DNA of 64,000 nucleotides, from positions 8,454,196 through 8,518,195 of the forward strand of contig CM017567.1 in assembly GCA_007844125.1 (NCBI GenBank), in the 5' to 3' direction. The DNA is from Sinonovacula constricta. Lineage: Eukaryota > Mollusca > Bivalvia > Cardiida > Solecurtidae. The position numbers and the translations under genes were made by a program. The notes below the pieces were generated by a model. It was not told the DNA's origin. It saw only the letters and a list, made by a program, of their open reading frames with translations, and ran no database searches. Every line of letters begins with the position of its first letter. The stretch's first letter is position 1. Positions 1 through 64,000 of this stretch are shown one piece after another.

Positions 1-120
1 TAGAAGGGGCCTGTTTGAAACATATTTAGTAAGAAATATGATCTCTTCCCCATTTGAAGATCTAGTTGAAATCAAACAGCACTATAAGAGGCAGTTGACT
101 TAAAATCCACTGTTCCTTAC

Positions 121-197
121 CTTGCCATATATTACCACATTAACAGATCCCTTCAGTATAATATACCAGGAGGTGCCCTCATCTCCTTGGTTGAACA
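121..197 (-). CDS. RAPGEF4: Epac/RAPGEF4-like exon: CNB-B beta-hairpin (internal exon)
   Basis: This internal exon of a cAMP-regulated Rap exchange factor encodes [20 protein letters not shown] followed by VIYGK, the first strands of the second cyclic-nucleotide-binding domain of Epac proteins. In Epac this domain binds cAMP and releases the catalytic half, which then loads GTP onto Rap at membranes. On the minus strand the exon follows an acceptor (TTTCAG, ending at 198) and ends at AAG before donor GTAAGG (115-120). It starts in phase 1: its first two bases join the last T of the previous exon to make Leu. It ends in phase 0. The phosphate-binding cassette of this domain must lie in the next exon, beyond position 1, so cAMP-binding residues of CNB-B cannot be judged here. 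Family assignment is strong; choice of RAPGEF4 over RAPGEF3 is less certain, since invertebrates often have a single Epac gene. Confidence 0.9.
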
Positions 198-561
198 CTG
201 AAACATATTTACAGCTAAGTAAAGTGATTGGTGCTTACAAGACAATGTATTTTTTCCCCTTAAAAACCTTTTCTGTGTATTTTTATTAAATGCTATTTAT
301 TCGGAAGAATACATTTTAAATATATCAATATTTTTTTTTTTTTTTGTAATGTCCCATCTACATTATAAAATGAATACTAATTAATAATTTTTATTATTCA
401 ATTATATTAAAAGAATGTTCCAAAAATTTTAGAGTGAGTGTGCTAAGTGGATAAGTTCCTACTAGCAGTAATGGACATTCAGCAGTCAAAAGACTAATGT
501 TATTTCTATAATAATAATATAGAGATAATTTATGCATGCCATGCTAGAGAGGTGTACTTAC

Positions 562-707
562 AGACAGTGCCTGCCCTGGCATGTGACTCAAACACCAGTA
601 CACTGGCCAGCTCACGTTTGACCATGGTGGACAGATGGGACAGGGCCTTGATGTGCAGCAACTCCTCATAGATAATCTCCAAGTCCTCCATAGTACGCTC
701 ATGTGGC
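562..707 (-). CDS. RAPGEF4: Epac/RAPGEF4-like exon: DEP to CNB-B linker helices
   Basis: The minus-strand exon encodes [19 protein letters not shown], then [20 protein letters not shown] and ESHARAGTV. This is the helical lead-in and first strand of the second cAMP-binding domain in Epac2, close to the vertebrate sequence in length and order (known family pattern: [17 protein letters not shown]). The acceptor is TTTTCCCCAG (CAG at 708-710) and the donor is GTAAGT (556-561). The first base completes an Arg codon begun by CG at the end of the previous exon; the last base, T, starts the Leu codon finished in the 121-197 exon. Length 146 nt fits these phases exactly. Conservation is high, as expected for the hinge region that couples cAMP binding to catalytic release. 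Confidence 0.93.
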
Positions 708-949
708 CTGGGGAAAAGGCAGAGAAAACATCAGGAGGCTTCAAATAGTTATAAATCTTAAAAAAGTTAATCTTTAACTCTTTTATTATCAAGAAATATT
801 GGCAAAGCCAGGAAATATTTAGATCTTTGATTATTTTTCCGAGTTAAACTACATTAAGTTAAAGCCAGAAGACCAAAATATGTTAATGCTTTCTGGATTT
901 TGCATTTATCCTGTAAAATAAAATAACCAAACTCAGATACAACACCTAC

Positions 950-1133
950 CGTTTTCTTAGAATCATCCTCATCATGGCATCTGGTCCGATCTGAGCCAGT
1001 AGTAGGAAGACATCGGCCAGTTCCTCTTCACTCTCCCGTTTGGTGGCGCTAGTGGGCACTGTGCTGACACCCTCATCATCCTCATGAAAACGATAGAACA
1101 GGTACTTGTCCTTGAACTGGTGCTCATGGCAAA
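950..1133 (-). CDS. RAPGEF4: Epac/RAPGEF4-like exon: end of DEP domain and linker
   Basis: The exon encodes CHEHQFKDKYLFYRFHEDDE (end of the DEP fold), an acidic variable stretch with VSTVPTSATKRESEEELADV, and FLLLAQIGPDAMMRMILRK, which leads into CNB-B. The DKYLFYRF and MRMILRK signatures are characteristic of Epac proteins. The DEP domain targets Epac to membranes by binding phosphatidic acid after cAMP activation (family knowledge). The acceptor is TCTCTCACAG (CAG at 1134-1136) and the donor is GTAGGT (944-949). The exon starts in phase 1, completing a Val codon after the previous exon's final G, and ends with two bases (CG) of an Arg codon. Length 184 nt agrees with both. Confidence 0.93.
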
Positions 1134-1546
1134 CTGTGAGAGAGAAATGTTAAATAACAATAAAATAAGTCCATAGATTGTAGTCTGAAATATTTATACT
1201 TAAACTTGCTTATGGCAAACCATAAAAGAGATGTATGCCTCACATTGGAGCAAATATTTATGTTAATGATTAAAACATTTTGGTGTGGTGTTCATTAAAA
1301 CTGTTGCTTACTGCAAGCTATGGGAAGAGAAAACATTAATTGGACATTAGGCTAAATATTCAACCAAGCATGATTCTGCTGCACACAGCAAGTTTCAATC
1401 TGAACCAGGGCTCTGGAACCAGGGCTCTGGAATAAAAGTGGACCTCTTCCAGAAAGCTTCAACTCCAATATATGACTGGGCCATCTTTCATTATTCCTAG
1501 CAGAAAAATGTAATTATGACCATAAATAAATTCGTTATAAACTTAC

Positions 1547-1775
1547 CATGCACAACCACACCCTCCTCCACCAGGGCTTGCCACATCCCAACCGCCTGCG
1601 TCCGGGAGTGCACCAGAGGGCTCTGCTGCATCAGCCAGTCCACCATCTCTGTGCCGACCATACACCGACGGTATGTGCGCAGGTGAAACTTACGGTCCCG
1701 TATCATGTGAGAGGCACGTGTCAAGAGAACTGTCCGCAACACACAGCCAGCATGAGCCAGTCTGTCTGATGGTTC
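1547..1775 (-). CDS. RAPGEF4: Epac/RAPGEF4-like exon: DEP domain core
   Basis: The exon encodes [60 protein letters not shown] and [16 protein letters not shown], an almost complete DEP domain. [15 protein letters not shown] and [16 protein letters not shown] are diagnostic of Epac DEP domains and include the conserved Arg of the RDRK turn. DEP directs Epac to the plasma membrane (family knowledge). The acceptor is TATTCAG (CAG at 1776-1778) and the donor is GTAAGT (1541-1546). The exon starts in phase 0 with GAA and ends with one base (G), matching the next exon. Because it starts in phase 0, it is compatible both with the linker exon 2172-2287 and directly with the phase-0 end of the CNB-A exon far upstream. 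Confidence 0.95.
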
Positions 1776-2171
1776 CTGAATAGAGATTGGGGAGAAGGAA
1801 ATGTATAAACTTCACATAAAATAATTATATGAGGAAAATTATAATTTTTCACAATTCTTAAAAAAAAATCATTTATTTTATTTGCAAAAAGCAAACAATC
1901 AACATCAGCATGCACACAACTAGTTATTATAATATATAGTGTCCTATTTGTAACACATTAGTTTACAAACCAAATAATCTACTGATGAACAAATAATTCA
2001 AAGAAAAATTTTGATAAAATATGGAATTAACATATCGATATTAGGTACTAACAACAACATTTCGGACCTTACTTTAAATGACAAACCTACATGATTTAAT
2101 AATTTTACCATTATCTGAACATATTTAGGGACAGTTGCAGTGGTATTTTTGCAGCTAGTAAAAGTTCTTAC

Positions 2172-2287
2172 AGCAGTGAGCGGAGCAGCAGGGTTGGGTA
2201 GTTCCTCCACCTTGATTTTGCTGGAGGGCTTGGTCTTGTTTGGGTTGCCATGGCTACCTGGACTGGACACTTTCTGGGGGCTCACTG
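2172..2287 (-). CDS. RAPGEF4: Epac/RAPGEF4-like exon: variable linker before DEP
   Basis: This 116-nt exon encodes a Pro/Ser/Lys-rich linker: AVSPQKVSSPGSHGNPNKTK then PSSKIKVEELPNPAAPLTA. It precedes the DEP exon in frame. No domain is visible; Epac2 also has a poorly conserved linker at this place. The acceptor reads TTCTTCCAGCAG, a tandem NAGNAG site, so the exon may start at 2287 or 2284 (with or without one residue). The donor GTAAGA (2166-2171) follows GCT. It starts in phase 1, so it cannot follow the phase-0 CNB-A exon (63175-63321) directly: that frame would read CAG TGA. It does match the phase-1 ends of the giant exon (4654) and of the candidate mini-exon (46851). Confidence 0.75.
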
Positions 2288-2419
2288 CTGGAAGAATGAT
2301 CAAGCAAGGAACCTTTTAACTCTAAGCTGTCTTCATTCATTTGCAATCTTTACTTAATTCTTAGTTTTATTTGGCCTACAAATAGTCACAAATAAAAATA
2401 GCACTATTACTGGAGTGTC

Positions 2420-2458
2420 AGCAGCAAACAGCAAACACTGCAGATCCTGATCAGACAA
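2420..2458 (-). repeat. Palindromic dispersed element, half copy
   Basis: Contains a diverged GCAGCAAA...CACTGCAG arm followed by ATCCTGATCAG. This is the reverse complement of the right arm of the dispersed palindromic family described at 61683-61790. Only one arm is evident. Confidence 0.6.
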
Positions 2459-3304
2459 TTACAACCATTTTTTCACTCTTGCCTGAACAATTTGTGGTAA
2501 GCAAGCATACTTCTTATCAAGTTAAGAGGAAATACATGTGAATAATAGGTAGAGAAATACAGACACTAAAATTAACCAAAGTATTCATTTGGAAAAAAAA
2601 ATAAAAAAAATCAAACAACAATTTCCTAAAGCAAGTTTGAAATAAACATCTATGCACAAGAGAAATCATAATTACCAAGTTATGTGCAGTTATGAACAAA
2701 GCAAAATTGCAATGTGTCAAAGTGTGTCATAGAGATTTAAATATAGAGCTATCACAAAGAGATGAATACACCCTCTACCCTTTTATTCGGCAGTAATACA
2801 TTTGATGTCTTAAGTATGACCTTGACTTTTGAGCTAGCTAGTTTGGTTCTTGCAAGCTACACCACATCTTTAATAGGCAAACATTTGTGGCATTTCTTTT
2901 CAATTTGTTAATCTTTTAGGTGTTTAGCTCAGAAAACTTTGAAACTGACCAACTGACAAATGGAATAACAGACAATGTGAATCCTATATAGACTTCATGC
3001 CCTGCACTGCCAATATTTTAGTTTGCAAAAACTAAAAGTATAAAACAAAAACCAAAGTATCAATGTTTTTGAACATGTGACCTTTAAAAACAATAGCAAG
3101 TCAAAAGTAAATGTAAACGAACTGGAAACAGTAATTATCTATGTACACAGAACAACTGTGTTTCTAAAAGAATAAAAATATTCAAACAAAAATAGAAAGA
3201 GAAAATATAATAATCTTTCATGAAATCAGAAGAAGAAAAAGGCTACTTCATGTTTGTTTAAAAGCATCTGCTGTTTTTCATCTTTTCACGCTGCATTAAT
3301 TTGA

Positions 3305-3490
3305 AAATTGTTAAATTAAAAAAAAAATACAAAAATACATGTATATCATAAATATATCTCTTTATACATTTAAAGGCATACCAGGTGAGATGATGAAAAA
3401 ATTGTAAAATTAAAAAAACAAAAAAAACATGTATATTATAAATATATCTCTTTATACATTTAAAGGCATACCAGGTGAGATGATGAAAAG
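3305..3490. repeat. Tandem duplication of about 90 bp in an intron
   Basis: A segment with a poly-A tract, ACATGTATAT, AAATATATCTCTTTATACAT and CATACCAGGTGAGATGATGA occurs twice in direct orientation, about 90 bp apart. The copies differ by a few bases and an A-tract length change, so the duplication is fairly recent. Confidence 0.85.
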
Positions 3491-4373
3491 CAAGATAACA
3501 TCTCTATTGCCACTGCCCAGGACACCTAGTATCAAGTATTGTCAATATTCAACCTTCCCTGAACATAAACCAGCCCTCACTCTTGCCCCTTTCAAAACAA
3601 ACCTGTCGTAAAATGGCCATAAACCTGACAAAGTGAGGCCCATTTAACAGATTAAAACACTAAAATGTTTTGATTACACTTCATGAGTGCTACATGGGAA
3701 TAAAATAGAAAATAAACATTTTGACAACATATAAAACCGCCACACACAATCAAATGGGTAAAATGCTGATCTGATCTGACCTTTAACCTTTGTTAAGGTG
3801 AGGCAGGTTAGAAAGTCAAAGGGTTAAAGAACTAGTGGTAAAGGTATAAAAAAAAAAGCATAAAATAAGTATCAGAGAAATCATGGGAGGACAAAAATAA
3901 TGAGATGGAATTAGGTAGGACAATAATAACAAATAAAGTAGAACACTGAAGAGTCTAAGCTAATGTAAAAAAACACTGAAAATATGCAAAACAAAAACTG
4001 GTAGACTTAAAAGGCAGCAACAGATAAGAATTTTGATGTTTCAATTATTGTTAAGTTCTAGAAATACTTCTTCAAGTAAAAAGATACAACATAAAAACGA
4101 TCTACAGTATTATAACAACAGTATAAAACATAAAAATAATATAACATCACCTACAGAATCACAATGTTACAAACATGACAGCTTAGAGTGTTTTACCAAT
4201 GACAGGCTAGACAAGGGGTGTTTTCATTTATTTTTAACCAAAAGGAGCTTAGACAGTATATTAAGAATATTTTCTTATCATTGAAAATTGAGCAAGTTTT
4301 ATTGTCTTTTATTTCTACAACAGCCACTGAAAATTATCTAACAGATGACTGCTTACAACTACCATTCTACAAA

Positions 4374-4400
4374 CACACACACACACACACACACACACAT
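4374..4400. repeat. CA dinucleotide microsatellite
   Basis: An uninterrupted run of CA repeats, about 13 units, in the intron between the giant exon and the linker exon. Confidence 0.95.
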
Positions 4401-4653
4401 CAGTTAACCAACAAACAATTTTATAATGATATAGATTTTATTGACTACCTTCCAACTGAACAGCAATTTACTGGTGTTTTTTCCTAGAAATTCTTCTTGG
4501 GTTTACCTTAAAAAATGATAGGTTAAGGTCATCTTGTCAAAAGACTTTTAAGAAATGATATTTATATAAAAAAAAGACTAAACAAACCACATTACACCAA
4601 ACCCAACTAGTCTCAAAGAAACCGCCAACATCATATAACATGCTCATACTCAC

Positions 4654-7600
4654 CACCTGGAAGTGCCGCCAGCGGTGTGATCACAGAATCCATGAGCTGC
4701 TTGTTCCGCTGTAATGAGTAAACACAGATCACCTTGTCATCACATTGTATGGAGTGTAGCATGTACCCAAGACATACATCATACTGGACCACAGTTTCCA
4801 AGTCTGGGTCCAGTGTACCTTGAACATCAGGAAGTCCTGAGAAAAAAGGATCTTCCTTTGGAAAGCCGCTCCATGATGGCAACCTATTGGGGGTTTCTAT
4901 AGGAATTGATAAGCCACTAAAAACCTCCTCCGACCATGATGATTTAGGTGACTGGGTTATTTGGAATTCTGATAAAGATCTTTTGTTAGGTTTAAGCACA
5001 GTATCAAAAGGTTTGGCCTCGTTCATAAGACTAATATCGTCATTTGAAGCTGATATCTTTCTCTTGCCACTTTCAGCAGAATTAAGCCGATTTGATTGGA
5101 TGAGAGTAGCTTTGAACTCTGTCACATGTTGGTCATCAAAGAGAAATCGTCTTGCAAATGAGGAAGTTTTGTCTGCTTTTGGTGTTGATGTTTTAACATG
5201 ATCAGTGGACTTTATGTGTCCATTTTCATTGTCATTGTTCAAATCACTGAATGAGAATCGTTTGATATCTGATGACTCAGTAGACTTGCCTTGCTGTTGG
5301 AAGTCAATGTCATTTGCTGACAAAACTTTGGATCGTCTAACATTTCTAGGCAATGGAGGTTTTCTAGTTATATTCCTTCCTTGGATCTTGTCTGATGTTA
5401 ATTGTTCCTGGGATCTGAATGGTTGTTCACTTTTACACTTCATGAAATCATCCGCTGAATCTAATGTTCCCATGTGTGCAGGATCAGATGATTTTGTATC
5501 AAAGATGTTTTTATTTTCATCATGATCTGTTGACCCAATAATATTGATTTCAGCAATATTTACACTTTCAGGTTTATCCTTTATGTCTTTCATTGCCAAG
5601 CAGTCAAGGTTTTGTCCAAGATCTGCCTGATCAACGGATTTAACCAAGGCATCAAAGTCATTCAAAACATCAGCTGATTCTTCAGCCATTACAGTCAGCA
5701 ATGCATCATGGGAACTTGACATTGATTTGACCTTAACAACTCTGGCCTCTTTTTTGCTCATTGTGTCACTAACTGATAAACGCTGTGGTTTGTCACACTT
5801 TTCAACTTCAGCATCATGCAGAAGATCACTGCAAGAATGGGCTTTAAGGCCACTTCTCACATAGTCTTGACTTTCTGGCATCTCTGAACACAATGTGAAA
5901 ATCTCATCACCTGCATACTCAATTCCTGGCTTGACACTAAATGGAATATTCAAGTCACAGTTCTCAGACTGACTGAGATTAGTTTTCTGCAAGCTATTTC
6001 TCTGATTTCTAGAGGCAGTTTGAACCTCATCATCAGTATCATCAGTAAAATTATCTAAATCATCAGCACTTAAATCTAGCACAGGCCTGTGGCGCAAGAG
6101 TGAAAAATCCCCACTCATTCTTTTAGGTTTTGTAAAGTCTTTCTTGAAGCTTGGGAATAAAGCACTCTCAATTTGCTTCATATCTATCAGAGACATTGAC
6201 AAACATCTTCTCTGTTTAAAACCTTTGCTATCAGATTCATATGATTCTGGTGATGACACATCAGTTCCAGAGTCCTTTGAAATCTTGTCAGTGTCATATC
6301 CCTTAGCTTTTAAAACATGAGCACTTGTCACTACACTTGGTTTGTTTCTTTTACAACTGCATTGTGAAGTAAGGTCACAAAGACTCAGTGCAGCCCTCCT
6401 TGTGACTGCACTCTCTATCATATTGTCAGGCTCTGATGATTCACTCCCACTTGATGCATGTCGCACTTTTCCACATTCTTTGCATACAGCAATAAAACCT
6501 CTATCTGATCTACTAGAAACATTACTCATGTGTTCATAATTTGATTGGCTATGTGATAGACCCAGATACTGAGAGCTGCCCATAGAACTTGCTTCTCCAT
6601 CAGAATAGTTATCATCATTTTGTACATCATCGCACAGTCCTCTCAGATATTGGGTATCAACGGATTTCATGATTTCATCTAAAAGTGTTGGACTTCTTAC
6701 GCCACTCTGGGATCTGTTCATAACACTATCTGTCCGACTACGAAATTCACTTTCACTAAATGCATTATGTCCAAATTTCAAGTTCAGCATTAGCCTTAAC
6801 CGTTTCTTCCAGGCTGATATCTCCTCTTTAGATGCTGGTCGTTTTCTAGGTACAGTAGTGAAAACTTTCTCGTACACTAACTCGGAGGTTTTCTCACATT
6901 TCTGTTGCTTTGTCCCTTGTTTAAAGGGACTATCCACTGATGTTGCTGAGTTGGATCTTCCTCTAATAAAATATGAAATACTTGATGCCATTTCAGCTCC
7001 TTTCTTTGCCATTAGATTTGTGAGTGATTTAGTCTTGAAGAATGGTGCTATTTTAGGCTTCTCGCTATCATCGCTTCTTATCTTAAATGAAGAACCTAGT
7101 TTAATGTTTGATATTGACTGAGCTTTTTCAGTTATCTTTTTTGATATGCTGCCAATTCTGCTCACTCTTCTTTTGTTGCCACCTGATTTGTGTTTCTTTG
7201 GATTAGGCATGGTAAAAAACTTTGTAACCTCGTCACATTCTGGGAAAGCATCATCAACACTACCAGCTTTGTGAGTTGTTTCCATAAGAGGTGACAGAGC
7301 ACTACTCAAACCAGAATCTGTGGAGGTTGTCATCTTACTCTTCAATCCTGCTACTGTCTCTTCCAATTCTAGGCTCATCTCTTTGATCTTCAAGTTAGAG
7401 TCCAGAGACCTTCTCTTTGAAAGTTTGTCCTTGATGGTTGATTTCTTTGTAGCAGAATCATCAAAAGAGAATGGTCTTATTCCAAAAAATGATCTTGGAG
7501 TTTTGGCTTGACTTTTATCACTTTGAAATGCATCAGATTGTTTTGCTTTTCCTTTTTGCTTATTTATTTTTGTTTTCTCCTTGACTTTACATGAGTTCAG

Positions 7601-9199
7601 ATTTGTGTCACTTTTTGATTTCTGGGTGTACGAGTCTGTCATATTCTCAAATGTCCCTGAATCACTTGAACTTACACTTTGCACATCTGCTTCAACTTCA
7701 GGCTCTGATTCTGAGAATAACACATCCTGACTGTGAACTGAATGGAAACTAGAACTGAATGAATCCACAGATTCATTGCTAACAGTCCTTGCCAGATTTA
7801 CTGGCTCACTTTCAGCATCATAGAATTGTTCATTTACATCAAAACCTAATGAGTGACTATCCCCATCCTCTTTAATCACAAGGGGTACCAAATGACCATA
7901 CTTTTTTGTAAGGTCTAGATCATCCAAATCATCAGCTAGATCTTGGTTCTTGTCATCCTTTAACACCCATGGACTCTCAAATGTCTGATTTAGGTCAAAG
8001 TCCAGAACTGGAAGTGCAGGTATATCAGACAAACTATCTCTGAGTGCTTTCTGCCCTTCATACTTTGTTCTTTCAAAAGTGTCAGAGTCACTATCAATTG
8101 ACAAACACATTTTGTCCAGTTTACCATCTGGAGAAGGACTGCCACTGTAAGAAACTTTATATTCTGCCTTATTATGCTTGTCTACTGGTACCTCACCTTC
8201 AAGAATATGAACTTGAACTGATATTGTTTTGTCCATGTCAAAATCAACTTTACTTGTACAGCTACCAGAATTTGTATGTTCAGGAAATACCTTTAGAGCG
8301 CCTTCACGAGTACATAGCACTGAATTAGTTATTCCTGCTGAAAAAGCCAAATGGGCAAGAGGCCCTTCTTCCTCATCTTGACCATAAACATCAGCACAAG
8401 TAGGTGAGGAAACACATGGAGGACTTATTGGACTCAGAATAGGCAATGAAAAGTTCTCCTTTTCAGAAATACTGATGTTGGCTGGCTTTCTTGGCTTTGC
8501 TGGGAAAACAGCATCAGATTTGAGCACATTCTGCTTTCTGTCAAAGCTAACTGGTCTAACAAGATGTGAAAAGTCTACAGTTTCAGGGGTCAAACCAAGT
8601 CTAGAACAAAGATACACAGATAAGTTCTTGGCACCAGTTGGGATTTGTTTGTCTGTAGTGGGTCCACTTGACAGTGGTAAGACAGACATGTCTTTCCTTC
8701 TGAACGAGTTCCTCAACCTGCTTAAAGTTGATTGTCTTTGAAAATGTAAATCACTTCCAGGCTTAAATTTTCTTGGTATAATTTTCTTGTGCTTTTTACC
8801 AAATTCTCTATTAAGTCCCACCTTTTGAATATTAATATTCAAACCTACTGGTAAATGGTTATTATTTTCTTTGTCTTTATGAACACTTTCATCTCTATTT
8901 TCTAGCACTATCTCATCAGTCTTTCTGTGTTTATTCCTGAAGCTTTTCAATGATTTGAACCTATATGACAGTGATCTGCTCAAAGTCCTACGAAAGGACG
9001 TCTTGCGTTTTAACCTAGGGGCAACTATTTCGTCATCGCTGTCATCTCCAACCACAGTATCATTGGCTTCTGTTTTTTTAGTCCTATCATGCCTCGTCAA
9101 TATTTGTCCATTCATACCCTTGTATGTGGGGAATAACTTGCCTGATAGCTTCATAGGCAGAGTCTGAAGCACCGAACTTTCCAATTTTCCTTCCATCAT
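4654..9199 (-). CDS. Giant alternative first coding exon of the Epac/RAPGEF4-like gene (1,515 codons)
   Basis: A single minus-strand frame runs 1,515 codons from ATG ATG (9199), with an in-frame TAA immediately before it. It reaches donor GTGAGT at 4648-4653; if read through it would stop only seven codons later. The exon ends in phase 1 and fits the linker exon 2172-2287, so I infer an Epac isoform that lacks CNB-A and has this N-terminus. I recognise no domain. The protein is rich in Ser, Asp and Lys. Visible features are a basic Ser/Arg stretch at about residues 64-90, a KRRVS motif near 676 (PKA consensus), KRRS and KRMS motifs, repeated Phe-Ser-Phe-Asp-like motifs (RPFSFDD, KRFSFSD, RRFLFDD), a probable helix with SAWKKRLRLMLNLKF near 795, Cys-containing CKECGK (about 905) and CSCK (about 947), and a more hydrophobic C-terminal 45 residues. 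An independent single-exon gene is possible but less likely. Confidence 0.8.
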
Positions 9200-10293
9200 T
9201 TAAGAAGAATCAATAATTGTATTATCAATTTTCTCCTTTACACTTCAAGAACATTCATAGTCTAGCATCAACTGTATTCCACCAACTTTTTTACAGATCA
9301 TGTTCAAAATACTTTTTTCAGCATAGGCACGCACTTCTCCTACATGTCCACATTCATCATTAACTGAGTGACATAATGTATCCTGGAACTTCACAATGTA
9401 AGATATCCTCTTATCATAACAGTGGATCCATCTAAGTAAGAATGGTAATTAATCCCTACACATGACAGGTCATAATTATCTCATCATTTTATGTTTTCAA
9501 CAACTTCTCTCTAGACATAGAGATAAATTGACGGCTACACGATCAGATTGCAACATGAGACTTCTGTTTTCGTCATAGACAGTGTTATTCTATATCACAT
9601 GTTATTGCATGTTTCTATGAACAAGTGTCTTGCTAATGGAATGTCCTTTGTTGTTAATTGAATATCTCTTAATATGATAACCTTATAATTGCTTTTTCTT
9701 GATGAAAGCTTTCAGTGGTCAAATTTAACAATTATAGGAATGGGTCTGATGAACTGTTCTATTTATTTGTGAATTTCACTCAGACAAATTGCCATATTTG
9801 CTATCATAGCATCCATAACTATTACAGCTTGCAGTATGAGTTTCACATTTTCAAACCAAAACACAACTCTTCCAAATATTTGTGCTTTATGTTTCTTCTT
9901 CATTAATTACTTCCTTCCACATTGAAAACAAAAAAACAATTTTCTGAAAGCTTCATTCATTTTTTGTGTGTATTTCAGTAATTAGTTTGTTCCATGTTGA
10001 ATACTTAATCCAGTCAACTTTGGTTAGTTTACTCCTTCCATACTGAATACTAAATCCACAGTTGCTGTTTTCCACACATTATAATCATAAATAGTGGCAC
10101 TGCCCTGCTTCGTTGTGTCTGCCATATTCCATCACTCTCAGAGCATGATTATCCTTCTGTTGTCATGTCCATTCATCCCAAGGGAGATAATTTGTAGCAT
10201 AATTCAGCATCCGTCCATAATGTTGGTTCTGGGTAATCGAAGTCAAACAGGCTTCTTGAAGTGAAGATCATTGCTCTTCCTTAGGTTTTCATC
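9200..10293 (-). promoter_or_regulatory. Candidate 5' leader of the giant-exon transcript
   Basis: No coding sequence is seen upstream of the giant frame. On the minus strand an acceptor-like site, TATATACTTTCAG, ends near 10294. A leader exon could therefore start at about 10293 and run into the ATG at 9199, giving a 5' UTR of about 1.1 kb with several upstream ATGs and stops. Alternatively transcription could start inside this stretch. No core promoter element is clear. Confidence 0.25.
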
Positions 10294-10949
10294 TGAAAGT
10301 ATATAGACAAAAGTTATCATAAAATAAGGTTCAACATAGTTTTAATTTGTATTTGCCTGCAGATATCAATAATTCCATTTGCATAACTATTCCATCTGTG
10401 TTTGTCATCAAGTATACAGGCAATGTTTAAATAATTTTATAAAATTGAACTTTTTTTTCTATTCTAAGTCATATTTTATGCCAATTGCACTGAAGATTTT
10501 CATTGCATCATCATATTTGATACGAAATAACTTTAAGTAAAAAGAAAAGTAGGGTACAACATCTTAAAAAAAATGCATTTTTAAGGCAAAAAGCTCTATA
10601 ATTCACAATTTTTACTGACTTCAATTATATGTGAAGACAAATCCAGTAGATGAACAGTTATAATTGCCATTATCAATACAACCCATTATCTAGCTATATT
10701 CACATCATGTATATTTACACTTAATACAGCTACAGGACCTTACTTACATGCATAACACAAAAGGTTTTTATCTGCACACATACTTCAAATACCTGCAGAC
10801 TAACCACATAGCTACTAGTGTTACAGCTATCGTTATAACAAAGGTAACTTATGACACAATCAGAATCCAATCTTCATGACCAATAACCCTTCTACCAGTT
10901 TATTGGCTATGTTGCACACAATGTAACGAGATGTGGTAGTCATTTAAAA

Positions 10950-11160
10950 TAAGCAGTATTCGAGAGAGAGGCCTTGAGTTCAAGCCAGTACCGCAACATT
11001 GTACAAAAAAGTGCAAGTGGCCTGGCTTATACTCAAACAAATAAAAGGGTAGTCCATGGTCATAACAGTGCCAGAATACTGTGTGACTTGGGGTGATATC
11101 ATGCCAGATGTTCATGACATGTTATTCACAGTGATGGCAGTCCTATATCTACTTCATGTG
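10950..11160 (+). mobile_element. SINE-A copy (tRNA-derived), plus orientation
   Basis: Starts with a tRNA B-box-like GAGTTCAAGCC and continues with the body found in reverse orientation at 28065-28375 and 43383-43640. The shared body includes the word for 'catctggcatga' read in reverse (TCATGCCAGATGTTCATG). The head upstream of the B box is degraded. Confidence 0.6.
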
Positions 11161-11469
11161 AATAATTTCCAGACAACAAGAAGAAAAAAGATTGTTGGCC
11201 AGACAATAAACCCACCAAACATATAATTTATGAAACCAACCCACTGACAACAGTTGACTGATAAATACTAGCATTATAAGCAGCTTTTACACACTAAACA
11301 ATAATACGTTTTGAAGATGCCACACAATGATCTGTAGAATATAGCCAGGGGTGTGCCTATACGTGCAACTGTACGCACGGTGTGTAAGTGCGTAAACCCA
11401 GGCACGCCCCTGATAGCTTTTTTCAAGGCATTAGTTTAAATTGTCTTATTTGCCTACTGCTATTGTTCA

Positions 11470-11512
11470 CACATAGATCTGGATCTACGCTATTTTCTCA
11501 AGCCTTGTCAAT
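11470..11512. repeat. Palindromic dispersed element, partial
   Basis: Contains GATCTGGATCTACGCTATTT followed by TCTCAAGCCTTG, a diverged right arm of the palindromic family. The left arm is missing. Confidence 0.5.
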
Positions 11513-12220
11513 ATGTGCACTGCCAGCTTAGAGTTAAAAAAATATTCCTGTAACAGTTGGGGGTCCATATTAAGAGTCCAAATTTGAGATGGTATAAAAG
11601 AGTAGCAAGTCATATATCATAACACAGAAATTTTGTCCATGTATAGCCAATTCACGCCAAGCCACACTAAGCCATCACTATATAAATTAAAACAAATTGA
11701 TTAAAAAAAACAATAATTTTCCCCCAGGAATATGTCTTTAAGATATTCTGAGAACAAACATCCCAGAAAAAGACTCCTGTAATAAAATCAATGATGTCAT
11801 CACCAAAAACGGATCATAAAACTGTCAGAGAAATTTGTCAACAGAGAAATTTGTCAAACAAATCAACTTTTATTCTTGAAGAAATAATTAATCTCCTAAA
11901 ATAGTTCTATAAAAGGAGTGTTCAGATTTTGTCAGTTTAAATATTTAGGTTATTTTGCAGCAGTTTCACTGGTTGTTTATTCACAGAGCTTGTTATGTTT
12001 TGTTCTTGAAATACATCACAGTGACGAATTATGGTCACTGTAATGACAATTAAGACAAAAAAAAACATTTTGTTTAAAGATCAACATTAAATCATTTGAC
12101 ATAATTATTTTATGTATCCACCAAGAAATTGTTTTGGTTCATCATCAATGAAACAAAATTAAATAAATAACAACAACATATAACAGTTGTTTTTACATTC
12201 CAATAACAGCTTTCAACTCT

Positions 12221-12330
12221 CTCAGGATAGCCATTACAGTGACATTGCCACCTTCAGTATGATAGCATGTCATCACCTTTCGACCTGATACCACACCCAT
12301 CACATTATCCTGACACAGGAAACTATGTTA
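12221..12330 (-). mobile_element. SINE-A fragment
   Basis: The body portion around GATAGCATG...ACCACACCCATCACATTA and TCCTGACA matches the body of the SINE-A copies at 43383-43640 and 63385-63640. Both ends are missing. Confidence 0.55.
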
Positions 12331-13197
12331 CGTTGTTTTTTCTATGTATGTAAACAAAGGAAGTAGTACATTTTAATTAAATGAAACACACCCAAGGTTA
12401 CAAACATCGGTCAAATATCAAACCTAAGAATCGTCTAGAATTACGCACATTGACTTAGCAAACCTTTCACACAACAGTATCTCATAACTTAGGGTGTAGC
12501 TGTCATAGGTGGCGCTGGAGTGTACGTTTGATAAATGAATGACAATAATGATTATGACTAAACAAAAAATAATGAAAATAAGGATTTATGAATGCAAGAA
12601 ACAATGAAAATACTCATTTATGAATTAATATAAGAAAGTAAACAATGATTTATGAATGACCCGAAAAAAGAAAATGATTTATGATTAAACAAAAAGAATG
12701 AAAATAATAATATATAAATGAAAATGAGGATAAAAATAATGTTTTATGAATAAATGTAATGATTTATGAACAAAACTTAAGAATGAAAACAATACTTCAA
12801 TTGGAGATGATGATTTAAATATTTTGGGGATTTTACAGCATAGTGACCCTTGATACGTCATACAGACCTCAAGATGATGATTTATAAATGGAAAAACTGA
12901 AAAAGAATGGTAAAAAGTGAACAAGGTATATGATAAATTATCACATATCCCACAGACACATTTTCATGTGTATGTTTGAGTCAACTAAAGTCATGCCTTC
13001 ATAGCCAAGGCTTGCCATAAACACCTTACATGATAGGAACTGATCATTTTATTCTAGCACTAGATTAAACAATACTGGACCTGCCCCAAAAATGCTAAAT
13101 CCAAGCAACAGATACAGCATATCAACCCTGATAATGCAGTGTGGATCATGCTTACTTTAACAATTCTATTTATAACACAGAATTCAGATCAGCTAAC

Positions 13198-13252
13198 TCT
13201 TGGTGTAGCTTGTTAATCAAGATCTGCACTATTTGCTGCTAAGTTTTATCAA
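13198..13252. repeat. Palindromic dispersed element, partial
   Basis: Contains AATCAAGATCTGCACTATTT followed by GCTGCTAAGTTTT, a clear right arm. The left arm is only weakly recognisable (TGGTGTAGCTTG). Confidence 0.65.
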
Positions 13253-13319
13253 GATAATTTGTTCTCTATGCAAGATGTTATGAGCAGAAAATGAAGCATT
13301 TGTTTTTTAAATTGAAACA

Positions 13320-13600
13320 AACATTGTTTTTTATTGTTCTTTTATTTAGAATTAAATTGCTGTGACAAAATTATGGTCATTTTAGTGACATCGGGCTATT
13401 GTAGTACAGCATGACCCCAAACATCTGCCTGGATGGAACCATTGGTGTACCACAATTCAGCTGGAAGATCTTCTCATATTAGCTCTGTTGCCCCAAACTG
13501 AACTCGAACCCACAAGGTGAAACAGAGTCAGAACAGCAACAAGTCCACAATTCTATCTCTCTCAACAAGGATTGAATGCCCCAGGGATCTACACTGGAAT
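13320..13600 (-). mobile_element. SINE-B copy (tRNA-derived)
   Basis: On the minus strand a B box-like GGGTTCGAGTTC (near 13500) lies in the head, followed by a body with GGAAGA-like words and a tail containing TATGGTCAT in reverse. The same order of blocks recurs at 17760-17950 and 32455-32640. Confidence 0.65.
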
Positions 13601-14079
13601 TGATCCAACAGAAGCAGAAAAGATCTCTGTGTGATCTGCTTGCAAAAATGCATAAATATAACATAAACTGTCAACTACACTGATGAACAATCGCACTTAC
13701 AAAACCCTACTCCATTTCATTCTAGCAAACAGGTCTCACAACAAAGCAACGTATTCACAATTACACTGTATTAGATTATCAAATCCCTTTGTTTGTTCAC
13801 ACCACTAGTTGTATTCAATACACTGTTGACTATGATTAATCCATCGCCAATCTAATTAACAAAGACAGTTGTAAAGCATGTGCACAGTAGCGTGGTACCA
13901 TCGCATTGATTCCAATAATCAACACAAGCGACAACTGTTCATTCCAATGATCCAACAAGAGCCTTGACTATCTCTCCAGTTAACCCTTAACCGGTCAGAA
14001 ATATTAATAACCAATTTTAGTTATCAAGATATTTTCAAAACATGCAAAGGACATTGCTAGACAGCGTACTAGTGACTGA

Positions 14080-14190
14080 GCTGCAGAAGGTGTAGTTCCT
14101 GATCAGGCAGCTCACAGCAGGAGCTGGACAGTCTGGAACTTCACCATCATGATCTGCCTTGGCCTGATTAATTTGTGGTTAACCAGTTAA
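14080..14190. repeat. Palindromic dispersed element, diverged
   Basis: Contains GTGTAGTTCCTGATCAGGCA, CAGCAGGAGCTG and then ATGATCTGCCTTGGCCTGAT. These are diverged left arm, centre and right arm of the family. Confidence 0.5.
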
Positions 14191-14633
14191 GAGTTAAAAC
14201 CTGTTCCCAATGGGGAGACAGTGAATAAGGGTCTAGGGAAAAATCCAATACATTAATTGCAGTGTGATCCCATGCCAAAGATTGACTGTTTGTCTATTAT
14301 GATTATATTGTAAGGACAGTTCCATCAAAATAAACATGTAGACAATAATAGTATCTGTAAGAAGATTCAAAAGATGGATTAAATGAAAACATTGGCAGAT
14401 GTCAGATCAGATACTTTATACTTGCCAACCCTTGACAGTGTCATGATGGTATGACCCACTGTCAGAATCAGCTGTGCTTCTGACCAGACTTGGTCTGTTT
14501 CTGACAATGAACATACTGCTGACATTCTAGAAGGTTTGGTCCCAATAAGTCTCACAGACAACCCTCAGCATGCTGTTTGTGTGACGAATCCACACAAAAG
14601 TGTTTATGTAATACAACTATTATAAGAGACAAA

Positions 14634-14715
14634 GCAGAGAATAGTGTAGATCCTGATCAGACAGCTCCCAGGAGATGGTAAGGATCTACATTATTTTGCT
14701 AAGCCTGGTCAATTC
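14634..14715. repeat. Palindromic dispersed element
   Basis: AATAGTGTAGATCCTGATCA, CAGCTCCCAGGAGATGG and GGATCTACATTATTTTGCTA are the two arms around a short centre, ending with AAGCCTGGTCAA. This is among the better preserved copies. Confidence 0.75.
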
Positions 14716-14994
14716 GGGTTTGGAAGAATATAATTTTAATAAAATGCATTCAACACATTCTTTATTAGATTGTCATCATCTATAACCAGACAATAAGATT
14801 TAAAATCACAACACAGTGAAGGAAGCCATGTTGAACTGGTAAGTAACTACTATTCATAATTATGCAGCAGACACTTAAACTCCCCATGCCTTTAGAATTT
14901 ACCATGCACTTAAAATAACATCACATAACTAAGACACTTTCATTTTGTCTCTTATTATTGCTTTATTTATCTTTCGTTTGTCTTCAGTTTTGGT

Positions 14995-15480
14995 GTTCAG
15001 CCATTTCAGACCCAAAGTTTGGGTGTTCAATCTTTTAGGACCCTCAGTACTGATGTTACACATTCCAGGACCAATCATTTTTGTGTTTAACCTTCCAGGG
15101 CCCCCAGTACTAGTGTTCCACATTCCAGCACCACCAGTTCTGGTGTTCAATGTTCCAGGATCCCCAGTTCTGGTGTTACATGTTCCAGGACCCCTAGTTC
15201 TGGTGTTCCTCATTCCAGGACACCCAGTTCTGGTGTTCAACCTTGCAGGACCCAAAGTTCTGGTGTTCTATGTTCAAGGACCCCCAGTTCCGGTGTTCCA
15301 CATTCCAGGACCCCCAATTCTGGTGTTCCACATTCCAGAATCACAGTTCTGGTGTTCAACATTCAAGGACCCAAAGTTCTGGTGTTCCATGTTCCAGGAC
15401 CCCAAGTTCTGGTGTTCCACATTCCAGGAAACCCAGTTCTGGTGTTCTACCTTCCAGGACCCCCAGTTCGTGTGTTTAAT
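14995..15480. repeat. 30-bp minisatellite
   Basis: About 16 units of about 30 bp built on CCAGGACCCCCAGTTCTGGT followed by GTTCCACATT. Unit length divisible by three leaves open frames on both strands (180 codons on plus, 108 on minus). Their peptides are simple periodic repeats, so they are not called as genes. Confidence 0.92.
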
Positions 15481-15934
15481 ATTTTAAGCCCTAGACTTCA
15501 GAAGTTAATCGTTTCCCATTTAAGTTTTATTTTTAAAGTCATCCTCAAGCATTTGATTAGTCAGGTTTCATATTACATTATAAATTGAGCAAATTAGACA
15601 CATGAGAATGGTCATACAATGTACACTTTAACTCACAGCTTTATAACTTCTGACCAAGAAAACTAGACCTTATGTTACATCAACATGTTACAGACATTGT
15701 CATTGTCCGGGGATATATCTAGAAACCTCTGGGTGAAGAGGTCGCATCATTCCACTTGTAATCATCTCACAATCATATCATTGCCCTTATCAGCCTAGAA
15801 ACCTCACCCCTCAGCCTGTTACATTGGTTTCTAACCAAAGACATTTGTTAAGGATTTTTGTTAGTTTTTGTAAATACTGGATCCATAATAAAAATAACAA
15901 GGCATATTGCCAGAACCATGGCAGCAAAAAGTTC

Positions 15935-16025
15935 AGATTCTAATCAGACAGATGGTAACAGGAGCTGCCTCATCTGGATCTACACTTCTTATCTAGGCCT
16001 AATCAACTAATGTTTAGCAGACTCA
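15935..16025. repeat. Palindromic dispersed element
   Basis: CAGATTCTAATCAGACAGAT, AACAGGAGCTGCC and CATCTGGATCTACACTTCTT followed by TAGGCCTAATCAAC match the arms and centre of the family, moderately diverged. Confidence 0.6.
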
Positions 16026-17759
16026 GAGCTTAGCAGACCAATCAAGCCATCTTGAATCTATCTCTCAATCACATTATTGACAGCAGCCACTTGATCAGCC
16101 TGGAAACTGAAGTCGTAGAAGACATTCAATAAGCTGGCAACTCTGGAGCCCTGTTATTTGTTGGGAGAATGGAATTCAAATTATGACATTCCTGAAGCAA
16201 CCCCTAAATGCTGCAAAGGCAAAATTAAAAATTCATGGTTTCTGTGAAGGTTAATTTGATCATAAATCATGTGAGAAGTTTGGTCCTTTTCTGTTGTGTT
16301 TTTAGTTTGAGGCAAACTTGTTCTTATTAAAACAAAGATTGTTGAAAATTCATCATGTACACCAAAAGAAAGATGACAGTACTTTTAATTGGTATATATA
16401 AAGAAAAGCAGAATTTATTGGCAGAAATTTGATATAAAGATATAAAAGGGATATGAAAACTAAGGTAAACTTCAAAGTATTTCTGCTTATACAATACATA
16501 AAATTTGTTATAAAGTGATCTTTTAAGTAGGCAAATCTTAATTGCAAGTTGATCTAAATTATCTATTGTTCTGATATTTTTTTTTTCCAAACTGAAGTGA
16601 CCATCAAAGCAGTGTATTGGAAGATGCTCTCTAACATTTATGCTTGCATACTACTTGGGTATATATGCAAGATCAGCTTCATAGGATTACAGGAACAGTA
16701 ATTATATGACCTCAGTGCAATTTGACTAACTGAATAATAAATTGTAGCCAGTCTAACTAATAGTTATTAAAAACTTGACAGGTTGATTAAATTTAGAATA
16801 CAGACTTCCACCACTGCATTCAATCCAATGCTATGAAGAACTCCACGACTACCACCACAACCGACCACCACCACCACTACCACTACAACTGACAGCAGCA
16901 CAACACGTGGCCATCTATAATTGAATCAGAGTCAATCAATACATAATTGTCCCAACAGGGGAAATTTAGTGTTTATTTACAAGTCAGACCACTTTCCAGG
17001 GATCTGTCCCTAGACACTGACTTTCAAATATTAAGCTTCAGTTTGTAGGCTAGCAGATCGTCTAACTTTAGGGAACCATTCTGCCACTGGAAGGTCTGTT
17101 TTACGGCCACTAATACAGCTAGAACATAAAACTATTTTTAGTGCTCAGTTTTATTTTCAGACAATTTTCTGTTAACAGTTTACAGCCTCTTACATATTAT
17201 GCATTGTCGCAGCTTGTAGGAGACCTAGAGACAGTTGGACATCAGGAGAAAAGAAAATATTTTGGTAGCAAACAATGCATACTTCTGAATCAAACTGAAT
17301 ACTTCTAGCACTTGTCTGAATGTAGACAATAGACAATTATTTCATTTACACGGAAGAGTTATGATTTAGAATGATGGCACACATTATAAAATGAAGTAAC
17401 ATCTATGTAACTCATAGCTCTTTTTTACAACAATTTTGGTTGATCTCTTGTTCTGGATTGCACATTTTGTTGAGAATTATCCATAAACATAGAACATATT
17501 TTCTTACATAGAAAATTTCTAAAAATATAAACCTATTTGATTATGGTAATATGATAATAATATGGTAATAAGATTTCTTCTTGCTGGCTTGTTGTGTAGA
17601 ACCAGGTCTGAGATAGTATTTACCTGGAGCAGTGTGCAGCAGTTTTGCCTAGAAACATCTCATGGTCAGTTTTAAATCTGACACCCTTCCCCCTTGTTGA
17701 GTGTAACCTCTTAACCACTGATTAAACCATGGACACTCAAATGATAAATGCTCTTTTTT

Positions 17760-17950
17760 CTCTTCTCTTTTTTTTTGTTACATCATGCCAACTCAATTAC
17801 CGTAGGCAACGTCCAACTATTTATTGCTGGAAGAAGACCTCAGACAGGTAGAACTTTGGGCGCACAGCTGGAAGACCTCTCCCAATGAAAATTCTCAACC
17901 TGACTGGGACTCAAACCCAAGAGGTGAGCAGCTGAGGAGTAAGAAATGAT
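17760..17950 (-). mobile_element. SINE-B copy (tRNA-derived)
   Basis: A minus-strand B box-like GGGTTTGAGTCCC lies near 17918. The body has AGAAGACCTC in plus orientation, and the tail side reads TTTTTTTTTGTTACATCATG in plus orientation, which is the A-rich 3' end on the minus strand. Confidence 0.7.
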
Positions 17951-18154
17951 TCGGCCAGAAAAAAACATTGCTACTAATAGTGTCCAGTAAAGGGGCTGGA
18001 ATGTCTGTGATACCACTTGGATTCCAAGGGTTTGCCTCGCAGAGACTAAGATATAAATCAGGCCATTATTACTCCTTTTGTCTCCACATCACACTCCTTC
18101 CCAGCTAATCAATAACAAAAGAATGCAATTTATGGAAACAGTTTGCTCTTAGCC

Positions 18155-18275
18155 TGCTAAACATAATCCATCAGGCTTAGGCAAATAATCTAGCTCTTGA
18201 TTTGCCAGATCCCTGCTGGGAGCTTGCTGATCAGGCTTTACACTATTGGCTGTAAGGTCTTCAACTTAGCATCTT
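18155..18275. repeat. Palindromic dispersed element, long form
   Basis: Starts TAGCCTGCTAAACATAATCC, continues AGGCTTAGGCAAATAATCTA, then GCTGGGAGCTTGCTGATCAG and TTTACACTATTGGCTGTAAG. This shows the outer arm block as well as the inner arms. Confidence 0.7.
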
Positions 18276-19207
18276 GCTGCCTATGCAAGAAATTGTAAAT
18301 TTATAAAGAATTTGGAATGAGTTATAAAAAATGTGACAGTACAGGGTTAAATCCCCATTCTGGATGTGATTTGGAACTAGGCAGGAAAATATAAGGGCCC
18401 ATCAACAGGGGATGGAAAAATGTGGGGTTTCTGATTAATGGCATTCCTTTGTCTTCCCTGTCTGCTGTTGTGATTTGTGTTCTGTTCTTGTCAAGAACTT
18501 TTTGAAAGCAGAAGAGATTTAGGGAGAAATTAGAGTGACAGACTCAAGGCCGTTATACTTTGTTTGCAAAAATACATTCAAACCTTACACTTTATTATGC
18601 TTTGGAGGTCACTGTTGTATGCACTATAAATTACTACAAGTGGCATTGCTTCAATTGTAGCACAATAATTTGCCCAACAAATTCTGGTCAGTTATACTTG
18701 AGCACAACCACAATATTTTAAAAAGACATTAAGTCATTTATAAAAAATATATATAAAAAAAACTTTAAAAAATATATATGCATCACTTAAAAAGATAATC
18801 TGAAAAAATAAACTTACTTTTTATTATGATATGGTTAAATTGTATGTAAATACAGTATTGTAAGTCAATCTAATTTCAAAATTCCAATACACACAAAGAC
18901 AACAACAAAAACAAGAAAATAATTCTGCTTAGGATGTTTTACACACAATTAATTGATAGTTACAGGAAAAAAAATGTACCATAATTTATACTGAATGTTT
19001 TGAAATGAAACATTTAGTTTATCCTTCCAGTAACAGGCCATTTTAACACATACTCTTCTGATTCCTCCAAGATACTCTCAGCCAAAAATACAATCATGGA
19101 CTGTTGACAAAAACCAGTCACATTCCGATAGATGCAATATTATGTCAATAAGCACTCCAGCTAAAAATATCATTCCACAATACTAAGTCTTCCACTGCTA
19201 TGCATCA

Positions 19208-19295
19208 ATTGGTCAGGTTTTGGCAATAAGGGTAGATACAGATCTGCCAGCCCCAGTTTGATCAAGATGTGTACTATTTGCAGCAGTCTCTAACA
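19208..19295. repeat. Palindromic dispersed element
   Basis: GGTCAGGTTTTGGCAATAAG, GTAGATACAGATCTGCCAGC, then GATCAAGATGTGTACTATTT and GCAGCAG: both arms are present. Confidence 0.65.
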
Positions 19296-19863
19296 ATATT
19301 TCTTGAAATCTTTTCATCTTGTCAATATAACTTAAGATTTTGTATTTCTCTAAATAAATGCAGCATAAGGGATACAACCATCCTGTAGAAATTGGCTAAT
19401 AGTTTGAAGGATCATTCTTGACTTGTTTCATCTGTCTGAAGCAATCCTTATAGAGAGGATCAGAGATAAGGAATTGTGAAATGGTAACTGGAGGATACTT
19501 GCATCAATCTTCTTGATAAACTTTTCTTGTATCCAGGGTAATGGTTTTCCTTTTATGGAAAGAATATAAATAGAGAGATGATTAAAGATGGCTTTTAACT
19601 TCAAACATTATGCATACAGTGAAAATATATCATTCAAATGAATTACACAATCAATTGATGTCAATGATTATTGTTTTGCACTGAAATGTTAAGTCTTTAA
19701 ATAAATATCTTCGCTAAATTTTAAATAAATATCATCTTAACAAGTAAAAATATTTGAATAATGGAAAGAAAACTATGGGTCATTTTGCATAGTCCAGTTT
19801 ATATTTAGTTGTTTTGAAATCTAATTCTTGGCCCACAGCAAAACAATCAAGTCAGCCGCAATT

Positions 19864-21223
19864 AGTACATCCCTATGGTAATATTAATTTTAATCTGTAA
19901 AGTACATCCCTATAGTAATAATAATTTCAATCTGTAAAGTACATCCCTATGGTAATATTAATTTCAATCAGTAAAGTACATCATTATGGTAATATTAATT
20001 TCAATCTGTAAAGTACATCATTATGGTAATATTAATATCAATCTGTAAAGTACATCCCTATGGTAATATTAATTTCAATCTGTAAAGTACATCATTATGG
20101 TAATATTAATTTCAATCTGTAAAGTACATCATTATGGTAATATTAATTTCAATCTGTAAAGTACATCATTATGGTAATATTAATTTCAATCTGTAAAGTA
20201 CATCCCTATGGTAATATTAACTTTAATCTTTAAAGTACATCCCTATGGTAATATTAAGTTCAATCTGTAAAGTACATCATTATGGTAATATTAATTTCAA
20301 TCTGTAAAGTACATCCCTATGGTAATATTAACTTTAATCTATAAAGTACATCCCTATGGTAATATTAACTTTAATCTATAAAGTACATCCCTATGGTAAT
20401 ATTAAGGACAATCTGTAAAGTATATCATTATGGTAATATTAATTTCAATCTGTAAAGTACATCATTATGGTAATATTAATTTCAATCTGTAAAGTACATC
20501 CCTATGGTAATATTAATTTCAATCTGTAAAGTACATCATTATGGTAATATTAATATCAATCTGTAAAGTACATCATTATGGTAATATTAATATGGTAATA
20601 TTAATTTCAATCCGTAAAGTACATCCCTATGGTAATATTAACTTTAATCTATAATGTACATTCAGTCTGTAAAGTACATCATTATGGTAATATTAACTTT
20701 AATCTATAAAGTACATCCCTATGGTAATATTAATTTCAATCTGTAAAGTACATCATTATGGTAATATTAATTTCAATCTGTAAAGTACATCATTATGGTA
20801 ATATTAATTTCAATCTGTAAAGTACATCATTATGGTAATATTAATTTCAATCTGTAAAGTACATCATTATGGTAATATTAATTTCAATCTGTAAAGTACA
20901 TCATTATGGTAATATTAATTTCAATCTGTAAAGTACATCATTATGGTAATATTAATTTCAATCTGTAAAGTACATCATTATGGTAATATTAATTTCAATC
21001 TGTAAAGTACATCCCTATGGTAATATTAATTTCAATCTGTAAAGTACATCCCTATGGTAATATTAATTTCAATCTGTAAAGTACATCCTTATGGTAATAT
21101 TAATTTCAATCTGTAAAGTACATCCTTATGGTAATATTAATTTCAATCTGTAAAGTACATCATTATGGTTATATTAATTTCAATCTGTAAAGTATATTAT
21201 TATGGTAATATTAATTTCAATCA
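19864..21223. repeat. 37-bp satellite array, about 36 units
   Basis: Direct tandem repeats of a 37-bp unit built from GTACATCATTATGGTAATAT followed by TAATTTCAATCTGTAAA. Two subtypes alternate: CATCATTATGG and CATCCCTATGG. A few units are rearranged near 20575-20680. There are no unique spacers between units, so this is a satellite and not a spacer-bearing array. Confidence 0.97.
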
Positions 21224-23440
21224 GTTACAGATTGACATCTTGAATTTTAATACATTTTTTATATTGTGCACAACACTAAGCAGCACTAATCTATCTGATA
21301 TATCTTGTATGCCTTAGTGGTGATATATCTTGTGGTTTTGCCTCAAACACACCACAGGAAGCTACATGCCACAGACTTACTTAGAGAAATCTTACTTAGA
21401 GAAATCTTACAAATGTTGTTGTGTATTTAATTCTTAGCCTGCCAAGCATAAATGGGAGCTGTCTGTTTAGGATCTACACTTTTCACGGCTTGTGTAGTTA
21501 ATATGGCTTCTTTCTTCTGCATGCAGCTGTGGGGAAGTAAACTAGAAATTTAATATTAGCTATTGACAAATGACGTCAAATGTAGCCTGGTACATGTACA
21601 TGTTATGACAACCAGCAGTAAATGATATGTTAAACTCTAGATTAAAAACATGATACCTGTAGACAAATCATTAATTTTGTTCTCCAAACATGTTATTGAT
21701 ACTTCTCAAGGTGACAACTTTAAAGATATCTATTTTTATTTATTTTTACTTTATTTAATATGACTTATTTAAATTCCACTTAATAGACATGTTTGATCTG
21801 AAATAATGCAATGAGCGTTCAATATTTTTCTAAATATTATCTATGTGCATATGACCAAAAGTGCTTAAACAAGGTCAAATGTGCTTCCCATGTGGTGGTC
21901 ATGCTCATGAACTATAGAAAGAAAACAATGAAGTTGTTCACCGTAGAACCACATGCTATGTACAGACGCCTTTACCTGTACAACATGAGGTGCATGTTCC
22001 TATTGGGGTTTCATCACTCACAAATGCCCATGAATTATAAAAGCTAAATAAAAACAGCTTTAGTGTTAATTGGACACTTTCTACAGATATTGGAAAATTA
22101 GATGGGATGATAAACCCAACAAAGTATGGATTACTTAGACAGTAAAAGCACACTTAACATCTTTCAAAACTAATTGTTCGTATTTCACCATCATCTATTC
22201 TGCACACTTTTGATTCCAGGTCCAGCTTCTTGGAGAAAGCAGTTATTGAGAAATCCAAAATAATGAGTCCACACCATCACTGAATGTCTTCTGTTTGTCA
22301 AGTATATACAACAGTTTTGTAAGTTACATACAATATCCTAGCTGTTTTACAACCTGACTCCATTTTAACTTTACACAGCTTGGTTCCAACAGTAAAATTC
22401 ACAACATAATCCCAACTTGAATCCAAGTCAATTTAAACCCCAAATTGATTCTAACCAAGTGACGACTTTAATCCAACTCTCACATCATTTATACTGTTAT
22501 TTCAGAGAGAATAACTTTCTGTTTTTAATCTAAACAGCATTACAGAATACATTTAAAAAAAATCTTGACAGAATTTCAAGAATTTTATCCAAGAGCAATA
22601 TTCCACTTTATAACCATTGAAAGCTTCTTGTTTCAAGAATTGCACAATCCCTCTACTTTCATGGACACTTGAGACTTTCCTTCAACTTTCACCAGATTAC
22701 CTCCAACTGACATTTCCATGGTAATATCTATAGAATATCCTGGGGATTGAGAAGGGCTGATGTTTACAGACATATTATCTTTAAATTTAAGCAATTACTT
22801 CAAACAGGCTGTTCAGACTACCGTCCCTTAAGAGGTTTTTGTTTTACTGTAAATCTTCTAATAAATGCACATAGACATAACTTTAGTCATATGTATACTG
22901 TAACATGTATATACAACAATTTATTCTTCTACCTTTAATACTAAAAAAAGATACCTACCTGAATAGTTAAAAATTAGAACTTCATAATTATAAAACTAGG
23001 TGTCTGAACACAGAATAGTACATACATTTTTCCTTCATTTAAATTTTTCTTCCAGTGTAATGTAGTAACAGTTACAGTATTTGCATTATTGGTGGTTTTG
23101 TTCACAATATGAGACAAATTAACTCCCGACCCCAACTACCTATAGCAAAGGTCAATTATTTGCAGGTAAAATTTTGCAGCTATGAGACAACCTACTTATA
23201 CCTTTATGCATTTACACCCATACAGAATTAGTGATGTAATTTACAGGGGTGTGTATGGTACCCCAGATATTTATGAAGCTCTCTATTAACACTATCAGGA
23301 GTTGACAAATGAAATCACCTGGGTCCTTAAGTCATCACATCTTGTTTGACCATCACTTGAGCTCGCTGGCAGGCCAAAATGGAGACTAAGTAGCCAAGAG
23401 ATGGTAGAATGCTTAAGCTCTTAATCTGCTAAACCCAAAT
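21224..23440. other. Intron, no gene seen
   Basis: Unique AT-rich sequence with a palindromic element at 21436-21500. The region 22180-22760 is richer in C and A than its surroundings. No exon signature was found. Confidence 0.55.
21436..21500. repeat. Palindromic dispersed element, short
   Basis: TAGCCTGCCAAGCATAA is followed by GGGAGCTGTCTGTTTAGGAT and CTACACTTTTC. The left inner arm is lost. Confidence 0.55.
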
Positions 23441-23443
23441 AGC

Positions 23444-24543
23444 TCAGATCTAGGCCAATGTGGTTGATCCAGATTATCAGATCTAGGCCAATATGGTTGA
23501 TCCAGATCATCAGATCTAGGCCAATATGGTTGATCCAGATCATCAGATCTAGGCCAATGTGGTTGATCCCAAATATCAGATCTAGGCCAATGTGGTTGAT
23601 CCCAATCATCAGATCTAGGCCAATATGGTTGATCCAGATCATCAGATCTAGGCCAATATGGTTGATCCAGATCATCAGATCTAGGCCAATGTGGTTGATC
23701 ATCAGATCTAGGCCAATATGGTTGATCCAGATCATCAGATCTAGGCCAATGTGGTTGATCCAGATCATCAGATCTAGGCCAATGTGGTTGATCCAGATCA
23801 TCAGATCTAGGCCAATATGGTTGATCCCAATCATCAGATCTAGGCCAATATGGTTGATCCCAATCATCAGATCTAGGCCAATATGGTTGATCCCAATCAT
23901 CAGATCTAGGCCAATGTGGTTGATCCAGATCATCAGATCTAGGCCAATATGTTTGATCCCAATCATCAGATCTAGGCCAATATGGTTGATCCCAATCATC
24001 AGATCTAGGCCAATATGGTTGATCCAGATCATCAGATCTAGGCCAATATGGTTGATCCCAATCATCAGATCTAGGCCAATATGGTTGATCCCAATCATCA
24101 GATCTAGGCCAATATGGTTGATCCCGATCATCAGATCTAGGCCAATATGGTTGATCCCGATCATCAGATCTAGGCCAATATGGTTGATCCAGATCATCAG
24201 ATCTAGGCCAATATGGTTGATCCCAATCATCAGATCTAGGCCAATATGGTTGATCCAGATAATCAGATCTAGGCCAATATGGTTGATCCAGATCATCAGA
24301 TCTAGGCCAATATGGTTGATCCAGATCATCAGATCTAGGCCAATATGGTTGATCCCAATCATCATATCTAGGCCAATATGGTTGATCCAGATCATCAGAT
24401 CTAGGCCAATATGGTTGATCCGAATCATCAGATCTAGGCCAATATGGTTGATCCCAATCATCAGATCTAGGCCAATGTGGTTGATCCCAATCATCAGATC
24501 TAGGCCAATATGGTTGATCCAGATCATCAGATCTAGGCCAATA
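23444..24543. repeat. 33-bp satellite array, about 33 units
   Basis: Tandem 33-bp units built on CAGATCTAGGCCAATATGGT followed by TGATCCAGATCAT; a second subtype has CCCAATCAT in place of CCAGATCAT. A 9-bp deletion near 23700 keeps phase. Because 33 is a multiple of three, three long frames stay open (389 codons plus, 389 and 375 codons minus). Each is a pure 11-residue periodic repeat, so no protein is called. The array is flanked on the left by a degraded TCTGCTAAACCC block and on the right by an intact right arm of the palindromic family (24565-24600). Confidence 0.97.
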
Positions 24544-24559
24544 TGCAACCCCCACCTGA

Positions 24560-24605
24560 AGCTGTCTGATCAGGATCTGCACTATTTGTTGTCTAGTACT
24601 TCTAT
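24560..24605. repeat. Right arm of palindromic element bounding the 33-bp array
   Basis: AAGCTGTCTGATCAGGATCT then GCACTATTTGTTGTCTAGTA follows the last 33-bp unit within about 20 bases. It is a good match to the right half of the dispersed palindromic element. Confidence 0.8.
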
Positions 24606-26660
24606 TTACTTTTGCATGTGGTTTTAATTAATAAGGCAGAAACCTAACAGTTCAAAATCCAACCTGAGCATCCAATTGGGGAAGTAAGTCAGAAGTAATT
24701 TCGCAATTCATTCTACAAGTTTCAACTAATTCAAGGTGCCATATTAAATTATCTCTATCGAGAAACAGCAAAATAGGGACTAATGTAGGACAAAAATAGG
24801 TTTAAGCAATACTGCACTTTTTTACAGGTCTGATCTTAGTCAAGATATTTAAGGTAAGCTAATTTAATGTAGGATACTTCAGATTGTAGGCCTACGATAG
24901 CCTGATTAAGTTTAGACTGGAGATAGCCTGGTTGGGTAAAGCATAATAGCATAATAGCCATGAAGGTTTATTGACCATTGACAGGTAGTTAATAACATCA
25001 AAGGTTTCTGGGAACAGAATAGACCCATGGGTATATTAGGAACTTTTATCTATATGGTAGATGGGGTAATAAGATGTTTGAGATGAGTTTTTGATAAAAG
25101 AAAATGGGTGTAAACAAGTATTTTTAAATGCTATGTGGCTTTTATTTATATTTTGCCAGATGATATGAACTTTATCTGTTATAAACATGTTGTTGTTGTT
25201 TTTTTATTGCAAAAACTAAAGGAAACTACTTCCTTTTAATGTAATCAATAAAACTATTTATCAAGTATACAAAAACTCACTTAAAGAAATAAATAAACAT
25301 GTACTTTCTGCTTCAACATATAAATATTAACATAGAATTCAAGCATACAGCCTTTCATTACTCCAATGTGGAGAAAAATACATGAAAAAGTAAAAAAAGC
25401 ACCTACTTTATTGTACCTTCACCACAGCATTTTTTAATAGGGCTCCGTTTACTAGGTAACTCACACAGTACATGTACTTGATATCTTATATGAATAATGC
25501 CTGAACAATTTAGGATAGGGCATTCAAATGGTACTAGGACCAGCACATCACTAGCCCTTTTAGTGTCTGTACTTGGAAGTCAATGTCACTTCAATAAGTA
25601 ACATTAAAGCTTCAATATGACTCCCTTTTATTACTTGCACTATATATGGTTATGATAATGTTGAACATAAAAATGGCGCTCAATATTTTTTTGCTCCCTT
25701 TTATTAACAGCTATTACATGACATTAACGCATGAATAGTCATTCAGATAAAATATTTAAGTAAGCAGATTTGAGCTTGTGATTTATAAGTGTTTCTAGTG
25801 CATCCCAACTAAAGGCTACTAGCAGACTGTTTTTGATGCTTTAATGGTGTCTATCAATAAATGTTATCAAATGCATCTAATGTCTATGAATGATAAAAGT
25901 ATGATAACCCTGTAAAGATTTCATATACTTTCATAAAAAGTGAAAACAATAATATGATAGCTGGTTTCAAATCTTAAAAGGTTTAATGCACAATAAAAAT
26001 GGTGATTGTTTATTGCCACACAGTTTAAAGCTGCTTTTTTCATCTAAAACTGATTTTTTGTTTGAACCTGGTTTAAAAAAAAAAAAAAAGATTGTACTCA
26101 GCATTTTATTTCAACATAAAGACCCAGTACAAAGGTCAGGCTTAGACAAAGAGAACAGATCTAGATCAGCCAAATCCAGCTGGGAGCTGTATGATCAGGA
26201 ATTACACTATTTATTGTAATACTTTTTTCAATACAAAGGGTTACATATTGATAATCTTTGTAAACATGAAACATAGTATGGTACCAATTTGTATCAAAAT
26301 ACTCAAACTCTAACCATATGCATGTATTTAAAAAATGTCACATTGCATCTTAATTATAAATAGTTTGTGAGTCTAACTAACATACTTGTGGTTGAAATAC
26401 GTTCTCCATAGCTGACAGCCATGTGTCAGGTTACTTGTTAATGTATACTAGTGGGCTATAGTCAGGTCCTTCGTTGCTCTGGCTGTGAAATATGGCCATG
26501 TAATGTTTTATGTTGCCCCTGGTTACTTTTTTACGTTAAAAGGGTAGGGTCTTGTTGAACTAAAGTATATATGGCAAGAAAGTGGCTTGGCTGTCAGAAC
26601 AGGGGAAAAAAAATGCAGTACCTCTGACCCTAAATGGTTTGATATGGGCCTACAGAATTC
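24606..26660. other. Intron, no gene seen
   Basis: AT-rich sequence with no exon signature. A palindromic element lies at 26135-26222 and a poly-A tract at 26074-26089. Confidence 0.55.
26135..26222. repeat. Palindromic dispersed element
   Basis: GTCAGGCTTAGACAAAGAGA, CAGATCTAGATCAGCC, then AGCTGGGAGCTGTATGATCA and GGAATTACACTATTTATTGT: both arms with the GGGAGCTG centre. Confidence 0.75.
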
Positions 26661-26664
26661 CTGA

Positions 26665-26935
26665 TGTTGAGAAGGACTGTGGTGGTGATGAGGGCAATGA
26701 GGAGGAGGATGGTGGTAATAATGATAAAAAGGACTAGGAAAATGGTTACATTGATGGTGATGATGATGATAACAATGATGATGATAATGATGATGAACAT
26801 GGTGGTTATGATGATGATAAGAGGGATAGTGAAGATGATGATGATGGCGGAAGTGATAATGATGATGATGAGAAACATGGTGATGATGATGATGAGATGA
26901 TGATGATGATGATGGAAGTGATAATGATGAGAAAT
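26665..26935. repeat. GAT/GGT trinucleotide-rich microsatellite
   Basis: A cryptic (GAT)n/(GGT)n tract. It explains the 142-codon His-rich, 103-codon Ile-rich and 78-codon Met-rich frames that overlap here; none looks like a gene. Confidence 0.93.
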
Positions 26936-27779
26936 AAGCATAGTTGGACAAATATTATTACAATGATTCCAGTTAGCTTAAACATTATTTATTCTATTAC
27001 ATTATATATATGACTACACAATCAAGTTTTTTAATTTTAAGCACCATTTGAGTTAAAGTAATCTGATATGTGTGGCAACTTGGATTAAAATACTTTATGA
27101 TTAATGTAACTAGATGAAATATAATCCCTAAAAAAAACAGATCAACATAGACATGATAGGACATAATGTACTACAAAATAGGATCCAGGCACAGTCATTT
27201 AAAACCTGCAACGCAATATCTCCATGACTCATCATGATGTAAAATATTTCCATAAACATTTGATGTTGTTTTTGTAATAGAAGGCCTTTTTAGTTATTAT
27301 TTATGGGTTTAATGTCCTGTCAACAGCTACCTAGTTATTGCATTACGATGGATCAATAAAAGGCCATTCAAATTTGATTTTTCTTATTTAAGAGATGAAG
27401 GTAAACAATTTGATTACTTTTTAGTAGTAAACTGAAAATTCTTCTACTTTTTTTTGACCCTGTATCACGAAAAAAAATTTTTTTTTGGTGTTTGTAATAA
27501 AAAGAAATTTTTATATATGTTAAAGCATGTCTATTTATTGCAATTGTTTGTGGATAGAAAAAATTTGCCTCTGATTTTAGTAAGAGAAGTATTCCATAGA
27601 TTTCAATGTGCGGATGGGGTATGCTTTCAACAGGTAGGTTGCTAGATAAGTAACATGCTGTTGTTGCATAACATAATATTATACCCAGTTTAATTATCTA
27701 ATTAATTTATAACTTGTATATATGTCCAAAATAAACAAGTTTATCCATTTAACTCAAAGTAGTGCTTGGCATGTTTGTA

Positions 27780-27985
27780 TAAAGAAAAGACAAATAGTGT
27801 AGATCCAGATCAGCCAGTCAATTTATTGCCAGTTTGGCCCCTAATGCTCATTTTACTACAGGTTTGGTCCCTAATGCTCAATTTACCACCAGATCAGCGC
27901 CTTATGCTCAATTTACCGCCAGATCAGCGCCTAATGCTCAACTTACTGCCACATCAGCCCCTAATGCTCAATACAGAGCAGCCCT
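27780..27985. repeat. Palindromic left arm followed by about five 30-bp tandem units
   Basis: CAAATAGTGTAGATCCAGAT then CAGCCAG is the left arm. It is followed without a gap by units of about 30 bp built on CCTAATGCTCAATTTACCGC and CAGATCAGCG, ending at CAGCCCTGTTAGACTC. The unit contains the GATCAG word of the arm. Confidence 0.8.
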
Positions 27986-28064
27986 GTTAGACTCTCTACC
28001 AGAATATACTGAGCAATACAGATGGAAACATTGAACATAGCATTTGGACTTAAGTTTGAGTGTT

Positions 28065-28375
28065 TATTGGGATTTACCATCCCATCAACAGTATTTCAGT
28101 TATCTGGAGACAGTGTCCACTTGAAGCAGATATAGTGCTGCCTTCACTGTGTATAGCATGCAGTGAACATCAGGCATGATACTAAACCCAGTCAAATAAT
28201 CCTGACACTGGGCTAACCAGCCATGGAACTACCCTTATATCTGCGTCAGTGTTAGCAAGGGAGCTATACCACTACCAGCTTTCACAACTTAGTTATGTCA
28301 TAGCCCGGGTTCAAACCCAAGGCCTCCTCTGCCTGCAGCCAATGCCCTACCAACTCTGCTACCAGGTCTAGCTTA
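28065..28375 (-). mobile_element. SINE-A, near full length, with tRNA-like head
   Basis: On the minus strand the element starts with a tRNA-like head: GTAGCAGAGTTGGTAGGGCA (A box region) and TTGGGTTTGAACCC (B box). The body shared with 43383-43640 follows, and the 3' end reads GATGGGATGGTAAATCC. This is the best preserved head among the copies. It is transcribed by RNA polymerase III in active families (family knowledge). Confidence 0.85.
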
Positions 28376-28439
28376 AGTTGATTGCCTGGGATCAAGTAAA
28401 TGATTTCCAAAGCATAAGACGGCACCCCACTCTTACTGC

Positions 28440-28600
28440 CTGTTCACATCATAGTCTAGTGATAGACTGACTGACTTGTAACTTTTCTGACCTCACAGAG
28501 TAAGTTTTAGTCCAGGTCTGGGTGAAGGACTTAATTTCAGAAGGTATTCCATCTGACCTGTGGTGTGCCAGTGGTTCTACTCAGACATTTATCTGGGATC
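28440..28600 (+). mobile_element. SINE-B copy, diverged, plus orientation
   Basis: Head-like TAGTCTAGTGATAGACTGAC and a B-box remnant (AGTTTTAGTCCAGG) are followed by CCAGTGGTTCTACTCAGACA, the body block also seen at 53270-53440. The 3' part is lost. Confidence 0.5.
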
Positions 28601-31337
28601 TTACTTGACCAAAATAGCTGGATGTGAATTTAATTACCATAATTGTTACTGTGATGTATTTGAAATACAAACACACTATTTCAACCGGTCAGTTGTGGAT
28701 CTATTAAAATTAAATAATATTTACCAAAGATGTAAAGCCATTCAGTTTATCAGCCACTACCCTCTCTATATTATAATAGTTCAAATCAAAGAATATTTTC
28801 CTTACACTATGCATGAATGAGTAGAAAAAGGTATGCAGGTGGTTATTGAACCTTACTGTAAGCTGTTTATACATCATTTACTACATACTCTATCCATAAG
28901 TATGCTATAAAAATTCTGAACAAATTGAAGTGATTCTCTTATTTTTATGTAATTCCCATCGGAATTTTAAAGAAGTAACAATTACCTTATAAATTAAAGA
29001 CAAATAAATAAAAACTTGTCAGATATTGAATATTTACCAAGTAAATATTTTAGCACTTTCTTTAAATGGACAGCTTTGTAAATGGAAGAACTTGAAGTGG
29101 AACACTCAAAGAAAAGGACATTAACATAGATATTAGGTGATAGAGTAGTCCTAACAATGACAGCACAAAACCCAGGAACAACAATAACAATAAGGAAATA
29201 ATATGTCCTTTTATATTGAGTTCATTCACATGTGCTGTATTTCTTATGAGAAAGATAGTTTTGATTATGTAAATATAATCACGATCATTCTTGCATTGAG
29301 GACAATTTGTTTGTTTATTGAATTATTGTCCCACTATTGAGGACAGACACTGCTCAATATTAATATAGAAAGCTCTTGGCAATGTTAGTTCTAATGACTA
29401 AGACTATTTACTGTATATTGCTCCAGGTACTCAGTACATGAGTACAGAAACTTAGTACCTGACTACTGGTTATACACAGGAAGTGGGCAGTAAATAGATA
29501 TCAATATAAGTTAAATAATTGTTTCCCACCTGACTATAATCTAAAGGGTTTAAACTTCAAAAACATGTGAAAGAGCACAAAATTAAGGGAAGTTTTGCAG
29601 GATTTTATGGTTCTCTTGTATAATTTTCATTGGTACAATTTGATACAAAATAGCTTAAATGTGCCAAATGAATTTAAAACACAATAATATCACTTGTATC
29701 TTAACCCAGACTATTTTATTAGTTGTTCTGATTCCAGTAGATATTTTTGCAAATACAGAGATATTTTATGACTTAATTTAACCTATTATATATATCCAGA
29801 CATATGACCAATATGTCCATGTATGATGAAGTATGGTGTTTTAATTACAAACATATCTTATAAAAAGAAATCCATCCCTACCTTCAGTATAATATATACA
29901 TATTAATTATAATGAGCTTTTCTGTTCATGCAGTTTACTCACTTGAAAAAACAAACTTTCACCTAATATATTTTCTTTGCATCTCTCAGCAGGTTACTTT
30001 CTACAACCTAATTCATTGCGGCCACCCCCCTCCCTGTAACATCAAATAGCTCCCAGGGACTAATTTATATTCTGAAGTCAGTCCAAATTTTTACCTTATT
30101 TAACCCTTTACTTGCTGGAAACACCATTTTTACCATAAACATAAAACATTCCTCATCCTGAAATGTAATATTACCATACTAATTAGTTTTCAAGTAAATA
30201 ATAAATGTGTTAGTAGTTTTCAGTTGAAAAACAATTGGTTAGTTGAATAATTATTGTTTATTATGAATATAATTATTAAATAATTTTCAGTAATTATATT
30301 TGGGCTGCTGGATGAATGAGGGCAGTGCGGATTTGGACGAGACCAAAAGAGGTACTTTCGCTAAACTCTTGTTAGATTTATAATTAGTTAAATTTGTAAT
30401 AAAATTGAGAATAAGAAGAAGTAGTCGTTTTCTTTAGGAGCCCCTCTATGCCACAATCCTGATGGTGACCATGAAGAAAAGAGCTAAACTTTAGTAAACA
30501 TCACATACCTTTTGTATCTTTTAAGATCAACCTTACTCTAAACATGTTATTTTTTCAATGAAACATTATTTTCAATAATTATTTTCATAACAATGATATT
30601 ACTCAATGCTTAAAAGTACATGAGTGTAAATAAAAGCAAGTGCAGCCAGTGTAAATGTCTTTTAAAAAGGCCTAAGGGCCGAAAATTTGAGAAAAGAATG
30701 AGATTTAGTTTATATGTATGTAATGCCCTTTAGAAACATCTTTCATTAACTTTGTGACCCCTTTGTGTTCTATTCAAAGCCAATTTTTTTCATCCATCAC
30801 AGTTTTCCTGCATCTTTAACCAAATATTTAAAAATAATAATGATAAAATGTTTGCATACTGTTCAAAGCTGCCTGGCTACTAACACAAATTCTTCAACAA
30901 TGATTGGATCAATAAAACATTATTTAAATGTAACTATTATGCACCATCCTACCTTCTTCCAGCTTTTGCCAAAACAGACCTACTTATTCCCTTAACCATA
31001 TATAAATGAAGTATTAATCTGCAAGGGTTTACAAAGTGTCCCATTTAAGCCAACTTTGGCAAATAACAGATCTTCTCGTACTTTTTGAAGCCCAACACAA
31101 CATTTTTCAATATTTCATTGTGACAAGATGAAGTGGGTTGTAGTGTTGGAAGGTAAAACCTAGCCAATTGTGGCCACATATTTATAAAATGGTGAAATGA
31201 AATATAGTTTTAAAATACAGTCTACAGCAGTACAAACAAAATACTTTCACAAATTATTGTTAATGTTGATAGAAAGATTATATTTTATCAGAGATGTTAA
31301 GTAAAAATTAACAGTACCAGGTGTAGATTCAGGATTT

Positions 31338-31349
31338 ATTGTTGTTGTT

Positions 31350-31379
<30 letters not shown>
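31338..31379. repeat. GTT trinucleotide microsatellite
   Basis: Runs of TTG/GTT, about 13 units with one interruption. Confidence 0.95.
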
Positions 31380-31382
<3 letters not shown>

Positions 31383-32454
31383 GGGTGGGGGAGAAAGGAT
31401 CCAAAGTGAGCAAGCACCAGAGGCACTTGTCGTGCTAGGGGGATCTGGGGGCATACTCAACAATAAAACTTTTAAAATGTAGCTGCCAAATAGAGAAATT
31501 TCCTGCATTTAGAGAAGCTGCTAAAACCTTTTCAGTGATTACGAATGTTTGTATCTTTGGCACCAAAGATAATCTTTAATTATCTTTTTTCATTGGATGA
31601 GGGCACAGGTCAAAGTAAGTGATAACCAGGTACACATAGTGTCAGGGGGTCTGGAGGCATGCTCCACACAGGGAGTATTTGACATCTAGAAGACAAATAG
31701 TGTCATCTCCTGCATTTCAGATGCTGGACAGACCTTTATAGAAAGTATGTTTTTATACACATTGTTTAATTTCAATGTGTTTTTAATATTTTTAGGTGTA
31801 AATACTTGCTTACTGTTCTTACCTATAGCACTGAACACATGTAATGGTTAAAAAAACCTTCAAGGAATTTTAGAAAAAAAAACCTACCATGGAACCTCCC
31901 CTGCATCCGCTAGGTCCGTCCATGAGTACATCTCTGGCTTTATAGAGAATTCATATTGAAATCAACTTTTAATGCCAGGTACATAATGTCAGAACCACAT
32001 GAACAACTCTCTACCAAATGCACAAAGAAAATATTTTAGACTATATGTCCACTCAAAACTCATAAGTAAGGCTGTTTATCTCAATCTCAATTTTATACTG
32101 GTTTTACTGGTCCTAGTATATTGCTAGTTGTCAATGAAACAGTTTAAAAGAATGACAAACTGACAATAATAAGTCCGTAACCATGTTATGGAGTTTGTTT
32201 TATGTAAGAGTGACTATCCTTGCCTGGACATCTGCAGGTTTTAACATTAGAAGGTGTGTTACTGGTGTTGGTCAGTCTCATTTGTGATATTTATTTTATG
32301 AGAGGCCTCGTCTGTCAGGAGTGTGTCAGGTGACAAGTGGACTGCGTGTGGCCACATGTCCTGGTCATCGTGTCCAGGTGTCAGCCCACCTGCAGCCAGC
32401 TGTCACTCAAATCCACATTGGACCAATACTGCTATTTAAAACTGTTTTTTGTTG

Positions 32455-32640
32455 TTGTAAGTTACATCACATGGACACATTATGGTCATATTGATGATAT
32501 CTAGCCTATTACTGGTGAAGGAAGACATCAGACATATGTCTGGATAGTTTTTTACCCCTACAGAGAATTGAACCCATAAGGTGAGGGGCTGAGGATTTAC
32601 AAGTTCACTTACTGCTTGACCTTAGGCTCTCCACTCTTAA
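32455..32640 (-). mobile_element. SINE-B copy (tRNA-derived)
   Basis: A minus-strand B box-like TATGGGTTCAATTC lies near 32573. The body GGTGAAGGAAGACATCAGAC and TTATGGTCATATTGATGATA in plus orientation match the other SINE-B copies. A TTTTTTGTTGTTGTAAG tail side marks the 3' end. Confidence 0.75.
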
Positions 32641-32894
32641 ACTTGTAGCCCACTACATCTGGTTATAAACCATTACTCAAAAGAAGGTTGTATGCTCAGA
32701 ACTTAAAGCAACTTGAACAAGCTTGGTCAATTTGCATTTTCTTTAAACAGTAATTAAGAAAAAGCAAAATTTAGTTAAAACTTACATTCAAGTATTAAGC
32801 CCTGATCACAAAATTATATGTAAACAAGCTGTCTTTTCAAATATCCTTTTGACTCAGCTCTTAGCTTCCTGTATACATACTTACACGACAGATG

Positions 32895-32975
32895 AAAATA
32901 GTGCAGATCCTGATCAGTCTAATCCCATATAACAGCCTGATTAGGAGCTATACTATTTACTACAGAGTTTCTAGC
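32895..32975. repeat. Palindromic dispersed element adjoining an array
   Basis: ATAGTGCAGATCCTGATCAG, then CCTGATTAGGAGCTATACTA and TTTACTACAGAGTTTCTAGC. The right arm runs directly into the 25-bp array that follows. Confidence 0.8.
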
Positions 32976-33605
32976 ATTAAAGTGCTCCAGGGTTGCTAGC
33001 ATCATAGTTCTACTGAGTTTCTTGCAGTAAAGTGCTGCAGAGTTTCTAGCATTAAAGTGCTCCAGGGTTTCTAGCATTATAGTTCTACTGAGTTTCTAGC
33101 ATTAAAGTGCTGCAGAGTTTCTAGCATTATAGTTCTGCTGAGTTTCTAGCATTAAAGTGCTGCAGAGTTTCTAGCATTATAGTACTGCAGAGTTTCAAGC
33201 AGTAAAGTGCTGCAGAATTTCTAGCATTATAGTTCTGCTGAGTTTCTAGCATTAAAGTTCTGCTGAGTTTCTAGCATTATGGTGCTGCTGAACTTCTAGC
33301 ATTATAGTGCTGCTAAGTTTCTAGCATTATGGTGCTGCAGAGTTTCAATCAGTTAAGTGCTGCAGAATTTCTGGCATTATAGTTCTGAGTTTTGAGCATT
33401 GAAGTGCTACAGAGTTTCTAGCATTTAAGTGCTGAAGAGTTTCTGGCATTATAGTTCCACTGAGTTTCTAGCATTAAAGTTCTGCAGAGTTTCTAGCATT
33501 AAAGTGCTGCTGAATTCTGGCATTATAGTGCTGAAGATTTTCTGCATTAAAGTGCTGCTGATTTTCTGGGTATATAGTGCTGCAGAGTTTCTAGCAGTAT
33601 GTCTA
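32965..33605. repeat. 25-bp minisatellite
   Basis: About 25 diverged units built on GAGTTTCTAGCATTAAAGTG followed by CTGCA. The first unit overlaps the end of the palindromic element (ACTACAGAGTTTCTAGCATT), where the family normally reads GCTGCTAAGTTTCTAGCC. Confidence 0.9.
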
Positions 33606-33939
33606 AGCAGTTTTGCATAACAATGTAAGGAGATCACTAAGAATTAGTATGGGCTACATGTATAAACTAATGTAGCAAGCTGATGGTTAAAGTTTGTAAA
33701 ACAAGATATGCCATGGCATGTTTATGTATTTAAAGCTGTTTCATCTCAACAACATTGTTGGAATTTATGTCATATGACATAAACATTACACTGATTTGAA
33801 AAATATTCACCCAATAAGTTAAATAAACACAAAGTGTGGATCATGATGTTTTATCTGTCACATACACATGCTATACTGTGACCCGAATTACTATTAATGC
33901 AAAGGTTTCAAGATGAAACTTACCAGCAAATTGGGTTAA

Positions 33940-34015
33940 GCTCTCTGTGGAAACTGGCTGATCTGGATCTACACAATTTACATCAGACTTATTTATTATT
34001 GATAAGCAGGCTAAG
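33940..34015. repeat. Palindromic dispersed element, partial
   Basis: ACTGGCTGATCTGGATCTAC and ACAATTTACATC form a right arm, followed by AAGCAGGCTAAGAG, the outer block in reverse. Confidence 0.55.
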
Positions 34016-34519
34016 AGACAACTGCACAAATACATGTATAAACCAACATAAAGTAGCAGGTCTATAAAACAACAATTTAAAATTAAGGATGTAAGACATT
34101 GCTTTGAAAACTTCTACTTCTTCATTTCATAAATAATGAAATGATTTAACTATTTAAATTTAAAAAAAAAATAAAATAAAAAAAGCATTGAACAGAATAA
34201 GCAATTAAATAATAATTAAATAAAACCATAAAGTTGGTAATACAGTGACTATTTAGATCAAAAGCATTCCTTCCTAACTTATACATTTATTTGATGAATC
34301 AACACAATATATATAAAATAGTATAATAGCATAATTAGAGGCCTAATTAAAAGTTTTTCCAAATATAGCATATCTTATAATAAGCTCATTAACTAATTTA
34401 TTTATTTATATATGTAATTGTTGTAAACACATACAACATTCTAAGGTTCTTTGGGAAAACATCATTTTGAAGGATCACCTATAGTACATAAAACACAACT
34501 GTAATAACACCAGCTTAAC

Positions 34520-34605
34520 AAGAAATGGGCAGTGTAGATCTAGAACTGTCAGCTTGAACCGTTTGATTAGGATCTGCACTATTTGCTGCTAAGTTTCTAG
34601 CCAAA
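34520..34605. repeat. Palindromic dispersed element
   Basis: GGGCAGTGTAGATCTAGAAC is followed by GTTTGATTAGGATCTGCACT and ATTTGCTGCTAAGTTTCTAG. The right arm is nearly consensus. Confidence 0.75.
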
Positions 34606-35448
34606 ATGTCAAAACACTTTTATATGTAATAGTAAGAGGCACCAACACTTAGTTTAGGTTACGAATAAAATGTTGCATAACTTTTTTTGTATTTAACATT
34701 TTTAAAACAACCTGAACATAGTTTTATCACATGATTCCCCATGTTTTCCATTTAATATACCCCATTACATATTTTGTTATATTATACTAGTGTAATACAA
34801 TGTTTTAATTGATAACATCATCAACATCATCATAATACAGAGAGTCTTCTGGCACTATTTCACTAAGTATTTCTGCTAAAATTTCATAAAAATGTGTATT
34901 GGCAATTAAAATCATGTGATAAAAAGAATATGACACTCATTGTCAATAAATACAAACATTTATAAAACTTGTCCAGGAAATAAGCTTGTAAACTTGCCAT
35001 TGGCTCGGTTACTATTACTTTTCCTGAACTTGTTCAATAAATGTTTGTATAAAACAACAACTCTCGTCAGATCCTCTATGTGTTGAGCATGTTACATTTT
35101 CTATTTTTTAAAAAACACAAAATGCTAAATTTGTAACTTTGTAAATGATAGATTATGATATCATCACCATAACAGTTTTCCAAAAGATTGCAATTATTTT
35201 TGGTAAAAGAAATCAATTTATATAATTTATATTTATCAAGCTAATTTAGCTATTAAAAATTCCATTAACCTTTCAAAATATTCCAATTGTACATGCAAAA
35301 TTACACACCATAGTCAGATATGAAAACCTCAGTCATATTATCAGTATTATGACTAAGAGTAATGCAATATTTCCCTTAAATAGGAAGCGTCACATGTCTC
35401 TATGCATCATGTATATTATTATGCTTTACTCTTGCTAGACACAAAATT
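34606..35448. other. Intron, no gene seen
   Basis: Unique AT-rich sequence with no recognised feature. Confidence 0.5.
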
Positions 35449-36768
35449 GTTGACCTCGGGCAAACAGTGGGATCTGTACTTTTTCACTGCTGATCACAAG
35501 CTGTATACCTTTTACCTTTGCATGTAGTTGCAGAAAATATACAAATTTAGTTTGGACCTTCAACAAAATGGTAAGGGTCAATTGTGTCCTGCATGCTTGT
35601 AGTGAAACCCAACAACCATTCATTGGTTTTACAATAGCATTCATCTGTTATTTTTGGAGATTTGCCACATGCCTGAGTAGAACCACCAGTTGAATGCAAG
35701 CAAGTGAAACCTTCCTTTCAGATACATGAAAACTTCCTGGCCTATGAGGGGACGCGCAGCAAAGAAGGACTGAGTATTGTTGACCTCGGGCAAACAGTGG
35801 GATCTGTACTTTTTCACTGCTGATCACAAGCTGTATACCTTTTACCTTTGCATGTAGTTGCAGAAAATATACAAATTTAGTTTGGACCTTCAACAAAATG
35901 GTAAGGGTCAATTGTGTCCTGCATGCTTGTAGTGAAACCCAACAACCATTCATTGGTTTTACAATAGCATTCATCTGTTATTTTTGGAGATTTGCCACAT
36001 GCCTGAGTAGAACCACCAGTTGAATGCAAGCAAGTGAAACCTTCCTTTCAGATACATGAAAACTTCCTGGCCTATGAGGGGACGCGCAGCAAAGAAGGAC
36101 TGAGTATTGTTGACCTCGGGCAAACAGTGGGATCTGTACTTTTTCACTGCTGATCACAAGCTGTATACCTTTTACCTTTGCATGTAGTTGCAGAAAATAT
36201 ACAAATTTAGTTTGGACCTTCAACAAAATGGTAAGGGTCAATTGTGTCCTGCATGCTTGTAGTGAAACCCAACAACCATTCATTGGTTTTACAATAGCAT
36301 TCATCTGTTATTTTTGGAGATTTGCCACATGCCTGAGTAGAACCACCAGTTGAATGCAAGCAAGTGAAGCCTTCCTTTCAGATACATGAAAACTTCCTGG
36401 CCTATGAGGGGACGCGCAGCAAAGAAGGACTGAGTATTGTTGACCTCGGGCAAACAGTGGGATCTGTACTTTTTCACTGCTGATCACAAGCTGTATACCT
36501 TTTACCTTTGCATGTAGTTGCAGAAAATATACAAATTTAGTTTGGACCTTCAACAAAATGGTAAGGGTCAATTGTGTCCTGCATGCTTGTAGTGAAACCC
36601 AACAACCATTCATTGGTTTTACAATAGCATTCATCTGTTATTTTTGGAGATTTGCCACATGCCTGAGTAGAACCACCAGTTGAATGCAAGCAAGTGAAGC
36701 CTTCCTTTCAGATACATGAAAACTTCCTGGCGTATGTGGGGACGCGCAGCAAAGAAGGACTGAGTAAT
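35449..36768. repeat. 330-bp tandem repeat, four nearly identical copies
   Basis: Copies start with TGTTGACCTCGGGCAAACAG at about 35449, 35779, 36109 and 36439. By eye they differ at only a few bases (an A/G in GTGAA[A/G]CC, and two or three changes at the end of the last copy). Each carries the same 108-codon minus-strand frame starting ATGAATGCTATTG, closed by a stop within each unit; the first copy is cut to 69 codons by the left edge. I do not recognise the peptide. Near identity means recent expansion or homogenisation. Confidence 0.97.
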
Positions 36769-37349
36769 CCATCACAACAATATGCTGTATTTAGGGTAGA
36801 TTAAATCTAAAAATACCAGGCCTATAAGAAGCTTCTGTAATGAAGTGACCCCCATAAATGATCACCAGAGATATAATCCTGCAGTACGTATTTAACAACA
36901 CCATATACAAGGCTATTCAGAGAAGCTGGACTGACAGGTGCATTAATTAGGACTGTATCAGAACTACTGTAGCTGCTCTTTTTCAAGCTCTCAGTTTCAG
37001 CAGCAGTTGACTATCCTTTCAACTGCTAAAAAAGTTAATTTCTTAAATTATCAGTACTTTGTTGTTTTCCTTAAAAAATATGCAAAGGTTACTACACCGT
37101 AGGCATAGATTTGAATTGGAGGTTTGTAAGACCTTTTCTCCCAGAATGATTTGGCTGATATGGATGTATTCTACATGTCCTGGTCAACTTGTACTTCGCA
37201 GGTAACGGGAGAGGCTGACTAATGGCTTCTGGCTGAATAAGTGTCACTGAGGCTACTTCTAGCTTCTCTTGCCACATGGGTCATTTTTTGTTGTTGCTTT
37301 AGTGTATTGTTGTTGTTGTTTTTTGTGTTTTTATAACTCCAAACCTTAA

Positions 37350-37440
37350 CTTATCCTGCTAGATATAAATTGATCAGGCTTAGGCAAAAAGTGTCAATCC
37401 ACATTGGGCAGCTCCAACTGGGATCTACACTAAATGCTGC
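37350..37440. repeat. Palindromic dispersed element
   Basis: TCCTGCTAGATATAAATTGA, CAGGCTTAGGCAAAAAGTGT, then CAACTGGGATCTACACTAAA and TGCTGCTCAG: the long form with outer arm block. Confidence 0.7.
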
Positions 37441-38070
37441 TCAGAAAGATATTTTAGGAAGATTAAAACAGGTGAATAACAAATTTAGCATGGTATGAAT
37501 CAAGATAAAAGAGATGTACATGTGATTGATTGCTCAGTTCAACAATCCATCACCAATCATTTTCATCATATTGTGCCAGTGCAAACTCAAAGTATTCAAA
37601 AACATTAAAATGGAAGAGGATTAAGAAAGGACAGAAGTATATGTTTTCAGAAACATAATAAACAGTACAGGATTTAGGGAGAACAAAGCAACTTTCAGGG
37701 AAGATTAACTTGCCAATATATGGATATTAACTAATCAAATCAGTTTGAAATTGAGCATACCAGTACGCCTTGTTTCAAATTTGTTATTAATAGTAAAACT
37801 GGACTCCAATAAGGAACAAAATCTAATGAGTCTTTATGACATTCTCATTTATCAATATTTGTGCATAAAGAACCTAAAACCTTTGCCTCCAAGAACAAGT
37901 TAAGTTAAAAAGTATATTTAGAAAATGTTTTTCTTCCCATTGCAGTTTTCTGGTTTTTCTGTCCACAAATACAACCTGCTCAATACTGTGTTCCCTCTGA
38001 CACTCCAGCCAAATGTAAATGATTGATATTTGTAACTATATCAGACCAGGCCTGATTTAATTATATTTTC

Positions 38071-38185
38071 TTAGCCTGCTAAACACACAATGACCAGGCT
38101 AATTTAAATAGTGTAGATCCAGATCAGAGAGCCTCATGGGAATCTGACTGACCAGGATTTACACTATTGGCTGTCTAGGCCCTAT
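38071..38185. repeat. Palindromic dispersed element, well preserved
   Basis: TTAGCCTGCTAAACACACAA, AAATAGTGTAGATCCAGATC, then TGACCAGGATTTACACTATT and GGCTGTCTAGGCC. Both inner arms and the left outer block are present. Confidence 0.8.
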
Positions 38186-38799
38186 AAATATGTCTAGTTA
38201 TTCATTGAAATGGATGAAGTTGTTAGAAATTTTACTTAGAATTCAGTATGAATTATTCACAACTTTAGTATGGGAAGGTAAATGAACAATTCTGAAGTTG
38301 TCTTGCCATGCAGATTAAATCATGGCCTGAAGACAACATTGATTGGCAGCAATTTGATGGATGTTTGTAGAAGCATGCAGGAAAAGCCATAAAAACAGGA
38401 TAAATTAAATTAACGGACATAAAAACTCAACACTTGTTTGGTTATTGGCTAGATTGGAGGAAAGTCTGCAGAAAATGTCTATTAATGCAACTTCCCAAAA
38501 TTGATTTATGGTAAGTCCAGCTATTTTAAATTAGGTCTTTAGGCATGTTTGTACTTTTCCTTTCAGGTTTTATCCTAATTTTTTAAAAAGTACTGTCAAC
38601 CTTCACAAATAGTTGTTTCATTTATTTACAATTTATTTTCCACTGTTATTCAATCATTTGACATACATACGTTTTATATCTAATCTACACAAAAATGTTT
38701 TATTTTATGAATGATCTAAACTAACAGATGACTGCATAGTTAATGTTTTCTTAATGATTGGTGACACATCATAAATTTATTTTGTGTCTTGAAAAGTGT

Positions 38800-38900
38800 A
38801 GGTTGGTTACTGTACTGCTGTGTTCCATTATTGTATGTTGGTTACTGTACTGCTGTGTTCCATTATTGTATGTTGGTTACTGTACTGCTGTGTCTCATTA
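38800..38900. repeat. 35-bp tandem repeat, about three units
   Basis: Three copies of GTTGGTTACTGTACTGCTGT followed by GTTCCATTATTGTAT; the last diverges at GTCTCATTATTCAGG. Confidence 0.93.
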
Positions 38901-39724
38901 TTCAGGATTGCTAAACAGGTGAGACAACACAAACTAGGTCAAACACTTTATCTTATTCAGCCCTTATGCTCCATTTATTAATAAGCAATATAAAAATTTT
39001 AGAGCTTCAGATAAAACAGATAAGAAAAGTAAATCTAATTTTGTATAATCATATTTTCCATGAATCATATCAATGCCTTATATTGCTGGTACTCATAAAT
39101 AATTCTTTTATATGGGACTCTGTGAATACTAATTATTTACCACTACAACATGCAAAGGTATCAATAGATAGTTTCCATGTGATGTCATCGACACTGATAA
39201 GACAGTTTAAGGCAGCCATCTTTGTGGGCAGAAGCTAATGCAGGCCGAAATCGGGAAATATGTGCTGTATTAAACTCACCACTGTGTTTTTATATTTCAG
39301 TCTATTTTACTGAATTCTATATCAAATTTAACAGCTTTTATAAAGTATTTTAAATATCAAAACTATATTTTGAAGGTTTAAAAGGTTAAAGAAATACAAC
39401 TGAAAATGATACTCTGTTCATTTTGTTTTAAGTATGGGCCAATAGTTTTATTTATTTCTGTGTATAAATTCTGTGTTCATTTATCAATTGTAAAAATATT
39501 GTATTTTAAAAAATATGAATTTCAAGAGCTTTACAATGGTGTATAGCTTTTAATCTTTGGACCACAAATGAAGAAATTATAAGAAAATAAAATTTACACT
39601 TCTATACAATTCATATGAAAATCCCTTGAAGTTACCATAAAAGATGGCTGCCATGATAAGGGATTTTCACTGATGTGGAAACTATCAATACACATTGCTA
39701 GAGACTGCTGCAACAACTGGCAGA

Positions 39725-40375
39725 CATTGTAGATCCTGATCTGTGGGAGTAGTTTGATCTGAAGTTACACTATTTGTCCAAGCCTTATCAGTTGGAGTTC
39801 AACAATTCAGACTAAGCTATATACGATCTGAAGTTACACTATTTGTCCAAGCCTTATCAGTTGGAGTTCAACAATTCAGACTAAGCTATATACGATCTGA
39901 AGTTACACTATTCGTCCAAGCCTTATCAGTTCTAGTTCAACAATTCAGACTAAGCTATATACGATCTGAAGTTACACTATTCGTCCAAGCCTTATCAGTT
40001 CTAGTTCAACAATTCAGACTAAGCTATATACGATCTGAAGTTACACTATTTGTCCATGCCTTATCAGTTGGAGTTCAACAATTCAGACAAAGCTATATAC
40101 GATCTGAAGTTACACTATTTGTCCAAGCCTTATCAGTTGGAGTTCAACAATTCAGACTAAGCTATATACGATCTGAAGTTACACTATTTGTCCATGCCTT
40201 ATCAGTTGGAGTTCAACAATTCAGACAAAGCTATATACGATCTGAAGTTACACTATTTGTCCAAGCCTTATCAGTTGGAGTTCAACAATTCAGACAAAGC
40301 TATATATGATCTGAAGTTACACTATTTGTCCAAGCCTTATCAGTTGGAGTGCAACAATTCAGACTATATCTTCTG
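39725..40375. repeat. 69-bp tandem array grown from a palindromic element arm
   Basis: Starts with a left arm, TTGTAGATCCTGATCTGTGG, then nine units of 69 bp. Each begins GATCTGAAGTTACACTATTT and GTCCAAGCCTTATCAG and ends GACTAAGCTATATAC. The unit start is itself a diverged right arm of the palindromic family (consensus GATCTGCACTATTT), so the array duplicates the arm plus flanking sequence. Confidence 0.93.
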
Positions 40376-40871
40376 GAATTGACTCTCTAACCTAGGCTTA
40401 AAGACTGTGTTAACTAAGGGTAAACATTGCTTTACTCAAATATTGTTAGTATACGCCTATTATGACATAACAGATAAAGACCGACAGTCAATACTTGTGT
40501 AATACTTTTGACAATATTTACCTGTTTAACTACACCACAACCACTTCTAATGTGGTCCAAAGTTCTGGGAGTTACTTGAGATATGAAGTCCTTTATAGTT
40601 CCTGATAAAGTTATAATGCTAATTACTGCCTAGTATCTCAAGTGTATAATATCATTCTCTGGGTAAATAGTGCATGGATAGTACAGTACAGTTTACCTGT
40701 ACAATCCACCTGGACAGACAGGGTCTACCTTGCACCTTTTATTTTATACTTTTATAAGATAACTGTTTTCAATATTAAACAATATGATCTTAAATGTTTG
40801 CAGATCCTTGTTGGTTTAGCCTGTAACAGGTGCTGTTTACCACCTTTAGATTTCTGGGAATGCCAACCCCA

Positions 40872-40918
40872 TGATGTCTGATCAGGATCTGCACTATTTG
40901 CTACCAAGTCTCTTGGTA
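40872..40918. repeat. Palindromic dispersed element, right arm
   Basis: ATGTCTGATCAGGATCTGCA and CTATTTGCTACCAAGTCTCT are a near-consensus right arm. A degraded GCAGATCCTTG left word occurs at about 40800. Confidence 0.7.
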
Positions 40919-41028
40919 CAACCGAGTTTTGTATTGTTTATCACCCAGGACTTACTCTTAGTTGCCATAAGTTACAACATGCCCTGACATACTGCTAGCA
41001 ACGGACAAGCAACATGTGCCATCCAGGG

Positions 41029-41063
41029 AGGCTGCTGGCTGATCTTGATCTACACTATTTGTA
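41029..41063. repeat. Palindromic dispersed element, right arm
   Basis: GCTGGCTGATCTTGATCTAC and ACTATTTG form a right arm; the left arm is not recognisable. Confidence 0.55.
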
Positions 41064-41198
41064 AACATTTATTGTATAAATAGGTGCACAGCACATGAAG
41101 GATAAACAAATGTAGCAAAATATAAGGGTTAAAAAATGTGTTGCATGTAAGAGTCCTTCATTATCAGCAGGATGGCTCTTAAAGCTCAATAATGTGTT

Positions 41199-41857
41199 AA
41201 TCTGACAGGTCTGTCATTCAAATCAATGTGTTGATACACCAACATTGGGCAGGTCTGTCATTCAAATCAATGTGTTGATACACCAATATTGGGCAGGTCT
41301 GTCATTCAAATCAATGTGTTGATACACCAACATTGGGCAGGTCTGTCATTCAAATCAATGTGTTGATACACCAACATTGGGCAGGTCTGTCATTCAAATC
41401 AATGTGTTGATACACCAACATTGGGCAGGTCTGTCATTCAAATCAATGTGTTGATACACCAACATTCGGCAGGTCTGTCATTCAAATCAATGTGTTGATA
41501 CACCAACATTGGGCAGGTCTGTCATTCAAATCAATGTGTTGATATACCAACATTGGGCAGGTCTGTCATTCAAATCAATGTGTTGATATACCAACATTGG
41601 GCAGGTCTGTCATTCAAATCAATGTGTTCACTGTTGATACACCAACATTGGGCAGGTCTGTCATTCAAATCAATGTGTTGATATACCAACATTGGGCAGG
41701 TCTGTCATTCAAATCAATGTGTTGATACACCAACATTGGGCAGGTCTGTCATTCAAATCAATGTGTTGATACACCAACATTGGGCAGGTCTGTCATTCAA
41801 ATCAATGTGTTGATACACCAACATTTGGCAGGTCTGTCATTCAAATCAATGTGTTAA
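41199..41857. repeat. 44-bp satellite array, about 15 units
   Basis: Highly regular units built on GGGCAGGTCTGTCATTCAAA then TCAATGTGTTGATACACC and AACATT. One unit has a short insertion near 41630 (TTCACTG). Variation among units is very low, so the array is young. Confidence 0.97.
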
Positions 41858-42299
41858 GATGTATATATATAAATATATAAAAAGGGTGGGAAAGGATTTT
41901 GAGATTTTTATTGTCAGACCAACATTTATAAAGTGTGTGTTACTCTTGGCTTATATTTTTAAACACCAAATGTTATACCTTTTTGTTCATAGGTGAAAAA
42001 ATTGTGAGAGTCACAAAGTGGGGATAAATCTTGTTGACAGGAAGCCTAGGCACTATGATAAGCTGATTATAGCACTTCAAGCGTCATTAGGTAAGCTGTT
42101 ATATATACCTCTCTGGCCATTGTTATCATAGGATGGGGATTAATATCAATCAACAGTATCACCTTCAAGGTATTTCTTGTTTTGTATTCTCTTTACAATA
42201 ATTTTCTACAATTTTAGCCATGGTTCCATTAAACGATTAATACTGACTCCAAAACATTTTCACAAAAAGCCTAAAAAATATAGAATCCTACTGTATTGA

Positions 42300-42535
42300 C
42301 CTCAGTAATGGTAGTATTAGTAGTAGTGGAAATACAGAAGTAATAGATGTAGAAGTATTATAGTAGCAGTTTACGTGTAGAAGAAGTTTTTTTATTCTTT
42401 TATTTTTTGTAACATCAAAATTGGTGGAGGAAGACCTCAGACTTACTTCCGGTTAGAACTACCAGCACAACACAGTAGTGTTAATAGTAGTAGTAGTAGT
42501 AGTAGAAGTAATGGTAGAAGTAAAAGTAGAAGTAT
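42300..42535. repeat. AGT/TAG trinucleotide-rich tract with embedded SINE-B fragment
   Basis: TAGTAGTAG-type repeats flank a fragment with AACATCAAAATTGGTGGAGG and AAGACCTCAGAC, which matches the 3' part of SINE-B in reverse. Confidence 0.75.
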
Positions 42536-43252
42536 ATTACCCTCAACATGCAGCATGATCTTTCAACATGAGGCATGGTAAGGGTTAATATGTTTTTTTA
42601 ACAAATAATGTAGAATTTTGTATTGGTTATTAACATATCCGGTATGATAAGGGCTAAAAAGTAAGATTGGCAGCCTTAAGAGCCAACTGCTAAAAGTTTT
42701 TTTTTGTTTTAAAAAAACAGCAACCCTAGCAGTAGGCCACCAGGCACTGTAACCCTACTACCACAGGAGGCTGGATGCCATTTCATCCATAGATCATTTA
42801 CACTAGCAGTGTTTGGTTTTGCAACCCCTCTGGTTGGCACAAAGACACAGCTGTTTCTACTTGAGCATTAGTCATATCTGGGTGGGAAAAGGAACAGGAA
42901 GTGAGAATATTTTACAAGTAGGGGCTGAACCCAGATATATGGAATTAGTCATCTGAGACACATTTTCATTTTTTTTTTAATGATTCATTAATTGCTACTA
43001 AATACTGTCGCAGGCGTATTCCTGCAAACAAGTAGAAGCAGATGATGAGTGTGGTGCTTGATTTGAGTGACACATCAATGTGACAAGGCTGTGCTCACTT
43101 TTCCTCTAAGAGCCCTTAATGAGTCATGTGGGAATAACATTCTGAAAATTCTAATATCAACCATGCAGGTTGAATTTTTTTGCCAAGGTGTCCTTTTTCC
43201 ATAGATGGTAAAAATAAACTGAAATGCATTCTGGTTTAATCTCTCACTATGC

Positions 43253-43360
43253 TTTGCAAAACTTGACCAGGATTAGGTAAAAAGTGTTGATCCTGATCAA
43301 TCAGTTCTAGGTGTCTGATTGGGACTTGTATTTTTTCTATTGACTTTCTAGCAAAAGGTC
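43253..43360. repeat. Palindromic dispersed element
   Basis: TTGACCAGGATTAGGTAAAA, AGTGTTGATCCTGATCAATC, then GTGTCTGATTGGGACTTGTA and TTGACTTTCTAGC. Both arms are present, diverged on the right. Confidence 0.7.
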
Positions 43361-43382
43361 TAGAAACTTTTCTAAGTAAATG

Positions 43383-43640
43383 TTTATGGTTAATGGGTTT
43401 ATCATCCCACCAACAGTATTTTAGATATCTGGAGATGGTGTCCACTTTAAGCAGATATAGTGCTGCCTTCATTGTGTATAGCGTGAACATCTGGCATGAA
43501 ACCACACTCAGTCATATTATCCTGACATTGGGCCAACCAGTCAGGGAACCAACGTTGTATTTTTGTATGAGCATTAGCAAAGGAGCTATACCATTACTAT
43601 TTTTAACAACTTGGGATCGAACCCGAGGCTTCCCATATCT
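43383..43640 (-). mobile_element. SINE-A copy with canonical tRNA B box
   Basis: On the minus strand GGGTTCGATCCC near 43617-43628 is a textbook B box. The body reads as in 28065-28375, and the 3' end is the word GTTGGTGGGATGATAAACCC. The A-box half of the head is lost or replaced. Confidence 0.82.
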
Positions 43641-46248
43641 GGAACTAAGTAAATGTAAGAAGATGACTAAGAATCAGTATGGCTTATTAATTAACAAGTC
43701 AGCATGATAAGGATTCACTGAGTGGCTCCAATTTTACTCTCATTTCTTTACACACAATGAACTTTGTGAAGCAAAGATGCTACTGATGTTGTTTATGATG
43801 CAGCATACCTGCCAGAGCCACTTTATTGGTTGCTATGACAACCCAGACAACCCCCATCTGTACCAGCCATCTTCAAATTACCCCCTTTTTCTGTTCTTTT
43901 TAAACATCTTATTCAAAATTAAAGGTGTCATCAGACAGTTTGGCTACATCAAATGCATGTAACAATATTCTTTTCCACTGCTTTGGAGAAATTAGGAATA
44001 ATTTCTACATAAACTTATACTTTAGTCTAAGTCTATGATTTTAAACCCTACCTAAATTGTTAGACAGTATAAACTGAGAAATAAATCACTCTTAATGTTC
44101 ATTCTGACCAAATCTATAAATAAGCGCAACAGTGATCTCTTCTAAAAATAGACATCAATGTCAAAGCAGACTACCTGGATGACTTTATACTGTAATCTCA
44201 AAAGTAAGTTGTCACATGGTTTTCTTAGTTTAAAAATAGCTATCTCTGCAGCATAGCTCTGATAGGATGTACCTGTTTTCAATGGCAAGTGGCAAGGTAT
44301 TTATGTTTCAATGTTCACGCAGATCTGGGGCATTAATGAACAGCATTCACATTACAATTTCAGGTAACAAATGTTTGGTTATTTTAAAAAAAACAACCTT
44401 TGGTCTATACTGCCGGATACCACCTTTATAGGTACTTCTTGTTAATAATTGAATATTATCTCCTTATCATCAAAAATTGTTATTTAAATCATCTGAACAT
44501 TCTACTTCATAGTTATTTAAACACGGAAAACAATGTTTAATTACTGTTTAATTGGTACAAGAATATTATACCAATAATAAAATTTTAAAAATATTTATGT
44601 TCCTATACAAAACAAATAAAACAAATACAAAAGCCATAATGATGTTAAATTGCACATGCAACATTTAGCAATAGTGCTGATTATAAGTAAATTGGCATGA
44701 TATCTTGTGCAGGGTTTTGGCATGATATCTTGTAATCTGGTATCAATAAACACCTAACAACAAGAACATAAACATCTTCAACCAGCACCAAACTCATTTA
44801 GCTTGTTACAAGAGCTTAAAAGTATGGAACAATTGAAAAAATAGCCATGAATCATTTTCATTAGGTTCTTATGTTTAATTCTCTGACATGCAAGAAAACA
44901 CATTTATAGCATCAAGACTGCATCATGCAACTTTTTAAGTGGTGCATATAGTACAGTTTCTCAATACTATAAACTACATAGTATAATATAGTTATAATAT
45001 AGTTAGTATGTACTTCAAATAATATCATACTATTCAGACTTAAATGTTCAATGGCTACTATCTGAGAGAGTGAAGTGTCAGCAGTAGTTTCATGGTACAC
45101 TTATCCTACAATCTAGTATTATGATATTTCTATCCTGGTGTCCCCTTAGGCCCCAGACCCCACTTACACAGCCAATTAACACCAACAGGTGTGTCAATGA
45201 ACTTTGGTTTACAATGTACTATGTTGTTATACTTTATAGATGTTGGGTTTGTGAGCAGATGGACAACTATAAATGTCACATACTCTATATCTTGGTAACT
45301 AATTGTTATGTTCTTGTTTGGTTCATCAATTATGTGGCCTAGAATCTTGTCGGGAAGCATGCATGATGCATGGAGTACATGCTTGATATCACTTGACAAA
45401 AATATGGCCATTTAGTCAAGCTCTTACATTTAAGTTTTATGTGTGTACATTTAAGTTTTATGTGTGTTGAAAGACGTCACTTCAAACACCCTAAATTTAT
45501 TTTGAAAACAATGTATAACTTAAAAACTTACACACACACAAAACAGCATGAAAGACACTAATTACCAAATTATTTCTGTAAAAAAATTTACAACAAAGAT
45601 AATTATTTTGAAAATTGTAATAAAAATTAGACTTAGTTTTGCCATCTTTAAATAATTAGAAAACAAACAGTTTTGAAGACATATATAATTAGACATTCAA
45701 TGAACAATATGCCAGCAACGTTGTATGCTACATCAGGAAATTTAATGGAAATTTAATTGCATGGTTGGTTTGTTTGACATTTTTTATTTAAATACTAATT
45801 AATCAGAAGATCCAATTTCTTGCGAACACTTATTTTAATGTTACTTCGAGATAATTTAGCACATGTTTACAAACAGTTTGAAACAATTTTAAAATAAGGT
45901 CACTGATTGAATAAACATATGGGTAATGAGATGTAGGGATAGAGAGATAGAGAAATCTTATATGAGAAACATAAAGTTGATGATAAAAAGTAATTATCAG
46001 AATGACGTGAAGAATTGCATCAATAATGTGTATGTAAAATAGAACAAAGGTAAAGTTAGTGATACAATAAAGGACCGGAAAGACATATAAATGAGAGGAA
46101 GTAGAATTACAATAGAAGTAATTGCTATTGTTAACAAGTGTTACAAAACTAGCAGATAATGGGAATGAGAAAGGCAATGATCACAATATGGACATTGAAC
46201 AAAATGGAACAATGAGTCCGGGTTTATATGAGGAGAGGAGAGCATACA

Positions 46249-46690
46249 TGTGAACTCTCCCACTTTTGGAGGGAGACTCCCATTTTTAAGGTTCACAATT
46301 CTTTGAAAATGAGGGGTGTTTTACATATTTTCAGAAATCTCCCTACTTGAAAACAGATATCTTCCTTCATTGTTTATATGAAAATAACAAATCTCCCACA
46401 TTGCAAGTGAAAATCTCCCACTTTGGCTTCAGAGAAAGATCACATGTATGGGAGAGATGGAGAGAGAGTGTTTGGAATGCTGCCATGTAATGTTTGATTT
46501 CTTATTAATTCAAACATATGAACTCTTTCTGAGACCAAAGTTGGAGATTTGTTATTTTTAAGTAAACAAAGAAGGAAGTTATGTTTTCAAATAGGGAGAT
46601 TTCTGACAATGTGTAAACAATCCTTAATACGTTCAAATAATTTTGAACCTTAAAAGTAGAAGTCTCCCTCCAAAAGTGGGAGAGTTCACA
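46249..46690. mobile_element. Foldback (MITE-like) element, 442 bp
   Basis: Left end TGTGAACTCTCCCACTTTTG and right end CAAAAGTGGGAGAGTTCACA are exact inverted copies over 20 bp. Imperfect inverted similarity continues inward for about 190 bp on each side, for example GAAATCTCCCTACTTGAAAA on the left against TTTTCAAATAGGGAGATTTC on the right. The centre is short (about 46440-46505). No transposase frame is present, so it is non-autonomous. Superfamily is unknown, and I cannot define a clear target-site duplication. Confidence 0.85.
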
Positions 46691-46850
46691 AGTAAAATAA
46701 CTGAAAACTAAAGGCACAGCAACAGACAGGCATGGGGTATAAATACTGTGATTTTTCCATTTATACCACACAATTATACATTAGGTTATAACATTCAAGT
46801 TAATGTCACATATAACAAACAACAAATTAGATTAAAATACATCAACTTAC

Positions 46851-46925
46851 CATTATGCAATTCTGTCTCCTTGCTTTCGTCTGTCATACAGGGCTCGGTT
46901 GTCAGTTGCACTGGATTTAAATCCA
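46851..46925 (-). CDS. Candidate short linker exon of the Epac/RAPGEF4-like gene
   Basis: On the minus strand a strong donor (AATG then GTAAGT, 46845-46850) ends a short open stretch. It starts after AAATTTCAG (start 46925, 75 nt) or after AAATCCAG (start 46910, 60 nt). Both are phase 1 to phase 1, and only this frame is open. It reads DLNPVQLTTEPCMTDESKE then TELHN, a polar linker. Its phase-1 end would join the linker exon 2172-2287. No homology supports it, so it rests on splice signals, phase and position. A missing phase-0 to phase-1 exon would still be needed between the CNB-A exon and this one. Confidence 0.35.
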
Positions 46926-49904
46926 CTGAAATTTACTTGTCACCAGCACAAGTACATAAATATCTTCACAAGGTGTCCTGTTAAAATCACATCATCAATA
47001 CAATGCTCTCCCATTCACTTTGCCTCCAAAATTCAAAAACCCCAAACATCCGCTTGTATTATAGTCGTGATAGCTGATATCCAATATTTCAAAGCACTAC
47101 TTCAAACTATCTTAACGCACCCGCTTTAGTAAACAATGACAGTGCTGCAGAGTTATGATTTTTTCAATAAATCTTGCCTTGGAAACTGTAAATAATCACT
47201 GACTTCACACTATTGATGTATTAAGCTGAACAATACAGAAATGTCCTTTTATTTCCACAGAATAGATGGCTTAAACTTCAATATTTTGAGAACAAATAAC
47301 ACATGTTTTAACTCCTCTGCTACACTAGGCCTCTCTGTCTCTCTGGCCCATTCATAAAACCCTCTCAGTGTGTAAGCCTATAGCTCTAACCACAGTACCA
47401 CCCCCCCAACAAGAAGACTAACTAGGTCGCTGGTTTTTACACCACTATCCTTCCAGTCCTATTTTCAAATGGATTACTGTCACTTCAGCTTTGCGACAGG
47501 TAAACCCACTAAAGATACCTGTAGTACTGCTATACTGGGTTGACTTGCAGCAGTGGGGGACAGGAGAGGGGACACATGGAGAAGGATATCAAGCATAATA
47601 ATGTACAATAATCAAGATGTTTTAATCATTTCAGTAACAAGGAGAATACCCTATTTGAAAATTGACTGGTTAAAATATCTAAGATACTGGTGGAATTAAT
47701 TAGTTAAAATTGTAAAAAGAAGTTTAAAGATAATTCTGGTATCAATACAAAATAAATAGGAAAAACAGATATTATAGAAGATAAAAGTTGACTAAATATT
47801 TTAACTGTAAAAGATAAATTGTCGAGTCTGAAATAAAAAAAATAATGTTAGAATCCTGTAATATGGTATATCAAATTGCTGTTAACATAGTTACATAAAT
47901 TGATACATCAAAATACTAATATCAATATGTTTATATTATGCTCAACAGATAAATCAGCAAGGTTGCTGACAAGTAGTAAGTGTATACATAAACATAAACA
48001 TGTCACATTTTCTTCATGTTATTAAAAGATTTTTGTTGCAATTTTCAATATATCCTTAAAAGTATGGCTACAATTATTCTCTCAACAGTTTATTTAAAAA
48101 AATTAAGACCATAATAAAAAAACGATATAAAATTTACTGTTTCATTTGACAGAATATAAAATTTGCTAGTAATGAAAATCTCTAAATATATTTTTTTTAA
48201 AATATACTACACTGTATTAAATCCATTATCTTATTATTGTACTTTGTCTTACTTATTGTACTGTCTTTCTAACAGTTATGATTTTCATCAACATTCAAGA
48301 CAGCAAAGAGTCAAGGTTACACAGGTAGGTTGTATGTTTAATCCTCAATATGGACATACAGGTCTTTACACTGTACAGGTATAACTTCCCTTGCCCAGGC
48401 TAAACTTATGACAGTTGCCCCAAGTATTATAGGCCCATTTACCTTTATCTTGCTATATTTTGTTAAAAGCTCGGGCTAAATTCTTAGTCCCATCATTTCC
48501 TGGTTTTTTATTTATTGATTATAAATATTACATGTACAGGTTACTATACCTATAAACAGAGACAAAGCAGCAAATTGTGATCAGACCTCTCCCAAACAGC
48601 TGACACTGGATCTATAATACTTGCATAAGCCTTACAAATACATGACTAGCTGGCTAACTGTTAACAGGACAGTTTGATTAGAAGTGGAATCAATGTCATG
48701 AACTGACAGTAAAGGGAGCACTTAACCACTTTTTGTGAACAGTGTCTTGGTACTAAAGACCAATTACAAGTGAATTGTTTAAATCAATAAAGATAAATAT
48801 CACAATGTTTCTTATTAAAATGATAAAACATGTTTATAAAAATATAAACATGGCCTCCAACTAGCAGGGTAAATCATGTAATACTCATAAAAACTTGATC
48901 AGTATCTTTACACTATAAATTTTGAGAATTAATCGAATCAAGAATATTAAAAGGTATAAATTTACTTTTATTGGATAACATTTATAAATATTTATCTATG
49001 ACCCACCTTGAAGATTCCAGATTTAAATCTCCTCTGCATACCACACCAAAATTTATCCATTTCAAAAAGACCTGAAGCAATACAACTTTACAGCTTAACT
49101 GAATCCACCTCCCTTAGTTGTTATGCAGGTATCTTACTTATTAACAAAATAAAATCCTACATATATACAAAAATGTGAAACTATTTACCATTTCATGTTT
49201 AAATAAACAACTACCCTATCCTTTCCCCATCATGGTGATATCTTATTAACATTTACTTTTTTTCTAATTATATCACTGCATGATTTTTTTATCCTGATTT
49301 TTTACTTCACACTTCAAAAAAGTAATAGGAACTATAAATGCTTCATTGGCCTGTCTTCCCAATGTAATGTATCTGTGTATAAAATCAAGGTTTCAGCAGC
49401 TGAAGAACAGAGATAAACTGGGTGTAACTTTCCCAACACCTCGGTCAGGTCAACGTCTGTTCTCTATCAAATATTCTAACTGCATGCTGGATGAATAACG
49501 TGTATTTTACACATGCAAATTGTGCAATTTACACTATTCATAAAGCTATGAGCACTGACTGTTACATAAATTATCAATTAAATCTGTCGTTCACTCTTAC
49601 CCATGGCATTTGTTAACACCCCATACAAAATCCAAGTTATTTCATGCATAGGATTTTGACATGTTAAATTTAGTGTATGTGAATTAAGAGACTTAGCAAA
49701 GCTTTCTTGCTGATACTTTTTTTACTTGCTAATGCCTGTGAAGATGGGGACATTTCCTCAGTTAAAAATAGCACACAGTTTAAAATGCTAAAGTGATAGT
49801 GTTTTTTTGTTAAGTGAAATATTTGATACATATAAACAACTTGAAGGTCAATGAGTATTTTTTTTTAAAAAAAGAATGTTACGTACATGTGAGTCTCCAT
49901 TAGG
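46926..49904. other. Intron, no gene seen
   Basis: AT-rich unique sequence with a palindromic element at 48557-48632. No exon recognised. Confidence 0.5.
48557..48632. repeat. Palindromic dispersed element
   Basis: ACAAAGCAGCAAATTGTGAT, CAGACCTCTCCC, then CAGCTGACACTGGATCTATA and ATACTTGCATAAGCC: both arms, diverged. Confidence 0.6.
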
Positions 49905-50425
49905 TCTGAGTAGGTAACAAATGGCAAAGTCAAAAAGCATTTGAGACCAATGAAATAACAGTCAGCAAAGTCTATCAGCATTTGAGACTAAAGAAAATAG
50001 CAGCTGGCAAAGTCCACAGCATTTGATACTGATGAAAATAAGTCAGCAAATTCAATCAGGATTTTGATACTGATGAAATTACAGACAGCAAAGTCAATCA
50101 GCATTTGATACTGATGAAAATAACAGTCAGCAAATTCAATCAGGATTTGATACTGATGAAATTACAGACAGCAAAGTCAATCAGCATTTGAGACTGATGA
50201 AATAATAGTCAGCAGTCTAGGAGCATTTGAGACTGAAGAAAAACATGTGACAAAGTTTAACAGCATTTGAAACCGATTAAATAAGAGTCAGCAAAAAGTA
50301 TTTGAGACAGATGAAAACCATCAGCAAGCTAACAGCATTTGTCACTGAGGGAAGAACAATAAAAAGTAAAAAAAAAGTCTCACAGTATTTGGAACTGAGA
50401 CAATAACAGTCAGCAATTTCTAACA
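49905..50425. repeat. Diverged tandem repeat of about 41-43 bp
   Basis: About 12 units built on CAGCAAAGTCAATCAGCATT and TGATACTGATGAAATAACAG. Between 50040 and 50185 a two-unit block is repeated almost exactly, so a later dimer expansion took place. Confidence 0.88.
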
Positions 50426-50694
50426 GCTAAGCCAAAGGCACCTATCTCCACAAATATGCAACATTTACAATGTTTCAAAACAGGAATAAATAATATAAAT
50501 TAAAAACTCAGTGAATAAACAGCTGTTATTTCATGAATTCAAATAAATTTCCCACATAAATGATATGGAAGTGCATTGTTTCAGCCCCTCACTTCCTTCC
50601 TTATATTTTTCAAACAATCTCTAAGTATATATTGGACTTTAAGATCAGTGCAAGTGGTTCACAAGTTCTAATGTCTAATTTGATGCTTAAAAGA

Positions 50695-50935
50695 AAAAGC
50701 AGTATGCCCATAGCTGAGCTGTTAAAAGTCATTGCCTTGCATTTCCTTGGCCCATTACCACATTGGTTTGATAGCGAAAACTCTCATGTGGGGAGTTCTT
50801 CCAGCTTAACAAGGGTTCATCAATGGTTCTATCAAGATTTATGTCGCGTATTTCCTTCCACCAATAATTAGCTGGGTGTTACAAATATGGTCATACTTCT
50901 GCTGGTGTGATGTTAGAAAAAACAACCAAACAACA
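50695..50935 (+). mobile_element. SINE-B-like copy, diverged
   Basis: A head-like word, TAGCTGAGCTGTTAAAAGTC, is followed by AAGGGTTCATCAATGGTTCT. The tail TATGGTCATACTTCTGCTGG and GAAAAAACAACCAAACAAC matches the AAC-rich 3' end of the family. Confidence 0.45.
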
Positions 50936-51057
50936 TTTTAACCTTCATTATAAACACTTATCCTGCTATATGTATACATATGTTCATTACCAACAAAAAA
51001 TGCTTAGTTGCTTATATTTCCGTGCATATGTAATAAGACGTAATAAAAAAGACTGAG

Positions 51058-51125
51058 CAGCAAATAGTGTAGATCCTGATCATACAGCTCCCAGTGGGAT
51101 ATGGCTGATTTGGATGTTTGCATTT
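51058..51125. repeat. Palindromic dispersed element
   Basis: GAGCAGCAAATAGTGTAGAT, CCTGATCATACAGCTCCCAG then GGCTGATTTGGATGTTTGCA. The left arm is intact; the right arm is diverged. Confidence 0.7.
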
Positions 51126-51664
51126 ACCTTAATGTGATCAATTAGTGATTAGCATCATGTGAGACTATGTAATAATTTGTGAGTCAACAATGTGTATCTT
51201 ATATCAGTCTAAAGCTATTTGAAGCTTTTGTTATTTATGTTAATATCCTACAAAAAAAATAATGACTTTGACATTGTGGTTACCTTGAACCACTTTGCCA
51301 GGGATACTCTATATTATTTTTAAAATGTTATACACTTACATCCAAATATTTACATCATTCATAATATTTATTTTTTATGAAAATGAATTTTTATGCTTAA
51401 TAAACATTTTAGTCGATCCCTCAATCTATAAAGCTAATAATTTTTTTTACACTGTTGATAACTTGGCCTATGTTGCATATCTAACCAAGTCGTCTCCAGC
51501 TGATAATAATATTCTACTATACAGATAGCCTTGATATATTTATATTCTTGGGTTCACTGGAATCCTTACTGCCTAAGAATGCTTTTAAATCAAGGAACAA
51601 AGAGTCATTGACTTTGGCATGGACACCTGCAATTCTTGAAGGAGTTAGTGTTTCAAAATTAACG

Positions 51665-52045
51665 TCAGGCCTAGGCAAATAGGGTCACTTCTCATCAATC
51701 AGTTTCCAGTAGCCAGCTCCAGTTCCTAGCAGCCAGCTCCAGCTCCCAGAAACCAAGTAACCAGCTCCAGCTCTAAGCAGCCATCTCCAGCATGCAGTAG
51801 CCTGCTCCAGCTCCCAGAAACCAATTAGCTAGCTCCAGCTCCAAGCAGTCAGCTCCAGCTCCCAGAAGCCATCTCCAGTTCCCAGCTGTCAGCTCCAGCT
51901 TCCAGAAGCCAAATACCCAGTTCCAGCTCCCAGCAGCCATCTCCAGCATGCAGTAGCCAGCCAGCTCCAATCCCAGTAGCCAATTCCAGCTCCAAGTAGC
52001 AACCTCAACTCTTGGTAACCAGCTCCAGCTCCTAGTAGCAAGCTC
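51665..52045. repeat. CAGCTCC-type minisatellite, first block
   Basis: Begins after a left arm of the palindromic family (CAGGCCTAGGCAAATAGGGT). It consists of diverged units of about 18-30 bp built on CCAGCTCCAGCTCCCAGTAG. The Gly/Leu/Trp-rich minus-strand frames here are repeat artefacts. Confidence 0.88.
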
Positions 52046-52229
52046 CCAAGTGCTAGGTTAAACTTTTCCAAGTGTTAGAATTCTGTGACTTGGTATGAAG
52101 TAAGACTGTTACAGTAGATGCAACTGAATAACTGTTTGAGAACAGACAGTGTCTCCAATGCATTGTAATGATGACAGTAGGTCTTAAAACCCTCATAACC
52201 AAAGCAAAAACTAAAATCACAACTTTTAG

Positions 52230-53165
52230 CCTGTTCAGCACAGCATGATCAGGAGGAGCCAAATAAGGTCAATCCACATCAGTCAGTTTCCAGTAGCTAG
52301 CTCCAGTTGACAGCAGTCAACTTTTGCTCCTTGCCCCTAGTAACCAGCTCCCAGTAGCCAGCTCCATCTCCCAGTAGCCAGCTCCCAGTAGCCAGCTCTT
52401 GCCCCAGCAGCCAGCTGAAGCTCTCAGAAGCCAGCTCCAGCTCCAGATCCCAGCAGCCAGCTGAAGCTCCCAGGAGCCAGTTTCTGCTCCCAGTAGTCAG
52501 CCCCAGCTCCCAGTAGCCAGCTTCTGCTCCCAGTAACCAGCTTTAGCTTCTGGCAGACTGCTTCAGCTCCCGGCAGCCAGCTCCAGCACCCAGCTCCTGC
52601 TCCCAGTAACCAGCTCCCAGTAACCAGCCCCAGCTCCCAGTAACTAGCCCCCAGTAACCAGCCCCAGCTCCCAGTAACAAGCCCCCAGTATCCAGCCCCA
52701 GCTCCCAGTAGCCAGCTCCTGCCACCAGTAACCAGCCCCAGCAACCAGCCCCCAGTAGCCAGCTCAAGCTCCCAGGAGCCAGTTTCTGCTCCCAGTAGCC
52801 AGCTCCCAGCAGCCAGCTGAAGCTCCCAGGAGCCAACTCCTGCTCCCAGTAGCCAACTTCAGCTCCCAGTAGTCAGCCCCAGCTCCCAGTAGCCAGCTTC
52901 TACTCCCAGTAACCAGCTTTAGCTTCTGACAGACTGCTTCAGCTCCCGGCAGCCAGCTCCAGCACCCAGCTCCCAGTAACCAGCTTCCAGTAACCAGCTC
53001 CAGCTCCCAGTAACCAGCCCCAGCTCCCAGTAACCAGCCCTAGCTCCCAGTAGCCAGCTCCTGCTCCCAGGAACCAGCTTTAGCTCCTGGCAGACTAATC
53101 CAGCTCCCAGTAGCTAGCTTCCATTGGAAGCTGTCAGATTTTTAACAGCATCTGCACTGTTTGCT
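52230..53165. repeat. CAGCTCC-type minisatellite, second block, bounded by palindromic arms
   Basis: Starts with GCCTGTTCAGCACAGCATGA and AATAAGGTCAATCCACATCA, a diverged left arm. It runs through units built on CAGCTCCCAGTAACCAGCCC and ends with GGAAGCTGTCAGATTTTTAA and CAGCATCTGCACTGTTTGCT, a right arm. A longer block near 52440-52620 recurs at about 52750-52980. Confidence 0.9.
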
Positions 53166-53269
53166 GCAGATTCTGTATCAAAATGTATTGTTACAAATAT
53201 GTAAAGATGTATACAGCTTTAGCAGGCCTTTGCTATGGATTATCAACAAGTTGGCGATGGAGTGTCTGT

Positions 53270-53445
53270 GGACCAGCGTTTTAGAGTCCTGACATACACC
53301 TGCTCAGCCCCTCAACCTTAGTGAGGTCTTCCAGCTGACCTGCACTGCACCGGTGGTTTTACCCAGACATATGACTGGGGTCGCTCTCAATTAATAATAA
53401 GCTAGACATTGGCAATATGACCATAATTGTGTAACAAAAAACAAC
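53270..53445 (+). mobile_element. SINE-B copy with AAC-rich tail
   Basis: Contains GAGTCCTGACATACACCTGC, then GAGGTCTTCCAGCTGACCTG, GGTTTTACCCAGACATATGA and CAATATGACCATAATTGTGT. It ends in AACAAAAAACAACAAG, the 3' tail. Confidence 0.7.
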
Positions 53446-54365
53446 AAGAAAAACAACTTGGTTAACATCCCACCAACTATCTGACAGTTCCCTTATCATG
53501 ACCTCAGGTCACCCAGTTCTTGGTTATCAAACCAGCCACTGTCCAGTTATCTGCTGGTTACATCTATCAATTTTAGCTGACCAGTGTGTAACTGATCCCC
53601 ACTGTGGTGTGAGACACTCAACCACCCAGTCATCCACACCTCACTGACCAAACATGAATACAATCTTGCAGTTAATCTTGCAAATTCAGAACAGCATTAG
53701 CATATAATTGACAGCCAGAGATGCATATCATTGGTCCAGGAAAGCTTGCATTTAAATGTGCAGTAAAAAGACACAAATTGCTGATTGTTATCATCATTGA
53801 TGTTTGAATGATCAATGAGCAGATAAAAGCAAACATAGAAAAGGCCTTTCCTTTTCAATATGAAGTATGAACAGTGCATACATTTTAGAAAAGTATTGGT
53901 CTCAATTTGAAGACTTATAGACAAATGCATTTACACAAGCAGAACTTGCTTTCATTTCCTTGTATTTATTTTATTACCCAAACCATTGTGACAAACAATA
54001 CAAGCCAAACCACTTGAGATCCTGAAGTATACATAAGAAGACAAACACATGCACTTGCATTATAATAGCAAATGATTCATCATAAGTATTGCACCACATG
54101 AAACGTTTTAAACCTAGCATGTCCTTTATACAAAAAATATTCCCCAGAAGTATTTCAATGTCTGCATGATTAGCCATAAAGGGCAGATCCTATGCATGAC
54201 AATGATTGTTGCATCACTGTGATAGGAAGTGAAGGCTTAATGCAGGCTTAACCTGGCTTAAGGTTGTCCTTCATTAAGCTATTTATGAGGATACGATCCC
54301 CATATTATGAAAGATTTGCTAATCTTCTTACATCCACCAACAAGCTGGCTGTTGGCACCTGGCCT
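53446..54365. other. Intron, mostly unique sequence
   Basis: A stretch at 53455-53645 starts TTAACATCCCACCAACTATC, like the SINE-A 3' end, and may be a further diverged repeat. Nothing else is recognised. Confidence 0.45.
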
Positions 54366-54369
54366 TTAA

Positions 54370-57300
54370 TTTACCATCATGAAACATGGTTAATATTGGG
54401 CATTCTACCCAGCCTAGCCACCAGGTCCCTATATATCCATCATGGAACATATTCACTGTGGGGGCATTCTGCCCTGGTCAGGACAGCTAAACATCATGTG
54501 GCTACATAACCATCATGTAACATGGGCACAGTGGGGACATCATCATACAACATGATCACTGTTATGGCATTATTCCATGGCCAAGACAGCCTAACTACCA
54601 GATGCATAGTTTTCATCATGACACATGGTCTAAATAGAGGCATTCTGCTATGGCCAAGATGGCCTAACTAGCAGATGTCTAGTTTTCATAATGACACATG
54701 ATCGATATGGGGGCATTCTGCTATGGCCAAGATAGCCAAGCTACCAGATGTCTAGTTTTCATAATGACACATGGTCTATATGGGGGCATTCTGCTATGGC
54801 CAAGATGGTCTAGCTACCAGATGTCTTGTTTTCATCATGATACATGGTCTATATGGGGGCATTCTGCTAGGGCCAAGATGGCCTAGCTACCAGATGTCTT
54901 GTTTTCATCATGATACATGGTCTATATAGGGGCATTCTGCTATGGCCAAGATAGCCTAGCTACCAGATGTCTAGTTTTCATCATGATACATGGTCTATAT
55001 AGGGGCATTCTGCTATGGCCAAGATGGCCTAGCTACCAGATGTCTTGTTTTCATCATGACACATGGTCTATATGGGGGCATTCTGCTATGGCCAAGATGA
55101 CCTTACTACCAGATGTCTTGTTTTCATCATGACACATGGTCTATATGGGGGCATTCTGCTATGGCCAACATAGCTTAGCTACCAGATGCCTAGTTTTTAT
55201 CATGACACATGGTGTAAGTGGGGGCATTCTTCTATGGCCAAGATGGCCTAGCTACCAGATGTCTAGTTTTCATCATGACACATGGTCTATATGGGGGCAT
55301 TCTGCTATGGCCAATTTCACCTAGCTACCAGATGCCTAGTTTTTATCATGACACATGATGTAAGTGGGGGCATTCTGCTATGGCCAAGATGACCTAGCTA
55401 CCAGATGTCTTGTTTTCATCATGACACATGGTCTATATAGGGGCATTCTGCTATGGCCAAGATAGCCTAGCTACCAGATGCCTAGTTTTCATCATAACAC
55501 ATGGTCTATATGGGGGCATTCTGCTATGGCCAAGATGGCCTAACTACCAGATGTCTAGTTTTTATAATGACACATTATCTATATGGGGGCATTCTGCTAT
55601 GGCCAAAATAGCCAAGCTACCAGATGTCTAGTTTTCATAATGACACATGGTCTATATGGGGGCATTCTGCTATAACCAAGATGGCCTAGCTACCAGATGC
55701 CTATTTTTCATCATGACACATGGTCTATATGGGGGCATTCTGCTATGGCCAAGATGGCCTAGCTACCAGATGTCTTGTTTTCATCATGACACATGGTCTA
55801 TATAGGGGCATTCTGCTATGGCCAAGATAGCCTAGCTACCAGATGTCTTGTTTTCATAATGACACATGGTCTATATGGGGGCATACTGATATGGCCAAGA
55901 TGGCCTAGCTACCAGATGTCTAGTTTTCATCATGACACATGGTCTATATGGGGGCATTCTGCTATGGCCGATTTCACCTAGCTACCAGATGTCTAGTTTT
56001 CATAATGACACATGGTCTATATGGGGGCATTCTGCTATGGCCAAGATGGCCTAGCTACCAGATGTCTAGTTTTCATCATGACACATGGTCTATATGGGGG
56101 CATTCTGCTATGGCCAAGATGGCCTAGCTACCAGATGTCTAGTTTTCATAATGACACATGGTCTATATGGGGGCATTCTGCTATAACCAAGATGGCCTAG
56201 CTACCAGATGCCTAGTTTTCATCATGACACATGGTCTATATGGGGGCATTCTGCTATGGCCAAGATGGCCTAGCTACCAGATGTCTTGTTTTCATCATGA
56301 CACATGGTCTATATGGGGGCATTCTGCTATGGCCAAGATGGCCTCGCTACCAGATGTCTAGTTTTCATCATGACACATGGTCTATATCGGGGCATTCTGC
56401 TATGGCCAAGATAGCCTAGCTACCAGATGTCTTGTTTTCATAATGACACATGGTCTATATAGGGGCATTCTGCTATGGCCAATTTCACCTAGCTACCAGA
56501 TGCCTAGTTTTCATCATGACACATGGTCTATATCGGGGCATTCTGCTATGGCCTAAATCGCCTAGCTACCAGATGCCTAGTTTTCATCATGACACATGGT
56601 CTATATAGGGGCATTCTGCTATGGCCAAGATAGCCTAGCTACCAGATGTCTTGTTTTCATAATGACACATGGTCTATATGGGGGCATTCTGCTATGGCCA
56701 ATTTCACCTAGCTACCAGATGCCTAGTTTTCATCATGACACATGGTCTATATGGGGGCATTCTGCTATGGCCAAGATGGCCTAGCTACCAGATGTCTAGT
56801 TTTCATCATGACACATGGTCTATATAAGGGCATTCTGCTATGGCCAAGATGGCCTAGCTACCAGATGTCTAGTTTTCATCATGACACATGGTCTATATGG
56901 GGGCATTCTGCTATGGCCAAGATGGCCTAGCTACCAGATGTCTTGTTTTCATAATGACACATGGTCTATATAGGAGCATTCTGCTTTGGCCAAGATGGCC
57001 TAGCTACCAGATGTCTAGTTTTCATAATGACACATGGTCTATATGGGGGCATTCTGCTATGGCCAAGATGGCCTAACTACCAGATGCCTAGTTTTCATCA
57101 TGACACATGGTCTATATGGGGGGGCATTCTGCTATGGCCAAGATGACCTAGCTACCAGATGTCTTGTTTTCATCATGACACATGGTCTATATGGGGGCAT
57201 TCTGCTATGGCCAAGATGACCTAACTACCAGATGCCTAGTTTTCATCATGACACATGGTCTATATGGGGGCATTCTACTATGGCCAAGATGGCCAAGCTA

Positions 57301-58771
57301 CCAGATGTCTTGTATTCATCATGACACATGGTCTATATCGGGGCATTCTGCTATGGCCAAGATAGCCTAGCTACCAGATGTCTTGTTTTCATAATGACAC
57401 ATGGTCTATATGGGGGCATTCTGCTATGGCCAATTTCACCTAGCTACCAGATGCCTAGTTTTCATCATGACACATGGTCTATATCGGGGCATTCTGCTAT
57501 GGCCTAAATCGCCTAGCTACCAGATGCCTAGTTTTCATCATGACACATGGTCTATATAGGGGCATTCTGCTATGGCCAAGATAGCCTAGCTACCAGATGT
57601 CTTGTTTTCATAATGACACATGGTCTATATGGGGGCATTCTGCTATGGCCAATTTCACCTAGCTACCAGATGCCTAGTTTTCATCATGACACATGGTCTA
57701 TATGGGGGCATTCTGCTATGGCCAAGATGGCCTAGCTACCAGATGTCTAGTTTTCATCATGACACATGGTCTATATAAGGGCATTCTGCTATGGCCAAGA
57801 TGGCCTAGCTACCAGATGTCTAGTTTTCATCATGACACATGGTCTATATGGGGGCATTCTGCTATGGCCAAGATGGCCTAGCTACCAGATGTCTTGTTTT
57901 CATAATGACACATGGTCTATATAGGAGCATTCTGCTTTGGCCAAGATGGCCTAGCTACCAGATGTCTAGTTTTCATAATGACACATGGTCTATATGGGGG
58001 CATTCTGCTATGGCCAAGATGGCCTAACTACCAGATGCCTAGTTTTCATCATGACACATGGTCTATATGGGGGGGGGCATTCTGCTATGGCCAAGATGAC
58101 CTAGCTACCAGATGTCTTGTTTTCATCATGACACATGGTCTATATGGGGGCATTCTGCTATGGCCAAGATGACCTAACTACCAGATGCCTAGTTTTCATC
58201 ATGACACATGGTCTATATGGGGGCATTCTACTATGGCCAAGATGGCCAAGCTACCAGATGTCTTGTTTTCATCATGACACATGGTCTATATAGGGGCATT
58301 CTGCTATGACCAAGATGGCCTAGCTACCAGATGTCTAGTTTTCATAATGACACATTGTCTATATGGGGGCATTCTCCTATGGCCAAGATGGCCAAGCTAC
58401 CAGATGTCTTGTTTTCATCATGACACATGGTCTATATGGGGACATTCTCCTATGGCCAAGATGGCCAAGCTACCAGATGCCTAGTTTTCATAATGACACA
58501 TGGTCTATATGGGGACATTCTCCTATGGCCAAGATGACCTAGCTACCAGATGTCTTGTTTTCATCATGACACATGGTCTATATAGGGGCATTCTGCTATG
58601 GCCTAAATCGCCTAGCTACCAGATGCCTAGTTTTCATAATGACACATGGTCTATATGGGGGCATTCTGCTATGGCCAAGATGGCCTAGCTACCAGATGTC
58701 TTGTTTTCATCATGACACATGGTCTATATGGGGGCATTCTGCTATGGCCAAGATAGCCTAGCTACCAAGAT
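54370..58771. repeat. 73-bp satellite array, about 60 units, with a 951-bp higher-order duplication
   Basis: Units of 73 bp are built on CATGGTCTATATGGGGGCAT, TCTGCTATGGCCAAGATGGC, CTAGCTACCAGATGTCTAG and TTTTCATCATGACA. The left edge (54370-54600) is degenerate and the rest is regular. Subtypes include units with CCAATTTCACC in place of CCAAGATGGCC. A block of 13 units around 56383-57333 recurs at 57334-58284 with offset 951 bp (13 x 73 plus 2). The many 61-86 codon plus-strand frames are reading-frame artefacts of the unit. Confidence 0.97.
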
Positions 58772-59202
58772 GCCATTACATCTAAAGTCTAAGGACCTGA
58801 ATAGTCATGCAACTAGTAAATAAACATTGAAAACTTCAAGTGTATCACTCATTTACTACAGATATAGTTAAATCTAATTTATACCCCCAGTTCCTTACTA
58901 TTTGGCAGTAGAACCTTTGATAGTTGACGTTGACCTTTGAGCTAGCAATCAGTCGGTGCTTGACCCTCCATCTTAATTTGGAAAACAAGTGATTTGAAAG
59001 TTCTTTATTCCTGTGCGAATTTAAGAGAGATGAAAAAGAATTTACCAACTTACCTGCAAGAAAGAACTTGACCTTTGAGTAAACTAAGTTAGAATTAATA
59101 AAATTCTTTTTAAATTATACCTTACATCATCTTTTACTTGTTCTGAGAAAATTCTGAGGTCATAAAAAACAAACAGCTCACAACCCTTGGGACTTTTTAA
59201 AT

Positions 59203-59315
59203 CCTAGCCTGCTCAAGACAAATTCATCAGGTCTAAGAAAATAGTGTAGCTCTATCAGCTATCAGCTAGATCCTGCTAGGGGTAGTCTCAGATATGCACT
59301 ATTTCCTGATAGGTT
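59203..59315. repeat. Palindromic dispersed element, long form
   Basis: CCTAGCCTGCTCAAGACAAA, CATCAGGTCTAAGAAAATAG, TGTAGCTCTATCAGC, then GGGGTAGTCTCAGATATGCA and CTATTTCCTGATAGG. Confidence 0.7.
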
Positions 59316-61682
59316 TTTAACTATAAGTAAGGTAAGCTTAGCATGTAGATGTTTGCAAATAATTCAGAATTAGAAGGGGAATTAACAAATCAGGTAGGGG
59401 TAATCAAACAGACCTTTGACTTCCCTATTTTATTCTAAATTATAGGAGCATCAACTTAGGCTAAGGATACTTAGGTAATGATAGACATTGATATTGGATA
59501 ATGTTGTAAGACTTTTATAGAAATCAACTTACAATAATTAAATAGTCTTATAACAAAAATACTGCTTCTGGCGTGATGTTTGACAGTAGTCTTACTTTAT
59601 TAACTTAAATCTATCTATTTATAGTTGATTTGAAAACCACTTCTCTTAATCCCACTTGACAGCCCAGATCCTGGGTTAAACTAGTAGTCAGCTACATCTG
59701 CGGACATCTCTAGCATTAAATTTAGTCATTATTATTTACAGTCACAAATTGATTATAAAGGTGCTAAAACATCATTATTGGAGCGCGATGCCTAATTTAT
59801 GGAATGCTCACTGAAATTTGCACATGGGGGAAAGTTTGTTTTGCGGACTTTCTAAACCTGATCAATACGGGTCCTAATTCGGTAAAAGGTGTTCTATTTT
59901 ACGTTTTTATTTTTATATTTATTTTTTGTGTGTCTATAACTTTCAAAATAACTTTGAAAATAAACAATAAGATACTGAAAAACACATACTATGTTTGAGA
60001 AAAATATTACCTGAACAACACTTATTTGTGTAATGTGAGGCTACTGCACATATGCATTTTCTGCTAGTGCTAGTTTTATAGTTAATTCTAATAATTTTGC
60101 ATCTTTTCTACATATGTAACATCTTTAGAAAACCTATTAAATGGTGTTGGGTTTTGCTTTTCATTTTGTTTTAAACCATTCTATGGTCTCAAGAATATAA
60201 GTTATTCAGGCTTTTTCTCGAAAAATTATAGTATACTGAAAACTTTCAAATAAAAACCATAACATTTCAAGTGTCTTTCTTACTTGCACCCAAACTGCTT
60301 TAATCTCTTTACATCTCCAACTTTTTGCATCGCCTTAAATGTTTCGCATCAACAACTTTTCTTGGTTAGTCTTTAAAATGACTATTAAAGAGAGCAATCC
60401 ATGTAAACCTCTGCCATATTTCATTCTTCTGTGACCAAAGTGTTCTGAATGAGACTATTTTTCAAGGGAGATAACTAACTCAGAAAAAAGGCCTATACAT
60501 AGCATACTCTTCCTAGTGATACAAATACAATGCATGAATTTAGCATCAAATTAGGTCTTTGCACAGTGAATATAATAAAGTATAATTCCAACTGCTTAAG
60601 AAACAGATGATGAGAATTGTTTGTTTCTAAGTCAAAAACTTATATCCCACCAAGGTGGGGAAAGAAGAGAAGAATGTTATGTTTTGTGATGTGGAGTTAT
60701 GGTGAGCAGTAGTTTACCTTACTGTGTTATATTTAAATGACTGTTTGATAATTGAACTTGCAAAGCAATAATTATAATTGACATTAGAAAATTTATTTCA
60801 TTCAGTCCTCATTTTTTACTGAAGAAAAAAAAAGTTGAAAAATGATATCTATTTTTATTTCACATTTCAAACCTGGCAAAACATATTTCAAAACAAACAT
60901 ATATAAAATTGAAGCTAATACAATTTTCATATCACTACTTAGATGGAATTATCCTTAAATATGCTTAATAATTTTCTATGCAGGCAAGATTTATTTTAAT
61001 TTTTTTTGTTACAGCTCTTATGTTCTGCGATAAAAAAAAATAATCCAAGGGAGATTAATCTTGACATTATAATTATTATGATAGACTCAGTTAGCTCCCT
61101 TGTAAACGTTCATTTATGCCAGTAAAATACCCAAAACTAATTTCTCTTGAAACAGTGATAAAAACTGGTAAAAAAGAAAAACATGGAAAACATTTCCCTT
61201 TTGATATTTAAAATGATAATGTAAATTACAGCACGTCTGTCTGTTTCATGACTTTTCTTTAACATCAATTGAAAAAATACTATAAATCTACAGTTTCTAG
61301 ACACACAAGACTTTACCTAACATTGTAACAGTACTGAACTGACATTTATTAAATTTAATAATGATAACTATAAGAATGATCAATAACCCAATAAAAAAAT
61401 TTTAATGTGATTTACAAATATTCCTGACACTATACATCAAAATAATTTGCGAGTTTAACTTATTTATCACAAAAAGGCTTATCATTACCAGCATGTCCAT
61501 CTTACTTTGTTTACATTATTTGTCAGTGATTACAATAAATAATTGCACAAATACTTTAAGGTGTCTCCTTGCCTTTAACTGAGCAGATAAAAAGCACTTG
61601 CTTTCTGCTGATATCCTCTTATTTAGCAGTTATTTTCCTTTTATATCTAAAATCCCTACATGTACTTGTAATTATTATTATC

Positions 61683-61790
61683 CTACTAGGTCCAAATCAA
61701 TCATGCTTAGGCTAATAGTGTAGATCCAGATCTGCTGGCCCATCTCTAAAATCTGTCTGATCAGGATCTGCACAGTTTGCTGCTTAGCCT
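61683..61790. repeat. Palindromic dispersed element, reference copy
   Basis: A compact copy: an outer block ending ATCATGCTTAGGCTAATAGT, inner left arm GTAGATCCAGATCTGCTGG, a short centre, then inner right arm CTGATCAGGATCTGCACAGT and TTGCTGCTTAGCCTATGGC. The family's inner arms, AATAGTGTAGATCCTGATC and GATCAGGATCTGCACTATT, are near-perfect reverse complements, so each copy can fold into a hairpin. Confidence 0.85.
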
Positions 61791-61930
61791 ATGGCAGTGG
61801 CTTTAACATTTCCTTCTTATTGCAAAAAAATAATTACGAAATATTGAAATATTAGGGTTTATAATCAATACTAGCAAGATAAGGGCTAATCTCAGCATCT
61901 CTTAACTCTTAACTAATGTGTAATTATTTA

Positions 61931-62003
61931 ACAGGCTTAGGCAAATAGTGTAGATTAAGATCAGCAGCTGTGATCAGGATCTGCATTATTTCCCAATGAG
62001 TCT
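61931..62003. repeat. Palindromic dispersed element, compact
   Basis: ACAGGCTTAGGCAAATAGTG, TAGATTAAGATCAGCAGCTG and TGATCAGGATCTGCATTATT. The two arms are separated by only a few bases. Confidence 0.8.
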
Positions 62004-63174
62004 TTGGCAATATGTTGTTTTGTCTGCATTTAGTTGTAAGCTAAACAGTGGTAAGTATCCTTTAAATGTAGCAAGTTGAGGGTTAGACATATACTTTCAA
62101 GAAAGTGCTTTAATTAGAAGCTATCAGGATAGACGACGCCTGAGATTGAACACAAATGTGTTTATGGCACGCAGTAGGCCCATTAGCCCTTCATGAAACC
62201 CAATTAACATGTGCCAGGAATTTATTTGAGTTTTCCCCAGATTTGCTAATTAAATAGCAGTAAACAAAATTCACAAAAGTCTAGAAAACATTTCTGATGA
62301 AAATTGCAATTTATCTGTTTTAGCTAGTGTCTTTCTGAGTTAAATTTATTGATGTCATGGTACACAATTTTATTGAAATTGATGAATTTAGTTAATTTTG
62401 CTTTAAATTTATATTGGTTGTAGTTATTTTTTTTATGAAGAAGAAGTGCTGTTGAGATGTTGAGTCAGTTTAAAGTCAAATGGTAGTGGTTAAACATACA
62501 GGGAACCTGCTTCAGTGCTTTTGTTTTTGGTGTTTAAATTTCCTGCTAAATAATTTATAATAAAGAACATAAAATGACAAAACCTTGAATGATCTATTTC
62601 ACTGTTGGTTTCCAGTCTATCGCTAATTGTTCTCTTAAAAGGAAATATTGGAACAATTAAAGCACACCCTGAAAGATTGGTTTTGATAAATTGTGCAATA
62701 GAACTTTATTTTCTATGTTTCTGTTTACTATTGACCATACTTAAAGTGACTTTTACATTAAAAATATATCTTTGTGAATAATAAATGTTTTATTAATTAT
62801 GTTTGAAAAGTGATTTGAGAATAACATATTTTGCATATACTGTATATTGAATTTTAATGTAAGAATAAGAAAAGTGTGCTGTTATAGTAATTAACAAATT
62901 AATACATTAATACTACATTACTAAATTTTACAAAAATAATAAATTTTGTACTTCACGTAAAGCAATTATGATGAACTTATAAAGAAACAAATATTGGAAC
63001 AACTTTTAATGAAGAACCATCCCCAGAACCACATCTGTAAGGAGCCAAAGTTTACTGAACCTTGGTAAAGACAAGTTTAATATAGAACATCTTCTATAGG
63101 AATTTATGTCTTACTGAACCTAAGAAAAGATTTACTTCCACACAGAGCAATCTCTGTTAGGAATCAAATCTTAC

Positions 63175-63321
63175 CTCCCATAGTATTTTGAAGTCCTTCT
63201 GTTCTACACGTATCAGTTCAGTGTAGTCTTGAGTGATGATGGTACAGTGTCGAGGCCGGTTGGTCAACACAGACTCGCCAAAAGATGTCCCAGGACCCAA
63301 CGTACATAGTGTTATCAAATC
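63175..63321 (-). CDS. RAPGEF4: Epac/RAPGEF4-like exon: CNB-A phosphate-binding cassette
   Basis: This 147-nt, phase 0 to phase 0 exon encodes [40 protein letters not shown] and QKDFKILWE. It is the second half of the N-terminal cAMP-binding domain of Epac2, with the cassette [14 protein letters not shown]. The Glu that contacts the ribose and the Arg that contacts the cyclic phosphate in this fold are both present, so binding is plausible. In Epac2 CNB-A has low affinity and helps place the protein in the cell (family knowledge). The acceptor is TTTTACTGCAG, immediately preceded by a TA microsatellite. The donor is GTAAGA (63169-63174). Earlier exons of CNB-A lie beyond 64000; the next exon in Epac2 (YRQYMAGLL segment) was not found. 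Confidence 0.92.
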
Positions 63322-63329
63322 CTGCAGTA

Positions 63330-63360
63330 AAATATATATATATATATATATTTTTTTTTC
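63330..63360. repeat. TA microsatellite and A/T tract at the CNB-A exon acceptor
   Basis: About ten TA units and a run of nine T bases (plus strand) begin nine bases upstream of the splice acceptor of the CNB-A exon. They replace the usual polypyrimidine tract on the minus strand. Confidence 0.9.
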
Positions 63361-63384
63361 TTTATTTCGGGTTCAAGTCTCAAC

Positions 63385-63640
63385 AACTATCATTCAAGAG
63401 TTATAAGGCAATATCAACTTGAAGCAGCTATACTGCTGCCTTTATTGTGATAGCATGCCTGAAATACCACACCCAGTCACATTATCCTGACATAAGGCCA
63501 ACCAGTATGTGGAACTCTCCTTGCAAGTTGCATACAAGACATAAAGCTATTCAACTACAGTACCTTTCCACAACTTTGATCCGAGATGGATAACCTGAGA
63601 TGGATAACCAGCAGATGTTCTACCTACTGTGCTTCAAAAT
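63385..63640 (-). mobile_element. SINE-A copy close to the CNB-A exon
   Basis: Body words CTTGAAGCAGCTATACTGCT, GATAGCATGCCTGAAATACC and CACATTATCCTGACATAAGG match 28065-28375 in the same orientation. The head on the minus strand contains GGTAGAACATCTGCTGG, an A-box-like block. Confidence 0.75.
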
Positions 63641-64000
63641 CAGAAATAAAACACTTATTTATACTATTGTATTTATTCTTATGAAGTGCACATGAATGCA
63701 CTTATGTGTTAAGTTCACAAATATGTGTTACCACAACTAGTCAGTACAGATATGTTTTAATGTGAGATTGCTTCTCATATAAGTTTTTAAAAAATATTTC
63801 AGTAAGGCCATTGGGAAAAAATGGTTTTCTTGTTAACTACACAGGATAATTTTAAAAAGCCACAATATATCCCAGACAAGTTGTTTTTTATCAGTATTTA
63901 ACAGTTTAAATTGTCAGTGGTTTAAAAATAATTATAAAAACTTATTTGTGGATAACATTCGGAAGCTGATAATATTATAAATTGAAAAATACATACTAAA
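63641..64000. other. Intron upstream of the CNB-A exon
   Basis: AT-rich unique sequence with no feature recognised. Confidence 0.5.

Follow-up and report, generated by a model that had tools for sequence, protein, structure and literature searches.

The window analysed here, a stretch of 64,000 nucleotides from the bivalve Sinonovacula constricta, carries an open reading frame of more than 1,500 codons inside an Epac gene, which raises the question of whether this frame belongs to that gene and, if it does, what kind of protein it would provide. Epac is a main effector of cAMP, and its isoforms differ in their location in the cell. The frame runs on the minus strand (window 4631-9199) from an ATG at 9199 to a stop at 4631 and comprises 1,522 codons. 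An earlier note had described it as uninterrupted, preceded directly by a stop and closing seven codons past a splice donor, and all of this holds: a TAA in frame lies immediately 5' of the ATG, and the stop lies seven codons beyond the donor after 4654. Translation may begin at Met1 (9199) or at Met16 (9154), the latter aligning with the MKF..KL start of several relatives. A stop-free run of 1,515 codons has a chance probability of about 1e-48 at the local base composition, and each of the other five frames holds 33 to 208 stops across 4654-9199. A genome-wide search found the frame as a single copy, with no second one in the 1.22-Gb genome. The giant part matched no Pfam family at E<=1 and, searched as an 11-row profile, no PDB sequence at E<=1, and Rfam gave no match at gathering scores. 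Base composition gave no promoter signal, the CpG ratio being 0.57 at 9001-9250 against 0.17 window-wide, with another of the 14 bins at 0.70.

The surrounding gene is, by its predicted domains, of the Epac2/RAPGEF4 type and lies on the minus strand, where it was traced across about 81 kb, running past the window to C13:8443828. Exons on one contig and one strand cover most of residues 28-1028 of the Mya Epac, with gaps that were partly filled later. Consistent with the first identification of the locus as an Epac-type gene, exons for CNB-A lie upstream of the frame and those for DEP, CNB-B and RasGEF downstream. The CNB-A exons, found both 54 kb 5' of the giant ATG and outside the window, are at C13:8525259, at 8518892 and at window 63321, the last of them (63175..63321, minus strand) ending in ...KDFKILWE with a phase-0 donor, GTAAGA. 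Downstream, all on the minus strand, follow a linker exon (2172..2287, ...EELPNPAAPLT, similar in Mya, with an acceptor at 2287, 2284 or 2280), the DEP exon (1547..1775), an exon with the end of the DEP region (VCHEHQFKDKYLFYRFHEDD..., 950..1133), one between DEP and CNB-B (562..707) and the CNB-B exon (121..197). In the PDB the DEP exon matches 1o7f best, a cAMP-dependent Rap1 exchange factor. In Pfam, the spliced canonical model shows two cNMP_binding stretches (CNB-A and CNB-B), DEP (E 7.6e-21) and RasGEF (E 2.9e-53, positions 1-181 of 181). The splice model is rough at junctions 14-15 and 17-18: RasGEF_N (REM) reaches 24.3 bits against a cut-off of 28.3, with the model poor at junction 14-15, and an RA domain is not among the Pfam matches at E<=0.01 for the spliced model, P0130 or P0137, with junction 17-18 dropping residues nearby. 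Over aligned residues, identity of the spliced canonical part is 81% with Mercenaria, 79% with Mya and Dreissena, 66-72% with six further bivalve proteins (P0133, P0011, P0136, P0147, P0151, P0146) and, over 435 positions, 63% with Solemya, which makes a heterodont clam the likely source.

The earlier note had treated the frame as an exon of its own; its final 18 codons (4708-4655) are instead the regular Epac exon next after the CNB-A domain. This canonical exon, RNKQLMDSVITPLAALPG (4655..4708, minus strand), is common to the CNB-A isoform, as judged from the match to Mya P0130 and from the spliced model: in a search of the 83.5-kb gene region, residues 157-176 of P0130 match window 4711-4652, and the canonical isoforms of Mya, Dreissena, Mercenaria, Potamilus and others read LW(E/D)|RNKQ at this junction. 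Directly upstream stands the canonical 3' splice site, TTTACTCATTACAG (4709..4722, minus strand), which is also coding in the giant frame, where its last residues are YSLQ. Because this acceptor and the 18 canonical codons lie within the frame, the giant frame reads as a normal internal exon lengthened on its 5' side, across its own acceptor, by about 4.5 kb. The coding part of the composite exon (4654..9199, minus strand) consists of 1,497 isoform-specific and 18 canonical codons, and the two reading frames agree. The donor at 4654 is phase 1 and, as had been proposed, stays in phase through exon 2172-2287 into the DEP exon, with the acceptor at 2287 or 2284. Donor 4657 is likewise in frame with either acceptor, donor 4650 is in frame with acceptor 2280, and donor 4653 with acceptor 2287 leads to stops. 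Since several pairs keep the frame, sequence alone does not settle the exact junction.

We consider it probable, at roughly 0.8, that one Epac2-type gene uses the giant frame as a hybrid first/internal exon and gives an Epac2B-type product. As relatives and splice sites suggest, the canonical transcript would join the CNB-A donor at 63175 to the 4709 acceptor, 58 kb away, and would use only 4708-4655 of the giant exon. The alternative transcript would start from a putative promoter within this same intron, slightly upstream of 9199, and, having no upstream donor to pair with the 4709 acceptor, would leave it unused and translate it as ...VYSLQ. From the shared donor near 4654 the giant exon would then be joined to the linker exon and stay in frame across DEP, CNB-B and RasGEF. 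The spliced model stays open from the giant ATG as far as the Epac stop, a single frame of 2,348 aa, and the predicted exchange factor of about 2,350 aa would keep the cAMP-binding CNB-B and the RasGEF, with CNB-A replaced by about 1,500 Ser-rich residues that contain short conserved motifs and end in a small conserved element beside the shared helix.

A protein search with the frame, a kind of check that the earlier note had suggested, found ten relatives with long open frames. Drawn from the 7,983 candidates sharing most words, the only ones scored, they measure 1,422-2,151 aa, are 28-40% identical to the giant frame (about 30%) and align end to end, with BLAST coverage from 11% (P0006) to 98%. 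Across the 11 rows, the mean share of the commonest residue per column is 0.40 for residues 1-1470, 0.85 for the 30 specific residues before the junction, 0.84 for the 18 canonical residues and 0.25 for the seven residues past the donor, where conservation falls. The frames of nine relatives end 1 to 26 residues on, counted from 18 residues after the junction, and their lengths past the donor differ, except in the near-identical pair P0002/P0003. A relic, once conserved but no longer expressed in S. constricta, is very improbable: entries of related clams mostly lack the giant part, but 1,522 stop-free codons here, together with the long frames of ten relatives, indicate current constraint.

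The same pattern bears on the reading that the frame is a separate gene of one exon, closed by the stop at 4631, which shares sequence with the canonical Epac exon but has no link to Epac. Such a gene would account for the frame having its own ATG and stop, for nine of the ten relatives being frames that stop soon after the donor and for how few annotated models join the giant frame to Epac. We nevertheless regard it as quite unlikely, since conservation is lost past the donor and is highest in the residues before it, and a protein stopping there is hard to reconcile with a specific segment so strongly conserved up to the junction. The agreement with the canonical exon frame also argues against it, as do the gene models P0004 and P0011 and the apparently spliced contig of P0137, which link a read-through start to Epac.

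The first two of these also answer the earlier statement that no Epac with such an extension was known. The RPGF4-like protein P0004 of Mya arenaria (2,151 aa) and the hypothetical protein P0011 of Sinanodonta woodiana (2,268 aa) join a giant N-terminus to Epac in the same architecture, ending in the same motif before RNKQ and continuing with DEP-CNB-RasGEF, so Epac with a giant extension is already in databases, as gene models. The giant part of P0004 is about 30% identical to that of the window, and P0011 is 31% identical over 240 positions, up to the junction region. From the junction onwards P0004 is 91% identical to the canonical Mya P0130 over 459 positions, and 87% over a further 346. 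These two were the only mollusc giants among the best 120 of 122 matches (candidates 1,183-3,764 aa), the Mya, Dreissena and Mercenaria entries that list canonical isoforms included no giant isoform in that same set, and no relative of the ten except P0004 has a separately annotated, named copy of the giant part.

It seems unlikely to us that the giant frame is an internal exon, or part of one, used together with CNB-A, or that it stands behind a separate untranslated first exon. An acceptor-like CTATATACTTTCAG is present at 10306-10293, and 9200-10300 would serve as an extended 5' leader containing several ATGs; against CNB-A inclusion, the TAA directly before the ATG at 9199 means that CNB-A cannot join in frame through the whole giant exon, and alignment shows no match between the N-termini of P0004 and P0011 and the CNB-A part of P0130 and P0133. 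An acceptor somewhere within the giant frame might serve to include part of it.

Shorter read-through starts are present in other sequences. The oyster-like P0137 (972 aa, from a 5,624-nt contig) is 97% identical to the Magallana gigas Epac after the junction, and with M. gigas P0147 it gives both the acceptor-used and the read-through form in closely related sequences. Like the window, P0137 and Pinctada imbricata P0136 read through the acceptor with the motif CLGY...C(V/I)Y(S/T)LQ, but their N-termini reach the junction after no more than 79 and 119 residues, and the giant part is therefore not a general bivalve feature; on this sequence evidence P0137 supports the read-through start, not the giant part. 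In Daphnia carinata P0023, YEICLGHL...WISIFSLQ is followed by KHQDEL, the residues after the end of CNB-A in the canonical Daphnia P0022. P0023 ranked first among the other proteins compared with a 14-sequence motif profile, at a non-significant E of 2.1 (best reversed decoy, E 2.7). Shuffle tests of its stretch, which was picked by eye beforehand, against five references gave p values, uncorrected for multiple tests, of 0.0002 to 0.011, and of 0.0008 to 0.21 when the last four residues were left out; the kinship of P0023 to the junction motif is suggestive only. Tentatively, and at somewhat less than even odds, we propose a very old read-through Epac start, with a coding splice site under selection, that was enlarged from about 80 to about 1,500 residues in some bivalves and there forms a conserved, disordered cAMP-to-Rap scaffold. 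The age of the start is read from the motif, from Daphnia to clams, and its growth would be an extension of the frame into the intron. The giant ascidian Epacs P0036, P0037 and P0041 were set aside as having unrelated long N-termini, 11 of 12 comparisons with the giant part being matchless; P0036 is 21.5% identical to the window over 390 positions (39 bits, composition correction off).

Within the giant part the alignment shows a series of conserved blocks on the minus strand: SPTCADVYGQDE (8363..8413), a Ser-rich block (DSFSSSFHSVHS...FSESE, 7682..7789), the basic block KRRVSRIGSISKKITEKAQSISNIKLGSSFKIR (7058..7174), a block with SPFK, a proline-directed Ser site present in 10 of 11 rows (6896..6985), RSPTLLDEIMKSVD (6641..6709), four Cys invariant in all 11 rows (C906, C909, C947 and C949; CxxC...CxC, 6353..6484), RHRPVLDLSADDLD, whose PVLDLS matches a PxIxIT-like pattern in 10 of 11 rows (6044..6109), and KVKSMSSSHDAL (5684..5755). 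The most conserved isoform-specific segment, ETVVQYDVCLGYMLHSIQCDDKVICVYSLQ (4709..4798, minus strand), is weakly predicted to form two strands; a helix in the shared exon comes next. A scan with seven short-motif patterns, one of them an empty placeholder, took as conserved those present in 8 or more of 11 rows; this held for one of two CDK-type sites (SPFK), one of nine basic-Ser sites (RRVS) and one of two PxIxIT-like sites (PVLDLS). One SH3 class II and two PP1 patterns were found, none conserved in at least 8 of 11 rows, and there was no 14-3-3 pattern in the window. In the structure model, giant residues 500-1522 have a mean pLDDT of 35.8, with 914 of 1,023 below 50, residues 1-126 of P0137 are also below 50, and the segment before the junction has a low-confidence fold in both models. 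The giant part is probably mostly disordered; the models (10 and 28 rows) agree on this without proving it. Its most likely role, we infer, is that of a phosphorylation-controlled docking and targeting arm that would set where cAMP activates Rap. Vertebrate Epac2 changes location on loss of CNB-A (PMC4372255, PMC3701594), which makes replacement by a long arm a plausible route to re-targeting.

The closest known system is mouse Epac2B, an exon 1b translation product that differs from Epac2A at residues 145/147 (PMC3701594). Like the proposed isoform, it starts between CNB-A and DEP, lacks CNB-A and keeps DEP, CNB-B and RasGEF; the mouse, as described there, has a separate exon 1b, whereas in Sinonovacula the canonical exon itself would be extended through its acceptor, adding about 1,500 residues. 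LWE|KYRQ stands at residue 154 of the vertebrate protein P0169 and at residue 148 of P0176, so that divergence at 145/147 fits the junction found here. The alternative N-terminus would join at the exon after CNB-A, as read from the genomic frame, and the earlier proposal of an Epac2B-like isoform with a giant N-terminus in place of CNB-A is supported to that extent. Hybrid first/internal exons, terminal in some transcripts and internal in others, as the giant exon would be, have been catalogued in human (PMC10256964), the available portion of which mentions no giant coding extension. Ankyrin-G, of a different gene family, offers a likeness in its very long exon with a Ser-rich part, which yields giant isoforms with their own location (PMC12202978).

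Taken as a hybrid first/internal exon, the giant frame indicates that an Epac gene probably has a further product, very large and mostly unstructured, with other sequence in place of the usual first sensor domain. The exchange of CNB-A for a conserved arm of 1,500 residues would provide a natural experiment on the part that CNB-A and the N-terminus play in placing Epac within the cell. The case further suggests that one sequence can serve both as a splice acceptor and as conserved coding sequence, and it outlines how an ordinary internal exon may turn into a giant first exon.

On the minus strand, positions 4631-9199 of the window form a single ATG-to-stop frame of 1,522 codons, bearing out the earlier note's claim of one long ATG-started open frame; seven of these codons lie past the donor, and the chance of 1,515 stop-free codons at the local base composition is about 1e-48. 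We placed the window on contig 13 (8454196-8518195) of the 1.22-Gb genome, and a genome search found the giant frame there as a single copy. Four ORFs of at least 250 codons are present in the window, and the three besides the giant frame overlap one another within a tandem repeat at 23.4-24.6 kb. All three (23413-24627, both strands, 375-389 aa) fall on this repeat, which has a 33-bp unit in 33.6 copies, and look like an artefact of it. Elsewhere, a 330-bp unit repeated four times at 35446-36766 (99% matching) yields three near-identical 108-aa ORFs, and a 37-bp unit forms an array of about 37 copies at 19864-21222. CpG observed/expected is 0.17 window-wide and 0.57 at 9001-9250, the start of the giant frame, but these values are too noisy to single out a start region: among 14 bins at 8001-11500, the 11251-11500 bin reaches 0.70.

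Searching the whole genome with the canonical Epac of Mya arenaria (P0130) gave matches on the minus strand of contig 13, from 8525268 to 8443831, which jointly span the larger part of P0130 between residues 28 and 1028; residues 159-207, among others, had no match, and a later search placed residues 157-176 and 189-212. Choosing GT-AG pairs for best match to P0130 produced a spliced model of 26 coding pieces with zero internal stops, which matches two cNMP-binding stretches, DEP and RasGEF, with RasGEF_N scoring under the cut-off. The giant part followed by the same Epac exons of this model gives 2,348 residues without an internal stop. The join proposed in the earlier note, from donor 4654 to acceptor 2287 or 2284 of the linker exon (2172-2287, minus strand), stands as an in-frame possibility but not as the sole option, as there are several in-frame pairs among donors 4657, 4654 and 4650 and acceptors 2287, 2284 and 2280. 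The intron directly after the giant exon carries a 90-bp tandem duplication (3304-3489, 92% matching), and about 57 copies of a 73-bp unit stand in tandem at 54566-58772, within an Epac intron.

The best-conserved stretch of the giant frame is its end, with the consensus YDVCLGYLLHSIQCDNKTICVYSLQ before and RNKQLMESVITPLAALPG after a junction at 4709/4708. We compared the sequence before DEP for 48 chosen of 249 proteins, and the junction pattern matched 16 of 21 chosen proteins. Canonical CNB-A isoforms of Mya, Dreissena, Mercenaria, Potamilus and others have the same residues, or nearly so, after the junction, so the ordinary Epac exon begins at RNKQ and all residues that precede it are specific to the giant form. 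The last CNB-A exon (63321-63175, minus strand) ends ATGGGAG/GTAAGA in phase 0, and the canonical acceptor (4722-4709, minus strand; TTTACTCATTACAG/CGG), also in phase 0, thus falls within the giant frame and is translated there as YSLQ. Each of 14 sequences set side by side (the window, P0001-P0011, P0136 and P0137) has Y(S/T)(L/F)Q as the four residues that lead into the junction. Because an acceptor needs a final AG (CAG = Q) and upstream pyrimidine-rich codons, this run, compared among relatives at the protein level, is plausibly held by splice site and protein alike.

An unlikely alternative is that the frame encodes a protein terminating just past the donor. On average, the commonest residue of a column holds a share of 0.85 across the 30 giant-specific residues leading up to the junction and 0.84 across the 18 canonical ones, against 0.25 across the seven residues that follow the donor. 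In nine relatives the frame continues for 1 to 26 residues, counting from 18 residues past the junction, and the end lengths differ except in the near-identical pair P0002/P0003. This loss of conservation, together with the differing ends, makes splicing at the donor more likely than a protein ending there.

The protein search of the frame proposed in the earlier note scored 7,983 candidates and returned ten relatives at E<=0.001, one a Mya arenaria RPGF4-like protein of 2,151 aa (P0004) and the other nine frames. BLAST covers 11% to 98% of the giant frame in these relatives, which are 29-33% identical to the window in a multiple alignment where conserved blocks are separated by long variable stretches. 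The description of this part as Ser-rich and mostly disordered agrees with a serine content of 14% and, as a prediction, with 914 of 1,023 residues at pLDDT <50; predicted strands (1480-1486 and 1489-1495) and a helix (1500-1511), at pLDDT of about 50, are too weak to build on. The isoform-specific part had no match in Pfam, nor did a giant-part profile among PDB sequences. Four cysteines (C906, C909, C947 and C949; 6353-6484, CxxC...CxC) are invariant in all 11 aligned rows, making this a possible small metal-binding element within an otherwise probably disordered region. Also conserved across the aligned rows are three putative motif sites, SPFK (10/11), RRVS (9/11) and PVLDLS (PxIxIT-like, 10/11).

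The earlier note knew of no Epac protein with such an extension; two bivalves have one as a database gene model. Mya P0004 shares 91% identity with canonical P0130 across 459 aligned positions starting at the junction, and 87% across another 346. Sinanodonta woodiana P0011 (2,268 aa) has a long N-terminus that closes with the related LGYLLYTITCDDNVICIYSLQ; its alignment with the window reaches as far as the junction region, at 31% identity in 240 positions. These were the only giant Epacs among molluscs in the best 120 of 122 matches (5,840 candidates, lengths 1,183-3,764 aa). Shorter read-through starts also occur: the oyster-like P0137 (972 aa, 5,624-nt contig) has a 79-residue N-terminus ending DICLGYLAYELDLKQNGQKLCIYTLQ and beyond the junction shares 97% identity with Magallana gigas Epac, Pinctada imbricata P0136 has 119 pre-junction residues of this kind, and Littorina P0139 has 18 (MMGCLLRRFRSRSYSLHQ). 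P0137 most likely derives from spliced RNA, because one frame spans the equivalent of 23 coding pieces in the gene model built here. Pre-junction length ranged from 18 to 1,712 residues in the 15 proteins measured. Counting against the giant form, Mya, Dreissena and Mercenaria all have canonical isoforms in the database; gene annotation pipelines often draw on RNA-seq, and as canonical isoforms are annotated there, the pipelines may have given the giant form no support in these species. In Daphnia, too, Epac has an alternative N-terminus that joins at this point: Daphnia carinata P0023, set against canonical P0022, carries a CLGHL...SIFSLQ motif resembling the bivalve one, and the case for homology is suggestive only. 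Ascidian Epacs P0036, P0037 and P0041 (1,744-1,879 aa) also carry long N-termini, which seem to have no relation to the clam giant part.

No description of the giant form appeared among the listed titles and abstract openings on Epac in mollusc, bivalve, oyster, clam and invertebrate, within literature mostly outside subscription journals. Epac is present only in the abbreviation list of the Mytilus coruscus genome report (PMC8063583), and 'mollus' and 'epac2b' are absent from the main text of an Epac phylogeny (PMC8534922). The giant form would be an Epac2B-type isoform produced by a hybrid first/internal exon, an exon type described in PMC10256964, and its extension loosely recalls the giant exon of ankyrin-G (PMC12202978). 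In mouse, exon 1b gives rise to Epac2B, which diverges from Epac2A at residues 145/147 (PMC3701594). In HEK293T cells about half of Epac2B is nuclear and Epac2A is largely cytosolic, and one proposal is that CNB-A blocks a signal for the nuclear pore (PMC4372255).

Most likely, an intronic transcription start would give a transcript whose first exon passes the unused acceptor and reaches the shared donor, and its product would be an Epac without CNB-A. The conserved SPFK, RRVS and PVLDLS sites, as putative motifs, fit a giant arm that would act as a docking scaffold under phosphorylation control, in place of a targeting domain.
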